Origin: Planctomycetia bacterium
GTDB taxonomy: Bacteria > Planctomycetota > UBA8108 > UBA1146
Assembly (NCBI GenBank): GCA_012269595.1
Contig: JAAXJX010000052.1
Coordinates: forward strand, 1 to 64,000
Direction: 5' to 3'
Length of the DNA: 64,000 nt
Under the pieces are notes generated by a model. It searched no databases. It was not told the origin of the DNA and saw only the letters and a list, made by a program, of their open reading frames with translations. Shown in pieces: positions 1 to 64,000 of this stretch (positions are counted from its first letter, which is position 1; each line of letters opens with the position of its first letter). The position numbers and the translations under genes were made by a program.

Positions 1-204
1 CCCGAGGGTGCTCTTGCCGCAACCGGACTCACCGACGACTCCCAGTGTTTCACCGGCTTGAACCTTCAGCGAGATCCCGTCGACCGCTTTGACATCGCCG
101 ACGTGGCGCGAAAGGATCCCTCCATGAACCGGAAACCAGACCCGCAGGTCTTCCAGCTCCAGGATCGTTTCGTCTTTGTGGGTGGGCTTTGAATCGTCGC
201 TCAT
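1..204 (-). CDS. oppF: Oligopeptide/dipeptide ABC transporter ATPase, OppF/DppF-type (5'-partial fragment, cut by window edge)
   Basis: Only the first 68 residues are in the window; the gene continues past base 1. This is the second ATP-binding subunit of a peptide importer, acting at the inner face of the cytoplasmic membrane. The fragment reads from ATG at 204 and contains an N-terminal beta strand ([11 protein letters not shown]), the VDGISL segment typical of OppF/DppF, and the Walker A motif GESGCGKST at residues 58-66. The start overlaps the oppD stop by 4 nt (TCAT at 201-204 on the plus strand), which fits translational coupling and the usual D-then-F order. OppF rather than OppD is inferred from position after an OppD and from the longer segment before Walker A. 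Walker B and the C-terminal domain are not visible. Confidence 0.9.
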
Positions 205-1238
205 GCCGAGCCCCCCTTCGTGGATTCTGCCACATGACAGCGAACCCAATGGCCATCCCCCATTTCCCTCAATTCGGGAACTTCCTGTCGGCAGCGATCC
301 TCCACAAAGGGACAGCGGGTCGAGAATCGGCAACCTGGAGGCCAGTCAAAGATGCTCGGCACGATTCCGGGAATCGTCTCCAGTTCATCCTGCTGCTCAT
401 CCAACTCGGGTCGAGGCAGGCTTCGGAGCAGTCCCTGGGTGTAGGGATGCAGAGGGTTGCGGAACAACTCCCGCACCGGAGCCACTTCCTGAATCTTGCC
501 GCCGTACATGACGACGACGCGATCACAGGTCTCAGCCACCACTGCCAGGTCATGGGTAATCAAAAGGATCGACGCACCCTCCTGCTGTGATTTCATCTCC
601 AGCATCAGATCGAGGATTTGCGCCTGGATCGTCACGTCCAGTGCGGTCGTCGGTTCGTCCGCAATCAACAATGCAGGCTGCAGGGAGAGAGCCATGGCGA
701 TCATCACCCTTTGACGCATTCCGCCGGAGAATTGATGCGGGTAGTTATCGAGTCGAGCCCGGGCATCGGGAATCCCGACCTTTTCCAGCATCTCGACGGC
801 GCGGTTATTCGCTTCTTCTTTACTGGCTCCGATGTGGTGCTGAATCGCCTCGCGCATTTGGAAACCGATAGTGAAGACCGGATTCAATGCGGTCATCGGC
901 TCCTGGAAGATCATGGCGATTTCATTACCGCGGATCTTGCGCATTTCGTCGTAGTCCATCGCCAGAAGGTCACGTCCACGGAAGATCGCCGAGCCCTTGC
1001 GGATTTTTCCGGGAGGATCGGGAATCAATTTGAGAAGGCTCAAGGCGGTAACTGATTTGCCACACCCGGATTCACCCACCAGCCCCAGAACCTCACCCGG
1101 CATGATGTCAAAGCTGACCCCATCAACTGCCTGGGCAGTTTTGCCCTCCACAGTGAAGTCGGTGTGCAGGTCTCTGACACTGACCAGCGGTTCCTGTTGG
1201 GAGTCGGTTTTCTTGTTCTTGTCCGCCATCGCCATCAC
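201..1238 (-). CDS. oppD: Oligopeptide/dipeptide ABC transporter ATPase, OppD/DppD-type
   Basis: ATPase subunit of a peptide importer; it hydrolyses ATP to drive the paired permeases of set A and perhaps other sets nearby. All ABC motifs are visible: Walker A GESGCGKS (residues 55-62), Q-loop FQEP (111-114), signature SGGMRQR (about 171-177), Walker [13 protein letters not shown] (190-201) and switch His in ITHDLAVV. The C-terminal oligopeptide-transporter domain has the Cys-rich motif [15 protein letters not shown] usual in OppD/DppD. Length (345 aa) is normal. The start could be GTG at 1238, ATG at 1235 or ATG at 1229; GTG at 1238 overlaps the upstream permease stop. With the truncated oppF it forms the only ATPase pair in the window, although four permease pairs are present. 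Confidence 0.95.
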
Positions 1239-2959
1239 CTCAGCCTCGAGAAGACTTTGGGATCAAAGGCTTCACGAACGGCCTCGCCGATGAGGACGAC
1301 GAGGAACAGGGTTGTCGCCATCGCCAACACCGGCAAGAAAACCAGATGCGGCGAAGTGGTCAGGAACTGGAAGCCCTGATTGAGCAATCTTCCCCAGGAG
1401 GGATCGGTCGGTGGCAATCCAAAACCGAGGAAATCGAGGGAGACCAGTGAGCTGATGTAATTCACAAATGAGAAGGGTGCCCGGGAAATCACCGGAACCA
1501 TCGAGTTGGGCAGAATGTGACGCATCATGACGGTCATGTCGCTGACGCCACTGCCAATGGCTGCCTGCACGTAATCCCGCGCTTTCTCCCGATAGAACTC
1601 ACCCCGAATCTGGTAGGTGATCGCCATCCACGATCTCAGTATCACCAGGAAGATCACCAGAACCCAGAAGCCGGGATCGACGATACTGGCGACGATCATG
1701 ATCAGGAACAGGAACGGAACCGATCCCCAAATCTCAATGAATCGCTGCAGGAGAATGTCGGTCCAGCCACCGTAGTAACCCATGATGGCCCCCGCCAGAA
1801 TCCCGACGATGTAGCCGGCGACGAGTACCATCAGGGAGAAACCGACGCTGACCCTGAATCCGTAAGCCAGCAAAGGCAGCACGTCGATTCCGGCATCACT
1901 CGTTCCGAGAGGCGCTTCCCAGGTTTCAAGGAACCTCGTCGACAGCTTCAGTCCTGCGGTCAGGGTTTCTCCCGGCGTGATCGAAAGGATTTCGACTTCA
2001 CCCGAGAAACCGTCTTCAGAAACTTTTCGTACGATGACAATTCCTGAGACCTCCACCGGTCCGGAATCGGTTGTGGGTTTCAGGGCGTAGAATTTGGTGT
2101 CCGCTGAGAGAGGACTCTGATCACCGGAAACACTGGCCGCGGTAATGCGCATTCCAAGACGACCGCCATATTCCATGTCGACCTGTTCGCCCAACATGGC
2201 ACCCTGACGCGCGGGCGTTAGCCCCGGTATGTACAGCGAAGGATCATGGGGTGCGGTTCCTGGCAGATCGAGGCGGTTCTTGTATGGGCCATGACGATAC
2301 AGGGGCCAGACCACTCCGGCGCCCCCATCCAGAAACACCTTTTCGATGGAAGCCAGCTGCTCGAGGCCGTCACGAAGCTGAACCACTTGTTTCTCGGCAG
2401 CCGCAAGATCCTCGACCAGCCACTCTTCCGGCTCTTCTCCGTCCGCCTCGTACTCTTCAATCTCCATGCGGACATCTTCAATCTCCATTTCCAATTCGGA
2501 GATGTCTGATTTCTGCTTCTCGACGATGGGGCCGAATGCGGCTTCAGGGTTTTCCACCAGACGGGCAAATTCGGTGTAGTCGAGGGGGCCTTGACCCGGG
2601 ATTCCGAAATCTTCGGAACGATCAAAGGTGGTCAACGGACCTTCCATGAAGAAGCACCAGGTATTGGTCAAATCCCTGACCGCTGGATAGGCCACCTGAT
2701 CGCCGTAACGGATCATCACCGGCTTGTCATTGACGAGCACTTCCAGAAAAAGAGATGTGGTAAAGAGACTGGTGATGATGACAAAGGAGTAATAACCGCG
2801 TCGGATCGACTTGAAGCGACGGATTCTTTTCTCAGCGAGCGGACTCGATTTCCAACGGATGCCTGCCAGTCGCAATATCCCTTTGAAAATCCACGGGATT
2901 CCCTTCTGGGTAAACCAGACACCGACAACCAAAACCAGGAGGACCAGCAAGAACTTCAT
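1235..2959 (-). CDS. OppC-type peptide ABC permease with a large periplasmic insertion (set A)
   Basis: Membrane permease subunit paired with the OppB-type gene just upstream. The C-terminal part, from about residue 370, is a standard OppC core with several membrane helices, the EAA coupling loop (YVQAAIGSGVSD followed by HILPN) and the family ending [10 protein letters not shown]. What is unusual is the length: 574 aa against about 300 for the family. A short N-terminal helix and a second helix (about 57-75) are followed by nearly 300 residues predicted outside the membrane. These include a strongly charged probable coiled coil at about 150-205 (heptads such as ELEMEIEDVRMEIEEYEA). The reading frame is open throughout, so this is a real insertion and not a frameshift. 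The stop overlaps the oppD start. The function of the extra domain is unknown. Confidence 0.9.
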   Translation of the reverse strand: MKFLLVLLVLVVGVWFTQKGIPWIFKGILRLAGIRWKSSPLAEKRIRRFKSIRRGYYSFVIITSLFTTSLFLEVLVNDKPVMIRYGDQVAYPAVRDLTNTWCFFMEGPLTTFDRSEDFGIPGQGPLDYTEFARLVENPEAAFGPIVEKQKSDISELEMEIEDVRMEIEEYEADGEEPEEWLVEDLAAAEKQVVQLRDGLEQLASIEKVFLDGGAGVVWPLYRHGPYKNRLDLPGTAPHDPSLYIPGLTPARQGAMLGEQVDMEYGGRLGMRITAASVSGDQSPLSADTKFYALKPTTDSGPVEVSGIVIVRKVSEDGFSGEVEILSITPGETLTAGLKLSTRFLETWEAPLGTSDAGIDVLPLLAYGFRVSVGFSLMVLVAGYIVGILAGAIMGYYGGWTDILLQRFIEIWGSVPFLFLIMIVASIVDPGFWVLVIFLVILRSWMAITYQIRGEFYREKARDYVQAAIGSGVSDMTVMMRHILPNSMVPVISRAPFSFVNYISSLVSLDFLGFGLPPTDPSWGRLLNQGFQFLTTSPHLVFLPVLAMATTLFLVVLIGEAVREAFDPKVFSRLR

Positions 2960-2968
2960 CGCCCCCCC

Positions 2969-4504
2969 CTACTTGAACCGGATCCGTGGATCGATGGCAG
3001 CCCAAATGAAATCACTGAGGATGTTCCCGGTGAGGCGAATCAAGACTCCAAATACCAGTGTTGCCAGAATGATCGGATAATCTCTGCGAATGATGGACTC
3101 ATAGCCCAGCAAGCCCATTCCAGGAATATTGCAGACCTTTTCGATCAGGAAAGAACCGGCAAAGATGATCCCGAGGAAATGACCGATTCCTGCGGTGATG
3201 GGGATCAGTGAATTGCGCAGGGCATGGACGTAAATCACCCGCCCCTCCGGCAGCCCCTTGGCAAAAGCGGTACGCACGTAATCGGCACCGAAATTTTCCA
3301 GAAGCGAATTCTTCATCAGAACGGTCATACTGGCGAAGGAGCCCACCAGATAACCAAACATGGGCACCAGCGTGTGATGCACCTGATCCTTGATGCAGCG
3401 CCAGTATTCACCTTGCTCCCACCAGAGATCCCAACCTTCGGAACGGAACCCACCCAGCGGAACCACGTTCCAGTAGGTTCCACCACCCAAAAGGACCAGC
3501 AACAGAAGGCAGGCCACAAATCCGGGAGTCGCGTAACCGAGGAAGACCAGAACACTGGTGCTCGTATCGAAGAGGCCGCGGTGGTGAACCGCTTTACCGA
3601 TTCCCAGTGGAATACAGATCAGCCAGGTCGCCAGATAACCAATCAACCCAAAGTAGATGGAGATGGGGAACTTCTGGGTAATGACGTCGAGGGCATCTTC
3701 GTTGTACGTGAAGGAGCGACCGAAATCGCCCTGTAGAATTCCGCTGAAGCCCACCTGCACATTGTAGTAGGACCCCCTGCGACTCGCTTCCTTGTTCTGT
3801 TCAGCCAGAATGTTGCCAAGGTTTTTGAAAGCCTGATCTTTATCTGCGGCAAGACTGACCAGTGCAGCCCAGCCCGGATTCTCCGCAAGTTCGGCATCGG
3901 TGACAGGCCTCATGAAACGGGTACCGCTTAGCTGCCAGCCTTTGGATTCCAGGTGCTGCTTCAAAGCCGGTCGTGAAGCCAGGCCTTCTGAAAGCAATTC
4001 ACCAGCCCGCTGGAAAAAGTCTTCTTCACCGGGCAGGGCCTCATTCGCCTCCACCAGTAGAGTGGCACCACGGAATTCCGCAGAGGAATTCAGCAGAGCG
4101 CTATCGTAGGCTTTTTCAGTATCCCGAAAATTAACCCAGGCCACTTCGACCCGATTCCAGAATTCAGGATCGGCTTCACGCTCTTTCAGGGTGACCGGAG
4201 TTCGATCCTTGCGAGGGTAAACACCGAGCCACTGCATATAGGCAATCGGAATCGGCTGGTCGAGATTGTAGTAGGCGCGGAGTTCCTCCCGAGCTTTTTC
4301 ATCGAGACCGACATCGGTTCCACCGAGTCCTCCTCCACCTCCGCCACCCTCCTGGGCAGCTGCGGCGCGCATCTGGTTTTCCAACTGTTCGATGGGACCA
4401 CCCGGGGTCACGCGAAGAACCGCATAGACCATGAACGTGATGACCAGAAAGGTGATCGGCACCAAGAGCAGACGGCGGGCAAAGTAGGTCCACATGCCGC
4501 TCAT
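2969..4504 (-). CDS. OppB-type peptide ABC permease with a periplasmic insertion (set A)
   Basis: Permease subunit that would form the translocation path with the OppC-type partner, whose start lies 9 nt downstream. It starts MSGMWTYFARRL with a first membrane helix at about residues 10-30 and the family motif RVTPGGP. It ends with the usual OppB helices, the EAA loop (DYVRTAFAKGLPEG) and the ending AAIDPRIRFK. The protein has 511 aa against about 310 for OppB. The extra material lies between the first helix and the segment GDFGRSF, and includes a Gly-rich stretch near residue 52 and about 165 residues of charged, probably helical sequence. The insertion sits on the same periplasmic side as that of the partner permease, so the two may contact each other or the binding protein. 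ATG at 4504 is taken as the start; ATG at 4495 is possible. Confidence 0.9.
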   Translation of the reverse strand: MSGMWTYFARRLLLVPITFLVITFMVYAVLRVTPGGPIEQLENQMRAAAAQEGGGGGGGLGGTDVGLDEKAREELRAYYNLDQPIPIAYMQWLGVYPRKDRTPVTLKEREADPEFWNRVEVAWVNFRDTEKAYDSALLNSSAEFRGATLLVEANEALPGEEDFFQRAGELLSEGLASRPALKQHLESKGWQLSGTRFMRPVTDAELAENPGWAALVSLAADKDQAFKNLGNILAEQNKEASRRGSYYNVQVGFSGILQGDFGRSFTYNEDALDVITQKFPISIYFGLIGYLATWLICIPLGIGKAVHHRGLFDTSTSVLVFLGYATPGFVACLLLLVLLGGGTYWNVVPLGGFRSEGWDLWWEQGEYWRCIKDQVHHTLVPMFGYLVGSFASMTVLMKNSLLENFGADYVRTAFAKGLPEGRVIYVHALRNSLIPITAGIGHFLGIIFAGSFLIEKVCNIPGMGLLGYESIIRRDYPIILATLVFGVLIRLTGNILSDFIWAAIDPRIRFK

Positions 4505-4565
4505 GAAAGACCACCTTCACGGCGACCGTCAGAGCCGGCAGGGGAAGCTGTCGGGGATTCCACGA

Positions 4566-6431
4566 TTACTCTGACGCCTTTTCAGGGGACTCCATGCGCT
4601 CCTTGACCCCCCAGGGATCAATCACGTCAGGAATCAGCGGAAGGGAACTATTCTTCTCCCTGGCCTCGGTCAACTTCTCCTGTATCTCAGGAGTGGTCCA
4701 CCACATGCTCCAGATATTGTTCGAGTCGCCGGTTCGACTGAGCACCTTTTCAGGAACACCGAATCGGTTCCACGACAGGATTCTCTCAAAGGGTGCGTAC
4801 CAGCTGAGAGCCACCGGGTGCTCCTTGAAGATCAAACCGTCGATCTCCTGCATGATCCGAGTCTGCTCTTCGATATCGAAGCTTTTGTCGTACTGCTCCA
4901 TCAGGCGGTCGACCTCTTCGCTGGCAAAGCCGGAAATGTTGTTGTTGTAGGGCTCGTTGGCCAGATCACTCTTCCAGGAAGTCAGAGGATTGGGGAAAAG
5001 AATCCCTCTCCACGCCTGCGAGTGAAGAACAAACTGTCGCTCGCTGATTTTTTTCATCAGGGCGTTGTAGTCCATCAGCTCCAGCTTCATTTCAATGCCG
5101 AGCTTGCGCAGCCCTTCGGCCACGACCTGATGGATCCTCGTTGACGATGCAAATCCGTATTCGAGAGTGAATGAAAGGGCTTTGCCCGTTTCCTCATGAA
5201 CCCTGATTCCATTGGCATCTCGCTGTGTATACCCCGCTCGGTCGAGGAAACGCTCCGCTCGACGGGGGTTGTAACGCACCTTGCGATTCTTGGGGTTTCC
5301 CCAGCGGCTTCCAGGGTAGTAACTGTCTAGATATTCGTACTGGTTGAAGAACAGTTTCTCAAACAGGGTTTCGCGATCGTAGCCGTAGCAGAAGGCCATG
5401 CGGACGTTTTTGTCGTCAAAGGGCCACTCCCGCATATTGAGCATGTAACCCGAGAAGGACTGGGGCTGCTCGTTGTAGACCTTGCGCTTCTGGATCCAAC
5501 CTTTCTGGATCGCTTCAAATCCGGTTTCTTCAGCCCACCGCTGCGCTCTCAGAACGACGTAGTAATCCAGTTCACCCGCCTTGAACTTCTCAAAGGCGAG
5601 TTCCCGGTCCCGGACGACGATCAACTGGATTTTGTCGAAGTTGTACATGCCGGTGGAAGTCCGAGTTTCACGCCCCCACCAGTCATCCCGGCGGTAGAGG
5701 GTCACGGAAATTTCCTGCTGAATGCTGTCCTCACGCAGTTCGTAAGGCCCCGATCCCGGAATCATCTTCCAGTTGAACTCATCGAGATAGACGTCACCGG
5801 GGATTCGGATTTGCTTTGCAGGATAAATCGCCAGACTTGCGGAGAAGTAGAGGAAGGTTCTCCAGGCTTTCTTTTTGGTTTTCACAGAGACCACGCGATC
5901 GTCGTGTGCGACCGGCTTTTCGTAGTACTCGGTGTAGAGATTGGCGCTCATCGGATCCTTGATGTCTGGATCGACGATGTGCTCGTAAGAAGCGACGACG
6001 TCATCTGCGGTGACGGGAGTCCCGTCCGAATAACGGGCGCGCTCGTCGATGCGGTACCAGAAGACCTGGTGATCTTCTTTTTCCTCAATGATCCAGTGCG
6101 AGGCCAATCGCGGCAGCCACTCCAGAGTTTCCGGGTGAATCGAAAGCAGGAATTCATGGGTCAGTGAGTAGATATCGGTGATGGTCGTCAAATTTGAGTT
6201 AGGACCATCGCGACGCAACGTCGGCAGGAAGTTGGGGATATTGGTTCGCAACTCCCCACCATGGACGGCATCGGGACTTCCGATGGGCTCGAAATTGTCG
6301 TTGGTGGTCCAGGTGCGACCGTCGATCTCTACCGTGCTGTAATCTGCCAGCGCCAGCGGGGATGCGAAGCCAATGAACAGGATCAGAACCGACAGGGCCA
6401 GACAGGCTTTGGACAGACCGGAATTCCACAT
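4566..6431 (-). CDS. Peptide ABC transporter substrate-binding protein, family 5 (set A)
   Basis: Periplasmic substrate-binding protein of the SBP_bac_5 (OppA/DppA) family that delivers peptides to the set A permeases immediately downstream. I place the start at ATG 6431. This gives MWNSGLSKACLALSVLILF, a classic signal peptide ending near FASPLALAD, and is preceded by a strong ribosome site (GGAGG, 6 nt spacing). The longer frame to TTG 6479 would start inside a perfect hairpin and is rejected. Family landmarks include the N-terminal VHGGELRTNIPNF, the WYRIDERARYSDGTPVTADD segment, which resembles the WTFKLR..VKWHDGTPVTAEDV region of relatives, and FDKIQLIVVRDRELAFEKFKAGELDYY. The length of about 621 aa is slightly above DppA/OppA (about 540) and near YejA-like proteins. 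There is no lipobox, so it is probably a free or otherwise anchored periplasmic protein. Confidence 0.92.
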   Translation of the reverse strand: MWNSGLSKACLALSVLILFIGFASPLALADYSTVEIDGRTWTTNDNFEPIGSPDAVHGGELRTNIPNFLPTLRRDGPNSNLTTITDIYSLTHEFLLSIHPETLEWLPRLASHWIIEEKEDHQVFWYRIDERARYSDGTPVTADDVVASYEHIVDPDIKDPMSANLYTEYYEKPVAHDDRVVSVKTKKKAWRTFLYFSASLAIYPAKQIRIPGDVYLDEFNWKMIPGSGPYELREDSIQQEISVTLYRRDDWWGRETRTSTGMYNFDKIQLIVVRDRELAFEKFKAGELDYYVVLRAQRWAEETGFEAIQKGWIQKRKVYNEQPQSFSGYMLNMREWPFDDKNVRMAFCYGYDRETLFEKLFFNQYEYLDSYYPGSRWGNPKNRKVRYNPRRAERFLDRAGYTQRDANGIRVHEETGKALSFTLEYGFASSTRIHQVVAEGLRKLGIEMKLELMDYNALMKKISERQFVLHSQAWRGILFPNPLTSWKSDLANEPYNNNISGFASEEVDRLMEQYDKSFDIEEQTRIMQEIDGLIFKEHPVALSWYAPFERILSWNRFGVPEKVLSRTGDSNNIWSMWWTTPEIQEKLTEAREKNSSLPLIPDVIDPWGVKERMESPEKASE

Positions 6432-6464
6432 GGCGAACCTCCGAACGATTTCGGGTGCGGGCTT

Positions 6465-6489
6465 CTCAGGCGGGTTCAACCCGCCTGAG
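6465..6489. other. Perfect intercistronic hairpin between the small basic protein gene and the set A binding protein gene
   Basis: An 11-bp perfect inverted repeat, CTCAGGCGGGT (6465-6475) and ACCCGCCTGAG (6479-6489), separated by a 3-nt loop. It lies 34 nt upstream of the chosen start of the set A binding protein and just past the 3' end of the small basic protein gene on the minus strand. No T-run follows on either strand, so a classical intrinsic terminator is not supported. It could be an mRNA stabiliser or processing element, or a weak terminator. Confidence 0.75.
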
Positions 6490-6542
6490 GCAAAGTCAGC
6501 GAAGAGATTTGTAAGGGGTGAAAAGGCGAGACAGGGCCTGGA

Positions 6543-6755
6543 TCAGGCTTCTTCCTTCTCTTTGTCCTTTTCCTTCTTCTTCTTGGCACGCTTCTTCACT
6601 TTGAGAACGCGGGTCTTCGGCAGACCGATGGGACTATGCTCCTCCTCATTGAATCGACCTTCCGATTCCATCTGGAGGATGCGCTCGTAACGGGTCAAAA
6701 CGTTTCGGGTTCCCCCGATACCGCTGCCGGTTTTCAAGGACTTGTGAATCGACAT
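6543..6755 (-). CDS. Small basic protein of the Chlamydiae/Verrucomicrobia type (TIGR04137-like)
   Basis: A 70-residue protein beginning MSIHKSLKTGSGIGG and continuing with RNVLTRYERILQMESEGRF, GLPKTRVLKVK and a Lys-rich tail (KKRAKKKKEKDKEKEEA). From memory this matches the 'small basic protein' family TIGR04137 of Chlamydiae, Verrucomicrobia and Planctomycetes: MSIHKSL start, RNVLTR.ERI core, GLPK.R..K. Its function is not established; association with ribosomes or rRNA has been suggested for the family. The start is the ATG at 6755, chosen because the MSIHKSL motif begins there, with a purine-rich weak ribosome site (GAGAGAAGA) upstream. The gene lies ahead of set A on the same strand, separated by a perfect hairpin. 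The location is probably incidental to transport. Confidence 0.85.
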   Translation of the reverse strand: MSIHKSLKTGSGIGGTRNVLTRYERILQMESEGRFNEEEHSPIGLPKTRVLKVKKRAKKKKEKDKEKEEA

Positions 6756-7019
6756 GTCTGTCTTCTCTCTCTGCAACTCTGGAATTGGACGGCTGGTGTT
6801 CGCGACAGGTTCCGGAGAACACTCCCGGATGAGGGAAAGAAGCGCTGAGACGCTCCCCCTTACCAATACACCAGCCCGGAAAATCCCCTGATTCCACCAG
6901 AGGGATCTCCTGATCAATGAAACAGGATACCGATCGCCCTCTCCTGCGGCAAGCAAAGACGGGGCTTGGTCTTGCCGAATCGGGAACGGGAGATCATGAT
7001 TTCACCGGGAAGGGGTCTG
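6756..7019. promoter_or_regulatory. Divergent intergenic region between the small basic protein gene and set B
   Basis: A 264-nt gap between genes transcribed away from each other, so it should hold promoters for both; I see no convincing -35/-10 pair. The clearest structure is a 7-bp inverted repeat, CGGCAAG (6947-6953) and CTTGCCG (6971-6977), with a 17-nt loop, ending 42 nt before the set B binding protein start. It could be a leader hairpin or an operator half-site pair. Confidence 0.35.
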
Positions 7020-8747
7020 ATGCCAACAAACCCGGTCAAAAATATCGGACAATCCCTCCTGTCAGGGTCAGGATGGCTCCTCGGCGGAATCGTGATCCTG
7101 GGCCTTTTCATGGCGTCATTCCCCGATTTGCCGGATCGGGCAGATCTCGTCATCGGCAATGGAACCGACCCCGGATCCCTGCACCCTCACCGGGCAAGTG
7201 GCATCCCGGAAGGTCGGATCATTCGGGCTCTCCACGAGGGGTTACTGCTCCTTGACCCTCAAACTCTGGACCCGTGGCCCGCCTGCGCCCACTCCTGGCA
7301 AGTTTCCAGAGATGGCAAAACCTGGACCTTCAAGATTCAAAAGGGACTCCTGTGGTCCAACGGTGACCCCCTCGACGCGACAGATTTCCGTCGCTCATGG
7401 CTCGACCTCATCGACCCGCTCAGGGGAGCTCCCTACGGCGACCTTCTGGATGCCGTGACCGGCGCCCGGGAATGGCGCAATGGTGACGGCTCCAGAGAAA
7501 AGGTGGGAATCCGAACCCCTGACCGCTGGACCCTGGTCGTCGATCTCAGTCGGCCAATGCCATGGCTCCCTTTTCTCTGCACCCAGACTCCCCTGCAGCC
7601 GGTGCACCCACTGGGAAGAGACGGAAATGCACTGGGCGTCCCCACCAATGGCCCATGGATGCTGGATCGCTGGGATCTGCGAGATCGCATCCGACTGGTC
7701 AAGTCGCCGACGTATCAGGGTCCTTCCAGAGTCCACATGGATACCATCGACTTTCTCGCCATCGAATCAGGAAACACACTCGTCAATCTTTTCGCCCACG
7801 GATCCATCGATTGGGCGGTGGGTGTTCCGCCCCTGTTGATGCCCTTTCTGGAGAAGGATCCGTTCTGGAAAGAAGCACTGAGGACTGACCCCTATCTGGG
7901 GATCTCTTTCTACCGACTCAACTTCCAGAAACCCCCACTCGATGACCCAACCATACGCAAGGCATTGTCCCTGACACTGGATCGACAGGCATTGTGCAAG
8001 GAAGTGCTCGGTGGAAATCTCCAGCCGGCTTGGAGCTTTGTCCCTTGGCCAGAACCGGCACTTGCTGCTCATGCGGAGGCAGGCAACCCTGCACCTAAAT
8101 CTGCATTCCCTGTTTATTCAGGGATGGCTGCGACAATCAACAGCCCTGTTCCGACCGCCGACCTCACCGTGAACCAGTGGGCAATGCTGGGTTACGATCC
8201 GGATCAGGCCCGTAAACTTTTGCAAGAGGCGGGCTGGAAAGTGCCGGGGGCAAAGACCGGAAGACCGATCCCCGACTTTGAAATCCTTCACTCCAGTGGT
8301 TCGACCCATGCACTCGTTGCGGAATGGTTGCAGTCTTCATGGTCCAGGGAGTTGGGGATCGAAACCCGGATCCGTTCCATGGAGTGGCGTTCATTTCTGC
8401 AAGTTCAACGTTCCCTGGACTACGACGTCAGCCGCAGCAGCTGGATTGCAGATTTCCCTGACCCCGCCACCTTTCTGGAACTCTTTACATCTACCGCCAC
8501 CAATAATCGAACCGGCTGGAGTGACGAGGAATATGACCAGATGGTGGAGAAGGCCCGCAACGCATCAAATACAGGCGTGCGGACGTGGTACTGGCGTGAG
8601 GCTGAAAGAATTCTCCTCGACCGTGGTCCGGTGCTGCCCCTGTGGTCGACCACATCCAGCAATCTGGTCGCTCCAGAGCTGCAGGGTTTTTACGCAAATC
8701 CCCTCGACCAACATGATCTCCGTGCCCTGAAGTGGGACACGCCATGA
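7020..8747 (+). CDS. Peptide ABC transporter substrate-binding protein, family 5 (set B)
   Basis: Exported substrate-binding protein of the SBP_bac_5 family, first gene of set B. After the start, MPTNPVKNIGQSLL, comes a hydrophobic stretch (GGIVILGLFMASFP) that serves as signal peptide or anchor. The mature domain shows family landmarks such as LVIGNGTDPGSLHPH, DGKTWTFKIQKGLLWSNGDPL and the C-terminal GWSDEEYDQMVEKA. ATG 7020 is chosen because it has a good ribosome site (GGAAGGGG); ATG 6996 (ribosome site GGGAG, 3 nt spacing) is the alternative. There is no lipobox Cys. The stop overlaps the next gene start (ATGA, 8744-8747), so binding protein and permeases are translationally coupled. Substrate is presumed to be peptides; specificity cannot be read from the sequence. 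Confidence 0.92.
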   Translation: MPTNPVKNIGQSLLSGSGWLLGGIVILGLFMASFPDLPDRADLVIGNGTDPGSLHPHRASGIPEGRIIRALHEGLLLLDPQTLDPWPACAHSWQVSRDGKTWTFKIQKGLLWSNGDPLDATDFRRSWLDLIDPLRGAPYGDLLDAVTGAREWRNGDGSREKVGIRTPDRWTLVVDLSRPMPWLPFLCTQTPLQPVHPLGRDGNALGVPTNGPWMLDRWDLRDRIRLVKSPTYQGPSRVHMDTIDFLAIESGNTLVNLFAHGSIDWAVGVPPLLMPFLEKDPFWKEALRTDPYLGISFYRLNFQKPPLDDPTIRKALSLTLDRQALCKEVLGGNLQPAWSFVPWPEPALAAHAEAGNPAPKSAFPVYSGMAATINSPVPTADLTVNQWAMLGYDPDQARKLLQEAGWKVPGAKTGRPIPDFEILHSSGSTHALVAEWLQSSWSRELGIETRIRSMEWRSFLQVQRSLDYDVSRSSWIADFPDPATFLELFTSTATNNRTGWSDEEYDQMVEKARNASNTGVRTWYWREAERILLDRGPVLPLWSTTSSNLVAPELQGFYANPLDQHDLRALKWDTP

Positions 8748-9664
8748 TTCAGTTGATCGTGCGCCGCAGTGTCGCTTCTCTGATCACCATTTGGGCCGTC
8801 TTCACCATCAGTTTTTTCGTGATCCGGTCAGCCCCCGGCGGCCCTTTTGATGCGGAAAGAGATCCCCCTGAAGCGGTCAAGGCAGCGATCGAAGCCCGGT
8901 ACCAATTGGACGCTCCACTGTGGCAACAATATCTCAATCAGGGTTGGTCATGGCTGACCCTGAATCCGGGACCTTCACTTCGACAGCCGGATCACGATGT
9001 TGCCACAATTCTTGCAGCAGGAATCCCTGCCTCCTTTTTACTGGGAACGCTCGCGCTGCTCCTGGGAATCATTCTGGGAACCATTCTCGGCGTCATCGCC
9101 GCATGGCAACAGGATCGCTGGCCTGACAGGGTGATCACCCTCTTCGCTTCCATGGGGATATCCCTGCCGCTCTACGTGATTGCAGGATTGCTGATCCTTC
9201 TCTTCGCATTCCATCTGCCATGGCTCCCCCCTGCCGGATGGACTGCTGCTTCATCTGCTGTTTTGCCCATCATCTGCCTCGCTCTTGCACCTGCAGCTCA
9301 AGTCGCACGACTCTTGCGGAGTGGTTTGATTGAGGCCTCACAGGAAGACTACGCCAGAACCGCTCGATCCAAGGGACGCGGTGTGGTGGGGACTCTCCTC
9401 TTTCACTGCCTGCGACCCGCTTCCATACCGGTCACTTCGACTCTGGGCCCCACCGCCGCAGCGATGCTGACCGGATCCCTGGTCATCGAACAGATCTTTG
9501 CAATCCCCGGGGTGGGCATGCACTTCATTCAGGGGGCAATGAACAGGGACTATCCACTCGTTCTCGGTGCAGTGCTCCTCTATACCATCCTCTTGCAGAT
9601 CCTGACCCTGCTCGGTGACCTGTTGATGGGTTGGCTCGATCCGAGAGCGAGGGTCGAGGAATGA
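8744..9664 (+). CDS. OppB/DppB-type peptide ABC permease (set B)
   Basis: Membrane permease of normal family length (306 aa), six predicted membrane helices. Visible landmarks: N-terminal helix with the FFVIRSAPGGPFDAERDPP motif, the EAA loop (DYARTARSKGRG), the FAIPGVGMHF segment before the penultimate helix, and the ending GWLDPRARVEE. ATG at 8744 is chosen because it overlaps the stop of the binding protein by 4 nt. The next permease overlaps its own stop in the same way. Unlike its counterparts in sets A and D it has no periplasmic insertion. No ATPase gene is linked to this set, so it presumably uses the set A pair or one elsewhere. Confidence 0.93.
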   Translation: MIQLIVRRSVASLITIWAVFTISFFVIRSAPGGPFDAERDPPEAVKAAIEARYQLDAPLWQQYLNQGWSWLTLNPGPSLRQPDHDVATILAAGIPASFLLGTLALLLGIILGTILGVIAAWQQDRWPDRVITLFASMGISLPLYVIAGLLILLFAFHLPWLPPAGWTAASSAVLPIICLALAPAAQVARLLRSGLIEASQEDYARTARSKGRGVVGTLLFHCLRPASIPVTSTLGPTAAAMLTGSLVIEQIFAIPGVGMHFIQGAMNRDYPLVLGAVLLYTILLQILTLLGDLLMGWLDPRARVEE

Positions 9665-10530
9665 AACCTCTCAAGACCATACTCTCGGCCTTGTTCAAGG
9701 ACCCGTTCACTTTCGTCGCCATTCTTTGGCTGGCGATCGTCACCCTGACGGCTCTCTTTCTTCCACTGCTGCCTCTGGAGCTGTCCAATCAAACCGATTC
9801 CACCGTCGCCCTGAATGCGCCCTCTCAGGAACACTGGTTTGGAACCGACGCATTGGGACGGGACCTCTTCAGCAGAATCCTCAGGGGAACACGTATCTCC
9901 ATCGCCTGCGGAATTGCGGGTGCTCTCACAGCACTGATCCTGGGTGTCGGTTATGGATTGATCTCCGGTGGAGGCAGTGACCGCAGGGATCATTGGCTGA
10001 TGCGCCTGGTGGATCTCGTCGATTCGATCCCCCTCGTTTTTCTGGTGATTCTCGTCGCCAGTGTTTTGCGAGGTTCCGCGCTGGAAGCATCCGGAGGAGG
10101 TTTGGGAGTTTTCTTTGTGATCCTCGGAGCCGTCTACTGGACCCCCATGGCGAGGATCGTGCGCGGAGAAACCCGCGTCCTCCGTCATCGGGAGTGGGCT
10201 TTGGCCGCGACCGCTCTCGGAGTCCCGCAAAAGCGGATCCTTTGGCGAGAGGTTCTTCCCAACCTGATGCCGACCATCATCGTGACCGTCACCCTGATCG
10301 TTCCCAGAGTCCTTCTCTTTGAAGCGTTTTTGTCTTTCCTCGGATTGGGTGTCCAGTCACCTGCAGTTTCCTGGGGAACCCTCGCCCGGGATGCCTTTGA
10401 GGTTCTGAATCCGGTGCAAACCGCGTGGTGGCTGATCCTCTATCCGTCGGTCACTCTGGCTTCGACCCTGCTGGCGCTGAATCTCCTGGGAGACCAGTTG
10501 CGCAAGATACTCGACCCGAAGCAACGCTGA
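9661..10530 (+). CDS. OppC/DppC-type peptide ABC permease (set B)
   Basis: Second permease of set B, 289 aa, normal length. It shows the OppC N-terminal region (KTILSALFKDPFTFVAILWL), the HWFGTDALGRDLFSRI motif that opens the permease core, an EAA loop (EWALAATALGVPQKR followed by VLPN), the FLGLGVQSPAVSWGTL segment and the C-terminal LLGDQLRKILDPKQR. ATG 9661 overlaps the previous stop by 4 nt. The gene ends 3 nt from the end of the oppositely oriented set C permease, so no stand-alone terminator fits between them. It would work with the set B OppB-type subunit and an ATPase pair not encoded in this set. Confidence 0.93.
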   Translation: MKPLKTILSALFKDPFTFVAILWLAIVTLTALFLPLLPLELSNQTDSTVALNAPSQEHWFGTDALGRDLFSRILRGTRISIACGIAGALTALILGVGYGLISGGGSDRRDHWLMRLVDLVDSIPLVFLVILVASVLRGSALEASGGGLGVFFVILGAVYWTPMARIVRGETRVLRHREWALAATALGVPQKRILWREVLPNLMPTIIVTVTLIVPRVLLFEAFLSFLGLGVQSPAVSWGTLARDAFEVLNPVQTAWWLILYPSVTLASTLLALNLLGDQLRKILDPKQR

Positions 10531-10533
10531 GGG

Positions 10534-11436
10534 TCAGTCCTTCATTTTGGGATCGAAGGCATCCCGCAGACCGTCACCCAAAAGATTGAAACCGAGAACG
10601 GTGAACATGATGGCCACTCCGGGGAAGATGCCCATCCACGGCATATCTACCCAGTACTCTTTGGAGTCGACCAGCATCCGTCCCCAGGAAGGATTCGGAG
10701 GGGGCAAGCCGATACCGAGGAAGGAGAGCCCCGCCTCTGCCAGGATGTTTCCGGCGATCATCAGGGTTGAAACGACGACTACCGGTCCCATGCAGTTCGG
10801 CAACAGATGCCCGAGAAGTATTTTGGTATCGGTTTGACCAAGAGCCCGAGCTCCCAGCACAAACTCACTGCCCCGCAGGGAAATCACCTGACCCCGGACA
10901 ATCCTTGCGACTCCCGGCCAACCGACCAATCCCAATGCAGCAAAGATCACCATCTCATTGGGCTTTTCAAAGACCGCAAGAATTCCAATCATGAGCAAAA
11001 GACTGGGGAAGGCGAAGAAAGTATCGGTCAGGCGACTGATCACCATGTCGACACGTCCCCCACGGAAGCCGGCGAGGCTGCCCAGAATGAGGCCGATCAG
11101 AACTGCCACAGCAGTACCGACCAGACCTACCCGGAGTGAGATGCCTGCGCCGTAAACGATTCGCGTCCAGACGTCGCGTCCCAATTCATCGGTTCCCAGA
11201 GGATGCCCGGGAATTCCCGGAGGCTTTTGCCATGTCTCCGCACTGCGGAACTGTTCCGCGGCGGTGTAGGGGCCCGATCCATCCGCATGGTGTGGAACCA
11301 CCCACGACGGGAAAAAGGCGAGAACGACAACGATCAGAACCACCGCTGCTCCCAGCATGGCGAGCAGGTTCTTGCGCAGTCTCTTGAAGGCCATTTGAGT
11401 CGGAGATTTGCCGATGGTGCTAGCTGCGGTCATCAC
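10534..11436 (-). CDS. OppC/DppC-type peptide ABC permease (set C)
   Basis: Permease subunit of set C, 300 aa, last gene of its operon. It carries the usual N-terminal helix (LAMLGAAVVLIVVVLAFF), the PLGTDELGRDVWTRIVYGAG motif, the EAA loop (EFVLGARALGQTDTK with HLLPN), the FLGIGLPPPNPSWGRML segment and the ending LLGDGLRDAFDPKMKD. GTG at 11436 or ATG at 11433 are possible starts; the frame overlaps the end of the upstream OppB-type gene by about 17 nt. It converges on set B with a 3-nt gap. Both permeases of this set are of standard size. It would pair with the OppB-type partner upstream to import peptides. Confidence 0.94.
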   Translation of the reverse strand: MMTAASTIGKSPTQMAFKRLRKNLLAMLGAAVVLIVVVLAFFPSWVVPHHADGSGPYTAAEQFRSAETWQKPPGIPGHPLGTDELGRDVWTRIVYGAGISLRVGLVGTAVAVLIGLILGSLAGFRGGRVDMVISRLTDTFFAFPSLLLMIGILAVFEKPNEMVIFAALGLVGWPGVARIVRGQVISLRGSEFVLGARALGQTDTKILLGHLLPNCMGPVVVVSTLMIAGNILAEAGLSFLGIGLPPPNPSWGRMLVDSKEYWVDMPWMGIFPGVAIMFTVLGFNLLGDGLRDAFDPKMKD

Positions 11437-12367
11437 GAATCCTCGGGTCGAACCATGCGTAAGAAAGGTCCACCAGCAGATTGACGCCGATGAAAACGAA
11501 AGACATCAACAGGATGCCGCCGGTGATCAACTCCCGATCGCGCATCTTGATCGCTTCCACCACCTCGCGGCCCAATCCGGGAAGAGCGAAAACCGTTTCG
11601 GTCAATACCGCTCCCACCAACAAGTATCCAAAAGAGTTACCGACGACGGTGACAATCGGAATCGCAGCATTTCGCATGCCATGCTTGAGGACCACGCTCG
11701 CTTCACCGACACCCTTGGAGCGTGCCGTGCGAATGTAATCCTGGGTCATCACATCCAGCATCGCCGAACGGCTCAGGCGGGCGATGGTGGCAGACGACAG
11801 GAGCCCCAATGCAAATGCAGGCATCGCCAGCGATCTCAGGGCAGTCCAGGCGCTTGAATCGTCAAAACCGGTTCGCGGTAAACCCAGAGCAGGAGCCACG
11901 TAAATGATCATCAGAATCCCCAGCCAGAACACGGGCATGGAGACGCCCAGAATGGCGACCAGCATCGAAACATAATCGATGATGCTGCGACTTTTGACAG
12001 CCGAGAGAACTCCCGCACTAATGCCGATGAAGAGGGCCACCACGATGGAAAGCAGCGCCAATCGCAGCGTCACGAGAAAGGCGTCCTCGAGAATCTCATT
12101 GACGCTTTTGCCCGCTTTGACGTCCGATTCACCCAGATCAAAGTGAATGAAAAGGCGCCACAGGTATTTCCCGTACTGAATGATCAACGGATCGTTGTAT
12201 CCACGCTGTTCGTTGTAGGCGTCGACCGCTGCGGGATCCGCTCTTTGCCCAAGACGAATGCGTCCCGGATCACCGGGTATCGAGGCATTCAGCAAAAACA
12301 CGATCAGGGTGACCAGCAGGATCACCGGAATCGCCTGAAACAGTCTTCTCAGAGTATAGGCAAGCAA
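11420..12367 (-). CDS. OppB/DppB-type peptide ABC permease (set C)
   Basis: Permease subunit of set C, 315 aa. Landmarks: first helix with FLLNASIPGDPGR, the Arg-rich region and AVDAYNEQRGYNDPL preceding the core, the core helices, the EAA loop (DYIRTARSKGVGEAS), the FALPGLGREVVEAI segment and the ending SYAWFDPRIRDDRS. The start is read as TTG at 12367, because GGGAG lies 5 nt upstream of it; no ATG gives a complete first helix. The binding protein gene ends 14 nt upstream. With the OppC-type partner it forms the membrane channel; the ATPases are not encoded in this set. Confidence 0.93.
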   Translation of the reverse strand: MLAYTLRRLFQAIPVILLVTLIVFLLNASIPGDPGRIRLGQRADPAAVDAYNEQRGYNDPLIIQYGKYLWRLFIHFDLGESDVKAGKSVNEILEDAFLVTLRLALLSIVVALFIGISAGVLSAVKSRSIIDYVSMLVAILGVSMPVFWLGILMIIYVAPALGLPRTGFDDSSAWTALRSLAMPAFALGLLSSATIARLSRSAMLDVMTQDYIRTARSKGVGEASVVLKHGMRNAAIPIVTVVGNSFGYLLVGAVLTETVFALPGLGREVVEAIKMRDRELITGGILLMSFVFIGVNLLVDLSYAWFDPRIRDDRS

Positions 12368-12381
12368 GAGATCTCCCGTAC

Positions 12382-14091
12382 CTATCCCTGATTCCCGGCG
12401 TCGATCTCAACCAGATGCCAGCGGACGTAATTCCCCTGAACATCATCGCACATTCCCGTAGGGTTGTAGTTCCGAACATAGGGCTTGAGAAGAACCGTCT
12501 CCTGTCCGAAGAGCAGGAAGAGCCAGGGACTGTCTGCGATGATTCGGGATTCCGCCTGCTTGAGCAATTCCACGCGCTTGTCGGGATCGGTTTCTGCGTA
12601 GGAATCATCGATCAACTTGTCCACCTCAGGATTACTGTAGAAGGACACATTGCCCTGAGAGCCCTGATTCTTGGTATGGAAAAGTGATGCCAGGAAGTAT
12701 TCCGCATCGGGATAGGAAGCCACCCACCCCAAGCGGAAGAAAGGAGGCTCCCCCGCATCGGTCGCTTCGATGAAGGCAGCCCAGTCGAGCATCTTCAAAC
12801 CGATTTCGATGCCGACCTTTTTCAGATCCGCCTGAACCGCCTGGGCAATTTTTGCATTATCTCCCTGGGTGTTGAACCACAGGTCAACCGGAGGAAGGCC
12901 TTCACCATTGGGGTACCCCGCTTCTGCGAGAAGGGCCTTCGCTTTCTCTACATCCTGAGTGAATGCCGGGCGCTCACTGTTGTGCCCAAAGATTCCGGGA
13001 GGAAGAATTCCATTGGCGGGGTAGGAACGCCCTTCCAAAAGCACCTCACCCAAAAACTTGCGGTCGACCGCAAGATTGATGGCTTCGCGCAACTTGCGGG
13101 CACTGTCCGAATATCCAGCATAGGGAGATCCCTCTTTTTTCAGGTTGAACCCGTAGTACTGGACCGCCAGAGAAGGCCAGAAGCGGACTTCATTGGCACG
13201 GTTGGAGTTCTTCCATTTGGGATAGACCCCCTGGGTCGCGGCGAGAATATCGAAGTTTCCGGCTTTGTATTCTTCCAGTTGAGCCAGGGGCTCCGGGATC
13301 ACCCGGTAGTGGATTCCAGCCAGTTTGGGAGCACCCTCAAAGTAGTCCTGATTGGCGGTCAACTTCAGAGATACCCCCTCTTTCCACTCGGTGAGTGTAA
13401 AGGGGCCTGATCCAACGGGATTCCGTGAGAACTTGTCGCCGATCTCTTCGATCACCTCTCGTGGAACCGCCGCAGTATTGACCATCGCCAGCTTGTTGAT
13501 AAAGGGCGGGGACGATTCAATCAGGGTGATTCTCAGGGAATGGTCTCCCACAACCTCGATCCCGGGTATTTCCGGAGAGACCTCCTGTGATTTACTGGCA
13601 CCAGCAATCGCTTCCTTGGCTCCAACGATCTTCTCCACCAGATTGGTCCGCTTTGACCTGACCGAAGCCAGTCGCTGGATGCTGTACTTCATATCTGCAG
13701 CGGTCACCGTTCTCCCATTGGTGAAACGCACATCATCCCGCAACTGAATGTCGTAGACGCGACCGTCCCCGGAAATCGTCGGCATCTCTTTGGCGAGACA
13801 AGGCTCCAACTCCAGATCAGGTGTGTAATCGAAGAGGCTGGTAAAGAGTTTCGTCGCCACTCCTGAGGAAGTGGTATCGGACACCAGAATCGGATCCAGA
13901 TCAGGGGGATTGGTCATCAACGGGATGCGGAAAATGTTTTCAGGAGAAGGCGCAGCCACACTCTGGATTTCCTTAGGCCCGGAACTGGATGGCTGGCTGG
14001 TGCAACCCGTCATTCCTCCTGCCAGAAGCGGGAACAAAAGCAGAGCAGTGAATCGAAACAATCTCTGAAAGCGCAGAGTCTCGGAAAACAT
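12382..14091 (-). CDS. Peptide ABC transporter substrate-binding lipoprotein, family 5 (set C)
   Basis: Family 5 substrate-binding protein (569 aa), first gene of set C. The N-terminus has a basic region, a hydrophobic core (FTALLLFPLLAGGMTGC) and a lipobox-like site ending in Cys followed by a Ser/Pro-rich spacer (TSQPSSSGP), so it is probably a lipoprotein held on the membrane. Family landmarks include NPPDLDPILVSDTTS near the N-terminus, DGRVYDIQLRDDVRFTNGRTV and AGYPNGEGLPPVDLWFNTQG. ATG 14091 has a GAGG ribosome site 5 nt upstream. It has its own upstream region shared divergently with set D. The two permeases follow on the same strand. Confidence 0.93.
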   Translation of the reverse strand: MFSETLRFQRLFRFTALLLFPLLAGGMTGCTSQPSSSGPKEIQSVAAPSPENIFRIPLMTNPPDLDPILVSDTTSSGVATKLFTSLFDYTPDLELEPCLAKEMPTISGDGRVYDIQLRDDVRFTNGRTVTAADMKYSIQRLASVRSKRTNLVEKIVGAKEAIAGASKSQEVSPEIPGIEVVGDHSLRITLIESSPPFINKLAMVNTAAVPREVIEEIGDKFSRNPVGSGPFTLTEWKEGVSLKLTANQDYFEGAPKLAGIHYRVIPEPLAQLEEYKAGNFDILAATQGVYPKWKNSNRANEVRFWPSLAVQYYGFNLKKEGSPYAGYSDSARKLREAINLAVDRKFLGEVLLEGRSYPANGILPPGIFGHNSERPAFTQDVEKAKALLAEAGYPNGEGLPPVDLWFNTQGDNAKIAQAVQADLKKVGIEIGLKMLDWAAFIEATDAGEPPFFRLGWVASYPDAEYFLASLFHTKNQGSQGNVSFYSNPEVDKLIDDSYAETDPDKRVELLKQAESRIIADSPWLFLLFGQETVLLKPYVRNYNPTGMCDDVQGNYVRWHLVEIDAGNQG

Positions 14092-14376
14092 GACAACCTC
14101 ATTATCGACGAGAAACGGAACTCCCGGTCAATCTTGATCTGACAAGCACGGGTACGTCCGGAAGCAAGGTATACGAAAACCGGGAAAACTGCGACCTACC
14201 CGCGAATATTGGACCTTTTGGGCCTTTCACCTCACTCCCGAATCCCGTGGCGTTCCGGAGTGGATGGGTTATCCTCCCCGCTTGAGACCTGTTTTCCGCA
14301 GAGCAGACCCATTCGTCGCTCTGCCCATTGGAATCCCGGTCTGCAGGGTCAACAGAACGAAAAACAGGTACCCCAC
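14092..14376. promoter_or_regulatory. Divergent intergenic region between sets C and D, with a hairpin
   Basis: A 285-nt gap between two divergently transcribed binding-protein operons, so it should carry promoters and regulatory sites for both. I cannot assign a confident -35/-10 pair. A 7-bp perfect inverted repeat, GCAGAGC (14298-14304) and GCTCTGC (14318-14324), lies about 50 nt upstream of the set D start and could form a leader hairpin. An in-frame extension of the set D binding protein runs through this region, but the signal peptide shows that translation starts after it. Confidence 0.4.
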
Positions 14377-16335
14377 ATGATTTCGATTTCAAGAAACCCT
14401 CTTCGCTGGAGCGCTCTGTCCTTTCTGGCGATCACCCTGTTGATCGCCGGCTGTACAGCCGAAAGACCGGCAGCTCCTGTGACGCCTCCCGGCGAAGATG
14501 CTTCCAATCAACAGTCTGCAACGCAGGATACCCCCGCCAAACCCCGTGTTGTGCGAATCAGCAAAATGGATCGCCCGGAGGAACCGAAGCCGGACCCCTC
14601 CCAGCCCGTTGGTGTTCCCTCTCCCGCTTTCATTGGAGAAGTCAGCCCTGATGCCGTCGTCGTCGACCGCACCGGAACCTACGGTGGCCGATTTGTTTAT
14701 GCCATTCTGGGAGAGGTGGAGACCTTCAATCCGGTGGAACCGAAGGGGGCGACCGACCAGGAGATCCGTGCCCTCGTCTTCTCACCGCTGGTGACCTACA
14801 ACAACGGCAAATGGCAAACGGAACCTGCGCTTGCCAAGAATTGGGAAGTTTCCGATGACCAGTTGACCTGGACCTTCTTCATCCGCGATGGCATTCGCTG
14901 GGCCGATGGAGAAGAAATGAACGTGGAAGATGCCCTCTTCTCATTCCAGGCGGTATTTCACCCGCAGATCGCCACCAGTATCAAAGACGGATTCAAGCAC
15001 CCTGAAACAGGTGAGCTTCCGGAGGTAATGGCGGACAAGGAACGGAATGCCCTCGTCTTCAAACTGAAGCGGATCGATTCCCAATTCCTGACCCACGTCG
15101 GCAATGTCAGCATCATTCCGGAGCACAAGTGGCGCGATCACCTTCAGGAGAAGGATCCCACTCTTCTTCAACAGATGACTTCCAATGCAGACCCTGCCGA
15201 TCTTGTCGGCTGCGGCCCCTTTGTCCTCAAACAGTACGTCCCCGCTGAAAAGATCGTCTACCAGCGGAATCCCCACTATTGGAAAGTGGATTCTCGCCAG
15301 CAGCGTCTTCCCTATCTGGACGAGGTCGTCATCGTTCTCGTCAAGGATTCGAACCTGATGTGGCAAAAGTTTGAAGCGGGCGAATTGGACATCTTCGAAG
15401 ATGTTCCCGCCGACCATTTCCGCGAAGCGGTGGCAATGGAGAAGGAAGCGAAGGCGAGCCTGATCCGTCTCGGAGTCAGCCTCAACAGCAACTGGGTCTG
15501 CTTCAATCTTCACCCGGGGAAAAACCCGGATACCGGTGAACCTTTCGTCGATGAAGCCAAAGCCTACTGGTTCAACAATCTGGAGTTCCGCAAGGCGGTC
15601 AATCACGCCATCGACCGGGACGGTATCAAGCGTACCGCATTCCAGGGCAGAGCCACGGCGATCTGGTCCAGCATTACCCCGGGTAACAAATCCTGGTACC
15701 ACGCCGGAGTACCGAAGTACCCCTTCGACCTCGATAAAGCCAAAAAGATCCTCGATGACATGGGCTGGACCGACCGGGACGGGGATGGTGTTCGCGAGGA
15801 TGACCTGGGACGCAAGATCAGTTTCTCCCTGAACACCAACGTGGAGAACAACCTGCGCCAGCAGGTAGGCAACCTGATCAGCAAGGACTTGGTCAACCTC
15901 GGCCTGGAGATCAACTTCAAACCCATCGTCTTCAATGATCTGGTGACCAGCCTCCGCGACAGCCACAAATGGGACATGATCCTGCTCGGCTGGGGATCCG
16001 GTGTTCCGCCTGATCCGGCCAATGGCAAGAACATCACCCTCTCCAGCGGCCGCCTCCACGCCTGGTACCCGCAGCAACCGGAACCAGCCACTGAATGGGA
16101 AGCACGCATCGACAACCTCATGGCCATGATGGACGAGGAACTCGATGACAAGGTTCGCAAAAAGTACTACGACGAGGTTCAGGAACTGATCGGACAGAAC
16201 ATTCCGATCCTCTACCTGATCGCCGCCAACTCCTACGCTGCTTCCCAGGAGGGACGTATCGGCAATCTGTGGCCCAGCCTTCTGCGACCACAAATGACAT
16301 GGAATCTCGAATCCCTGTGGAAAGCACAACCCTAG
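14377..16335 (+). CDS. Peptide ABC transporter substrate-binding lipoprotein, family 5 (set D)
   Basis: Family 5 substrate-binding protein of about 652 aa. From ATG 14377 the N-terminus reads MISISRNPLRWSALSFLAIT and then LLIAGC, a textbook lipoprotein signal and lipobox, followed by a Pro/Gln-rich spacer of about 70 residues. The mature domain includes GTYGGRFVYAILGEVETFNP, LTWTFFIRDGIRWADGEEMN, KFEAGELDIFEDVPADHF and an EF-hand-like DRDGDGVREDD segment. Such Asp/Gly loops are common in this subfamily and may simply be part of the domain-III fold. It is longer than DppA and resembles the set A binding protein in having long loops. It heads set D, whose permeases also have periplasmic insertions. 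Substrate is not deducible beyond 'probably peptides'. Confidence 0.93.
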   Translation: MISISRNPLRWSALSFLAITLLIAGCTAERPAAPVTPPGEDASNQQSATQDTPAKPRVVRISKMDRPEEPKPDPSQPVGVPSPAFIGEVSPDAVVVDRTGTYGGRFVYAILGEVETFNPVEPKGATDQEIRALVFSPLVTYNNGKWQTEPALAKNWEVSDDQLTWTFFIRDGIRWADGEEMNVEDALFSFQAVFHPQIATSIKDGFKHPETGELPEVMADKERNALVFKLKRIDSQFLTHVGNVSIIPEHKWRDHLQEKDPTLLQQMTSNADPADLVGCGPFVLKQYVPAEKIVYQRNPHYWKVDSRQQRLPYLDEVVIVLVKDSNLMWQKFEAGELDIFEDVPADHFREAVAMEKEAKASLIRLGVSLNSNWVCFNLHPGKNPDTGEPFVDEAKAYWFNNLEFRKAVNHAIDRDGIKRTAFQGRATAIWSSITPGNKSWYHAGVPKYPFDLDKAKKILDDMGWTDRDGDGVREDDLGRKISFSLNTNVENNLRQQVGNLISKDLVNLGLEINFKPIVFNDLVTSLRDSHKWDMILLGWGSGVPPDPANGKNITLSSGRLHAWYPQQPEPATEWEARIDNLMAMMDEELDDKVRKKYYDEVQELIGQNIPILYLIAANSYAASQEGRIGNLWPSLLRPQMTWNLESLWKAQP

Positions 16336-16350
16336 GGTGAGGAAAAAGAC

Positions 16351-17526
16351 TTGCTGACTTTCAGCCTGCGCCGACTGCTGTCGATTCCGCCTCTGGTTCT
16401 GGTGGTTTCATTTCTGACCTTCCTGCTTCTGAAGCAGGCACCGGGTGATTTCTACAGCCAGATGGAAGCGGACCCCACCCGCTCCACCACTGAGGTCCTG
16501 CGCCAAAAAGAAAACGCGGGACTGTTGGTCAGGCTGGATCGAAACCAGTTGGTGGCCATCGGTGAGTTTTCGGATGACGGCCATCGCTGGTCCTTCGCAG
16601 ACGAAGGTGGAGAGCGGCCGGTGATCCGCAAGGATGGAACTCCGGTCCGCGCCAAAGAAGCCAGCCGCAGCCTGCTCAAATTCCAGATCGACGGAATCCA
16701 GTACCAGTGCGACGATGAGGCTGTGGTTTACCGCAAGGTGGGCGCCATCGAGGGTTTCTTCTCTTGGCTTTTCAATGCCCTGACTCTGGACTTTGGAACC
16801 TCTTACAAGTTCAACCGTCCCGTCTTCGGCATCATCGCCGAGAGACTGCTGAACACGTTGACCCTGTCGCTGGCCGCCCTGGTCATCGCCTATGGGCTGG
16901 GTGTTCCTCTCGGGATCTTCGCCGCCGTGAAGCCCAATTCCCGACTGGACCACAGCGCCGGAATCATCGCCTTCCTCGGCCTTTCGATTCCGACTGTTTT
17001 CTTTGCGTTGTTGGCAATGCTGTTCGCCTCGTATACCGGTTGGTTCCCCATCGGTGACATGCGTTCTCTGGATTACGACCAGTACGGATTCTTCGGCAAA
17101 ATAGCCAATCGGATCCATCACCTGTTCCTGCCCGCACTGGTACTGGGTACTTCAGCCATGGCGGGATACATGCGACAGGCCCGAGGAAACATGATCGAGG
17201 CGCTGGGTCAGGATTACGTGCGCACGGCACGCGCCAAGGGAGTGTCAGAACAGGGTGTCCTGTTCAAGCACGCCTTCCGCAATGCGGTCAATCCGCTGGT
17301 GACCCTGTTCGGCTACTCACTTGCCAGTCTCCTCAGTGGATCTTTGTTGGTTGAAATCGTCATGAACTGGCCTGGCCTGGGACGCCTGATCTTTGAAGCG
17401 ATCAGCGCAAAGGACGAGCCCCTGGTCCTTGCCAGTGTTTTGATCTCCACTCTGCTGCTGGTTTTTGGCAATCTGGCCGCGGACATACTCCTTGCCGTGG
17501 TGGACCCGAGGGTGAGGTTGTCCTGA
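16351..17526 (+). CDS. OppB-type peptide ABC permease with a periplasmic insertion (set D)
   Basis: Permease of 391 aa, about 80 longer than standard OppB. The first helix (LSIPPLVLVVSFLTFLLLKQ) and APGDFY motif are followed by about 100 residues of mixed charged sequence (about 40-140). The core then resumes with the GTSYKFNRPVF segment, membrane helices, the EAA loop (DYVRTARAKGVSEQG), the NWPGLGRLIFEAI segment and the ending VVDPRVRLS. The start is TTG at 16351, supported by GAGG with about 8 nt spacing and by the fact that the first helix begins right after it. The stop shares one base with the next ATG (TGATG). The insertion is smaller than in set A but lies at the same place. Confidence 0.9.
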   Translation: MLTFSLRRLLSIPPLVLVVSFLTFLLLKQAPGDFYSQMEADPTRSTTEVLRQKENAGLLVRLDRNQLVAIGEFSDDGHRWSFADEGGERPVIRKDGTPVRAKEASRSLLKFQIDGIQYQCDDEAVVYRKVGAIEGFFSWLFNALTLDFGTSYKFNRPVFGIIAERLLNTLTLSLAALVIAYGLGVPLGIFAAVKPNSRLDHSAGIIAFLGLSIPTVFFALLAMLFASYTGWFPIGDMRSLDYDQYGFFGKIANRIHHLFLPALVLGTSAMAGYMRQARGNMIEALGQDYVRTARAKGVSEQGVLFKHAFRNAVNPLVTLFGYSLASLLSGSLLVEIVMNWPGLGRLIFEAISAKDEPLVLASVLISTLLLVFGNLAADILLAVVDPRVRLS

Positions 17527-18836
17527 TGAACATCTCCAAAGACAAAAGCAACGACTCCGGAATGCCTCCCCCTCGCGGCCCCTGGGCAATTCTGTGGCTG
17601 CGATTGCGCAAAAACAAATTGGCGATGACCGGAGGACTGACTCTGATCGTCCTCTATCTGATGTGCAGCTTTGGTGGATTTATCGCCCCCTATGGGATGA
17701 ACGACACCAACAAGTACACCGTCAAATACGGACCGATGCTTTTCGGTGGTTACACTATTGTAAAAACGGGAGATATCCTCGCAGAGGATGAAAACTTCAA
17801 CGAGATCCTCCTTCCCAGTTATGAAAAGCGCTGGAACTGGTTCGACGGCGGACTGCATTTCCATGACAGCGATGGAAATTTCACTCTTCGCCCTCACGTC
17901 CACCCACTGAGAGAATACGAATCCTGGGATGAGTACGGCGAGATGGAATACATCCTTGCCGAGGATCAAACCCGCAGCATTCCGGTGCGTTTCTTTGTTC
18001 AGGCCGAAGAAGAACATGAAGTCTTCAGTCTCTGTGGATTCTTCAAGGTCTTCGGCCACACTCACCTGATGGGTCTGTCCCCGGCAGACATTCCCCAGGA
18101 GCCCAACCTTCACGCCGGCCTGTTCCTTCTGGGAACCGATGTACTGGGTCGCGATTTGTGGACGCGCATTCTCTACGGCGGCCAGGTTTCTCTTTCCGTC
18201 GGTCTGATCGGCATCTTCATCAGCATCTCCATCGGGCTCTTCATCGGTGGTCTTGCGGGATACTTCGGAGGCATCTGGGACTTCCTGCTGATGCGACTGG
18301 TCGAACTGCTGCTGGCAATCCCCGGGCTCTACCTGATCCTGACGCTGCGTTATGCGCTGCCCAATGACCTGACGTCGCGGCAGACGTACATCATGATCGT
18401 CGCCATTCTGGCCATCGTCGGCTGGGCAAGTACAGGTCGTATGATTCGTGGAATGGTTCTCAGCCTGCGCGAAAGTGAGTACGCCCTTGCGGCCCGCTCA
18501 CTGGGAGGCTCGTCTCTTCGGGTAATCCTGCGCCACCTGCTGCCCAACACCGCGTCCATCGTTATCGTGACCGCCACCCTCTACGTCCCTTACTATATCC
18601 TCGGAGAAGTCGCCCTTTCCTATCTGGGCTTCGGTATCACGGAGCCAGATTCGTCGTGGGGACTGTTGCTGAAGGACTGCCAGGTCACGGAAGTGATGAA
18701 GTACAACCCCTGGTTGATCATCCCTGGATTCTTCATCTTCCTCGCCGTTCTCGCCTACAACTTCCTGGGTGACGGTTTGAGGGATGCGGCGGACCCCCGA
18801 GCCTTCCTCGGTGCCTCCCGCAATCACGAAGAGTAG
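17526..18836 (+). CDS. OppC-type peptide ABC permease with a periplasmic insertion (set D)
   Basis: Permease of 436 aa. After a cytoplasmic Pro-rich N-terminus and the first helix (LTLIVLYLMCSFGGFIAPY) comes an insertion of roughly 130 residues. It holds aromatic, acidic and His-rich stretches (GGLHFHDSDGNF, RPHVHPLREYESW) that could bind metal, although that is only a composition-based idea. The OppC core then starts at FLLGTDVLGRDLWTRILYGG, with EAA loop (EYALAARSLGGSSLR, HLLPN), the SYLGFGITEPDSSWGLLL segment and the ending LLGDGLRDAADPRAF-like tail. It starts one base inside the stop of its OppB partner. Its 3' end is 1 nt from that of the convergent acyl-CoA synthetase gene. Confidence 0.9.
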   Translation: MNISKDKSNDSGMPPPRGPWAILWLRLRKNKLAMTGGLTLIVLYLMCSFGGFIAPYGMNDTNKYTVKYGPMLFGGYTIVKTGDILAEDENFNEILLPSYEKRWNWFDGGLHFHDSDGNFTLRPHVHPLREYESWDEYGEMEYILAEDQTRSIPVRFFVQAEEEHEVFSLCGFFKVFGHTHLMGLSPADIPQEPNLHAGLFLLGTDVLGRDLWTRILYGGQVSLSVGLIGIFISISIGLFIGGLAGYFGGIWDFLLMRLVELLLAIPGLYLILTLRYALPNDLTSRQTYIMIVAILAIVGWASTGRMIRGMVLSLRESEYALAARSLGGSSLRVILRHLLPNTASIVIVTATLYVPYYILGEVALSYLGFGITEPDSSWGLLLKDCQVTEVMKYNPWLIIPGFFIFLAVLAYNFLGDGLRDAADPRAFLGASRNHEE

Positions 18837-18837
18837 A

Positions 18838-20796
18838 TCAGCGGCAACGGGCGATACCTTCCAGAGCTTCCGGATTGGCAACACTGGTCAGGTCACCGAG
18901 ATCCTTTTCCCCGAGATGACGGGCACGGATCAAACGTCGGACGATTTTTGCACTGCGTGTTTTTGGCAAATCGTCGACGAAAAAGATGGAGCGCGGCCGA
19001 TCCACCTTGCCCAGGGCTTCGACCACCTGAGCTTTCAATTGGTTCCGCAGGTCGTCCGTTTCCTCTTGGCCTGAGTGCAGGACCACGAAACAAACCAGTT
19101 CGGTTCCTTTCAGGTCGTCAGGAACGCCGATGGCAGCAGCCTCACTGACCGCATCGTGATCGATCAGCGCAGACTCCACTTCTCCCGGCCCCACTCTTCG
19201 TCCCGCTATGTTGAGTGTGTCGTCGGCCCTGCCAAAGAGGTACCACTGACCATCCCGATCCCGGCGGGCCCAGTCCCCATGATTCCAGACCCCGGGGAAA
19301 CGGCTCCAGTAAGTTTCGATATACTTTTCGTCCGCTTTCCACAGAGAACGGGTCATCGACGGAGCAGGAGATTTGCACACCAGATAACCGACCTCTTCCT
19401 CCACGGATTCTCCCGCATCGTTGAAGACGTCGATGTTCATTCCCAATCCGGGGGACTGCAAAGAAGTCTCTGTGATCGGCAATACAGGCAAGGGCGCGAG
19501 GAAACAGCCGACGATATCGGTTCCACCGGAAATGTTGATGATGGGCAGGCGACTGCGGCCGACATTTTCATGAAACCAGCGGTAACTTTCAGGATCCCAA
19601 GGCTCACCGGTACTTCCCAGAATTCTCAAGGAAGCAAGGCTTTTATCTTTCAACGGATCGAGCCCCGATCTCATCAGCAAACGGATGGCGGTAGGGCTGA
19701 TCCCCAAATGACTGACCTTGTGGCGGTCGATCATTTCCCAGAGCCGGTCAGGACCCGGATAATCGGGGGCGCCTTCACACACCAGAAATGGCGTCCTGTT
19801 GAGCCAGCAACCGATGATTTCCCAGGGTCCCATCATCCAGCCGATATCAGTGAACCACCAGAAGAGATCATCGTCCCGACCGACGTCGAAATTGAAACGC
19901 AACTCTTTACCCATTTGAGCCATGCAGCCTGCGTGCGTATGGATGGTTCCCTTCGGCTTTCCGGTCGTTCCACTGGTGTAGATCATCAGACAGGGATCCA
20001 ACGCCCCCATCATCTGGGTCGAAGTGTCCCCTTCGTCACTCACAGGGATCTCATGCCACCAGACATCTCTCTCCGATTGCATCGAGGCAGATCCATCACC
20101 TCGCTGAAGTACAAAGACCGTCTCGAGATCCTTCAATCCCTCAACCGCTTCATCCGCATGGCTTTTCAAATCGAAGGCGGTTCCACGGCGATATCCCAGA
20201 TCTGCCGTAAACAGACACTTTGCGCCAGCATCCTCAAGGCGCTCTCTCACCGAGGGCGCTGCGTAGCCGCTGAAAATGGGGATGAAGACTGCACCGACTT
20301 TCATCGTTGCCAGCATGGCGATGGCCACCTCTGCCACCATCGGCATCAAACAACCGACCCGGTCACCGGGTTGGATTCCCCGATGACGCAGAGCAGCCGC
20401 CCAGCGGTCGACCTCATCGGCAACCTCCGCAAAGGTCCAGCGCCTGACGGTGCCGTCCTCCTCTTCACCGACCAATGCCAGCCGATCCGGAGTCTCTGTA
20501 GCAGGAAGATCCACACAATTCAGGGCAAGGTTGGTTCTGCCTCCGACAAACCAGTCGGCCCATTCTGGCCCTCTGGACAGATCGAGAACCTTCTCATAGG
20601 GAGTTGACCAGACCACACCCAGATCCTTCAGCAAGGCGTCCCAAAATGCTTCCGGTTCGTTTTGGCTCCATTCGATCAACTGCGAAACCGCCACTTCCGG
20701 TTGTTGGGTGTCCAGGGGTCTTCCCAACACTTCCATCCAGCGGGCAATCTGACTGCTTTCGATCACATTCGAACTCGGAGACCAGATCGGCTTCAT
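18838..20796 (-). CDS. AMP-forming acyl-CoA synthetase (acetyl-CoA synthetase-like)
   Basis: Activates a carboxylic acid with ATP to an acyl-AMP and then to acyl-CoA in the cytoplasm. It is 652 aa, the usual length for the acetyl-CoA/acetoacetyl-CoA synthetase branch. Motifs seen: WFVGGRTNLALNCVD near residue 80, P-loop YTSGTTGKPKGT near 275, FWWFTDIGWMMGPW, the adenylate-binding region STGEPWDPES and SGGTDIVG, GRADDTLNIAGRRVGPGEVE, and the C-terminal catalytic Lys in TRSAKIVRRLI. The acetyl-CoA synthetase consensus WYQTETG is replaced by a SGGTDI version, so the acyl substrate may differ from acetate. It is the last gene of a three-gene operon; its ATG overlaps the aminotransferase stop by 4 nt. 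Substrate is unassigned. Confidence 0.9.
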   Translation of the reverse strand: MKPIWSPSSNVIESSQIARWMEVLGRPLDTQQPEVAVSQLIEWSQNEPEAFWDALLKDLGVVWSTPYEKVLDLSRGPEWADWFVGGRTNLALNCVDLPATETPDRLALVGEEEDGTVRRWTFAEVADEVDRWAAALRHRGIQPGDRVGCLMPMVAEVAIAMLATMKVGAVFIPIFSGYAAPSVRERLEDAGAKCLFTADLGYRRGTAFDLKSHADEAVEGLKDLETVFVLQRGDGSASMQSERDVWWHEIPVSDEGDTSTQMMGALDPCLMIYTSGTTGKPKGTIHTHAGCMAQMGKELRFNFDVGRDDDLFWWFTDIGWMMGPWEIIGCWLNRTPFLVCEGAPDYPGPDRLWEMIDRHKVSHLGISPTAIRLLMRSGLDPLKDKSLASLRILGSTGEPWDPESYRWFHENVGRSRLPIINISGGTDIVGCFLAPLPVLPITETSLQSPGLGMNIDVFNDAGESVEEEVGYLVCKSPAPSMTRSLWKADEKYIETYWSRFPGVWNHGDWARRDRDGQWYLFGRADDTLNIAGRRVGPGEVESALIDHDAVSEAAAIGVPDDLKGTELVCFVVLHSGQEETDDLRNQLKAQVVEALGKVDRPRSIFFVDDLPKTRSAKIVRRLIRARHLGEKDLGDLTSVANPEALEGIARCR

Positions 20797-21689
20797 GATG
20801 CTTCTCCTTCAAGGGCCACTTCCAGAAGATCCATATCCCTGAGACCCGATGCAATCTTGCGAGTAATGGAATCCTGACTTCCCCCATGAAAAAGTGTCTG
20901 CTCCACAGCAATCAGTGGCACCACTCCACGGATCGAAGAGGTCACAAACACCTCGTCCGCAGCCATGAGATCCTCCACGGAATAGGAACCTTCCGTCACT
21001 GTCATTCCCACCCCTCGGGCGTATTCCTGAACCCTGTAGCGGGTCAGCCCAGGAAAAACAAGATCTGGAGTACAGGTCAGCAACTGCCCGTTTTTAACCC
21101 AATACAGATTGGAAGCGGTGGCTTCAGTCACAACTCCCGATTCGGTGAGCAGAATGGCGTCGTCGTAGCCATTCTTCTGCGCCTCTCTCAACGACAGTAA
21201 TGAAGAGAGATAATTTCCATGCTTCATGGCAGGCGATATGGAGGACGGGGGGATCTTGCGGTACGTCGAAAAACAAACTCGCAATGGACGAGAAAGATCA
21301 ACGGGATCGGGAAGGGGGACTGCCATTAACCAGCGTTGAATCGGAGCCTCTCCCCCATCCAGCCCCATCGGACTGACCCGATCGCTGACCAGAGTCATGC
21401 GAACACGCCAGCCGTGGTCCGCCTTGGGAAGGGTAGCCAATGACTGTCGAACCTCATCCTTGACATCGCAAAACCGGGGTAAGTCTCCAAGTCCCAGTCC
21501 GGCCACCGTTTCATAAAGACGATTCAGATGATCATCGAGATACAAAGGTGTCTCGTCGATCACACGGAAGGTTTCAAAGGCACTTTCACCGTAGAGCACC
21601 GCAGGATGGTGCAGGGGCAAGGCCGGCTGGTCGAGGACCTGAGGCACTCCATCACACCAGAATCGGGGGGAGCTCGATTCGATGTTCAC
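20793..21689 (-). CDS. Fold-type IV PLP aminotransferase (aminodeoxychorismate lyase / D-amino acid / branched-chain family)
   Basis: PLP enzyme of the class IV aminotransferase family, 298 aa. The N-terminal YGESAFETFRVIDETPLYLDD motif, the Lys of the MKHGNYLSSLLS motif (predicted Schiff-base Lys), the EATASNLYWVKNG strand and PGLTRYRVQEYA, the phosphate-binding GLTR loop, are all present. These motifs are shared by PabC, DAAT and BCAT and do not separate them. Translation probably starts at GTG 21689, 3 nt after the stop of the oxidoreductase gene and within reach of a run of G's serving as ribosome site. The neighbours, a flavin oxidoreductase and an acyl-CoA synthetase, suggest a catabolic or modifying role on an amino or keto acid rather than folate synthesis, but this is inference. 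Confidence 0.88.
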   Translation of the reverse strand: MNIESSSPRFWCDGVPQVLDQPALPLHHPAVLYGESAFETFRVIDETPLYLDDHLNRLYETVAGLGLGDLPRFCDVKDEVRQSLATLPKADHGWRVRMTLVSDRVSPMGLDGGEAPIQRWLMAVPLPDPVDLSRPLRVCFSTYRKIPPSSISPAMKHGNYLSSLLSLREAQKNGYDDAILLTESGVVTEATASNLYWVKNGQLLTCTPDLVFPGLTRYRVQEYARGVGMTVTEGSYSVEDLMAADEVFVTSSIRGVVPLIAVEQTLFHGGSQDSITRKIASGLRDMDLLEVALEGEAS

Positions 21690-21692
21690 CGA

Positions 21693-22760
21693 TCACCCCC
21701 CCAAATCTTCCAGCAAACCACCAGTCGAACCTGAAAGGGCCTGCTCAACGAGAACCTCTGACAACGCCGGGAATAACAGCTCCTGAAATTCACCGGCAGC
21801 GGCGGGCATGAAGATTCGTCCAAAGGCGGAAGAGACCACTTCCAGAGAAGCCGAGTCACAGACTCGGCGATGACGAGCACGGGCCTTGCGAATCACAGCT
21901 TCCGACAATCCGGGAATTCGGGAATCCCAGGTCTCACGAAACTGACCCAATCGTTTCCAACCCACTTCAGCAGTGGCAAGATTCCCCCCGGGCAACAGCT
22001 CTCCGGGTCCGGTAGACAGATGAAGTTCTACTGCTCCCGGCTCCGTGGCATAGAGCGTTGCTTTTTCTTCGGGCCAATGAATCAGGGGCGGAAGGTCCCC
22101 CGACAGACCCAGTGTAAATTCACAAAGCGTTTCGACATTCTGTCGATGACGAACACCCAGATCCTTCATTAGAAAGGGTGCTGCGGCTCCATGACAAAGA
22201 TAGACCTTGCCCGCAAAGCCCTCGCGCCTGGAAGTCACAAACTGGACCCCATCCTCCTGCTCCTCGAGAAGCTGAAGTGTATTGCCGCCATAAAATCGGC
22301 CACCAAATTTGCGCAATCTCCAAAGCAGGGCTCCAAGGACTTCCTGACCGTCGACGATTCCGCTCTGGGGGTCGAAACCCATAACTCCAGACCACTCGCC
22401 CAAACCCGACCAACGGCGTTGCATTTCCTGCCCATCCAGGGGGCCCGTCTGCTCAGCAATCGCTTCGTCGACCATCAATGCACCACACTGGCGAAACCCG
22501 GGATCTTTTTCGAGCCAACTCGACCAGCCCTCATACAACTCCAGACCCCTGCGGGCATGATCCTGAAGTTGAGTCGATTCTGATTTGCTGCCGGCGGGAA
22601 AAAGGAGAGGAACTCGGCTCTCGCCAATCCTTGCCTGTGGAGTCTCCTGGCTGTCGATCAAAATGACGGAGCCAGCTTCCCTTCGCAGAAGGTGATCTGC
22701 CACCGCCAAACCGGTGGAACCAGCCCCAATGATCAAATGGTCACAAATCAGGGGTCGCAA
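21693..22760 (-). CDS. FAD-dependent oxidoreductase (DAO/glycine-oxidase-like fold)
   Basis: Flavoprotein of the DAO superfamily, about 355 aa. The N-terminal dinucleotide-binding motif GAGSTGLAVADHLL follows directly after a beta strand (DHLIIG). Further conserved segments are the VILIDSQE strand end and a substrate domain with FDPQSGIVDGQEVLGALLW, which resembles the GxVxPxxLxxAL segment of glycine/sarcosine oxidases. The C-terminal part is less clear. I choose TTG 22760, because GAGG lies 6 nt upstream and the FAD motif begins close to the N-terminus; TTG 22772 would add four residues. It heads the operon with the aminotransferase and the acyl-CoA synthetase, so oxidation or deamination of an amino compound is the plausible role. 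Confidence 0.8.
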   Translation of the reverse strand: MRPLICDHLIIGAGSTGLAVADHLLRREAGSVILIDSQETPQARIGESRVPLLFPAGSKSESTQLQDHARRGLELYEGWSSWLEKDPGFRQCGALMVDEAIAEQTGPLDGQEMQRRWSGLGEWSGVMGFDPQSGIVDGQEVLGALLWRLRKFGGRFYGGNTLQLLEEQEDGVQFVTSRREGFAGKVYLCHGAAAPFLMKDLGVRHRQNVETLCEFTLGLSGDLPPLIHWPEEKATLYATEPGAVELHLSTGPGELLPGGNLATAEVGWKRLGQFRETWDSRIPGLSEAVIRKARARHRRVCDSASLEVVSSAFGRIFMPAAAGEFQELLFPALSEVLVEQALSGSTGGLLEDLGG

Positions 22761-22844
22761 GTATGGCCTCAATTTCTGCGTGTTTAGTTTGGCACAGGGT
22801 GCTCAGGGTATCACCCGGCGAAGGAGCCAACCACCCGACTGGAC

Positions 22845-22874
22845 TTGACCACCAAGGTGGATTTGGGATAGAAG
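22845..22874 (+). promoter_or_regulatory. Candidate promoter for the lipoprotein gene, possibly giving a leaderless mRNA
   Basis: TTGACC (22845-22850), an 18-nt spacer and TAGAAG (22869-22874) form a fair -35/-10 pair. The ATG at 22881 is only 7 nt beyond the -10, so transcription could start at or next to the start codon. There is no clear ribosome site. Pattern-based and unproven. Confidence 0.4.
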
Positions 22875-22880
22875 CGGGTC

Positions 22881-23312
22881 ATGAAATCAGACACATCCCA
22901 CCCCCTGTCCTTCTTCCGGTACACCTCCCTGAAGCAATGGTGCTTCCACCTTCTTATTGCTTCCACTCTCATCGTGACCTTTTCCGGTTGTCAGACACCC
23001 GGACCTCAAGTCAGCGATGGTGGAGGCCGCTGGCCCGGACTGCTCTCGGAAGATGCAGTCATGAGAACCCAGACGATCCACATGATTCAACAGGGTGGTG
23101 ATCGCTCGACAGTCCCTCTGCTCTTTCCCCTGCTCAACGATAAAGACCGCTGGGTTCGCTACAATGCCCGTGCAGCGATTCTGGTTCTCGCAGGCCCCCA
23201 CAGGGAAACCGCTCCCGTCTATCGCTACATGGCTAAATCGTCACTGCTGAAAGCCGCTCCAGAGGAGCACCGCGTCTGGTGGGAAAACCTGTTTCCGGGA
23301 TCAACCCGCTGA
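22881..23312 (+). CDS. Small lipoprotein with HEAT-like helices, unknown function
   Basis: A 143-residue protein that I do not recognise as a named family. The N-terminus has basic residues, a hydrophobic segment (FHLLIASTLIVTFSGC) and a lipobox TFSGC at about residues 34-38, so it is predicted to be exported and lipid-modified. The rest is short and helical: an IQQGGDRSTVPLLFPLLNDK stretch followed by RWVRYNARAAILVLAG, which looks like one HEAT/PBS-type repeat (helix, conserved Asp, Arg-Ala helix), and a C-terminal helix. The last 12 nt overlap the end of uvrA on the opposite strand. No functional partner is evident nearby. Confidence 0.75.
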   Translation: MKSDTSHPLSFFRYTSLKQWCFHLLIASTLIVTFSGCQTPGPQVSDGGGRWPGLLSEDAVMRTQTIHMIQQGGDRSTVPLLFPLLNDKDRWVRYNARAAILVLAGPHRETAPVYRYMAKSSLLKAAPEEHRVWWENLFPGSTR

Positions 23313-26300
23313 CTTTTTCCGACCAGACTTTCGCACACTTCTGGACGTTTCCGTCAAAACCTTTTTCAAGGCAGCACCGGTAAAACTCTTTTTACAGGCC
23401 GCAACCTCTTCCGGTGTCCCTGCAACCACGATGCCACCCCCACTGTCGCCGCCTTCTGGACCCATATCGATCACATGATCCGCACTGGCCACCAGATCCA
23501 TGTCGTGCTCGATGACGATCACGGTATCTCCCCGGTCAACCAGCCGGTGCAACATTTGGACCAGAAGGCGAACATCTCCGAAGTGAAGACCCGTCGTGGG
23601 TTCATCCAGAATGTAGATTTTCCTGCCTCGGGATCTGCGGCCCAACTCAGCTGCAAGCTTGACCCTTTGTGCTTCTCCCCCTGAGAGGGTGGTTGCAGAT
23701 TGGCCCAGAGAAAGATAACCGAGCCCGACCTCTTCCAACGCAGTCAGCATCGTCGCCACTGCTGGAACGTCCTGAAAGACCTGGCGTGCCATGCGCACAT
23801 CCATCTCCAGAACGTCGGCGATACTGTGACCTTTCCAGCGTGCCTCCAGGGTCTCGGGTTCATACCGTTTTCCATGACAATCATCACAGCGAACCCAGAC
23901 GTCACTGAGGAAGTGCATTTCGATCAGCACTCCCCCCTTCCCCTCACAACTTTCACAACGGCCACCTGCAACATTGAAAGAGAAACGTCCCGGCCCCCAA
24001 CCGCGCAGGCGAGCGAGAGGTGTTTTTGCGTACAAACCTCGCAACGGAGCCATCAATCCGGTGTATGTGGCAGCATTCGACGAAGGAGTCCGTCCAAGGG
24101 GTTGCTGATCGATGACACCAAGACCATCAAACTGGTCCACTCCCTCGATTCGTTCATGCTCCGCACTGGCGGGACGGGCGCCGGCAAGACGGGTAGCCAA
24201 TTCCCGGGAGAGAATGTCCATGATCAGGGAGGACTTCCCTGAACCGGAAACACCCGTGACACAGGTGAGGACGCCTGTCGGAATATGGACCGTCAAATCT
24301 TTCAGGTTGTTGGCCCTGGCGCCCACAATCGTCAAAGGATCGCTGGTGGGAGTTCGCCGTTCATTGACCTCATGCACCTGCTCTTTTCCTGACAGAAATG
24401 CTCCGGTCAACGACTTTCGATTCTTGCGAATGGCAGCGGGAGTCCCCTCAGCAACCACTTCCCCACCGCCGACACCGGCGCCGGGGCCCATGTCCACGAT
24501 GTGATCCGCGCGATCCATCGTTTTTTCGTCATGCTCGACCACGACCAGAGTGTTCCCCTGATCTTTCAGAGAGACCAGCGAATCGAGCAAACGGTCCACA
24601 TCCCTCGGGTGCAATCCGATCGTGGGTTCATCGAGAACATAAAGCACACCCACCAACTGGTTACCAATCTGTGTCGCCAGTCGAATCCTCTGGGCCTCAC
24701 CTCCGGAGAGCGATTCTGTAGCCCTATCCAGAGCCAGATAACCAAGGCCCACTCTTTCAAGAAACCCCAGCCTGCTTGCCACTTCGCGATGAATTTGCTC
24801 AGCAACTTCGCGGCGATGGCCGTCCAGCTTCAGCGATTCGAAAAACTTCAATCCTTCGGAAACCGTCAGCGCACACACCTCTGAGATGTTGAGACCGCCG
24901 ATCTTGACCGCCAACAACTCGGGTTTGAGTCGTCCGCCGTGACAATCCGGACATGGCCTGATCGCCAAATGATCCTCGATCGCACGACGCCAACGGGGAG
25001 AACCCGCACGTTGATGCCAGATCGAAACCCTTCGTATCAGACCTTCCCAGGTCGATCCGGTCACTCTCCGGAGTCGGCCTGAACCTCGTCTGGTACGGAA
25101 GGTCACTGGATACGACTGGTCGCCGGTTCCATGCAAAATGATATTCCAACCCTCTTCACCCAATTCACTGACCGGGTCGTCGGGATCAAATCCGTGGGCG
25201 ATCAATGCGGCATCGATGACTTTGCGGACCCGGGAACTCCGGCGTCCTATCCAGGATCCCAGGCGGTGATCCATCGCTCCATTGAAGAGGGGCTGGTCCG
25301 GGTCTGTGATCAACAGGCGGGGGTCTACCTGCTTCAGGATTCCAAGACCCGAACAATGACCGCATGCTCCCGAATGATGATTGAAAGAGAAGAGTCGCGG
25401 TGTGAGCTCCTGACCCAGCATCATGTGGCCTTGAGGACAGGAAAGATGCCGCGTGAATCGCAGAACCTCCTCTCCTTCTGCATTGGCGACCACGATGCGA
25501 TCCCCCCCGCGCCGGTAACACTCCTCCACACTTTCTGAAACCCGGGCCCTGCCGGACCTTTCAGGCTTGACCCGATCGATGACCACGTCCAACTGCTCCA
25601 GAGAATCCGCGTCGAAGGTCTCATCCAGCTCATCGATTCTCAGGACCCTGCCCCCGTCCAGTCTCAGGCGGGCGAATCCTTCCCGTTGAAGCGATTCCAG
25701 ATCCGGAAAGGGTTTCTTGAGCGGAGCAAGGAGAAGTGTCGGCTCATTTCCGCGAAGCTCCATGATGGCCTTGCTGGCTGCAGCCGGAGTCGCCTCGGAC
25801 AAGGGGGCCTCGCAATGGGTACAGTGAGCGCTCCCGGCCCTCGCAAAGAAGATGCGCAGATAGTCGTAGATTTCAGTGGTGGTCGCGACCGTTGAGCGGG
25901 GATTGCTTCCCCGATTTCTCTGGTCGATGGCCACTGCGGGTGCAATCCCCTCCACGCGATCCACATTGGCCCGGTCCATTCTGCCCAGGAATCTCCGGGC
26001 ATAGGTCGACAGGCTCTCCAGATACCTCCTTTGACCTTCCGAAAACAGAATGTCAAAGGCCAGCGTACTCTTGCCGGAACCACTGGGACCGGTGATCACG
26101 GTCATCTTGCCCGCAGGTATCTCAAGACGAACATCTTTCAGGTTGTTCTGACGGGCCCCCTCAATCACGAAACGGTCGCTGGGCTCACCCTTTCCGGAAC
26201 CCCGCTTCTTTCCCTTGCGTTGGGAAGACTTGCGGCTTCCATGTAACTCGGGAAGCAAAGCCTCTCCAGTCAGGCCTCCGGAATCGGCGATCTCTTCCGG

Positions 26301-29015
26301 AGTTCCACAACAGACGATCTCGCCGCCACCCCCTCCACCGAGGGGCCCCAGATCGATAACGTGATCGGCCTGCTTGATGACATCCATGCAATGCTCGATG
26401 ACGATGACCGAGTTGCCCCGATCCACCAGCGCATGCAAACAGGCAAGAAGGTTTTCCACATCTGCAAAGTGAAGACCCGTCGTCGGTTCATCCAGGATGT
26501 ACAGGGTATTGCCCGTACTGCGCTTGCGAAGTTCCGTGGCCAACTTGACTCTCTGGGCTTCACCACCGGAAAGAGTCGTGCTCGGCTGCCCGAGGGAAAC
26601 ATATCCAAGCCCCACTTTCTGCAATGTTTCCAAAGTATTGAAAACCTGCGGGACATCTTCAAAGAGCTTGGTCGCATCGTCGATGGACAAGGCCAGGACT
26701 TCAGCGATGTCATGCCCCCGCCAACGCACGGTTCTTGTTTCTTCGTTAAAACGGGTTCCATGACATTCATCACAGACCACCTGAATGTCCGCCATGAACT
26801 GCATGCCTATGGTGGTCACTCCTGCGCCTTCACACGCTTCACAACGACCCCCCTTGACGTTGAAGGAGAATCGCCCCTTCTTCCAACCGCGCGCACGAGC
26901 TTCCGGCGTTTTCGAAAACAGTTCACGAATATCGTCGAAGACTTTGGTGTAGGTTCCCGGATTTGATCGGGGAGTCCTGCCGATAGGGCTTTGATCAATG
27001 CGGATCAGCTTGTCGATGTTCTCAAGGCCATCGACCGAGTCATGATCTCCGGGAGCCTCTGTCAAAAGTTCCAGATGCTCTGAGACTGCGGGCTGAAGTA
27101 TCCCCTGAATCAGAGTACTCTTGCCGGAACCACTGACTCCGGTAACCACGACCAGAGATTGGAGCGGGATCTCAACATCGATGTTTTTCAGGTTGTGCAT
27201 TCGAGCCCCCCGGATGAAGAGACTCTCATCCGAAAGGCGACGCTCCTCGGGAACCGGGATTTCCGCTTTGCCACTCAGATAATGACCGGTGACGGAATCG
27301 GGGCTTTTTTTCAGTTGGGTAACCGAACCTTCTCCGGTCAGAACACCACCATGAATTCCCGCGCCAGGGCCAATATCCACCACATGATCCGCAGACTCGA
27401 TGGTCTCACGATCATGCTCCACGACCAGCAGGGAATTACCCTTGTCACGCAAACCCCTGAGCATCTCCAGCATGGTGCTGTTGTCCGAGGCATGCAGTCC
27501 GATGGAAGGTTCATCGAGAACATAGAGCACCCCTCGCAAGCCGCTTCCCAATTGGCTGGCCAGGCGAATCCGCTGCGCCTCTCCCCCTGAAAGTGTGTCT
27601 GCGGAACGATCGATGGCCAGATATCCCAATCCGACTTTCTTCAGAAACTCCAATCGGGCTCGGATCTCCGGAAAGATGGACTGACCAATCAGCAATTCCC
27701 GGGCATCCAAATCGAGCGATTCGAAAAAGCCCTGCGCTTCCTCGACAGTCATCGAAGAAACCTCATCGATTCCCGCATCATGGAATCTCACTGACCGTGC
27801 TGCAGGTTGAAGTCGGGAACCATCACAGCCCTTGCAAGGGGCGAAAGGCATCCAGCGCTCCAGTTCACGACCGCCATGCAAATCGTAGGAAACCTCTGCC
27901 AGGTGAAAAAGCCCGGGCCAGTCCGCCTTGGACCCCACTGCTGCAGATCCCTCCAGCACAAATCTGCGAGCCCTGTCCGTCAGTTTTTTCCAGGGTTTGC
28001 TGGGGTCCACTTTTCCAGCCTTGAGAGCTTCATCCAAAACTTTCCATGGGATACCCAAACCGCGAATCGCCTTGCCCTGTTTCCTTGTTTGAAGAGCTCC
28101 ATCCTCGATGGACAAATCCGCATCGCGGACCACACTGGTGAAAGAGGGAGAGCGTCTCCGCCCCAAACCATCGCAACGCTCACACGCACCAAGAGGGCTG
28201 TTGAATGAAAAGAGGCGCGGCTCCAATTCAGGGATCGTGACGGAACACTCATGGCATCCGAATCGACTGGAGAAGAGGTGGCCCTCGTCTCCGATCACCA
28301 GATCAACCAATCCGTCTCCCAGAGCGAGAGCCTTTTCCACCGCCTCGGCGAATCGTCCCCTTTTGCCATCGACCAACTTCATTCGATCGAGAACGATTTC
28401 AATGGTGTGGCGCTCGTATCTCGCAAGGACTATCTCATCCGACAGATGGAGAATCTCACCATCGACACGAACTCTCTGGAAACCCTGCTCCCGCAGATCG
28501 TCCAGTTCCTTCCGGTACTCCCCCTTGCGCTCCAACACGATCGGGGCGCAAACCGTGACCTGTTCACCGCCATGGTGATGCCATGCATGAAGAACGATTT
28601 GCTCGCGACTGCGACCTTCGATCAATCCACCACAGCTCGGACAATGGGGAGTCCCCAGCCGGGCATACAGCAAGCGCATGAGATCGAGAATTTCCGTGAT
28701 GGTCCCCACCGTTGACCGGGGATTTCGGGAAATCGTCTTTTGGTCGATGGCAATGGTCGGGCTGAGGCCCTCGACCATTTCAACCTGAGGGCGATCCATA
28801 CGACCCAGATACTGGCGGGCATAAGGGCTCAGGCTCTCAACAAAACGTCTTTGTCCCTCCCGGCAAATAATCTGATGCGCCAGGGTGGATTTCCCTGAAC
28901 CACTGACACCGGTAACAACAACCAGTCTTTCCCGGGGAATCTCCACGTCGAGATTCTTCAGGTTGTTTTCTCGAGCCCCTCTGACGACAAGGGGCCTACC
29001 CGTGTTCTTTTTCAT
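23301..29015 (-). CDS. uvrA: Excinuclease ABC subunit A, double-length tandem UvrA
   Basis: DNA damage recognition ATPase of nucleotide excision repair; it loads UvrB at lesions. At 1904 aa it is twice the normal length (about 940) and consists of two consecutive UvrA units, residues 1 to about 945 and about 946 to 1904. A basic linker ([16 protein letters not shown]) joins them. Each unit has two ABC modules: four P-loops are visible (GVSGSGKST at 36-44, GVSGSGKST near 640, GPSGSGKST near 970, GVSGSGKSS near 1590), with LSGGEAQR signatures and LDEP(S/T)xGLH Walker B motifs. Zinc-type Cys pairs (CxxC) occur in three modules; the third shows CPQGH in place of CxxC. Double-length UvrA is known in Chlamydia. 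The ATG overlaps the upstream phosphatase stop by 4 nt. Confidence 0.96.
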
Positions 29016-29893
29016 TGATCCGATTCGCCTTTAACGATCAGGTTTTTGGCGACAGGGGTGACACGGGACAGGATCTCGCCTTGCAAATCGGGGACGCCGG
29101 CAACGATGCTTCCACCGTGCAACCAATCATCACCACCGAATCCGTCCGTCACTGTCCCCCCCGCCTCCAGAACCAACAAGGCTCCCGCAGCGACATCGTG
29201 GGGAGCCAATCGAAACTCCCAAAAAGCATCGAAAACACCTGCCGCAGTGTGAGCCAGATCCAGACAGGCGCTGCCTCCCCGACGAACCTCCCGGGCTTCC
29301 CGAAGAAGCCCTTCGAAGACGGGCAACGCGCCGCAGTCCAACTCTTTTCGAGAGTAACTGAATCCGGTCGCCAACAATGCGGAAGGGAGTTCTGATCGGG
29401 ATTTGACGTGAAGGGAATTCACTCCACCGGTAACCGGATGATGCCAAGCCCCTTGACCACGAATCGCCCACCAGGTATCTGCCAGGACCGGAGCATGAAT
29501 CACGGCGGCCAAAGGGCCTTGCAGATCCCAAAGCCCCGCGGAGATCGCAAAGAATGGATGCCCATGGGCAAAATTGGTCGTTCCATCCAAGGGATCAAGG
29601 ATCCAACGGCGGTCTCCCGCGCTGGTCACTTCTCCCGATTCTTCACTGTAGATGGAATCCCGGGGAAACAGGCTTTTCAGTCCGGCGATCAATCGTGACT
29701 CCGCAGAGCGATCTGCTTCCGTGACCAGATCACGAAAGCCTTTTTTTTCGATGGTCAGGCCATCTTCCAGAAGCTGATGACGAAAACCGAGGAGTTCGTC
29801 GCCCGTTTCTTCCAGAAGTTCGATCACCGGATCGATGGAAGAGCCGCAGGGCAAGCCCTTCTCGGGCTCTTTAGCGACCACCCGCCCCTCCAC
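29012..29893 (-). CDS. Inositol monophosphatase family protein (SuhB/CysQ-like)
   Basis: Mg-dependent phosphatase of the IMPase superfamily, 293 aa. The metal and catalytic motifs are intact: [37 protein letters not shown] and the C-terminal [22 protein letters not shown] with [14 protein letters not shown]. The family covers inositol phosphatase, fructose-1,6-bisphosphatase, histidinol phosphatase and 3'-phosphoadenosine phosphatase; the motifs do not decide among them. GTG 29893 is the assumed start, overlapping the end of the D-Ala ligase gene by 23 nt; a GTG four or five codons later is possible. A run of eight A's (coding IEKKG) lies near residue 50. It is coupled to uvrA downstream. Confidence 0.92.
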
Positions 29894-30956
29894 TCCATCG
29901 TTTCAGGTGCTGGGCGATGGCTCCCTCGACCATTCGACGAACCAACTCGACTCCTTCGAGACCACTTTCTCTTGCTGAGTAGGGAACGAGGCTTCGCTCG
30001 GTCATGCCGGGACAGGTATTGGTTTCCAGAAAATAGAAATCGTCGTCTGTCAGAATCAGGTCAGTACGGCTGCAGGTCCCCAAATCGAGTTCCATGTGAA
30101 TCTGCTTCACAGCACGAGCCAACTCCAGTTGAAGGTTCGAATCGATATCCGGTGGACAGCGGTAGTCGAGAGAACACAACTTTCTGGATTCGGGATCGAC
30201 ATACTTGCCGTTGTCCTTGACCTGTCGATCAAAGGGAACTCCCGGTGGCAGACAAATCTCGACCGGCTGAAGGATTTGTGGCTGTGTTCCCTGACGCAAA
30301 CTCAAACAGGGAATTGAAAACTCCTGACCGACCAGATATTGCTCAACGAGAACCATCGGCTGAAGTTTCAGAGTCTCACTGACCGCCTCCTGAAGTTGCG
30401 ACATTTTGTCGACAACTTTCACGCCGTCAGAAGAGCCCCCGTAAGGATCCTTGACGACCCAGGGAGCAGAAAAGGCAGATCGCAAACGCTGGATCACCTG
30501 ATCCATGTTCTTGCTCCAATAGTCCTCATGAATCACTGCTGCCTGAGGAACCTTGAAACCCATCCCCTTCACACGCTGACGGAAGGTAATCTTGCAAGCG
30601 GAGACGGCTCCCCCTACCACTCCTGCGCCGGTGTAGGCCAACTTGAACATGTCCAACCAGGCAGAAACGGTACCGTCTTCACCAGGGCCACCGTGAAGAC
30701 AATTGAAAACAACCTCGACCCCATCGGAGGAATATTTGTCCAGTAATTCCCAGGGTTGGTGTGACTCTCCCGCTGCCTCGAGGTCCTCACTGTCGAGCGT
30801 GACCCAGCCCGCATCATCCCAGCGAACCGGGCGAACACGGAAACCGGCAGCAGCCAAATAGGTCCGAACCTGAGCAGCACTCTTGATAGAGACATCTCTC
30901 TCGCTCCAGGTGCCGCCAAACAACAAAAGGACTTCGTCTTTTGCTGAAGACATCAA
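29871..30956 (-). CDS. ddl: D-alanine--D-alanine ligase family ATP-grasp enzyme
   Basis: ATP-dependent ligase making D-Ala-D-Ala for peptidoglycan, cytoplasmic. At 361 aa it has the family pattern: N-terminal LLFGGTWSERDVSIKSA, nucleotide/substrate motif FNCLHGGPGEDGTVSAWL, YTGAGVVGGA, ATP-grasp motifs WVVKDPYGGSSDGVKVV and MVLVEQYLVGQEFS, and the metal/C-terminal motif FLETNTCPGMTERSLVP. The region before it reads GTCSRTDLILTDDDF, in keeping with the conserved RxD; ETNTxPG in place of the usual EVNTLPG is a mild change. Two starts (ATG ATG) lie at 30956 and 30953; the first overlaps the prenyl synthase stop. Peptidoglycan synthesis fits this organism because an L,D-transpeptidase is also present. 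Confidence 0.9.
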   Translation of the reverse strand: MMSSAKDEVLLLFGGTWSERDVSIKSAAQVRTYLAAAGFRVRPVRWDDAGWVTLDSEDLEAAGESHQPWELLDKYSSDGVEVVFNCLHGGPGEDGTVSAWLDMFKLAYTGAGVVGGAVSACKITFRQRVKGMGFKVPQAAVIHEDYWSKNMDQVIQRLRSAFSAPWVVKDPYGGSSDGVKVVDKMSQLQEAVSETLKLQPMVLVEQYLVGQEFSIPCLSLRQGTQPQILQPVEICLPPGVPFDRQVKDNGKYVDPESRKLCSLDYRCPPDIDSNLQLELARAVKQIHMELDLGTCSRTDLILTDDDFYFLETNTCPGMTERSLVPYSARESGLEGVELVRRMVEGAIAQHLKRWSGGAGGR

Positions 30957-31963
30957 CGACTCCTGTCTGTCATGTAGGTACAGATCATTTCAAACTCCTG
31001 AAGCACTTCCCCTGACAATCCTGAGATGGAAGCGAACAATTCCAGCCCCGTTTTCGAACGCGATTTTGCCTCACTTCGGGCAAAATCGATGGATCCGGTT
31101 TTATGAAAAAGACCGATGCATTCTTCCACTTCCGAATCGGAAGTTTCTTCGCGGGGCAAAGCCATGATGTCGACGAGACGCTTCCGCTCTGCTTCACTCA
31201 AGCTATCGGACTGAACAGAATGGGCAAAAAGGATGCTTGGTTTTCCTTCACGAATATCGTTGCCGAATTCGCCCCCGCGACCCTTTTCAGGCGTCAGGTC
31301 CAGAAGATCATCCTGAATCTGGAACGCCGGCCCCAACTGGTCACCCACTCGCCACAATGCGTTGACGCGATCTTCATCGAAATCGGCAAGGATGGCCGCG
31401 CATACCATCCCTAGAGCCAGATAACGGCCGGTTTTGGATTTCACCAGTCGCTCATAGTCGGAGAGTTGGAATCGGGAATCAGCCCTTCCTCCCAAATCCA
31501 ACTGCTGACCCTCAACGGTCCGTCGGTGGACATCGGAAACCGCCTGAAGCAATCTCGACCGCACGGAGTCTTCCACTGACAGTTGACTGATCTCGGAATA
31601 GACCTGGGAGAGGAGCCAATCGGCAGCGTTGAGGGCAGTGGCCGTGCCATGGCTTTTCCACAATGTGGGTTCGTCCCTGCGCCAGTCGTCACCATCCTGA
31701 ATGTCGTCGTGGATCAGAAAGGCGTTGTGCAGCCATTCTGTCAGGCAAGCCACTCCGAGAGACGAATCACGATCCACCCCATGGGCGGCTCCGAACCACA
31801 GTGAAATGAGGGGGCGTATCCGCTTCCCGCCCTTACAGGCGCTGCGAATCGCTTCCCCCAGTGAATTGGGCGCAATCTTGGCCAAACGCTGGGAAACCGT
31901 CTCTTCCAGAGGGTCTTTCCAACTGCTGAGGGAATTGGGCAACACCGATGAGTCCACCGCCAC
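30953..31963 (-). CDS. Polyprenyl (geranylgeranyl/farnesyl-type) diphosphate synthase
   Basis: Trans-prenyltransferase that condenses isopentenyl diphosphate with allylic diphosphates. Motifs: GGKRIRPLIS (47-54), first Asp-rich HDDIQDGDDWRRDEPT with DDIQD at 86-90, KTGRYLALGMVCAA, GDQLGPAFQIQDDLLD for the second Asp-rich motif, and GKPSILFAHS. Chain length is not deducible with confidence. The start is GTG 31963. Upstream lie two tandem copies of a TTTAGGTGG element (plus-strand 31960-31977), one of which places AGGTGG 5 nt from the start. The enzyme supplies isoprenoid precursors, consistent with its position directly before ddl (undecaprenyl carriers or membrane lipids), though that link is inference. 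Confidence 0.92.
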   Translation of the reverse strand: MAVDSSVLPNSLSSWKDPLEETVSQRLAKIAPNSLGEAIRSACKGGKRIRPLISLWFGAAHGVDRDSSLGVACLTEWLHNAFLIHDDIQDGDDWRRDEPTLWKSHGTATALNAADWLLSQVYSEISQLSVEDSVRSRLLQAVSDVHRRTVEGQQLDLGGRADSRFQLSDYERLVKSKTGRYLALGMVCAAILADFDEDRVNALWRVGDQLGPAFQIQDDLLDLTPEKGRGGEFGNDIREGKPSILFAHSVQSDSLSEAERKRLVDIMALPREETSDSEVEECIGLFHKTGSIDFARSEAKSRSKTGLELFASISGLSGEVLQEFEMICTYMTDRSR

Positions 31964-32548
31964 CTAAACCACCTAAACCCTTTAAATGAAGAGACTTAAG
32001 TCTGAAAACCAACTCATTTGGGCAGCTTGAAAGCTCGCACCTTGTTCGTGAAATCCCTGCGACACGCCCGAAGAGCCTGCCAGGGGCCCTGTGCCAGCAG
32101 TCTCGTCCTGCTGGATTTGCAATGAGACTGAAATGCCCTCATTTGCCTAGCAAGTGCTCCCTGATTGCGGAAAAGGCTAGGTAAACCCTCCCGGACTGTC
32201 AAGAAGGACACCGGTCAGAAACCTCACCGAGGGCATACTTTACTCCGATGAAAGGCAATATAGAATGAGGGTTGAAAGAAATGGAGCCGGAAATCAGGAT
32301 TCCGCGTATTGGCAGAACGAATTCCATTCCTCCGTGCCGTTACAAATGGAGGAATAGACTCGTTTTGACAATGGGTCATCGATAGAAATCGATAATGCCG
32401 GAGATGATTCCTGTCGGGAATCTGCATCATTGTCCGACGGACCCGGTTTTCACGGATTCAGTTTGTATAGGCGATGTCAGCCACTTACTTCATGGTCAAT
32501 GGAGTGGCTTGCGAGTCTTCAACAGGTTTCGAAAGGGTGCCAACAGGA
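31964..32548. promoter_or_regulatory. Structured non-coding region ahead of the dockerin-type exported protein gene
   Basis: About 585 nt without a gene I can support. It holds, in order: a 12-bp palindrome AGACTTAAGTCT (31992-32003); a hairpin CCAGCAG/CTGCTGG with 7-nt loop (32094-32114); a candidate plus-strand promoter at 32239-32266; an 8-bp inverted repeat ATTCCTCC/GGAGGAAT (32326-32333, 32348-32355); two direct copies of ATCGATA three nt apart (32378-32394); and a hairpin GATTCC/GGAATC (32406-32422). A TTGACA at 32365-32370 lacks a well-spaced -10. No known riboswitch or ncRNA is recognised. A minus-strand open frame at 32014-32211 is not convincing. Confidence 0.5.
32239..32266 (+). 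promoter_or_regulatory. Candidate promoter for the dockerin-type protein gene
   Basis: TTTACT (32239-32244), 16-nt spacer, TAGAAT (32261-32266) on the plus strand. TAGAAT differs from TATAAT at one position and recurs at 35757 and 49637. The leader to the likely ATG at 32549 would be about 275 nt and would include the inverted and direct repeats listed for the intergenic region. Confidence 0.45.
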
Positions 32549-33829
32549 ATGAACACCAGCAGAAATTCAACTCTGCTCATTCCAAACAATAATTTTGCTG
32601 ATCGACGCCTCCTGAGGTGTTTTTCAGCAATTGTTACCTTTTTGATTTTGATCGGCGGATTCCTTCCTGCAATCGCCGAAGCACAAATGCAGTCCTCCAC
32701 TTCAGGAAATCCCCAAAGCATTCGACTGGGAGAAGCGATCGTCGTTCCGGGAACCGCAGAAGCCCTGGTCCCTGTCTACCTGACTTCCGAGGTCGAAATC
32801 GCCACCTGGCAAATGGGTCTGGAATATGACGAATTGCTTTTGAATCTGGTCGATGTGGAATTCACGGGTACCGAGAGCGAACTTCTCGATCCGATTCTCA
32901 TTCCCACGCTGAATCAGAACTCCAACCTGAGCGGGTTTCAGGTCGTCTATCCGGGTCCGGAATTTTTCTCCACCGGAGAAGGTCTCCTGGCGGCATTCCT
33001 TCGATTCCAGTGGATCGGAACCATGCCGATTCCCAGCCCTTCCGGGCTTTCCACTCCCATCACTCTGATCGATCTGGAAACCCTTCCGATCTCGATGACC
33101 TCCCCATCGGGCCTGGTCACGATTCCGGAGACCCAGTCCGCAGACGTCGTGATTCATGATTACCCGCTGATCCTCGTCGAAGAGTCGATGGCCCCTCTGA
33201 CGGCAGAAGACTTTCTGGTTCCGGTCAGGGCATGGACCAGTGACTCCGCCTCCACCTTCATGATGGGTCTGGAGTATGACGAGCTGCTGATGACCCAGTT
33301 CATCGTTACTGGCAGTGACGCTGACCGCCTGAGCAGTGGCAACTGGGACCTCACCATCGAAATGACTCCTGCAGGAGTGATTTGCACCCTTGAGACATCA
33401 ACGCCCCTGCCGCCGCTCAATGGCGAGACTCTGGGTTTCCTGCGAATCGATCGCCCCGGCAATCAACCGGGTCAGCCCGGTTGGGGTCCCTGGACCATCG
33501 GACTCAACCCCGGTAACTGTGAGATCGATGGCACCCCGGTGGCCTATCTTGAGCCGGGCAGCATGACCTGGATTTCATGGTTCATGCGCGGTGATGCCAA
33601 TCTTGACAGCAATCTGGATATTGCAGACGCTGAAACGATTCTGGGAGCCTGTTACCTTGGAATCCCGGTGGACTGCGAAGACGCAGCGGATACCAACGAC
33701 GATGGCGCTCTCGACGTCTCAGACGTCGTCTCTGTGCTGCAATTCCTCTTCTCAGGTTCCCCCTCTCCGCCGGCTCCCTATCCGGATGCAGGATCAGACC
33801 CCACTCCGGACCTGCTCGACTGCGAATAG
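32549..33829 (+). CDS. Exported protein with two cohesin-like repeats and a C-terminal dockerin-type (EF-hand pair) tail
   Basis: A secreted protein of about 426 aa. The start is uncertain: the frame opens at 32474, but ATG 32549 places the signal segment (RRLLRCFSAIVTFLILIGGF, then PAIAEAQ) closer to the N-terminus; the ribosome site is weak for every choice. Two beta-sandwich-like repeats follow, each with MGLEYDELL preceded by a VPVY or VPVR strand, which resemble cohesin domains. The C-terminal 80 residues form an EF-hand pair: RGDANLDSNLDIADAE and DTNDDGALDVSDVVSVL, with an acidic Asp/Cys tail (DPTPDLLDC) shared with the pentaheme protein at 63.9 kb. Such tails are common in planctomycete extracellular proteins. 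Function unknown; possibly cell-surface or matrix assembly. Confidence 0.75.
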   Translation: MNTSRNSTLLIPNNNFADRRLLRCFSAIVTFLILIGGFLPAIAEAQMQSSTSGNPQSIRLGEAIVVPGTAEALVPVYLTSEVEIATWQMGLEYDELLLNLVDVEFTGTESELLDPILIPTLNQNSNLSGFQVVYPGPEFFSTGEGLLAAFLRFQWIGTMPIPSPSGLSTPITLIDLETLPISMTSPSGLVTIPETQSADVVIHDYPLILVEESMAPLTAEDFLVPVRAWTSDSASTFMMGLEYDELLMTQFIVTGSDADRLSSGNWDLTIEMTPAGVICTLETSTPLPPLNGETLGFLRIDRPGNQPGQPGWGPWTIGLNPGNCEIDGTPVAYLEPGSMTWISWFMRGDANLDSNLDIADAETILGACYLGIPVDCEDAADTNDDGALDVSDVVSVLQFLFSGSPSPPAPYPDAGSDPTPDLLDCE

Positions 33830-34044
33830 CCCGGGGTCTCACTGTCGACTGATCGACTTCCTGGACTGATCGATCGCCCACTGCCAATCCGGTCTCCGGA
33901 GTGAAACCCATGACAGCCCTTTGGTTGATGCCCTCTCTTGAGAGCCTTAGTCTTTCTGAACCTGCGGGGGTTTTGTGGCTATGACCCGTCGGGAAAACCA
34001 TGAATTGCCACAACACATTGATCAAAATCTTGAGGGGGAAATCC
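33830..34044. repeat. Intergenic region with a 10-bp direct repeat
   Basis: 215 nt between the dockerin-type gene and the superoxide dismutase gene. GACTGATCGA occurs at 33847-33856 and 33864-33873, a 17-bp period that could place two regulator sites on nearly the same helix face, or be a relic of short slippage. No clear terminator or promoter is visible. Confidence 0.4.
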
Positions 34045-34674
34045 ATGTCCTTTGAACTCCCTGCCCTTCCATACGCCCATGACGCTCTCGAGCCTCATGT
34101 CGACGCCCGCACCATGGAAATTCACCATGGCAAGCATCACGCCACCTACGTTGCAAACCTCAACAAGGCTCTTGAGGGCCATGAGGATCTGCAAGGCCAG
34201 GATATTGCAGACCTCTGTCGCAATATTCAGGAGTTGCCAGAAGCTGTTCGTGGAGCAGTGAGAAACAATGGCGGTGGTCATTTCAATCACAGCCTCTTCT
34301 GGACCAGCATGAGTGCCAGTGGCGGAGGAAACCCCAGCGGCGATCTCGCTGCAGCGATCGATTCCGCTTTCGGCAGTTTCGATGCCTTCAAGGAGCAGTT
34401 TGCCGCCGCGGCAATGACCCGTTTTGGCAGTGGCTGGGCGTGGTTGGGTGTCAAGGGCGATGGCAGTCTTTGCGTCTGCTCAACCGCCAATCAGGACAAC
34501 CCGTTGATGGCCGGCAGCAGCGATTGCGTTTGTGACCCGATTCTGGGTCTCGACGTCTGGGAGCACGCTTACTACCTCAACTACCAGAACCGCCGCCCTG
34601 ATTATGTTTCGGCGTGGTGGAATGTTGTCGACTGGAATGTTGTCAGCGAAAGATTTGCTGCCGTAAACGCCTAG
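34045..34674 (+). CDS. sodA: Manganese-type superoxide dismutase
   Basis: Converts superoxide to hydrogen peroxide and oxygen; no signal peptide, so cytoplasmic. The start is ATG 34045, preceded by AGGGGG at a good distance; the frame upstream is not used. The 209-aa protein has the ligands His27 (EIHHGKHH), His82 ([11 protein letters not shown]), Asp170 and His174 (LDVWEHAYY). The GGGH segment and Gln150 in STANQDNPL are the Mn-type positions, against Ala/Gln arrangements in iron forms. Unusual are two CVC motifs, Cys143/145 and Cys161/163, flanking the Gln150 loop. They are absent in the E. coli enzyme, where that region reads AVVSTANQDSPL. No regulatory partner is evident. Confidence 0.95.
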
Positions 34675-34701
34675 TGCATCTCTTCAGGGGGAAGGATCTG
34701 C

Positions 34702-35622
34702 ATGAGCTGGGAACTGGCCGGGGCCACGATTCTTGAAGTCGTCCCCCCCACCCGGGAAAGTGGCGAAGAGGGTTTCTCCAAACGCATGAAGCGTGTGGAG
34801 AAACTCCTCTCCGACGGCCAGTTTGATGCCGTCAATGTTCCTGAAATTCATGACGAGGAAAATCGCGACGCGCGGGGAGAAAGAAAACACAAGTTTTCGA
34901 CTCGTGTCGACAGTCGCGTCTTCGGTTGCAAAATCCGTGAAGAGTTTGGCCTGCCGATCATCGTCAATCATGTGGTTGCACACGATCCGCTCGACCGTCA
35001 AATCCTCTGGCTCCATGAAACCGTGCGTGAATACGGCATCCATGACCTGGTCCTTGTCGGAGCGCCCCATGACCGCCATCCATGGCCGGGCCCCACCGTC
35101 TCCGAGGCAAACGAGGCTTTCAAAGCAGAATTCTCCGACTCACAATTGAGACTGGGAAATATCTGCATTCCGGGCAGACCGGGTAGCCCCATTCCCGAAT
35201 CAGAGCGAATGGCAGCCAAAATCAGGGCCGGAGCGGACTTTTTCACGACCCAGATCCTCTTCTCTCTCAACGAGATCACCCAACTGTGGCGTGAATTTGA
35301 AGCCACCCGTCCGGATTTGCTCGCCACTCCCTTGCTGATCAGCCTTTGCCCCGTTCGAAAAGCAGAAAACCTCGCTTTCCTTCGCTATTTGGGGGTCCAT
35401 GTCCCTGAAGAGGTCGAATCGACGCTGAAATCAGCAGATCCGGCAGAATGCCTGGAGTTGTCCCTGCAGATCCTTTGCCGGTTGCAGGAGCAAATGATCG
35501 AAACGGCCCGAAATTTCGAGGATTTGGCTTCCCCGGGCTGGAATATCGCCCCCGTGGGCAGCATTCCCGGCGCGGCAGTCCTCGACCTGATTCGCAGGCT
35601 CCCGGCTTCCCTTTCCCGCTGA
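34702..35622 (+). CDS. Methylenetetrahydrofolate reductase (MetF)-like protein
   Basis: 306-aa TIM-barrel protein resembling MetF. Family-like pieces are N-terminal ATILEVVPPT (the EhxPPr region), DAVNVPEIHDE (after the second strand), GNICIPGRPGSP, and AKIRAGADFFTTQILFS, which parallels the KxxAGAxFFxTQ motif of MetF. The match is partial and the conserved folate-binding details are not clear, so it could be a MetF-related enzyme without the classical NADH-linked reaction. The ATG at 34702 has AAGGA about 6 nt upstream. It ends with LDLIRRLPASLSR and no membrane segment, so cytoplasmic. The neighbours (sodA before, nuo operon after) give no strong functional hint. Confidence 0.7.
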   Translation: MSWELAGATILEVVPPTRESGEEGFSKRMKRVEKLLSDGQFDAVNVPEIHDEENRDARGERKHKFSTRVDSRVFGCKIREEFGLPIIVNHVVAHDPLDRQILWLHETVREYGIHDLVLVGAPHDRHPWPGPTVSEANEAFKAEFSDSQLRLGNICIPGRPGSPIPESERMAAKIRAGADFFTTQILFSLNEITQLWREFEATRPDLLATPLLISLCPVRKAENLAFLRYLGVHVPEEVESTLKSADPAECLELSLQILCRLQEQMIETARNFEDLASPGWNIAPVGSIPGAAVLDLIRRLPASLSR

Positions 35623-35865
35623 CCCGGAGGCTCAATTTCTGAGCAGGCTGTCGACCCGGGTTGGCCCTGCAAGATCCCGCCTGAATGCCTCCGGTAAACC
35701 CGCTAAACCCTTTTCGGTTTTCGTCGGAGTTTGCTTTCAAGAAGAACAGGTTGATCTAGAATCACCAAGGTAGTGTTTGCGAAGGATAGCCTTTGCAGCG
35801 AGATCCGGACCGCTTGCATCCGGTTTCGTTGCGTTCTGGATGCAGAGTTCACTCTGGGAGGAAAC
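35623..35865 (+). promoter_or_regulatory. nuo operon upstream region with candidate -10
   Basis: 243 nt before nuoA. The element GATCTAGAAT (35753-35762) contains TAGAAT (35757-35762) as a candidate -10. The same ten bases stand 182 nt upstream of the transpeptidase gene (49633-49642). The best -35 candidates are weak: TTTCAA at 35735-35740 (16-nt spacing) or TTGCTT at 35731-35736 (20-nt). The leader to nuoA would be about 100 nt. Confidence 0.4.
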
Positions 35866-36279
35866 ATGCAAACCATGTCGGATATGGCAGTACCGACGAT
35901 CCATTGGCCGGCGTTTGCCGCTGCAAATCTGGATCTGTTTTCCATTACGGTCTTTGCCATCTTGACCATCATCGTCGGCACCGTGCTCTTGCTGCTTTCC
36001 GAACTTCTGGGCCCCCGACGCAGAGACCCTGAGAAGGAAACAATCTACGAATGTGGGGTCCCACTGCTCGACAGTGCGAGGGAACCCTTCACAGTCAAAT
36101 TTTACCTGGTCGCCATCCTGTTCATCCTTTTTGACATCGAGACGGTCTTCCTGCTTCCTTATGCAGTGGTCTATAAAAAGCTGGGAATCGTCGGTCTCGC
36201 GGAAATGGGTGTTTTCATCCTGATCCTCGCAGGAGGTCTGGTTTATCTCTGGAAGAGAGGAGCTCTCGAATGGGATTAG
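35866..36279 (+). CDS. nuoA: NADH-quinone oxidoreductase subunit A
   Basis: Small membrane subunit of complex I near the quinone site. About 137 aa from ATG 35866, preceded by a GGAGG ribosome site. Three predicted membrane helices; the loop [18 protein letters not shown] and [20 protein letters not shown] are the conserved NuoA features (ECG and FDIE). The frame can be extended about 30 codons upstream, but the ribosome site and NuoA length favour this start. It is the first gene of the 14-gene operon; the nuoB start lies inside its 3' end. Confidence 0.95.
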
Positions 36280-36761
36280 AGAGTCTCATTGGAGGTGAAG
36301 GCTTTCTCACCACCACCGTTAACGGACTCGTCAACTGGGGGCGTAAAAACGCACTCTGGCCGATGCCGTTTGGTACCGCATGTTGCGCCATCGAAATGAT
36401 GGCGACCTTCTCCGGACGCTATGACATTTCCCGTTTCGGAGCGGAAGTGGTGCGCTTTTCACCAAGACAATCAGACCTGTTGATTGTCAGTGGCCGCATC
36501 TCCATCAAAATGATGCCCGTACTGCAGAAGATCTACCGTCAGATGCCAGAACCGAAATGGGTTATTTCCATGGGAGCATGTGCCTCCTGTGGTGGTGTCT
36601 TTGACACTTACACCCTGGTTCAGGGAGTCGATCAGTTCATTCCGGTGGACGTTTACGTTCCCGGCTGCCCTCCCCGTCCCGAATCCCTTCTCGACGCTGT
36701 TTTTGAAATCCAGAAACTCGTCGGTGAAGACCGATTCGACAGTGGAAAGCATGGTAGCTGA
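36270..36761 (+). CDS. nuoB: NADH-quinone oxidoreductase subunit B
   Basis: Peripheral-arm subunit that carries the last iron-sulfur cluster (N2), next to the quinone site. 163 aa with the cluster ligands visible: [10 protein letters not shown] (two adjacent Cys), the Cys in [12 protein letters not shown] and the Cys in PGCPPRPE. The start at 36270 overlaps nuoA by 10 nt and has AGGAG 7 nt upstream. The stop TGA shares its last base with the nuoC start (TGATG). No departures from the family are apparent. Confidence 0.97.
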
Positions 36762-37369
36762 TGGCTGACAACAATCCCGCTTACGAAGCTCTGCCCGCGG
36801 ACCTCAAAAGCAAGGTCCTTGAGTGCGTGGAGCATCAGGGTCAGGTTGCACTGCGCTGCCGTGCTGCTGACCAGCGCGCACTTCTGGAAAACTTTCGACT
36901 CTCCCAGGGCTACGACTTTCTCGTCGACGTCACTGCAATGGATCATCTCGGGAAAGACACAGAAGAGCGCTTCGAAATCGTCTATGTCCTGAGAAGCCTG
37001 ACCGCCAATCACACTTTCAGGTTGCATGCATGGCTCGACGAAAGTGACAACGCGATTCCTTCGGTCTTCGACCTTTGGGATTCTGCACGCTGGGGTGAGC
37101 GCGAAACCCATGACATGTTTGGTATCGTCTTCGACGGCAATCCGGATCTTCGCCGATTCCTGATGCCGGAAGACTACCCGGCCTTCCCCTTGCTCAAGGA
37201 CTACCCTCTCAAGGGTAAAGAAGAGCGACGCCAATTCCCCAAAGTGGTCGCCCGTGGTGACCGCATGGTCGAGGAAGAGCCCGATACCTACCCCACGAGC
37301 ATCGGTCGACAGATGCACACCCCCGAGTATATCGAGGAGGTCCGTCGTGACTCAAAACCCAGAGAATAG
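36761..37369 (+). CDS. nuoC: NADH-quinone oxidoreductase subunit C
   Basis: 30-kDa peripheral-arm subunit of complex I, separate from nuoD here, 202 aa. The core motif ERFEIVYVLRS and the strongly conserved C-terminal WGERETHDMFGIVFDGNPDL with RFLMPEDYPAFPL and KDYPLKG are seen. It starts on the last base of the nuoB stop. Its 3' end overlaps the chosen nuoD start by about 23 nt, so nuoC and nuoD are coupled but not fused, unlike the nuoCD fusion of some bacteria. Confidence 0.95.
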   Translation: MADNNPAYEALPADLKSKVLECVEHQGQVALRCRAADQRALLENFRLSQGYDFLVDVTAMDHLGKDTEERFEIVYVLRSLTANHTFRLHAWLDESDNAIPSVFDLWDSARWGERETHDMFGIVFDGNPDLRRFLMPEDYPAFPLLKDYPLKGKEERRQFPKVVARGDRMVEEEPDTYPTSIGRQMHTPEYIEEVRRDSKPRE

Positions 37370-38663
37370 TGGCCGCAACACTCCGGTCCCTTCCGCAGCC
37401 ACGCTGGAGAAGGAACTGGAAAAGGGCTGGCGTGACCATCGCTCAGGAGCCAGACCGTCCTCTGTCAGTTCTGTGACCGAGGATGACGGCGACGGCCGCA
37501 TGGTGATGAACTTCGGCCCCCAGCACCCGGCAACTCACGGAACCCTGCGCAGCGTCTTTACCCTTGAGGGTGAAAGCATTGTCGAGGCGGATGTGGAAAT
37601 CGGATACTTGCACACCGGATTCGAGAAACTCGGTGAGCACATGACCTACCAACAGTGGGTCACCGTGTCCGATCGCATGAATTACCTCTCTGCGATCAAC
37701 AACAACGTGGGCTACTCCGTTGCGGTTGAGGAACTTCTGGGAATCGAAGTTCCGCCCCGCTGTGCCGCCCTCAGGGTCATCATGTGCGAACTCTCGCGTA
37801 TTGCCGACCACGTCCTCTGTGTCGGTCTGCAGGGAATGGACCTGGGTGCCTTCAGTGTCATGCTGTGGTCCTTTGAAAAACGCGAACTGGTTTACGACAT
37901 CATCGAAGCGGTTTGCGGTGCCCGCCTGACCACCAGCTGGACAAGGGTGGGAGGCATCATCCGGGACGTCCCCGAGTTCTTCCCGGACCTGGTCTACTCT
38001 TTCCTTGATGAGTTCCCGCCGATCATCGAAGAGATCCACGGCATGCTCCTCAACAACAAGATTTTCGTCGACCGCGTAAAGGACATCGGCAAGGTTTCCA
38101 CCGAGAAAGCCCTGTCCTACGGACTCACCGGTCCTGTCGGCAGAGCCAGTGGCTTGACGATGGACGTTCGCAAGGACAGCCCCTACCTCGGATATGACAA
38201 ATACGATTTCAAGGTTCCGAGCCAGACGGAAGGGGACAGCTTCGCCCGCTACATGCAGCGAATGGAAGAGATCGAGCAGTCTCTGGAAATCATTCGCCAG
38301 GCGATGGCGACCCTGCCCCAGGGTGAAGTGGTTCATGACGACTTCAAGACCAGTCTTCCCGAGAAGGATGCGGTCTACAACGACATGGAATCCCTGATCC
38401 ACCACTTCAAACTGGTCATGCTCGGCCACGGAATTCGCCCCGACAAGGGACAGTCGATCTACAGTGCCACTGAGGCCCCATGTGGAGAACTGGGTTTCTT
38501 CATCGCCTCGGACGGCAGCGACACTCCCTACCGACTGCGGGTACGTCCCCCTTCACTTTACAACTACGGACTTTTCCCTCGCCTTGCCGAGGGAGGAATG
38601 ATTTCCGATGCGGTGGCAATTCTCTCAAGTTTCCATGTGATCGCTGGCGAACTGGATCGGTAG
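37347..38663 (+). CDS. nuoD: NADH-quinone oxidoreductase subunit D
   Basis: 49-kDa quinone-binding subunit of complex I, 438 aa from GTG 37347. This start has GGAGG 6 nt upstream and gives a normal-length protein; the longer open frame from 37254 reads into nuoC and is not used. NFGPQHPATHGTLR near residue 55 is the quinone-pocket His loop. Further conserved segments are YLHTGFEKLGEH, SRIADHVL, and the C-terminal PSLYNYGLFPRLAEGGMISD. The N-terminus (about 50 residues) is longer and more polar than in most NuoD, with no known function. Confidence 0.95.
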   Translation: MTQNPENSGRNTPVPSAATLEKELEKGWRDHRSGARPSSVSSVTEDDGDGRMVMNFGPQHPATHGTLRSVFTLEGESIVEADVEIGYLHTGFEKLGEHMTYQQWVTVSDRMNYLSAINNNVGYSVAVEELLGIEVPPRCAALRVIMCELSRIADHVLCVGLQGMDLGAFSVMLWSFEKRELVYDIIEAVCGARLTTSWTRVGGIIRDVPEFFPDLVYSFLDEFPPIIEEIHGMLLNNKIFVDRVKDIGKVSTEKALSYGLTGPVGRASGLTMDVRKDSPYLGYDKYDFKVPSQTEGDSFARYMQRMEEIEQSLEIIRQAMATLPQGEVVHDDFKTSLPEKDAVYNDMESLIHHFKLVMLGHGIRPDKGQSIYSATEAPCGELGFFIASDGSDTPYRLRVRPPSLYNYGLFPRLAEGGMISDAVAILSSFHVIAGELDR

Positions 38664-38664
38664 G

Positions 38665-39174
38665 TTGACCGTGACTGAAACACTGGCCTTCTCTGACGAA
38701 GCCATGAAAAAATACGAGTGGCTCCTGTCGCGTTACCCAACACGCAAGGCGGCACTCCTGCCGACCCTGCGTATCGCCGAATCGGAATTTGGCGAATTGG
38801 GTGTGCCGCAGATGAAATACGTGGCTGATCTCATGGAGATCCCCCCCGCCACCGTTTTCGGTGTGGTGACCTTTTACACTCACTACCGCAGAGCCGGTGT
38901 GGGCAAATATCACCTGCAGGTTTGCAGCACTCTGTCCTGTGCACTGAGAGGATCTGGAGACGTCGTTTCCAGAGTCACGGAGCGCCTGGGCATCGGTGTT
39001 GGCGAGACTTCCGAGTGCGGTTTGTTCACACTTTCAAAGGTGGAATGCCTGGGCTCCTGTGACACTGCCCCGGTCATTCAGTGCAACGACGACTACCATG
39101 AAGGCCTGAGCCTGGAAGATGTCGACGCCCTGATCGAGCAGTTGCGCCAAGAAGCTGGAAAGGGTGGTGCCTGA
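38665..39174 (+). CDS. nuoE: NADH-quinone oxidoreductase subunit E
   Basis: 24-kDa subunit with a [2Fe-2S] cluster that accepts electrons near FMN. 169 aa. The thioredoxin-like domain shows VCSTLSCALRG and VECLGSCDTAPVIQ, which supply the four Cys ligands. N-terminal helices (KYEWLLSRYPTRKAALLPTL) match the family. The start is TTG 38665, or GTG 38671 with a weak GGT element ahead; the latter removes two residues. It ends on the start codon of nuoF. Confidence 0.95.
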   Translation: MTVTETLAFSDEAMKKYEWLLSRYPTRKAALLPTLRIAESEFGELGVPQMKYVADLMEIPPATVFGVVTFYTHYRRAGVGKYHLQVCSTLSCALRGSGDVVSRVTERLGIGVGETSECGLFTLSKVECLGSCDTAPVIQCNDDYHEGLSLEDVDALIEQLRQEAGKGGA

Positions 39175-40487
39175 TGAGCTTCCGCAAGATTTTCACTCCC
39201 TACATCCATGAAGATAAATGCCACTCCCTCAAGTTCTACCAGGGCAAAGGGGGCTACGAGCAGGCTCGCAAGGCCCTCAACGACTGGCAGCCGGATGATC
39301 TCATCGAAACGGTCAAGGCCGCCAATCTTCGAGGCCGAGGCGGAGCAGGATTCCCCACAGGCGTGAAATGGGGCTTTGTACCCAAGCAATCGGACAAGCC
39401 GAAGTATCTCGCCGTCAATGCTGACGAATCCGAGCCGGGTACCTTCAAGGATCGTTTGATCATGGAGAAAAACCCGCACCTTCTTCTTGAAGGCATCATC
39501 ATCTGCTGCAAGGCGGTCGGCATTCACCATGCCTACATATACATTCGCGGTGAGTTCGTCTTCGGCGCCAATCGATTGCAGAACGCCATCGACCGGGCCT
39601 ACTCCGAAGGCATCCTCGGCGAAAACTGCCTTGGCAGCGATTTCAAACTGGACGTCACCGTGCACCGGGGAGCCGGTGCTTACATCTGCGGTGAAGAAAC
39701 CGGAATGCTGACCTCCATTGAAGGAGATCGGGGCCAACCAAAACTGAAGCCCCCCTTCCCCGCTGTGGAAGGACTTTTCGGCTGCCCGACCGTGGTCAAC
39801 AACGTCGAGACCCTGGCCAACCTGCCCTACATTCTTGAAATCGGTGCAGAAGAATACAGAAAGATCGGCCCTGAGAATTCTCCGGGCCCCAAACTTTTCT
39901 GCGTCAGTGGACATGTGGAGAAGCCCGGAGTCTTTGAGCTCCCCATGGGCGTTTCCCTGAGAACCCTGATCGATGAACACGCCGGTGGCGTCTGGAAGGG
40001 TCGCAAACTGAAAGCGGTCATTCCAGGAGGATCCTCTGCACATGTTCTCACTGCTGACGAGTGTGATGTCGCCATGGACATCGAGTCTCTGGCAGCGGCA
40101 GGAACCATGCTGGGATCTGCAGGGGTCATCGTCATGGACGAAACGACCTGCATGGTTGACGCCCTGCTGAATATCATGCGCTTCTATCACCACGAATCCT
40201 GTGGTCAGTGCACCCCCTGCCGCGAGGGAACCGGTTGGCTTGAGAAAATTGCCCACCGCATCGCCGTCGGCGGAGGTCGCGTGGAGGACCTGGATCTGGT
40301 GACTGAAGTTTGCGATAGAATGGTCGGCAAAACGATTTGTGCCCTTGCCGATGCTGCAGCATTCCCCGCCGAATCCATCGTCAAGAAGTTCCGCGAAGAC
40401 TTTGTCGCCGCCATCGAAAACGGTGGCAGCCCTGCGTGGGTCAAACGACACCCCGCCAACACGGGAGGAGCCGCAGCACATGTCTGA
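39174..40487 (+). CDS. nuoF: NADH-quinone oxidoreductase subunit F
   Basis: 51-kDa flavoprotein subunit of complex I, binding NADH, FMN and a [4Fe-4S] cluster. 437 aa, full length. Seen are the FMN/NADH regions GRGGAGFPTGVKW and NADESEPGTFKDR, CGEETGMLTSIEG, and the cluster motif ESCGQCTPCREGTGWL with the later Cys in KTICALADA. It starts on the last base of nuoE and its last 8 nt overlap nuoG. An open frame of nearly 500 codons lies antisense to it but is a composition artefact. Confidence 0.97.
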   Translation: MSFRKIFTPYIHEDKCHSLKFYQGKGGYEQARKALNDWQPDDLIETVKAANLRGRGGAGFPTGVKWGFVPKQSDKPKYLAVNADESEPGTFKDRLIMEKNPHLLLEGIIICCKAVGIHHAYIYIRGEFVFGANRLQNAIDRAYSEGILGENCLGSDFKLDVTVHRGAGAYICGEETGMLTSIEGDRGQPKLKPPFPAVEGLFGCPTVVNNVETLANLPYILEIGAEEYRKIGPENSPGPKLFCVSGHVEKPGVFELPMGVSLRTLIDEHAGGVWKGRKLKAVIPGGSSAHVLTADECDVAMDIESLAAAGTMLGSAGVIVMDETTCMVDALLNIMRFYHHESCGQCTPCREGTGWLEKIAHRIAVGGGRVEDLDLVTEVCDRMVGKTICALADAAAFPAESIVKKFREDFVAAIENGGSPAWVKRHPANTGGAAAHV

Positions 40488-42093
40488 TTCCAACTCAACA
40501 GTGCGCTGGACCCTGAATGGAACCGAGGTCGAGAACGAAGCGGGAATGACCATCATGGAGGCTGCGAAAGTCCATGGTGTCGACATTCCCCAGTTCTGTT
40601 ACCACCCCGGGCTGAGCATTGCCGGCAACTGTCGAATCTGCATGGTTGAGAGCAATCGCTCGCCGAAGCCGGTGATTTCCTGTTCGGAAAGAATCGCCGA
40701 AGGCCTGGAAATCAAGACACAGAGTGAGGTCGCCGTTGACGCCCGCAACTCGGTAATGGAATTCCAGTTGATCAACCACCCCCTCGACTGCCCCGTCTGT
40801 GACAAGGCCGGCGAGTGTGTCCTTCAGGACCACTCCTACGAGCACGGCCCTGATCGCAGTCGATTCGTTGAGGACAAAAACATTCGCCACACCAAGGAAC
40901 TCGGTCCGACCATCGATATCTGGGGTAACCGGTGCATCGTTTGCACCCGCTGCGTCCGATTCTGTGACGAGATCAGTGGCACCGGTGAACTGTGCGTTGT
41001 TGAACGTGGCGACCGCTCCGTTGTCGACGTCTTTCCGGGAGTTCCCATCGACAATTCTCTGGCAGGCAACACCGTAGACATTTGCCCCGTCGGAGCATTG
41101 ATCTCCAGCGACTTCAAATATGAAGCCCGCGTCTGGAACATGGATAAAACCTCTTCCGTCTGTGGAGGCTGCTCCAGAGGCTGCAACGTGGAAGTTGAAA
41201 CTCTGGATGGATTTGTCAAAAGACTGACACCCAGAGAGAACCTGGACGTCAACGATTGGTGGATGTGCGATCACGGCCGTTACGGCTGGAGACACCTTTA
41301 TGCGGACAGCCGCCTCGAGGGTGCGCAGCATGACGGACAAGCCGTTTCGCCCACTGGAACCAGCGGAGCACTTCACCAGTTGCTCAGCAGTTCCTCTTCT
41401 ACCGCTTTCCTTGTTGACCCGTTCATGACCTGCGAAGAACTTCATTTGGTCCGCAGCATTGCCAACTCTCTTGGCGGCAGTACCATCGCCGGCTGGCTTC
41501 CAGCCGCAGGCACTGAAGAAAACTTCCCAGGCGGATTCAAAATCAGTGCGGACAAGCACCCGAACCGAAAAGGGGCTGAGCACGTTCTCGGCGGTGACCT
41601 GTTCACAACCTCTGCCGACCAGTTGAAATCCGCTCTTTCCAACGGATCCATCGATACCCTCGTCGCCTTCGTCGGCGGTGACGGCTTTGAAGGAGCCGGC
41701 GGAGAATGGAATGACCTGATCTCCAAAGCCGGTAAACGGATCGTCTTCGCCACCCAACAGGGTTCCTGGTGTGAAGGTGCCGACCTCGTCATCCCGGCCA
41801 CTGCCCCTCTTGAAAAGGAAGGTGTGTGGGTCAACGAAGATGACCGGGCGCAAAGGACACGATCCTGCAGGTCCCTGACCTCAAACCACTTCCCTTCCGA
41901 GTTGGTGGTCTTGCAGGAGCTTCAGGTACATATGGAACAGCGAAATCGTCCGCTGTCCGCAGCAGGAATCTTCCGGGAGCTCTCCGAAGCCTCCGACGCC
42001 TTCTCCGGTCACAGCCACAGCAGCCTCGGTGATTCGGGAAGCCCCCTTTCACAAAGACCTGCAGCGATGAGCAGTGAAGGAGGCCAGTCATGA
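40480..42093 (+). CDS. nuoG: NADH-quinone oxidoreductase subunit G (short form)
   Basis: 75-kDa subunit carrying several iron-sulfur clusters; here only 537 aa, against 680-900 in many bacteria. The N-terminal [2Fe-2S] ligands (CYHPGLSIAGNCRICMVE), the His-Cys region (HPLDCPVCDKAGEC), the [4Fe-4S] motif (CIVCTRCVRFC with the later CPVGAL) and a further CGGCSRGCNVE with a later WMCDHG are present. The CGGC set is the N7-type cluster found only in some bacteria. The molybdopterin-oxidoreductase-like C-terminal part is much reduced, as in several short NuoG forms. ATG 40480 overlaps nuoF by 8 nt, and a GGGAGG ribosome site lies just upstream. Confidence 0.93.
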   Translation: MSDSNSTVRWTLNGTEVENEAGMTIMEAAKVHGVDIPQFCYHPGLSIAGNCRICMVESNRSPKPVISCSERIAEGLEIKTQSEVAVDARNSVMEFQLINHPLDCPVCDKAGECVLQDHSYEHGPDRSRFVEDKNIRHTKELGPTIDIWGNRCIVCTRCVRFCDEISGTGELCVVERGDRSVVDVFPGVPIDNSLAGNTVDICPVGALISSDFKYEARVWNMDKTSSVCGGCSRGCNVEVETLDGFVKRLTPRENLDVNDWWMCDHGRYGWRHLYADSRLEGAQHDGQAVSPTGTSGALHQLLSSSSSTAFLVDPFMTCEELHLVRSIANSLGGSTIAGWLPAAGTEENFPGGFKISADKHPNRKGAEHVLGGDLFTTSADQLKSALSNGSIDTLVAFVGGDGFEGAGGEWNDLISKAGKRIVFATQQGSWCEGADLVIPATAPLEKEGVWVNEDDRAQRTRSCRSLTSNHFPSELVVLQELQVHMEQRNRPLSAAGIFRELSEASDAFSGHSHSSLGDSGSPLSQRPAAMSSEGGQS

Positions 42094-43145
42094 GCGACGC
42101 CGGTACTCCTTTACTGGATTTCTTTTTTGCAGCTTTGCGAGCCATCGTAATCTTCGCTGCCGTACTGCAAATCGTTCCTGCTCTGGTCTACTTTGAACGC
42201 AGATTGGCTGCATGGATTCAGGACCGGATCGGTCCGAACCAGGTAGGCCCCGTGGGTCTCCTGCAACCCCTTGCCGATGTCATCAAGTTGGCATTCAAAG
42301 AGGACCTGACCCCTGAAGGTGTCGACAAATGGATCTATCGCCTGGGTCCCGCGCTCGTCTACGCCCCGGCGATTCTTGCGTTCACGGTGATCCCCGTAGG
42401 CATGGATCTGCAGGTGGCCTCCTTTGACGTGGGTGTGATCTTCCTGCTGACCATCGGCGGCTTCTCCGTTTACGGACTCGCCTTCGGCGGCTGGGCCTCC
42501 AACAACAAATACTCTCTTCTCGGCGGACTGCGTGCTTCTGCCCAGTTGATCAGTTACGAAGTGGCTCTCGGTCTTTCCGTGATCGCCATCCTGATGACAG
42601 CGGAGACCGTTGACCTGAACAGCATCATTCGACAGCAGTGGGCCCCTGGGGCGGCAGGACTGCTGGAGTGGAACCTGTTCCAGCAACCCCTCGCCGCATT
42701 CATCTTCCTTGTTGCCGCATTTGCAGAAACAAACCGCCTTCCATTCGACCTCCCCGAGTGTGAGGCCGAATTGGTGGGAGGATTCCACACCGAATACACC
42801 GGCCTCAAATTCGCCATGTTCTTCATGGGTGAATACGTCGCCATGATCACCATGTCCGCATTGATGGTGACGATGTTCCTCGGTGGCTGGAGCCTGCCCT
42901 GGGTGGAGATTCCAACAAGCCCGTCCATCGTTGACGTGGCCCTCAGCGTGGGAATCTTCATGGGCAAATTGGTCCTCTTGCTGTTCTTCTACATTTGGGT
43001 GCGCTGGACGCTTCCCAGATTCCGCTACGACCAACTGATGAATATTGGCTGGAAAGTCTTTATTCCGTTGTCCCTTTTGAACCTTGGATTGACCGCTCTC
43101 TCCGGAGTGCTTGGCTGGAATTGGCTGATTCCGCTTCCCTGGTAG
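42090..43145 (+). CDS. nuoH: NADH-quinone oxidoreductase subunit H
   Basis: Membrane subunit linking the quinone site to the proton pumps, 351 aa with eight predicted helices. Conserved segments: YFERRLAAWIQDRIGPNQVG (part of the quinone entry loop), PLADVIKLAFKEDLTPEG, AETNRLPFDLPECEAELVGG (loop with key acidic residues), and RWTLPRFRYDQLMNIGWKVF at the C-terminus. Its start overlaps the nuoG stop by 4 nt (ATGA). No anomalies. Confidence 0.97.
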   Translation: MSDAGTPLLDFFFAALRAIVIFAAVLQIVPALVYFERRLAAWIQDRIGPNQVGPVGLLQPLADVIKLAFKEDLTPEGVDKWIYRLGPALVYAPAILAFTVIPVGMDLQVASFDVGVIFLLTIGGFSVYGLAFGGWASNNKYSLLGGLRASAQLISYEVALGLSVIAILMTAETVDLNSIIRQQWAPGAAGLLEWNLFQQPLAAFIFLVAAFAETNRLPFDLPECEAELVGGFHTEYTGLKFAMFFMGEYVAMITMSALMVTMFLGGWSLPWVEIPTSPSIVDVALSVGIFMGKLVLLLFFYIWVRWTLPRFRYDQLMNIGWKVFIPLSLLNLGLTALSGVLGWNWLIPLPW

Positions 43146-43172
43146 GAGCGGCTGAAGAAGAAAGGTGTCCCC

Positions 43173-43652
43173 GTGGCAAACCACGAAGAGACCCCAGAAG
43201 AAAAACCGGAAACGGCAACGACCGTCCCTCGCGAGAAGGCTGCCTTCGGCATGCCCCTCATCAAGGGCCTCGCCAACACCCTTTCCCACATTCTTCGCAA
43301 TGAACCCAATACGATTCATTACCCCGCAGAAAAACGGACTCCGTTTCCGGGCTATCGGGGTGAGCACCGCCTGAAGCGCGACGAACTAGGCAGAGAAAAG
43401 TGCGTGGCCTGCTTCCTGTGCTCCACCGCATGCCCCGCACATTGCATCGAAATCGTTGCAGAGGAGGCTCCCTGGGGTGACAGGGAGAAGAGGCCCCGTC
43501 TCTTCAACATTGACATGATGCGATGCATTTACTGCGGCATGTGCGAAGAAGCGTGCCCCTGCGACGCCATCGAGTTGACTCCGGTCTACAACATCCCCTC
43601 CAGAAGCAGGGGTGAAAAAATCTACAACAAAGAAAAACTCCTCTCCCTTTGA
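43173..43652 (+). CDS. nuoI: NADH-quinone oxidoreductase subunit I
   Basis: Peripheral-arm ferredoxin-like subunit with two [4Fe-4S] clusters. 159 aa from GTG 43173, with AAAGGTG just upstream as ribosome site. The two motifs CVACFLCSTACPAHC and CIYCGMCEEACPCDAI supply eight Cys ligands. The N-terminal part (about 50 residues) contains the membrane-associating GLANTLSHILRN segment typical of NuoI. Spacing to nuoJ is 42 nt, the widest gap inside the operon after nuoH-nuoI. Confidence 0.95.
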   Translation: MANHEETPEEKPETATTVPREKAAFGMPLIKGLANTLSHILRNEPNTIHYPAEKRTPFPGYRGEHRLKRDELGREKCVACFLCSTACPAHCIEIVAEEAPWGDREKRPRLFNIDMMRCIYCGMCEEACPCDAIELTPVYNIPSRSRGEKIYNKEKLLSL

Positions 43653-43694
43653 TGGATTGAGAAATCAAATGGGACCGAAGATGGGGGCGAAAAG

Positions 43695-44285
43695 TTGAGT
43701 GGTTGGTTAGAACATCTGGTATTCGGGATTCTGGCTACTGTTTCAGTACTCAGTTCCTTCCTCGTAGTCACGAGGAAGAACCCGATTTACTCAGCGCTAT
43801 TCCTGGTCGTCATGTTCGCCATGGTCGCCGGGATTTTCATGCTTTTGGACGCGACCTTCCTGGGATTCATGCAGCTGCTCGTCTATGCAGGTGCCATCAT
43901 GGTTCTTTATCTCTTTGTGATCATGCTGATCAACCCGAGAGACGAGACCCTCCCGGACGAAGGCGGCACCTCGGAAAAAGCTTTTGCCGCAGGAGTTTCC
44001 CTTCTGGTCTTCGCATTGTTGACCTTTGGCATCAGCAATTCCGATTTGGTGACAGAGATGACCACACCCGGTGGCATTCCCGCACTCGCTGAAGTCCCCG
44101 CTACCCATGGAGCCATCGAGGCTTTTGGTTACGAACTGTTCAGCAAGCACCTGCTGGTCTTCGAAGTGGCATCTATCCTGATCCTCGTCGGAATCATTGG
44201 TGCTGTGCATATTGCCATGAAACAGAGACCGGCCTCTGCGGATGAGAATGACTCCAACGAAGAGAGGCTGGTGACCGATGTTTAG
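43695..44285 (+). CDS. nuoJ: NADH-quinone oxidoreductase subunit J
   Basis: Membrane subunit of complex I, 196 aa with five predicted helices. Typical features are NPIYSALFLVVMFAMVAGIF, the helix AGAIMVLYLFVIMLINPRDE, and a late helix EVASILILVGIIGAVHIA. The start is TTG 43695, with a G-rich ribosome site upstream (ATGGGGGCG); no ATG is available before the first helix. The nuoK ATG overlaps its last 8 nt. Confidence 0.93.
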   Translation: MSGWLEHLVFGILATVSVLSSFLVVTRKNPIYSALFLVVMFAMVAGIFMLLDATFLGFMQLLVYAGAIMVLYLFVIMLINPRDETLPDEGGTSEKAFAAGVSLLVFALLTFGISNSDLVTEMTTPGGIPALAEVPATHGAIEAFGYELFSKHLLVFEVASILILVGIIGAVHIAMKQRPASADENDSNEERLVTDV

Positions 44286-44598
44286 TCTGCCAGCACTCCT
44301 TTATCTCAGCGCACTGCTTTTCAGCATCGGGATCTACGGCGTCCTTGCCCGACGCAACATTCTCGTCGTGCTGATGTCCCTCGAGTTGATGCTGAATGCA
44401 GTCAACATTGCCCTGGTAGGTTTTGGCAGGGTTCACGCCCTCTCGACCACCTCTGGCGAGCACGGTGGACAGATTTTCACACTGATGGTCCTTGCGGTTG
44501 CCGCCGCCGAGGCTGCGATCGGTCTCTCCCTGTTGCTGCTGATCTGGCGCAGGTGGAAAACCATCGACCTCCGCGAACTCTGCCGGTTGAGCGGCTGA
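44278..44598 (+). CDS. nuoK: NADH-quinone oxidoreductase subunit K
   Basis: Small three-helix antiporter-like subunit, 106 aa. The conserved second helix with SLELMLNAVNIALV contains the functional Glu (in LELM), and LMVLAVAAAEAAIGLSLLLL carries the second. ATG 44278 overlaps nuoJ by 8 nt. The C-terminus (RRWKTIDLRELCRLSG) matches the family ending. It takes part in proton translocation. Confidence 0.95.
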   Translation: MFSLPALLYLSALLFSIGIYGVLARRNILVVLMSLELMLNAVNIALVGFGRVHALSTTSGEHGGQIFTLMVLAVAAAEAAIGLSLLLLIWRRWKTIDLRELCRLSG

Positions 44599-44608
44599 GG
44601 GGGAAATA

Positions 44609-46621
44609 ATGGACAGTAATCTGCTGTGGATCCCGCTCTTCCCATTCCTTGGATTCCTCCTCAACGGAATCCTCGGCAAACGCCTGGGGAACAGGGCCGT
44701 ATCCGTCATCGCTTCCGTTGCACCACTGCTGGCCTTCATGGTCTCCTTCGGCGCATGGAGAAAAATCATCGATCCGGCCTCTTCCGGAGCTCTCCACTGG
44801 GATGGATTCCCGTGGATCTGGCTCGATGGAATTCTCGAGATCCCTTTTGCACTTCACTTTGATGGTCTCAGCGCAGTCATGTGCCTGGTGATCACCGGAG
44901 TAGGCTCGCTCATTCACCTGTACTCCATCGGGTACATGAAGGGTGACCCCGGTTACCACCGCTACTTTGCCTACCTGAATCTGTTCACCACCTTCATGTT
45001 GTTACTGGTACTCGGTGACAACCTGCTGTTGTTGTTCATCGGTTGGGAAGGTGTTGGCCTCTGCTCTTACCTGCTGATCGGATTCTGGTTCCAGGAGGAC
45101 GAGAATTGCGCTGCGGGTAAAAAAGCCTTCATCGTCAATCGGGTCGGCGACCTGGCATTCCTTCTCGGGATGTTCCTGTGCCTGATCTATTTCGGCACGC
45201 TGGAAATGTCTGCCCTGACCAATGCTGACAATATCGCCCAGGTCTCCATGGAGACCACCGGCTTCATGGCAGACCCCGAAACAGGAACGGGAGGCATGGC
45301 AGTCATCACTGCGATCGCCATCCTGCTCTTCATCGGTGCTACCGGAAAAAGTGCACAGATCCCCCTTTACGTCTGGCTTCCTGACGCCATGGCAGGCCCC
45401 ACTCCCGTTTCCGCATTGATTCACGCGGCAACAATGGTGACTTCTGGGGTCTATCTTTGCTGCCGACTCATGCCACTCTTCGAAGCGGCACCCATGGCCC
45501 TCAGCATCGTTGCCGTCGTCGGAGCATGCACGGCTCTCCTGGCTGCCCTGATCGCCTTTACACAAAACGACATCAAAAAGGTCCTCGCATACTCCACTGT
45601 CAGTCAGCTTGGATACATGTTCTTCGCCATCGGTGTCGGTGCATTTTCGGCAGCCTTCTTTCATGTGGTCACCCACGCCTTCTTCAAGGCCCTGCTCTTC
45701 CTCGGATCAGGCGCGGTGATTCATGCCATGCACCATGAACAGGACATGAGAAAGATGGGTGGCCTTCGCAAACAATTGCCGTTTACCCATCTGACTTTCC
45801 TCATCGGAACCTTTGCCATTGCCGGAGTTCCCCCTCTTGCAGGATTCTTCTCCAAAGACGAGATCCTCTTTGCGGGCTACAAAGCCGGAATCATGGATGG
45901 CAACTCTTTGGCCACGATGTTCTGGTACGTTTCCGTGGCGACAGCGGGCATGACCGCTTTCTACATGATGCGTTGCGTGGCCATGACCTTCTGGGGCAAC
46001 AGCAATGTCGACGCCAAACTGGAAGGCAAGGTCCATGAGCCCGGTGGCTGGATCGGTTTCGCACTGTTCGTCCTCGCCATTGCCAGTGCGCTGGGTGGAT
46101 TCCTCAATGTCCCAGAGTTCCTGGGAGGACACGCCATTCTTGGACACTTCACCGGATTGCATGTTTCGCACGCAAACATGACTCCGGAGGAGTTGGACAT
46201 TCTTCATGCTGGAGAATGGACCAGCATGTTCATCAGCCTGGCCATCGCCGGTGCTGGACTTCTCGTGGGATATCTCTTCTATCGCAATGGAAGTGGATTG
46301 CCTGCAGCATTCCGCTCCAGTGCTCCGGGAGCATTCCTCGGCAAACTTTCCGAGAACAAGTTTTACGTTGATGAACTTTATGCATTCCTGATCGTTCGCC
46401 CTTTCGAGGCGATCAGTCAGTTGATGCATACCCTGATCGATCAGGTCCTGATCGACCGCCTTCTGGTCGGTGGCTCCGCCCTCCTCGTCAGGGGATTCGG
46501 TGAGCTGACCCGGAGAATGCAGACCGGATTCATTCCCGGATACCTGCTGACCTTCGGTTGTGGTGCATTGGTCCTGATCTACATCCTTCTGAACCAACTG
46601 GCGAAGGGAGGTGCACAATGA
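44609..46621 (+). CDS. nuoL: NADH-quinone oxidoreductase subunit L
   Basis: Largest antiporter-like membrane subunit of complex I, 670 aa with about 15 helices and a C-terminal lateral helix. Conserved pieces are WEGVGLCSYLLIGFW, KSAQIPLYVWLPDAMAGPTP, VSALIHAATMVTSGVYLCCR, KKVLAYSTVSQLGYMFFAIG and HAFFKALLFLGSGAVIHAMH. The Lys and His residues of the proton path appear in these segments. ATG 44609 follows nuoK by 10 nt. The stop overlaps the nuoM start by 4 nt. Confidence 0.97.
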   Translation: MDSNLLWIPLFPFLGFLLNGILGKRLGNRAVSVIASVAPLLAFMVSFGAWRKIIDPASSGALHWDGFPWIWLDGILEIPFALHFDGLSAVMCLVITGVGSLIHLYSIGYMKGDPGYHRYFAYLNLFTTFMLLLVLGDNLLLLFIGWEGVGLCSYLLIGFWFQEDENCAAGKKAFIVNRVGDLAFLLGMFLCLIYFGTLEMSALTNADNIAQVSMETTGFMADPETGTGGMAVITAIAILLFIGATGKSAQIPLYVWLPDAMAGPTPVSALIHAATMVTSGVYLCCRLMPLFEAAPMALSIVAVVGACTALLAALIAFTQNDIKKVLAYSTVSQLGYMFFAIGVGAFSAAFFHVVTHAFFKALLFLGSGAVIHAMHHEQDMRKMGGLRKQLPFTHLTFLIGTFAIAGVPPLAGFFSKDEILFAGYKAGIMDGNSLATMFWYVSVATAGMTAFYMMRCVAMTFWGNSNVDAKLEGKVHEPGGWIGFALFVLAIASALGGFLNVPEFLGGHAILGHFTGLHVSHANMTPEELDILHAGEWTSMFISLAIAGAGLLVGYLFYRNGSGLPAAFRSSAPGAFLGKLSENKFYVDELYAFLIVRPFEAISQLMHTLIDQVLIDRLLVGGSALLVRGFGELTRRMQTGFIPGYLLTFGCGALVLIYILLNQLAKGGAQ

Positions 46622-48117
46622 TTCCCGAACTTGAATCCTTCAAGATGCCGATTCTGAGTCTTGTGACCCTGACTCCCGCATTGGGTGCCCTGTTGCTGAC
46701 TCTGATCGACCGCAACAACAAGGCGCTGATCCGCCAGATTGCCCTGATGGTCAGTTTTCTTGGGCTGCTCTTTTCCCTGATCATGGTGGGAAATTTCGAC
46801 GCAACCGTGGGAACCATGCAAATGGAGGAAAACCTTCCTTGGATCGAATCCCTGGGGATCTCCTACCATCTGGGAGTCGATGGTTTCTCCGTACTGCTGA
46901 TTCTTTTGACGAGCTTCAGCATGCCCTTTGTTTTCCTCAGTACCTGGAAAGCGGTCGACTCACGGGTCAAGGAGTTCCACATCGCCCTTCTGCTTTTGCA
47001 GACCGGCATGATTGGTGCCTTTGTCGCCCTCGACCTCATCCTCTTCTATCTCTTCTATGAAGCGATGCTGGTACCGATGTACTTGATCATCGGTATTTGG
47101 GGAGGCAAAGACCGGGTCTACGCAGCGTTGAAGTTCTTCATCTATACGATGGTCGGCAGTCTCTTCATGTTCCTGGCGATCCTCTATCTCTACAACCATG
47201 CCGGCACCTTTGACTTGCCGCTGTTGCTGGAGCGATTGAGAACCACTAACCCCCTCGACGGTACCCAGCAATTCTGGCTCTTCCTGGCATTTGCACTGTC
47301 TTTTGCCATCAAGGTACCACTCTTCCCCCTGCATACATGGTTGCCGGATGCACACGTTCAGGCACCGACTGCTGGATCGGTCGTTCTGGCGGGTGTGTTG
47401 CTGAAGATGGGTACCTATGGATTACTGCGATTCGCCATCCCCCTCTTCCCTGAGGCGGCGATGGATTTGCGCGAGGAATTCTGCTGGTTGGCTGTCACAG
47501 GAATCATCTTCGGGGCCTGCATGGCACTGGTTCAGACAGACATCAAGAAGTTGATCGCCTATTCGTCAGTCAGTCACCTTGGGTTTGTTGTTCTCGCCTG
47601 CTTCATGAACGACGTTGAATCCCTTACCGGAGCGATCCTTCAAATGGTCAACCACGGCCTGTCGACCGGAATGCTCTTCCTGATGATCGGGATCATTTAC
47701 GAACGGCGTCACACCCGTGAGCTGGCGGATTACGGCGGACTTGCAGGAGTCGTTCCTGTTTACTCCGTGTTCTTCATCATCGCCGTGCTATCCAGCATTG
47801 GACTGCCGGGCCTCAACGGCTTTGTCGGTGAGTTCCTGATCCTCTTCGGTGCATTCCGTGCCGACGCTGTCTGGGGAATTCTGGCCGCTTCAGGTGTCGT
47901 GCTCGGAGCGCTTTACATGTTGAAGATGACGAAGATGTTCCTCTTTGGTCCCCTCGTTCACGATGCCAACAGGAATGTCCAAGATCTTCAAACGCGGGAA
48001 ATTCTCTACTTGAGCCCCTTTGTGATCATGATGGTCTGGCTCGGTCTTTACCCGTCGACCTTCACCAAACTGGTTCAGCCGACGCTGAGCCTTTACGTGC
48101 AGATGCTGCAGAACTAG
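46618..48117 (+). CDS. nuoM: NADH-quinone oxidoreductase subunit M
   Basis: Second antiporter-like subunit, about 499 aa from ATG 46618, which overlaps nuoL by 4 nt; the open frame that extends upstream is not used. Conserved pieces: YHLGVDGFSVLLILLTSFSM, YLFYEAMLVPMYLIIGIWGG, KVPLFPLHTWLPDAHVQAPT, IKKLIAYSSVSHLGFVVLAC and LNGFVGEFLILFGAF. About 14 helices. It belongs to the proton-pumping arm. Normal family length. Confidence 0.97.
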   Translation: MIPELESFKMPILSLVTLTPALGALLLTLIDRNNKALIRQIALMVSFLGLLFSLIMVGNFDATVGTMQMEENLPWIESLGISYHLGVDGFSVLLILLTSFSMPFVFLSTWKAVDSRVKEFHIALLLLQTGMIGAFVALDLILFYLFYEAMLVPMYLIIGIWGGKDRVYAALKFFIYTMVGSLFMFLAILYLYNHAGTFDLPLLLERLRTTNPLDGTQQFWLFLAFALSFAIKVPLFPLHTWLPDAHVQAPTAGSVVLAGVLLKMGTYGLLRFAIPLFPEAAMDLREEFCWLAVTGIIFGACMALVQTDIKKLIAYSSVSHLGFVVLACFMNDVESLTGAILQMVNHGLSTGMLFLMIGIIYERRHTRELADYGGLAGVVPVYSVFFIIAVLSSIGLPGLNGFVGEFLILFGAFRADAVWGILAASGVVLGALYMLKMTKMFLFGPLVHDANRNVQDLQTREILYLSPFVIMMVWLGLYPSTFTKLVQPTLSLYVQMLQN

Positions 48118-48123
48118 GGAGTC

Positions 48124-49599
48124 ATGATGGAACCATTGACCCTCTCCAAAGCTGAGATCCTCGCTGTCCTTCCTGCTGGAGCCCTGTTTGTCACAGGTCT
48201 GATTCAACTGTTGTCAGACCTTGGGGACCCCAACAAGACTTCACGCCAGGAAAAAACCCATTTGGCGATGATCGGTGCGACCGGAGCCCTGGTGGCACTG
48301 GCCTCCCTCTTCGTGCAGGGAACAGCCGCCTCCACTGGTGAGCTCTACGCCGGAGCCATGACAGACGACCTCTTTGGTCGCCTTGGCGCTGGAGTGATTA
48401 TCGTCACGAGCCTTTTCTGCACGCTGATGGCAGGTGGATATCTCTCCAGTAGCGGAAACAATCGGGCAGAGTTCCACGCCCTGGTCAGTTTCAGTGCTGG
48501 TGCCATGGTCCTGTTGTGCCAATCCACCAACCTGGTTTCCATGTTTGTCGCCATTGAAACACTCTCTCTTGCGGTCTACGTCCTTGCAGGATTCTTCCGA
48601 CAGCAAAAGGCAGCGAGTGAGGGCGCATTCAAATACTTCGTCATGGGAGCATTCTCGAGCGGATTCCTTCTTCTCGGAATGGCGATCATTTATGGCCTGA
48701 GTGGAGCTTCTCTCTCATTCAGCGCCATTGCCGCTGCCGGAGCCAGTGACGACGCTCTCTTTGCTGTCGGCGCCCTGCTGGTCCTCATCGGTTTCGCCTT
48801 CAAGGTTGGCGTGGTGCCGTTCCATTCATGGGTTCCGGACGTCTACCAGGGAGCCCCGACTCTCGCCGTGGGCTGGATGGCCGTCGCCGTCAAAGCTTCC
48901 AGCTTCTTCGCTCTTTGCCGCTTCCTCTATCACACCGGTGGAGGAGCCTACATGGACCAGATCCTGATCGCTCTTTCCATCGTGACGATGATCCTCGGCA
49001 ATCTCGCCGCCCTGAATCAGCAGAGTCTCAAGAGAATGCTGGCCTATTCCGGTATCGCCCACAGTGGCTACCTGATGATTCCCCTGATCGTCGCCCTTTC
49101 CGGGAATGACATTCTCATCGGGGCTTCATTACCCTTTTATCTGTGCGCCTATGCTGGAACCACGCTGGCCGCTTTCGGGGTTCTCACAGCCCTCAGCAAG
49201 GCCACAGACAAGGATCAGCTGGGTGACCTCAATGGACTCGCCAAAAGCAGACCCCTGTTGGCTCTCGGCTTTACTGTCGCCCTGATCTCTCTCGCAGGAA
49301 TCCCGCTGACTGCGGGTTTCATCGGCAAGTTGATGATCTTCAGCGATGCGATCGGTGCCGGATTTGTCCAACTTGCGGTCATCGGAATCCTGACTTCGCT
49401 GGTGAGCGTCTATTACTATCTGAGGCCCATCGTTGCGATGTGGTTCAGGGATCCGCGATCCTCCTTCGATCTGATCCCCGCTCCATGGGGAGTTCAATTC
49501 ACGGTCGGGGCCTGCGGAATCGCCACCATCGTCTTCGGAATCTTCCCCGACTGGCTCGTCGAGCTGTCGCGGATTTCGGTAGAGACGATTCTCGGCTGA
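48124..49599 (+). CDS. nuoN: NADH-quinone oxidoreductase subunit N
   Basis: Third antiporter-like subunit and last gene of the operon, 491 aa. Visible motifs are ETLSLAVYVLAGFFRQQKAA, GFAFKVGVVPFHSWVPDVYQ, GAPTLAVGWMAVAVKAS and KRMLAYSGIAHSGYLMIPLI. It starts 6 nt after nuoM, with ATG 48124 or 48127 possible. Downstream the gap to the transpeptidase gene is 224 nt with two adjacent hairpins, the first plausible place for transcription of the nuo operon to stop. Confidence 0.96.
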   Translation: MMEPLTLSKAEILAVLPAGALFVTGLIQLLSDLGDPNKTSRQEKTHLAMIGATGALVALASLFVQGTAASTGELYAGAMTDDLFGRLGAGVIIVTSLFCTLMAGGYLSSSGNNRAEFHALVSFSAGAMVLLCQSTNLVSMFVAIETLSLAVYVLAGFFRQQKAASEGAFKYFVMGAFSSGFLLLGMAIIYGLSGASLSFSAIAAAGASDDALFAVGALLVLIGFAFKVGVVPFHSWVPDVYQGAPTLAVGWMAVAVKASSFFALCRFLYHTGGGAYMDQILIALSIVTMILGNLAALNQQSLKRMLAYSGIAHSGYLMIPLIVALSGNDILIGASLPFYLCAYAGTTLAAFGVLTALSKATDKDQLGDLNGLAKSRPLLALGFTVALISLAGIPLTAGFIGKLMIFSDAIGAGFVQLAVIGILTSLVSVYYYLRPIVAMWFRDPRSSFDLIPAPWGVQFTVGACGIATIVFGIFPDWLVELSRISVETILG

Positions 49600-49823
49600 T
49601 CAGATCTCACCTATGGCTTCACCGCCACAGGCGATCTAGAATGCTGTTTGAGTCGGATCTGACGGGACTGAAGTTTGCCGCTCACCGGAACGGAAACTCA
49701 CTCCAGTGAGTCCTGCTCCGTTTCGAGCAGTGAGATCCTGTTGGAAATGTATGAATCAGAGGAACGGATCGTCGGTTCACCGCGTTTTGCGGAAGGGAAA
49801 GACCTGATCCTGGGGGAAAACAA
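49600..49823. promoter_or_regulatory. Region after the nuo operon: candidate -10 and two adjacent hairpins
   Basis: 224 nt. GATCTAGAAT (49633-49642) repeats the ten bases found ahead of nuoA and contains TAGAAT as a possible -10, with no good -35. Then come two hairpins: ACTCACT/AGTGAGT (49696-49702, 49705-49711) and CTGCTC/GAGCAG (49713-49718, 49725-49730). No T-run follows. They could end nuo transcription inefficiently or structure the leader of the transpeptidase mRNA. Confidence 0.45.
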
Positions 49824-51065
49824 ATGCGCAACTTTATCCTGATTGCAATCATCGGCAGTGGACTCTGGTGGGCTTACTCACAATGGACCGGTAATCCGAC
49901 CGCTCCCGAGCCTTCGCAAATAGGTACTTCCAGTGAAGCAGCCTCCGGAACCTCTACCGGCGGCTCAGATTCCAAAGAAACGACCTCCTCCGGAAGCAAC
50001 TCCTCTTCCAGCAACGTCGAAGCGACGATGCCGAATCCATCAGGGGAAGAAGCCAGCGCAACCATGAGTCCCCTCGATCGTGAGATCCTCATGCTTCGAG
50101 AAGAGATTGCCCGATTCAATACTCCGGAAAACCTCGTCAAGTTGAGTGAACTGCTCCTCTCGACGGACAAACCGGCATTGATTGGTGAGGGCCGGGGCAA
50201 CCTCAAAACCCTTCTTGCACAAGATCCCGACAGTGCTGCCGCAGCAGAAGCACGAAGATTGATGTTGGGTGAGGTTTCCGGTGACGCATTGATCCAACTC
50301 GCTCAGGAGATTCACAGTAAAGGTCCAAGCACTCCCGGTTATGGCCTCTCTGCAGAAATCCTCGCAGACCAATATGGCACCGCAGATTCCAAGTCTGCTC
50401 TGGCAACCTGGGAATTGTTGACCGCGGCCTATATCAATGCATCCGACCTTGAATCAAAAGCCCCGCTCCGCTCGAAGTTGTGGAATCTGGTCGATCAGTG
50501 GGTGCTTTCCTCCAAAGAGTTTCCCGAAGTCTCCACATTTGACACCGTCATGTCCGGAGACAGCCTTTCAGTCATTGCCCAAAGAAACAAAACCACCGTC
50601 GACGCTCTGAAAAGCCTGAACGGTCTCAATAGCGATGTGATTCATCCCGGACAGAAACTCAAGATTCTCAACGGCAAAGTTACCGTCAATGTGGACAAGA
50701 GTGATTTCCGTATCGACGTTTACCTGGATGGACGCTGGTTGATGGGATTCCCTGTAGGCCACGGCCGAATTGAAAAGAGAACTCCCACTGGCGAGTTCGT
50801 CGTCGGAATCCGCCAGAAGGAACCGATGTGGCAGCCCCGCGATGGTCGCCCCTCGATTCCCTATGGAGAACCGGGAAACCCCCTGGGTGATCGCTGGATC
50901 GGCTTCAAGGACGGTGTTCACTTCGGTCTTGGTATTCATGGCACCGACGATCCGGAATCCATCGGGACCCTGTGCTCAGAAGGCTGTGTACGTCTGCGCA
51001 ATGAAGACGTCACAACCATTTACCCATGGATTCGCAGCGGAACTCGAGTAGTCATCCAGGAATAA
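49824..51065 (+). CDS. Membrane-anchored LysM and L,D-transpeptidase (YkuD) protein
   Basis: Cell-wall enzyme that crosslinks peptidoglycan stems or attaches proteins to them. 413 aa: an N-terminal signal-anchor helix (FILIAIIGSGLWWAYS), a Ser/Thr/Pro-rich linker to about residue 75, a helical region, a LysM domain at about 235-280 (FDTVMSGDSLSVIAQRNKTT with HPGQKLKIL), and a YkuD domain from about 285. Its active-site motif is HGT(D)...CSEGCVRLRNED, with His372 and catalytic Cys388. The start has GGGGGAA 7 nt upstream. The presence of this enzyme fits a peptidoglycan-containing organism. The reading frame is followed, in another frame, by acidic coding-like sequence. Confidence 0.92.
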   Translation: MRNFILIAIIGSGLWWAYSQWTGNPTAPEPSQIGTSSEAASGTSTGGSDSKETTSSGSNSSSSNVEATMPNPSGEEASATMSPLDREILMLREEIARFNTPENLVKLSELLLSTDKPALIGEGRGNLKTLLAQDPDSAAAAEARRLMLGEVSGDALIQLAQEIHSKGPSTPGYGLSAEILADQYGTADSKSALATWELLTAAYINASDLESKAPLRSKLWNLVDQWVLSSKEFPEVSTFDTVMSGDSLSVIAQRNKTTVDALKSLNGLNSDVIHPGQKLKILNGKVTVNVDKSDFRIDVYLDGRWLMGFPVGHGRIEKRTPTGEFVVGIRQKEPMWQPRDGRPSIPYGEPGNPLGDRWIGFKDGVHFGLGIHGTDDPESIGTLCSEGCVRLRNEDVTTIYPWIRSGTRVVIQE

Positions 51066-51217
51066 ACCCTGCGCCGATTCATCTCTTGGAATTGACTGAC
51101 GATGCTCTGTTGATGGACGATGCGCTGATGGACGATGGGTTCATCGATGAGGACCAACTGTTTGGATAGACCTCGTCGACGACGATCAGACGGGACGTCT
51201 AGACCTGGGTGATCCGA
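51066..51217 (+). other. Intergenic segment with acidic, EF-hand-like coding remnants
   Basis: 152 nt between convergent genes. One frame (51086-51169) would read LTDDALLMDDALMDDGFIDE and end at TAG 51167. A 12-bp repeat TGATGGACGATG at 51111-51122 and 51126-51137 underlies the MDDA/MDDG repetition. In a second frame (51178-51222) the translation is DDDQTGRLDLGDPIS, which aligns with DANLDGARDIGDPIS in the dockerin tail at 63.7 kb. Neither frame has a convincing start, so a decayed coding fragment is possible, and coincidence is not excluded. Confidence 0.35.
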
Positions 51218-53278
51218 TCAGCTTCGCAGTTCTGCCTGAAGCTTCTCACCCAATCTGCCAACCAGTTTTTCGACCGACTGATCGATCTCTTCGTGGGTCA
51301 GAGTCCGATCTGCCGCGCGGAAGGTCAGCGAAAAGGTCATGCTTTTCCGCCCCTGACCAACCTGTTTTCCCCGGTACATGTCGATAAACCTTCGAGACTC
51401 CAGATGTTCCAGAGACGCGGCATCGATTTCAGAAGAGAGATCTCGCCAAAGAACCTCATCCGATACAACAAAGTTCAAATCCCGAGTGATCACGGGGTGC
51501 CTCGAAAACTCGCTGAATCTGACATCCTCGATGGATTGATCCAACAGGTATCCGAGATCCAACTCCCCGTACCAGGTTTCCCCGCCAAGATCGTCAACAT
51601 CGACCCTGCCGACAAGACCGATCTGTTCCCCTGAGAAGCTGAGGGCAGCAGTGGATCCCGGAACGAATCCGGCTCCATCGCCCACCGGGCTCCACGACGG
51701 TGTCAGCGGGCCGGACTCGGCAACTCTCAGAAGGTCGAGAATGCCATCGGCAACGCCGCGGACCTCTCGATAACTCTGGAGATTCTTCTCTTCCTGGGCC
51801 CGAGAGAGGACCCAGGCGACGTGGTTCTTCTCCACTGGCCTGTCTACCCCGTCCCTGCGATGAAACACGTTGGCGACCTCAAAGAGACGCACTTCGTCCA
51901 CTCCATGGGTCCGGTTGCCACGGACGCTGGTGAGCAATCCGGGAATCAGGCTTTTCCTGAGGGATCCTTCATTGGCACGGATCGGATTTCGAACGACCCA
52001 GTGCTCTCCGAGATTCCACCAGTTCTCGATGGACTGAAAGTCCCCTTCGGCCACACCAAATGAGATGGTCATCGCTTCATGATAACTGGCACCGACAAGG
52101 TACTCGTGGACCCGTTCGATCTTGTCTGCCCGGGCATTCTCCGGAACGGCGCGCACTTCCATTCGTCGATCATCCATCTGATCGAGTCCGCGGATTCGGC
52201 CGATTTCCTCAATCAGGTCCGCTTCACGAGAACAATCCACTCTCCATGTTGGCGGAGTCCAGGGGCCCGAATCGTCGGTCCCCTGAGTGGTGAATCCAAG
52301 AGCAGACAGGATGGAAGAGATCTCCCCTTCAGGAATGACATCACCGAGAAGGCTCGAAGCTCGCTGCGGACGAATTGCAATCGCTTCTGCATGATCGAGG
52401 AGTCCGTCGCGGACGACCTCAAGGCAACCAGAGAGGATTGAACAATCCGACTCCCGGGCCAGCAGATGCATGAAACGCCGAGAAGCGATTTCACACGCTT
52501 CCACATCCAACCTGCGCTCAAAGCGATAGGAGGAATCAGAAGCAAGAATCAGGCGACGGGAAGATGAGCGGACCGGTACGGGCTCGAACCAGGCAGATTC
52601 GAGAAGAATTCGCTGAGTCCCCTCGTGAACCTCTGTTCGGGTTCCGCCCATGATTCCCGCAAGGGCTGCGGTGCCAGACTGATCTGCAATCACCAGATCC
52701 TCGCTGTCCAACTCATGCTCTGAGCCATCGATGGCGGAGAATTTCTCCATTCTCTGGGCTCTGCGGACGATCACTTCACCACCTTCCAGGCGGTCAAGGT
52801 CGAAGGCGTGCAGAGGTTGGCCCAAATCCATCAGGACGTAGTTGGTCAGATCTACCACCAGATTGATCGGACGCAGTCCGATCGCTTCGAGTCGACGACG
52901 AATCCAATCCGGACTCTCCGAGATTTTCAATCCCTCTGCTACACGAGCGGTGTACCGCCCACAACGCTCTTCGTCATCGACAACAATGCTGGCGACCTCA
53001 TCGAGAGCGAGCCCGGAAGCGGTGGCTTCTACAGTATCAAAATCCAGATCCAGGGGCTTGAGAGGAACTTTCAATAGGCAGGAGAGCTCTCTGGCGACTC
53101 CCCGGTGTCCCAGATGATCCGGGCGATTGGAGGTGACCTCCAACTCAAGAACATGGTCATCGCCATGCTCCTCAATGCCCTCACAGTTGAGGCCACACAT
53201 CGTCAGCAGGTGGGACAGTTCCTCAATCTTGAGATTGAAATCCACGTGATCGCGGAGCCAGTCGACAGATACCTTCAT
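51218..53278 (-). CDS. pheT: Phenylalanine--tRNA ligase beta subunit, short form without the N-terminal tRNA-binding domain
   Basis: Editing and tRNA-binding subunit of the PheRS heterotetramer. 686 aa, against about 790 in E. coli. The N-terminal MKVSVDWLRDHVDF is followed directly by ELEVTSNRPDHLGHRGVARE, so the EMAP-like tRNA-binding domain between the first strands is absent. The B3/B4 editing region (RYTARVAEGLKI, RRRLEAIGLRPINLVVDLTN, PLHAFDLDRL), the B5 region, the core, and the C-terminal anticodon-binding domain (FSEFSRHPVITRDLNFVV) are complete. Short PheT of this type exists in some lineages. It is last in the infC-rpmI-rplT-pheS-pheT block. Confidence 0.94.
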   Translation of the reverse strand: MKVSVDWLRDHVDFNLKIEELSHLLTMCGLNCEGIEEHGDDHVLELEVTSNRPDHLGHRGVARELSCLLKVPLKPLDLDFDTVEATASGLALDEVASIVVDDEERCGRYTARVAEGLKISESPDWIRRRLEAIGLRPINLVVDLTNYVLMDLGQPLHAFDLDRLEGGEVIVRRAQRMEKFSAIDGSEHELDSEDLVIADQSGTAALAGIMGGTRTEVHEGTQRILLESAWFEPVPVRSSSRRLILASDSSYRFERRLDVEACEIASRRFMHLLARESDCSILSGCLEVVRDGLLDHAEAIAIRPQRASSLLGDVIPEGEISSILSALGFTTQGTDDSGPWTPPTWRVDCSREADLIEEIGRIRGLDQMDDRRMEVRAVPENARADKIERVHEYLVGASYHEAMTISFGVAEGDFQSIENWWNLGEHWVVRNPIRANEGSLRKSLIPGLLTSVRGNRTHGVDEVRLFEVANVFHRRDGVDRPVEKNHVAWVLSRAQEEKNLQSYREVRGVADGILDLLRVAESGPLTPSWSPVGDGAGFVPGSTAALSFSGEQIGLVGRVDVDDLGGETWYGELDLGYLLDQSIEDVRFSEFSRHPVITRDLNFVVSDEVLWRDLSSEIDAASLEHLESRRFIDMYRGKQVGQGRKSMTFSLTFRAADRTLTHEEIDQSVEKLVGRLGEKLQAELRS

Positions 53279-53313
53279 CTCAGTCCCCTTGTGAACAATG
53301 GGCAGTCATCCCG

Positions 53314-54321
53314 TCAGGAGAACTGCCTGAGAAACCTGACGTCATTTTCAGTGAAGTAGCGAATATCCGGAATGTTGTAGGAAGCCATCGTTACCCGTTC
53401 GACTCCCAATCCGAATGCAAATCCGGTGTACTTCTCGGGATCAATATTGACCGCCTCCAGCACATTCGGATCCACCATCCCGCAACCGCCCATCTCCATC
53501 CATTTCCCCCTCCACCAGAGATCCACTTCAGCGCTGGGTTCTGTGAACGGGAAAAAAGAAGGACGCAGGCGCAACTTCATGTTTTCGTCCTGCAGGAGTT
53601 GCTGGAAAAAAGTCAGCAGGGTCGTTTTCAGGTGACCAAAGGTCATTCCCTCATCAACGACAAGACCTTCCAACTGGTGAAACATGTAATGGTGTGTGGC
53701 GTCCACCTCGTCCGGGCGAAAAACCTTGCCCGGAGAAATGATACGCAAGGGTGGCTGGGAATTTTCCATGACCCGAACCTGAACAGTCGAGGTCTGGCTT
53801 CTCATCAACAGGTCGTCTGTCAGAAAGAAGTTTTCCGATGGATCCCGTGCGATGTGATCCGCAGGAATATTCAAACCCGTAAAGTTGTGCCACTCATCTT
53901 CGACCTCAGGACCATCCGCCACTTCAAAGCCGAGACTGGCAAAGATGCGGCTCATTCTGGCCATGACCAGCCTGACCGGGTGACGACTGCCTCTTTCCGG
54001 CATCAGGCCGGGAAGAGTGAGATCTTCTGTTGCTGAAGAATTGGCAGCCCCCTGTTTTGCAGGAGAGCCCAGCCGGGACTTCGCTTCATCGAGAGCAGCC
54101 TGGACCTTTTCCTTAACCACATTGGCACGAGCCCCGAAGAGCGGACGCTCTTCGGGGGTCAGGCCTCCCAGATTGCGAAGTATCTGTTTGAGGGAGCCCT
54201 TTTTTCCCAGAACCTGAATCCGGACCTGGTCGAGGGCTTCCGCATCCCCGGCAGCCTCGACGGCAGCCAGGGCCTCTTTCTCAATGGCATCCAGATCCGA
54301 AAAGGATCCGTCTTGGCTCAT
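53314..54321 (-). CDS. pheS: Phenylalanine--tRNA ligase alpha subunit
   Basis: Catalytic subunit of PheRS, 335 aa. Class II motifs: RHPVRLVMARMSRIFASLGF, EDEWHNFTGLNIPADH, DEVDATHHYMFHQLEGLVVD, FFPFTEPSAEVDL, and the final GFAFGLGVERVTMASYNIPD with RYFTENDVRFLRQF. N-terminal coiled-coil segment is present (about residues 1-90). Its ATG overlaps the rplT stop by 4 nt, so L20 and PheS synthesis are coupled. The pheT start follows after a 35-nt gap. Confidence 0.97.
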   Translation of the reverse strand: MSQDGSFSDLDAIEKEALAAVEAAGDAEALDQVRIQVLGKKGSLKQILRNLGGLTPEERPLFGARANVVKEKVQAALDEAKSRLGSPAKQGAANSSATEDLTLPGLMPERGSRHPVRLVMARMSRIFASLGFEVADGPEVEDEWHNFTGLNIPADHIARDPSENFFLTDDLLMRSQTSTVQVRVMENSQPPLRIISPGKVFRPDEVDATHHYMFHQLEGLVVDEGMTFGHLKTTLLTFFQQLLQDENMKLRLRPSFFPFTEPSAEVDLWWRGKWMEMGGCGMVDPNVLEAVNIDPEKYTGFAFGLGVERVTMASYNIPDIRYFTENDVRFLRQFS

Positions 54322-54674
54322 GAAAGAGCGCCGCGGGCAATGCCCACCAAAGAGGAGAAGGCTTCAGGATTACGAATCGCCAACTCGGAAATCATCTTCC
54401 GGTCAAGATCGACATTGGCTTTCTTCAGACCGTGAATGAAACGGCTGTAGGAAAGATCAGTCCCCTGACAAGCTGCGGAAATCCGGGTGATCCACAAACG
54501 GCGATACATCCTTTTGCGATTTCTGCGGTCGCGGGTTGCGAAGACCTCAGAGCGGACGATCGACTGGCGGGCGGTTTTGTACTGGCGGCTTCCAGCTCCG
54601 AAGAATCCACGGGCTTTCTTGAGAATCCGCTTTTGCTTGCGGTGGCGGGCGACGCCATAGCGTACGCGTGGCAT
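54318..54674 (-). CDS. rplT: 50S ribosomal protein L20
   Basis: 118-aa L20, which binds 23S rRNA early in assembly and can repress its own operon in other bacteria. The sequence MPRVRYGVARHRKQKRILKK, GFFGAGSRQYKTARQSIVRS, RRLWITRISAACQGTDLSYS and FIHGLKKANVDLDRKMISEL follow the family along its whole length. The 99-nt spacer to rpmI holds GCCGG-rich short repeats but no clear terminator. Normal start ATG 54674 with a ribosome site GGAAAGGG. Confidence 0.97.
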   Translation of the reverse strand: MPRVRYGVARHRKQKRILKKARGFFGAGSRQYKTARQSIVRSEVFATRDRRNRKRMYRRLWITRISAACQGTDLSYSRFIHGLKKANVDLDRKMISELAIRNPEAFSSLVGIARGALS

Positions 54675-54773
54675 GTGTTTCCCTTTCCAAAGGACGACGA
54701 CGGGAGGGGCTTCTGTCCCACTTTCAATCCCCGCTATCGCCGGTTGTTACGCCGGGAAGGCGTGTAAATACTC

Positions 54774-54983
54774 CTAGCCGAGGCCGAGGAGTGCCTTGAT
54801 CACTTTTTCGTCACAGGACGGGCAAATTTCGGCGCGACGACCGCGACGAACCCGGGTAGCGGTCCAGGACCTGCGTGACATGCGGTGGCTTTTGCCTGCA
54901 CGGTGACGCTTGACCTTGCCGGTTCCGGTCAATTTGACACGTTTCTGCAGCCCCTTGTGAGGCTTGTGAGTTTTCCTGGGCAC
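54774..54983 (-). CDS. rpmI: 50S ribosomal protein L35 with a CxxC-containing C-terminal extension
   Basis: L35 of 69 aa, read from GTG 54983 (VPRKTHKPHKGLQKRVKLTG), preceded by AAGGGG 4 nt upstream; the longer frame from 55004 adds seven residues not typical of L35. The family pattern KTHKGxxKR...TGTGKxKRxxAGKSH is complete. After MSRRSWTATRVRRGRR the tail ends AEICPSCDEKVIKALLGLG. This CPSC pair is not usual in L35, and a single CxxC cannot by itself complete a zinc site. Gene order infC-rpmI-rplT is conserved in bacteria. Confidence 0.93.
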   Translation of the reverse strand: MPRKTHKPHKGLQKRVKLTGTGKVKRHRAGKSHRMSRRSWTATRVRRGRRAEICPSCDEKVIKALLGLG

Positions 54984-55002
54984 GAGTCCCCTTTTCCATG
55001 TC

Positions 55003-55041
55003 ATCCCTCAGCGGGATATACTGTCACCCCTTTGCAGGGGT
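55003..55041 (-). promoter_or_regulatory. Paired hairpins between infC and rpmI, possible L20 autocontrol leader
   Basis: On the minus strand, right after the infC stop, ACCCCT-GCAA-AGGGGT (6-bp stem, GNRA-type loop; plus-strand 55026-55041) is followed by ATCCC-GCTGA-GGGAT (5-bp stem; 55003-55017), 20 nt before the L35 start. In other bacteria L20 represses rpmI-rplT by binding RNA structures upstream of rpmI. Applying that here is inference; I cannot model the fold. Confidence 0.5.
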
Positions 55042-55042
55042 T

Positions 55043-55552
55043 TTACTTCTTTTTCGCCAGAACCATGGCCATACGGTTACGGGCTTCCTGCAACGGCTCC
55101 CGCTCCATCTTTGCCAGGTCTTCCATCTCCTCGAAGAAGCGCAGCAGAACTTCGCGACCGATTTCAGGGTGACGCTGTTCGCGTCCCCGGTAAACCATCG
55201 TCACGAGAACCTTGTGGCCCTCTTCGATAAACTTGCGCGCTCTTTTCAGCTTGACGTCGAAATCATGTTTCTCCGTCTTCGGGCGCAGCTTGACTTCTTT
55301 CACCTTGCGGACCTTTTGGGTCTGCTTCGCATTTTTGGACTGGTCGTACTTGAATTTGCCGTAGTCCATCAGTTTGCACAGGGGCGGATCGGTGTTCGGG
55401 TTCAATTCCACCAGATCAAGATCACGGTCTGTGGCAAGATCGAGTGCCTCGGATCTTCCCAGAACTCCCACTTGTTGACCCTCTTCATCGATCAGGCGAA
55501 CCTCTCCAGGTCCGGGTCGATCGATGACCCTGTATTTCGTTTGCTCGCTGAT
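55043..55552 (-). CDS. infC: Translation initiation factor IF-3, probable ATC start codon
   Basis: Binds the 30S subunit and checks start codons. From ATC 55552 the protein has 169 aa, the normal IF3 length. It begins ISEQTKYRVIDRPGPGEVRL and continues IDEEGQQVGVLGRSEAL, the expected N-terminal domain, then DYGKFKYDQSKNAKQTQKVR and the C-domain FDVKLKRARKFIEEGHKVLV. An AGGAG ribosome site lies 8 nt upstream of the ATC. The only standard start codon in frame (GTG 55471) would delete the conserved N-terminal strands, and an in-frame TGA stands a few codons further up. A rare ATT/ATC-type start is known in infC of E. coli and others and serves autoregulation. Confidence 0.92.
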   Translation of the reverse strand: MSEQTKYRVIDRPGPGEVRLIDEEGQQVGVLGRSEALDLATDRDLDLVELNPNTDPPLCKLMDYGKFKYDQSKNAKQTQKVRKVKEVKLRPKTEKHDFDVKLKRARKFIEEGHKVLVTMVYRGREQRHPEIGREVLLRFFEEMEDLAKMEREPLQEARNRMAMVLAKKK

Positions 55553-55809
55553 GTTTCTGACTCCTGTTCTTCAGGCCACGCACTTTCCGGACTCTCTTGG
55601 CCCGGATTTACGGCAAATCATGCCGTCCTTCCAAAAACCTGCCATTAGCAAGCCCCGATGAATACACTGTCGGGGCCCCTGCTGGCAAGTCAGATCTGCG
55701 AATTCTCGCACCAAACCACCGAAAAACAACGAATTCCGCAGGATCAACTCGCCGATTTCCCGGGGAGTCTCACCAGAGAGAACGGTTTCGGTCCCGTCTC
55801 TGATCCCAC
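55553..55809 (-). promoter_or_regulatory. aspS-infC intergenic region with hairpin
   Basis: 257 nt on the minus-strand path between aspS and infC. A 6-bp inverted repeat CCCCGA/TCGGGG (55653-55658, 55670-55675), extended by one G-C pair on the minus strand, forms a hairpin with an 11-nt loop. It could be an aspS 3' hairpin or part of the infC leader. No T-run follows on the minus strand and no clear promoter is seen. Confidence 0.45.
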
Positions 55810-57594
55810 TCAGGAATCGCCCTCATCCGGGCTTTCCGGCTGGATAACGGCCTGAAGGCCCACTTCGCCCAATTGCTCAGCTGTGACGGGATCCGGAGCA
55901 TTCGTCAATTGGCACGTTCCGCGCTGGGTTTTGGGGAATGCGATCACCTCCCGGATGGTATCGAGACCTGAGAGCAGCATCGCCAATCGGTCCATTCCCA
56001 GTGCGATTCCACCATGGGGCGGTGCACCGTATTTGAGGGCCTCCAGCAGGAAGCTGAACTTGGACTCCGCCTCCTCGGCAGAGATGCCGATGGCCTCAAA
56101 AACCCGCTCCTGAAGGTCTCTCTGATGAATCCGGATACTGCCTCCACCGACCTCGAAACCATTCAGAACCAGGTCGTAGGCCCTCGCCCTGACTTTCAGC
56201 GGTTCATCCGCCAACTGGTCCAGATCATCCGGGTGAGGACAGGTGAAGGGGTGGTGACACGGTGTCGGACGGCCACTTTCTTCATCCTCGTCAAAGAGGG
56301 GAAATTCCTCGACCCAACAGAACTTCAGATCATCGGCATCGAGGTGACCCAATTTCTGGGCCACTTCCTTGCGTAACTGCCCCAGGGAATTGACCACCAC
56401 ACGGGTTTGGCCATCGGCGACAAAGCAGGCGAGATCACCCGCTTCCATCTCCAGTCTTTGAATCAGTTCTGCACCCGCGTCACCCCCGAGGAATCTGGAG
56501 ACCGGTCCGGCGGGGCCGTCGTCCGTCATTTTGAACCAAGCGAGCCCTCCCGCCCCCTGCTGGGTCACGATGGGCTCCAGAGATTCGATTTCCTTGCGGC
56601 TCCACTGACCGCCTCCAGGAATACGCATTCCGCGAACACAGCCTCCTGCCTCGACCGCCCCGGAGAAGACCTTGAATTCCAGTCCCTCAGCCAGATCGGA
56701 AAACTCACGGATCACAAGATCACTGCGAAGATCGGGAGAATCGCTGCCATAGGAAAGCATCGCTTCGGAATAACTGAGCCTCGGGAAGGACCCTTCAATC
56801 TCGCGACCGAGCACCTCTTTGACCACATGCACCATCAAACCTTCGACCAGATTAATGATGTCCGACTCTTCGATGCACGCCATCTCAAGGTCCAACTGCG
56901 TGAACTCGGGTTGACGATCCGCACGCAGGTCTTCGTCACGGAAACAGCGAACGACCTGCATATAGCGGTCAAACCCGGAGATCATGAAGATCTGTTTGAA
57001 AATTTGTGGTGACTGGGGAAGTGCATAGAACTCGCCAGGATTGAGACGACTGGGAACCAGAAAGTCCCTCGCCCCCTCAGGTGTACTCTTGGTCAGCATG
57101 GGAGTTTCAAGATCGAGAAAGTCTTCACCATGAAGATACTGGCGCATGGCAAACTGCATGTCGCTGCGCAAACGGAACCTGCGCTGAACTTCCTCACGAC
57201 GCATGTCTATGAAACGATATCTGAAACGCAGCTCATCGTTGACCTGATCACCCGATTCCGGACTGAAGGGCAAAGGAGGGCACTCACCAATGATCTCTGC
57301 GCTGGAAGCCATCACCTCGACGTCGCCGGTTTCCAGTTTGGGATTGCGCATCCCTTCAGGGCGCGCCTGAACCGAGCCGCTGACCTTCAGAACCTGATCA
57401 AAGCGCAGGGTCGACAACGATTCCTCGTTGATCGACTCTGGAGAAATCTGAACCTGGATACGTCCGTAGCGGTCACGAAGATCGACAAACTTCAGTCCCC
57501 CGTGGTCCCGAACCGCATCGATCCAGCCCACCAGAGTCACATCATGTCCGACATTTTCTTGACGCAATTGCCCGCAAGTATGAGTTCTCAGCAC
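55810..57594 (-). CDS. aspS: Aspartate--tRNA ligase, bacterial type
   Basis: Class II synthetase that charges tRNA-Asp (or Asp and Asn if non-discriminating). From GTG 57594 it has 594 aa and starts VLRTHTCGQLRQENVGHDVT, as bacterial AspRS does; AAGGGA lies 8 nt upstream. GTG 57630 is open but has no well-spaced ribosome site. The OB-fold anticodon domain (to about 110), motif 2 (FRDEDLRADRQPEFTQLDLE), GAD insert in the middle, and C-terminal motif 3 (GIALGMDRLAMLLSG) are present. Discriminating status cannot be read reliably. It follows the kinase gene on the same strand and precedes infC. Confidence 0.96.
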   Translation of the reverse strand: MLRTHTCGQLRQENVGHDVTLVGWIDAVRDHGGLKFVDLRDRYGRIQVQISPESINEESLSTLRFDQVLKVSGSVQARPEGMRNPKLETGDVEVMASSAEIIGECPPLPFSPESGDQVNDELRFRYRFIDMRREEVQRRFRLRSDMQFAMRQYLHGEDFLDLETPMLTKSTPEGARDFLVPSRLNPGEFYALPQSPQIFKQIFMISGFDRYMQVVRCFRDEDLRADRQPEFTQLDLEMACIEESDIINLVEGLMVHVVKEVLGREIEGSFPRLSYSEAMLSYGSDSPDLRSDLVIREFSDLAEGLEFKVFSGAVEAGGCVRGMRIPGGGQWSRKEIESLEPIVTQQGAGGLAWFKMTDDGPAGPVSRFLGGDAGAELIQRLEMEAGDLACFVADGQTRVVVNSLGQLRKEVAQKLGHLDADDLKFCWVEEFPLFDEDEESGRPTPCHHPFTCPHPDDLDQLADEPLKVRARAYDLVLNGFEVGGGSIRIHQRDLQERVFEAIGISAEEAESKFSFLLEALKYGAPPHGGIALGMDRLAMLLSGLDTIREVIAFPKTQRGTCQLTNAPDPVTAEQLGEVGLQAVIQPESPDEGDS

Positions 57595-57655
57595 GGGTTC
57601 TTTCCCTTCAGGGGGCCTCAGCCCCGACACTCTCCCCAGATTCTACGCCAGCAGA

Positions 57656-60600
57656 TTATTTCGACCACCCATCCGCCAACTTAATCGACCGGATCCCCTG
57701 ACCGTCATGGACTCCAAGCCACTCGGACATTGTCGATCTCGAGGTCCCTTCGGGAGCTTGCTGGCACCACCGGTCCAATTCCCTTTGAGCAGCCGCCTCG
57801 AGAGCCCTTGCAGAAACTGAATCTCCCATTTGGCAACGCAACCTCGACCAATAGCTGAGGACCATTGCCCGCCCTTCTCGGGAAGGCAATCGAACCGCTT
57901 TTTTCCAGCACTGGCGAATCAATGCTTCTGGATCAGGGTGAGGAGAACTGAGGGTTCTTGCCAACTGTATCCGCAATGACAGAGGCTGAATGCGCAGACG
58001 CAGTGCCTCGAGAGCAATCCGCTCCAGTCCGTTTTCCCAATCTTCACACTCTTCTGTTCCCCGGCTGAACTGACGAAGCAAATCCTCGAAAGCGGTTTTC
58101 GCCCGGAGAGATCCTCCCGGCTCTGGATCAAGCCCCGGCTCGCTTCCACGAGTCCCTCGCAACTTGCGTTCTTCCATACGTGCCAATGAAGTCCGCCCCA
58201 GTATCTTGAGGATCGAAACCCGTTCCCTGCGCAAAGAGATCAGATCGCTGTCGACGCCACGAAGTCTCAGTTGTGTCAACGCATGATCGACAACAAAGAG
58301 ACTGCCAGAAAGGTCGCCCTGTGATCGCAGGCACCGACTTTTGAGGATCGAGTGCCGTGCGTGAACGTCGATTCTTTCCGGCTCATGCGGGGCCCACTCC
58401 GGGCTGGCAGCATCGAGGATTCGCAAGGCTGTGTTCGACCGCCCTGCAACCCACTCCGACGCTGCCACCAGAAGATTGCCTTCCCATGCAACGATTCCAG
58501 CGGGCCCCTCCAGCGACATCGCCTCCTCCAGTAATCGGGAAGCAGATCGGATAAATCCTGCTCCGGCTTCTTCCCGTGCCTTGACCAGCAAGGCCCTGGG
58601 TAATTGTGCCGGGCATTCCTTGCGAGCCCTGTCGATGACTCCATGAACTTCTTCATTCACGAACCCGGTTTCACCCATGCGCTGAAGAGCCTCGACCGAA
58701 TCCACTTCCGCTGCGGTAGCGGCTTCATGGCGATGCTCTCGCCGAGCAAGGTAGGAATGGAGTCGACTCCACAACCTCAGCGAAGGCAGATCATTCTGGG
58801 CGCGGGCCAACAACCCCATCGCCTCCGCTATGATTCTTCCATCCCTGTTTTCTCTCAAGGCGATGCGTGCATGATCGCGGGCGCGCAACCGGCTGCCCTG
58901 AAGAAGATAACGACGACACTGCTCAAGAATCAGGGAAGTTCGAAGGTTGCCTTTGCAACGAGGAATCCATTCAGCAAGAGGATCCCTCTTCGGCAACTTG
59001 CCCAAACCCTGCCGAACGATGGCTCTCTGAATCCGCGAGTACTCCAGAGCCACAAGCGTGGCCTCCTTGACCACTCGGGGACAGGAAAAGTCGATGGCCT
59101 GTTTTGAAACCTCTTCAATGCAGGAAAGCGCTTTGCGGGTCTCCCCGTCTCTTCTTTGCACTGAAGCTCGCCACCGGGTCAATCTCAGAGCTTCACTCGA
59201 TCCAGGACTTGCGCCAGCCATCGCTTGACGCCAGGCGTGATCACGCAAGGCTCCGTGGCCACATCGATCTTCCATCTGACCCAATAATTCAAGCCAGGGT
59301 CGCTGCCTCTTCTCCGGAAGCATGTGGATCAATGAAGACAGGACAGGAATCCAGCGTGCTGCCTCATCGAAGGGAACCGGCGTTTCTGCGTCCTCCACCA
59401 AAGGCTTCAACGACTTCGTTGCTCCATCGACGTCTCCAGAACTCAATTGGTGATGGGCCTTCTCCAGCAAGCTCCGTTGTTCAAATGCCAGAACTCTTTT
59501 GTGGATCGACTGTCGGTCAGCAGAAGAAAGGGAAGCAAGGACCGCTTCCCGTTGAAAGACTCTGCGAAACTCGATACTGCGACCGACACTTAACCAGCTT
59601 TTGGAAGACAGCTCAGAAACCCTTGCGGGGAAATCTCCTCCGGCAAGTTGAACCAACCCGGACAACTCAGACACCGACGCAGGCCTGCCCAAAACTGCAA
59701 GTGACTCCAGGATTCGACGACAAGATGCAGAAAGGGCCGAAAGCTGCTCCTGTGACCGAACCTTCCAACGCTCCTCAGGAGGCTGAATTGACGGCTGCCA
59801 ATTCCAGCGGAGCCCATCATGGGTCAATTCTCCTGCTTGAATACGCCCCTTGAGAATACGTCTCCACATACCCGGTTCATTCTGCCCCCAACTTTGCAGG
59901 CGGCTTCTGACACGGGTGGGGACCGAACATCCGGGCAATGCCATTTCAAGAAAAGGTTCGAGTAACACTTCCGAGTTCTCACAAGTGGAGACCTCAGTGC
60001 TGCCCAACGCGGCGAGGGCTTCTCCGATGAACCCTGACGGAGCTTCACGACTGCTGACCCACCAATGAAGCCTCGCCTCTTTCCACTGGTGAACCTTGAG
60101 CAATCTCTGCCATTGTTGGTTTCCTGAATCCGGATTCTCAACCAGAACGATGATCCTGGAAGCCGTGGGGTCAATCCCCTGAGACAAACCAGAAAACGGA
60201 TCATCACTGTGTGAATCCAGGGAAAGGACAGACCACCCCTTTGACTGCAGAAGCGCCTTGGACTGATCAACGATCCAGCGCCGATCAGACTCATGAGAGT
60301 GCAAGTGAAGCAAAACTTCTTCCGGGGAAGACCGCTTCAGCCAATGTTCAATCTTTACAGTCAAATCAGCCGTGACAGAATTGCCGGTCCCTGCGTATTC
60401 TACTTGAGCAAGAAGCGAGTCCTTCGATTCGGCATCAGATCCATCTCCCTGTCGAAGAATCGTCGACAATTCGAAGAGGATTTCGCCTGCATGGGCGTGA
60501 CGATCATCGGGCTTCTTCGCCAACATTTTCATGATCACTTTTTCGACATCCGGAGGAAGTCCGGGTCGAAGACTCGCCAGTGTTGGTACCTCGTCATGCA

Positions 60601-61285
60601 GGTGTGCGCTACTCAATAGAGGTTTGGCCACAGAGTCAAAAGGGAATTCCCCCGTCCACCAGTGATAGAGCAGGATCCCGGCTGAATAAACATCGCTGCG
60701 AAGCTGAGGTGGTTGCCCGAGCCATTGCTCAGGGGCCATCGATTGTGGCGTTCCCAGAATCTTTTCTTCCGCTGGCAAATGCTCCTGACGACTCAAACCA
60801 AAATCGAGCAGAACAGGATCCAGAGCACCCTCAGCAACGTCTGCCCGAAGGCGAATATTGTCCGGTTTGATATCTCCATGAACCCAGCGATTGCGATGCA
60901 TGAAGGATAGAGCTCGCAAAAATCCCGTGGACAGCTGCCACCACTGCTGAAGGGTGATTTGTCCTGCGATTTCTGTAGAGACGGGTCCACGCAATACTTC
61001 ACTGGTGAACCAGGTTTCTCCGGTCTTGGGACTGACTCCAAAATCGAGAACCCGCAGAATGGAAGGGTGGGAAAGCTTCTTCAGATGCAAAAACTCTCGA
61101 CGCAGACGTTGCCCCAAAGGGGATCTCGCTTGTTCAGCCTCAATCTTTTTTAACGAGACGAGTTCCCCGGAATTTCGGTCCCTGACCAGCCAGACCTCTC
61201 CCATACCGCCACGGCCAAGCGGGGATATCGCTTCAAAACGATCGGTGTACCCGGTCAGGCCGGGTGCTCCCTGCTGAATTGCCAC
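57656..61285 (-). CDS. Ser/Thr protein kinase with a long C-terminal PknK-like region
   Basis: 1209 aa. The N-terminal kinase domain (about 15-285) is complete: glycine loop LGRGGMGEVW (23-32), Lys46 or 47 (SLKKI), catalytic WVHGDIKPDNI with Asp138, LDFGLSRQ (160-167) and MAPEQW (183-188). The usual HRD is HGD, so it is a non-RD kinase. The next 350 residues look like a degenerate signalling NTPase domain followed by a winged-helix-like segment (LAVLGRPASVSELSGLVQLA), as in PknK/STAND kinases, but no Walker A is seen. The remaining 550 residues are helical TPR-type repeats rich in Arg and Ala. No membrane helix. GTG 61285 has AGGAG 4 nt upstream. The target is unknown. Confidence 0.88.
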   Translation of the reverse strand: MAIQQGAPGLTGYTDRFEAISPLGRGGMGEVWLVRDRNSGELVSLKKIEAEQARSPLGQRLRREFLHLKKLSHPSILRVLDFGVSPKTGETWFTSEVLRGPVSTEIAGQITLQQWWQLSTGFLRALSFMHRNRWVHGDIKPDNIRLRADVAEGALDPVLLDFGLSRQEHLPAEEKILGTPQSMAPEQWLGQPPQLRSDVYSAGILLYHWWTGEFPFDSVAKPLLSSAHLHDEVPTLASLRPGLPPDVEKVIMKMLAKKPDDRHAHAGEILFELSTILRQGDGSDAESKDSLLAQVEYAGTGNSVTADLTVKIEHWLKRSSPEEVLLHLHSHESDRRWIVDQSKALLQSKGWSVLSLDSHSDDPFSGLSQGIDPTASRIIVLVENPDSGNQQWQRLLKVHQWKEARLHWWVSSREAPSGFIGEALAALGSTEVSTCENSEVLLEPFLEMALPGCSVPTRVRSRLQSWGQNEPGMWRRILKGRIQAGELTHDGLRWNWQPSIQPPEERWKVRSQEQLSALSASCRRILESLAVLGRPASVSELSGLVQLAGGDFPARVSELSSKSWLSVGRSIEFRRVFQREAVLASLSSADRQSIHKRVLAFEQRSLLEKAHHQLSSGDVDGATKSLKPLVEDAETPVPFDEAARWIPVLSSLIHMLPEKRQRPWLELLGQMEDRCGHGALRDHAWRQAMAGASPGSSEALRLTRWRASVQRRDGETRKALSCIEEVSKQAIDFSCPRVVKEATLVALEYSRIQRAIVRQGLGKLPKRDPLAEWIPRCKGNLRTSLILEQCRRYLLQGSRLRARDHARIALRENRDGRIIAEAMGLLARAQNDLPSLRLWSRLHSYLARREHRHEAATAAEVDSVEALQRMGETGFVNEEVHGVIDRARKECPAQLPRALLVKAREEAGAGFIRSASRLLEEAMSLEGPAGIVAWEGNLLVAASEWVAGRSNTALRILDAASPEWAPHEPERIDVHARHSILKSRCLRSQGDLSGSLFVVDHALTQLRLRGVDSDLISLRRERVSILKILGRTSLARMEERKLRGTRGSEPGLDPEPGGSLRAKTAFEDLLRQFSRGTEECEDWENGLERIALEALRLRIQPLSLRIQLARTLSSPHPDPEALIRQCWKKAVRLPSREGRAMVLSYWSRLRCQMGDSVSARALEAAAQRELDRWCQQAPEGTSRSTMSEWLGVHDGQGIRSIKLADGWSK

Positions 61286-61497
61286 GGAACTCCTATCCGG
61301 GACAAAACCACTCCTGTCCCGAGGAATTGTACGATTTTCCGCAGAATTTGGCTTTTCTGCTCATTTCTCACAGTCAGGTAACCGGCTATATTTACCGACA
61401 GGAATGTTCAGCCCGTGACTTGGACTGGTGACGGGTACCATAGATTCAATCAAGACAGAGCCGGTCTCCCTGTGACCGGTATGATGCTGGAGTCGCT
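61286..61497. promoter_or_regulatory. Divergent promoter region between the kinase and the pentaheme protein
   Basis: 212 nt. On the plus strand TTCTCA (61364-61369), 17-nt spacer and TATATT (61387-61392) is the best -35/-10 pair seen in the window. A hairpin CCGGTC/GACCGG (61461-61466, 61474-61479) lies close before the pentaheme gene start. A promoter for the kinase on the minus strand is not identified. Confidence 0.5.
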
Positions 61498-63963
61498 GTG
61501 ATCCATGCCCCCATCAATACACAAGTATCTGTTTTGAATATACTTAGGAAGCCGCTGCCTTCAAAAGCCAGCCTTCTGAATCAAATCGGGATCCCCCTCT
61601 TCTGGCTGTTGATTTTGACGAGTGGTCCTCTCGAAGCCCAGGTTTCCGGAACCGTCATCGACAGCAATACCGGCCTTCCACTCGTCGGTGCCAGAGTCAC
61701 CCTGCAAGCCACCGACATCCGCACTGAAACCGCAGTGGACGGCTCATTCTCTTTGCCTTCCGTCAACGGATTGGCTCTCAAGGTCGTCGGTGCCAAAAAG
61801 GGCTACTTCAATCAATCCGTGACCGTTGATACCCCGCAGACCGGCACGGTGATCTCTCTCGATCCAGTCATTGCAGCCGATGACTCAAGCTACAATTTTG
61901 TGACCCCTTTCCAGTGCGCCGTCTGCCACCCTACTCAATATGAACAGTGGGCCGATTCACGCATGTCTCATACCGGGCTCAACACCTGGGTCTACGATCT
62001 CTTCGATGGAACGGGTACCGCCGGGGGCAACAATGGATATGTCTATTTGACGGATTCGGTGCATGCCGGTGTTGCCCCGGATGGAAGTTGCGCTTCCTGC
62101 CACCAGCCTGAGGGCTGGATTGCCAACCCCTTCTCAGCACTGGCTCCTCTTTCGGGCCCCCTGACCGAGGCTCAGGAACGGGGTGTCTCTTGCGAAACCT
62201 GCCACAAAATTGCAGACGTCGATGAAAGTAACCTGAACGCCACCGGCTTCATCCCGGGAGCAGTCACTGTACAACGTCCCGACTCGAGCGGACTGATCGA
62301 TCAGGTGATGTACGGTCTTCTGGGTGACGTGGATTTCGTCGTTCAAAACCAGATGCGTGGAAGCTTTCAGCCCCAGTTGGCTGCGGAGGCGTGCGCGGTT
62401 TGTCACCAGTACAGCAATGATCCGGACCACGACAACAACTTCAACGAACCCTCAAGCATTCCGGCACAGGAAACCTACACCGAGTGGAAAAATTCACCCT
62501 ACGGAGACCCCAACGATCCGCTCTTTCAAACCTGCGTCGATTGTCACATGTCTCCCTTCTCGACCGATCCTGTCGATGCTTGCGCCGCCCTCTTCCCACC
62601 ATTGCTGCGTGACCCTTCTGCTGTTCACGGCCACGACATTCAGGGAACCACGCCTCTCTTCCTCGAAAATGCCGTCACTTTGACGTTGGGAGCGATTCAG
62701 GATGGAGATGAATTGGCCGTCGATGCCGAGATCCTCAATGACCAGACGGGGCATGCCGTTCCTTCAGGAGTCACGCTGAGAAACATGATCCTCAAAATCG
62801 AGGCAACCGATGCTCAAGGAACCGTTCTTACACAGAACTCGGGAGACACGATTCACCCCCTCGGAGGCACCGGCGATCCTGCACAGGGCTTTTTCGCCGG
62901 GTTACCAGGAAAACTCTTCGCCAAAATCAATCGCAATGCCGAAGGCACGGAAGGCGTCATCTTCACCGATGCTGAAGCCATCGTCAGTGACAACAGGATC
63001 GCTCCGCTTGCCACGGACCTCACGCAAGTCCGATTCGATCTGACCGGAACAGTCAGCCCCATTCAGGTGGAAGCTCGCCTCATATACAGAAGGGCTCCAA
63101 GAGACCTGGTTGCGATCAAAGGTTGGCAACTGGACGGCATCGGTCAACCTCTCGCCGATATCGAGGGGCCCGATTTTGGCACCCTGATGGAAAACTCGAC
63201 CACCAGTATCGATGTGATTCCGCCCACGATTTCACCCTTCACCTACCGTATTCCGGTACTGAACAGCGATGGTCAGAACGGATTCTCTGCGACCCCGGAA
63301 ATCGTCCAGACCAGCGGAAGCCCCATTCCTTGTGGCGGCTTTTCCATGGCAGTGGGTCACTCGTCCGCGTCACTGCAGGCAACCTCTATCCAGATCAGCG
63401 ACGAGTTGGCTGCGATAGACAACAACACCGGTCCGGATTTCTTCGAGACCGCCATTTTCGGCGACGGAATCACCATCGCCTGCCTCTTTGATTTTGCCTT
63501 GCAGCAAAACCTGACCTTTGAAAATGCCACGCCCATCGCGACCATCGAGTATTCAGGTTCTGCACCACAACAAAGCCCCTACCTCGATTTCGTCGAAACC
63601 CTGGGGCAGCCGGTGGTACAGAATGTTGTGGCCACTGTCGCCGGAGATTCCGTGGCCCCCGAAACGGAAGGGGCGACAGAGATCCTCGTCAGTGCAGAAT
63701 TCTATTTGCGTGGTGACGCCAATCTCGATGGAGCACGGGACATCGGCGATCCCATCTCGCTCTTGGGGGTGCTCTTCGCCAACGCGACTCCCATCGATTG
63801 CGACGACGCACTCGATGCCAATGACGATGGGCTCATCGATATCGCGGATGCGATCCAGATCCTGTCATTCCTTTTTGGCAACCAGACATTGCCGGAACCG
63901 AATGACTGCGGACCTGATCCCACCATCGATTCCCTCGATTGCCCCGGCTACACCTGCCCCTGA
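61498..63963 (+). CDS. Exported pentaheme cytochrome-like protein with carboxypeptidase-regulatory-like domain and dockerin-type tail
   Basis: 821 aa from GTG 61498 (GGAG 6 nt upstream). A long N-region precedes the signal helix (GIPLFWLLILTSGPLEA, about 31-47). A carboxypeptidase-regulatory-like beta domain follows (about 49-125: VSGTVIDSNTGLPLVGARVT). Five CxxCH heme sites lie at 140, 198, 232, 299 and 346 (CAVCH, CASCH, CETCH, CAVCH, CVDCH), with extra His residues that could be distal ligands (SRMSHTG, HDNN). Next come a beta-rich region with GHAVPSGVTLRNM and a cohesin-like segment, then an EF-hand pair from residue 738 (RGDANLDGARDIGD; DANDDGLIDIADAI) and the tail CGPDPTIDSLDC. The heme part resembles c554/NrfB-like multiheme proteins in motif only. 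Electron partner unknown. Confidence 0.9.
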   Translation: MIHAPINTQVSVLNILRKPLPSKASLLNQIGIPLFWLLILTSGPLEAQVSGTVIDSNTGLPLVGARVTLQATDIRTETAVDGSFSLPSVNGLALKVVGAKKGYFNQSVTVDTPQTGTVISLDPVIAADDSSYNFVTPFQCAVCHPTQYEQWADSRMSHTGLNTWVYDLFDGTGTAGGNNGYVYLTDSVHAGVAPDGSCASCHQPEGWIANPFSALAPLSGPLTEAQERGVSCETCHKIADVDESNLNATGFIPGAVTVQRPDSSGLIDQVMYGLLGDVDFVVQNQMRGSFQPQLAAEACAVCHQYSNDPDHDNNFNEPSSIPAQETYTEWKNSPYGDPNDPLFQTCVDCHMSPFSTDPVDACAALFPPLLRDPSAVHGHDIQGTTPLFLENAVTLTLGAIQDGDELAVDAEILNDQTGHAVPSGVTLRNMILKIEATDAQGTVLTQNSGDTIHPLGGTGDPAQGFFAGLPGKLFAKINRNAEGTEGVIFTDAEAIVSDNRIAPLATDLTQVRFDLTGTVSPIQVEARLIYRRAPRDLVAIKGWQLDGIGQPLADIEGPDFGTLMENSTTSIDVIPPTISPFTYRIPVLNSDGQNGFSATPEIVQTSGSPIPCGGFSMAVGHSSASLQATSIQISDELAAIDNNTGPDFFETAIFGDGITIACLFDFALQQNLTFENATPIATIEYSGSAPQQSPYLDFVETLGQPVVQNVVATVAGDSVAPETEGATEILVSAEFYLRGDANLDGARDIGDPISLLGVLFANATPIDCDDALDANDDGLIDIADAIQILSFLFGNQTLPEPNDCGPDPTIDSLDCPGYTCP

Positions 63964-64000
63964 TCAAGGGGGTCGTCCTTGGCGTGGCATTCCTGCCAAC
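63964..64000. other. Window end, no gene seen
   Basis: 37 nt after the pentaheme protein stop; nothing recognisable. Confidence 0.9.

Follow-up and report, generated by a model that had tools for sequence, protein, structure and literature searches.

The study of the Thermochromatium tepidum cytochrome c552 structure (5ze8) reportedly describes a five-heme domain and an Ig-like domain, and to our knowledge the function of pentaheme cytochromes of the c552/ExtKL type is not settled. A pentaheme family with structural homology to T. tepidum c552 groups ExtKL of Geobacter with the PHCs of cable bacteria (PMC11976967); the same paper, citing Baquero et al. 2023, also relates this family to the archaeal nanowire AvECN.

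Cohesin-dockerin systems form the second body of relevant knowledge. The planctosome hypothesis proposes a cohesin/dockerin peptidase complex in the freshwater Nemodlikiaceae, a group of planctomycetes, and is the nearest published concept to the system described here (PMC6461901). As far as the available text of that paper goes, both are non-cellulosomal systems of Planctomycetota with cohesin-plus-dockerin adaptors and dockerin-tailed peptidases, whereas the set analyzed here also contains heme proteins (pentaheme, CCP/MauG and DHOR types) and a PQQ-type glucose/sorbosone dehydrogenase (GSDH, PF07995), and that text mentions no cytochromes. ANME resemble the present organism in combining dockerin and cohesin proteins, including scaffoldin-like cohesin repeats, with multiheme cytochromes in one organism; in the available sections of PMC9012536, however, the dockerin bearers named are solute-binding and S-layer proteins and no dockerin-cytochrome fusion is described. 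The clostridial cellulosome shares the cohesin fold and the dockerin loop pattern, whereas the cargo seen here consists of redox proteins and peptidases.

A search of the open-access literature, subscription journals lying outside its scope, found no paper treating dockerins, planctomycetes and c-type cytochromes together and no published description of a surface pentaheme cytochrome with a cohesin-dockerin tail. The author of an earlier note on the DNA analyzed here did not know of a description of such a composite. This holds for the combination, whereas the core made of carboxypeptidase-regulatory-like, pentaheme and Ig-like domains belongs to a widespread family. What is new lies in the joining of a known core to known tail modules and in the redox proteins that the dockerin set includes.

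Domain order of the pentaheme protein

The window, by which we mean the whole 64,000-nucleotide stretch that was analyzed, carries a gene at 61498-63963 on the + strand (stop codon included) that starts with GTG a few bases downstream of a GGAG and encodes 821 amino acids. The composite reading frame described in the earlier note is confirmed. Its domains are, in order, a signal peptide, a carboxypeptidase-regulatory-like domain, five CxxCH motifs, an Ig-like domain, a cohesin-like module and a dockerin-type double EF-hand. Judged from its sequence, the product would be a secreted five-heme electron-transfer protein ending in cohesin and dockerin. Every domain, the tail included, is under purifying selection (dN/dS 0.015-0.10 against three same-genus orthologues), except the hydrophobic, signal-peptide-like N-terminus (residues 1-45, ending in GIPLFWLLILTSGPLEA before a Q; 61498-61632), which evolves faster (dN/dS 0.33-0.74). 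In the intergenic stretch upstream, a scan returned a single + strand promoter match of 9/12 positions, TTCTCA-16-TATATT at 61365-61392.

The beta regulatory-like domain that follows the signal region (residues 46-125; 61633-61872, +) had been proposed from the sequence alone and is borne out by two kinds of comparison. Residues 48-117 match CarboxypepD_reg and CarbopepD_reg_2 (PF13715/PF13620) at 30-31 bits, slightly below the curated cut-offs of about 32, and Foldseek aligns the domain with the transthyretin-like domain of 5aq0. The pentaheme domain comes next (residues 126-380; 61873-62637, +) and matches Cytochrome_C7 (PF14522, residues 137-237) and Cytochrome_C554 (PF13435, residues 139-157), both over their cut-offs, as well as 5ze8 by profile and by fold. 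The five CxxCH motifs (residues 140, 198, 232, 299 and 346) read CAVCH (61915-61929), CASCH (62089-62103), CETCH (62191-62205), CAVCH (62392-62406) and CVDCH (62533-62547), all on the + strand; in 20,000 shuffles of the protein the motif appeared 0.006 times on average and never more than once. An Ig-like beta domain, confidently modeled, closes the core (residues 381-575; 62638-63222, +) and aligns with the C-terminal part of 5ze8.

Beyond the core, about residues 578-730 (63229-63687, +) form a cohesin-like module, modeled as a jelly-roll with a pLDDT of 93 and mostly above 90. The 41 best PDB matches found for it by Foldseek are all cohesins (best E=2.1e-7), and its profile matches the ScaC cohesin 5lxv_A (E=0.0037). 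The dockerin-type tail (residues 736-821; 63703-63960, +) keeps two intact 12-residue loops of the pattern DxNxDGxxxxxD (residues 740-751 and 773-784), each followed by a helix in the model, and three conserved cysteines (768, 815 and 820); it belongs to a genome-wide family of tails, and its profile matches the solved dockerins 2y3n and 1daq (best E=4.4e-5). The cohesin-dockerin region of the cytochrome itself matches nothing in Pfam (PF00404, PF00963) or NCBIfam, the tail because it is too diverged; PF00404 is matched by 15/33 of the aligned relatives of the tail and the cohesin family PF00963 by 2/33. The labels cohesin-like and dockerin-type, which the earlier note had given to this region, are right, on family and structure evidence only; from the missing matches the tail could have been taken for something other than a dockerin, and the family alignment and the structure decided against this. 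With a cohesin as well as a dockerin, the cytochrome could act as receptor or as ligand, or as both, in one kind of attachment.

The pentaheme core, its hemes and its changing tails

In a search of related whole genomes, close relatives sharing 45-96% identity with the first 600 residues turned up across the whole family-level group and in a few planctomycetes further removed; beyond these the matches are weaker. A scan of GTDB genomes returned 225 relatives, the best of which were kept as 79 loci, and 74 cores were aligned. The kept loci come from metagenome-assembled genomes (MAGs) labeled Planctomycetota, Myxococcales/Deltaproteobacteria, Gemmatimonadota, Acidobacteria, Gammaproteobacteria, Chloroflexi and Latescibacterota. 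The unit common to them consists of the carboxypeptidase-regulatory-like, five-heme and Ig-like domains (residues 46-568). This core is of a known kind and represents a large, widespread and poorly characterized family.

An AlphaFold2 model of the core (m785931caaca7), built from a 20-sequence alignment, has a mean pLDDT of 74; confidence is high in the beta domains but low in places within the heme region, which is no surprise for a model without hemes. In the PDB, 5ze8 lies closest to it by a wide margin, by fold (E=6.5e-18, 455 columns, TM 0.70 on the target); it also leads the profile search (E=1.2e-18), in which the selenoprotein MccSep and MccA come next. Like T. tepidum c552, the protein has five conserved CxxCH motifs in one domain followed by an Ig-like domain of the same fold, the fold being known from a model without hemes. 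Two invariant histidines have counterparts there as well: H379 (62632-62634, +), aligned with the DHSMGG motif of 5ze8, is a candidate distal heme ligand, and H419 (62752-62754, +), in a GHxxPTG-type motif (HAMPTG in 5ze8), is a candidate distal ligand or domain-interface residue. In contrast, the T. tepidum protein, at about 20% identity, lacks the carboxypeptidase-regulatory-like domain, the cohesin, the dockerin and any sorting tail. ExtKL and MccSep (Geobacter and cable bacteria; 9wt8) share the plan of a heme domain and an Ig-like domain (profile E=2.7e-8 to 9wt8), and the NCBIfam ExtKL profile NF040886 aligns over residues 139-448; the protein of the window carries surface-attachment modules instead, and with 29.4 bits against a cut-off of 250 it is not an ExtKL equivalog. 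The decaheme outer-membrane cytochromes OmcA/MtrC were also rejected, the present protein having five hemes and scoring 18.8 bits against 209 with TIGR03507.

Non-conservation of the heme motifs would have told against a cytochrome. The ten heme cysteines are invariant in the 74 aligned cores, and motifs 2 to 5 are invariant as a whole, histidine included; at motif 1 the histidine is present in 69 cores and replaced by lysine in five Chloroflexi members (L120, L121, L123, L125 and L127), which have CxxCK in place of CxxCH. At residue 156 (61963-61965), a candidate distal-ligand position where c554-type motifs carry histidine (W..S.H), methionine is found in 54/56 close members and histidine in 12/18 distant ones. 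The alignment is consistent with a possible switch of heme ligand from histidine to methionine, and such a switch would give one heme a higher potential.

We favor, with moderate confidence, a secreted pentaheme cytochrome resembling T. tepidum c552 and ExtKL, held by cohesin-dockerin contacts at the cell surface or in a matrix, where it would accept or relay electrons from secreted oxidoreductases. The same hemes could alternatively serve catalysis, the core being an enzyme with one catalytic heme (a nitrogen-oxide, sulfur-oxyanion or peroxide reductase, as in NrfA, MccA and multiheme peroxidases) that the tail only fixes at the surface. The number of hemes is that of NrfA, MccA (4rkm) is among the profile matches, a NorB-type nitric oxide reductase adjoins some core loci, and the Chloroflexi members have, in CxxCK, the lysine motif that marks the catalytic heme of NrfA. 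However, the 821-residue protein has no match to the Pfam NrfA family (Cytochrom_C552) at E<=1, all five of its motifs are CxxCH, including heme 1 as in the rest of its clade, and the 74 cores share only two extra invariant histidines, with no catalytic signature found beyond possible heme ligands. NrfA itself was rejected on these grounds, and the broader enzymatic reading appears to us unlikely.

What changes from one lineage to the next is the C-terminus of the core. Myxococcota members end in MYXO-CTERM (TIGR03901, 33-37 bits against a cut-off of 20), Gemmatimonadota members in a T9SS type A signal (TIGR04183, 29-33 bits against 23) and one acidobacterial member in IPTL-CTERM (TIGR04174, 28.8 bits against 20.5). 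Gammaproteobacteria carry weaker or unnamed hydrophobic-basic tails and Phycisphaerae weak dockerin-like tails, while Syntrophobacterales and Chloroflexi members are without an added tail, two of the Chloroflexi having a lipobox. Mapping the tail labels on the core tree takes 15 changes, and for the plain dockerin label by itself four or more, the tree being a quick one with many weak inner branches and the labels having been assigned partly by eye. Since the host's own surface-sorting signal has been acquired repeatedly, there is good evidence that the core does its work at the cell surface or beyond it; the repeated swap thus tells where the family works. The earlier idea that the protein carries electrons while its tail holds it to the surface or to a matrix gains support from these sorting tails of other phyla, from the shared dockerin and from the cohesin fold, and we consider the architecture and the localization logic well supported. 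Other planctomycete members (L063-L066, L068, L070 and L077) end in an unnamed, beta-rich domain of about 139 residues that matches neither Pfam nor NCBIfam models and is, by its position, a candidate surface-attachment module.

Cohesins and dockerins of the source genome

The source genome, a member of a planctomycete group that is represented by MAGs such as TMED53, contains 133 stretches that match the 821-residue protein, nearly all of them in its C-terminal 260 residues. Pfam Dockerin_1 (PF00404) has 41 matches in this genome, 30 of them over the cut-off, and none in 12/14 control genomes; a single place passes Pfam Cohesin (PF00963), at 25.1 against 24.1. In about 295 kb of the genome, a biased sample in that the stretches were chosen for holding matches, we counted 61 open reading frames with a dockerin tail and 31 with a cohesin-like module, 28 having both. 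The sample includes scaffoldin-like frames in which a dockerin is joined to two or three cohesins, as well as frames with cohesin only. As in planctosome- or cellulosome-like systems, one genome therefore combines multi-cohesin scaffoldin-like proteins with many dockerin-bearing cargo proteins, and the source organism is a cohesin-dockerin organism whose cytochrome carries both halves. One scaffoldin-like array (L143; G000:C59, roughly bases 100-17100) consists of nine genes in a row, every one of them combining a dockerin tail with two or three cohesin-like modules.

The expansion reaches well beyond this genome. All 28 class-level relatives searched (G001-G028), small genomes of 2-3 Mb among them, have between 13 and 102 Dockerin_1 places each, and on sequence matches the dockerin expansion is class-wide.

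Dockerin tails are also found in this genome on peptidases of the M4 and M12B types and on nuclease-like proteins. Other heme proteins with such tails, of the CCP/MauG and DHOR di-heme types, are encoded at L132:9289-10854, L138:3443-8260 and L133:14068-15819. Because dockerins sit on such different proteins (peptidases, CCP/MauG, nuclease-like), the tail could be uninformative on function, and the cytochrome might be a passive surface protein in which heme is stored or serves as a structural cofactor, with no redox role. The conservation of the heme sites and the redox-protein neighbors or fusions of the core in several phyla speak against this reading, which we judge very improbable.

Candidate electron donors and proposed assembly

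The core is linked to GSDH at four loci, which belong to three distant lineages. The two are fused in a single chain in a Verrucomicrobia MAG (L109) and in a Deltaproteobacteria MAG (L103), and in two Sedimenticola MAGs GSDH forms a tight operon with the core, lying immediately upstream of it with a gap of 14 bases (L076) or an overlap of 4 bases (L090). These independent fusions with PQQ-type dehydrogenases suggest what feeds the pentaheme core, the linkage being limited to 4 of about 74 core loci. In the source genome the GSDH and cytochrome genes are unlinked, and relatives of the dehydrogenase part were found in 13/13 near-complete genomes searched. Its closest PDB match is hedgehog-interacting protein, a non-enzyme; the source-genome protein keeps the motifs H..GG and GLRNPWR, the second of which hedgehog-interacting protein has lost (GLHDPGR). 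The clear GSDH of the source genome (G000:C9:22759-24873, equal to L163:2260-4374) has 704 amino acids, a signal-like N-terminus and the same dockerin tail; its propeller, conserved across the family-level group, carries short repeats of the DCNNNGxxDxCD type.

Other neighbors recur elsewhere. A NorB-type NO reductase and a 4Fe-4S/TPR protein lie near the core in several planctomycete and gemmatimonad loci, and a BNR propeller adjoins it in Chloroflexi. Among the core loci, a conserved operon around the core was found only in Syntrophobacterales; in Syntrophobacterales and related MAGs (L113-L117 and L119) it includes COX2-type cupredoxin, plastocyanin-like, SCO/AhpC-type and cupredoxin plus Fer4_5 proteins. 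Because the neighbors differ among lineages, the electron donor may vary or be other than GSDH; from the linkages described above we infer that GSDH is the best single donor candidate for the cytochrome.

For a c552/ExtKL-like cytochrome held at the surface, the following sequence of events can be proposed. The signal peptide would lead to export of the protein, and the hemes would be attached once it has left the cytoplasm; the source genome encodes a single protein for cytochrome c assembly as well as a heme-copper oxidase. At the surface of the source organism, its dockerin would plug into cohesins of the scaffoldin-like proteins of the same genome, and its own cohesin could receive a further dockerin-bearing protein, so that the cytochrome would be an adaptor as well as cargo. 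Electrons would presumably be accepted from secreted oxidoreductases, the best candidates being GSDH-family sugar dehydrogenases of the PQQ type, and the dockerin-tailed GSDHs of the source genome could share scaffolds with the cytochrome. The five hemes would then pass the electrons on to another redox protein or acceptor.

Cohesin and dockerin in one chain are also both halves of a head-to-tail coupling, and this invites the notion of an extracellular electron-transfer or nanowire-type cytochrome in which cores contact further copies and the cohesin-dockerin pairing is the cross-link. The link to AvECN in PMC11976967 points the same way, yet AvECN is absent from the PDB profile matches listed and from the best 50 by fold, and extracellular respiration is not needed since the source genome has a heme-copper oxidase. 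We hold this possibility to be distinctly unlikely.

Building on the scaffold-held cytochrome, we tentatively raise the more ambitious and rather doubtful idea of a 'redox planctosome', a cohesin-dockerin surface matrix of a marine planctomycete that would co-assemble a secreted sugar dehydrogenase, di-heme peroxidase-type proteins and the pentaheme adaptor, and in which the cytochrome could chain into a conducting lattice. If this were true, the scaffold would wire the extracellular oxidation of organic matter to a heme relay. A scaffold-held cytochrome would also take non-cellulosomal cohesin-dockerin assemblies beyond hydrolysis and into extracellular redox chemistry, in a group of uncultured marine bacteria.

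The Ser/Thr kinase that the earlier note had placed divergent to the cytochrome is real (57656-61285, - strand, 1209 amino acids; Pkinase E=9.5e-32), and the arrangement of the two genes is kept in 12 genomes of the family-level group. We rejected the kinase as a functional partner: it is conserved, but it lies beside AspRS in a block syntenic only in one family-level group. A second dockerin-type tail occurs in the window (C44:33575-33826), at the end of a 451-residue reading frame (32474-33829, + strand) that is otherwise without a Pfam match. Finally, 23301-29015 on the - strand encodes a double-length UvrA-type protein of 1904 amino acids with two UvrA interaction domains and a UvrA DNA-binding domain.
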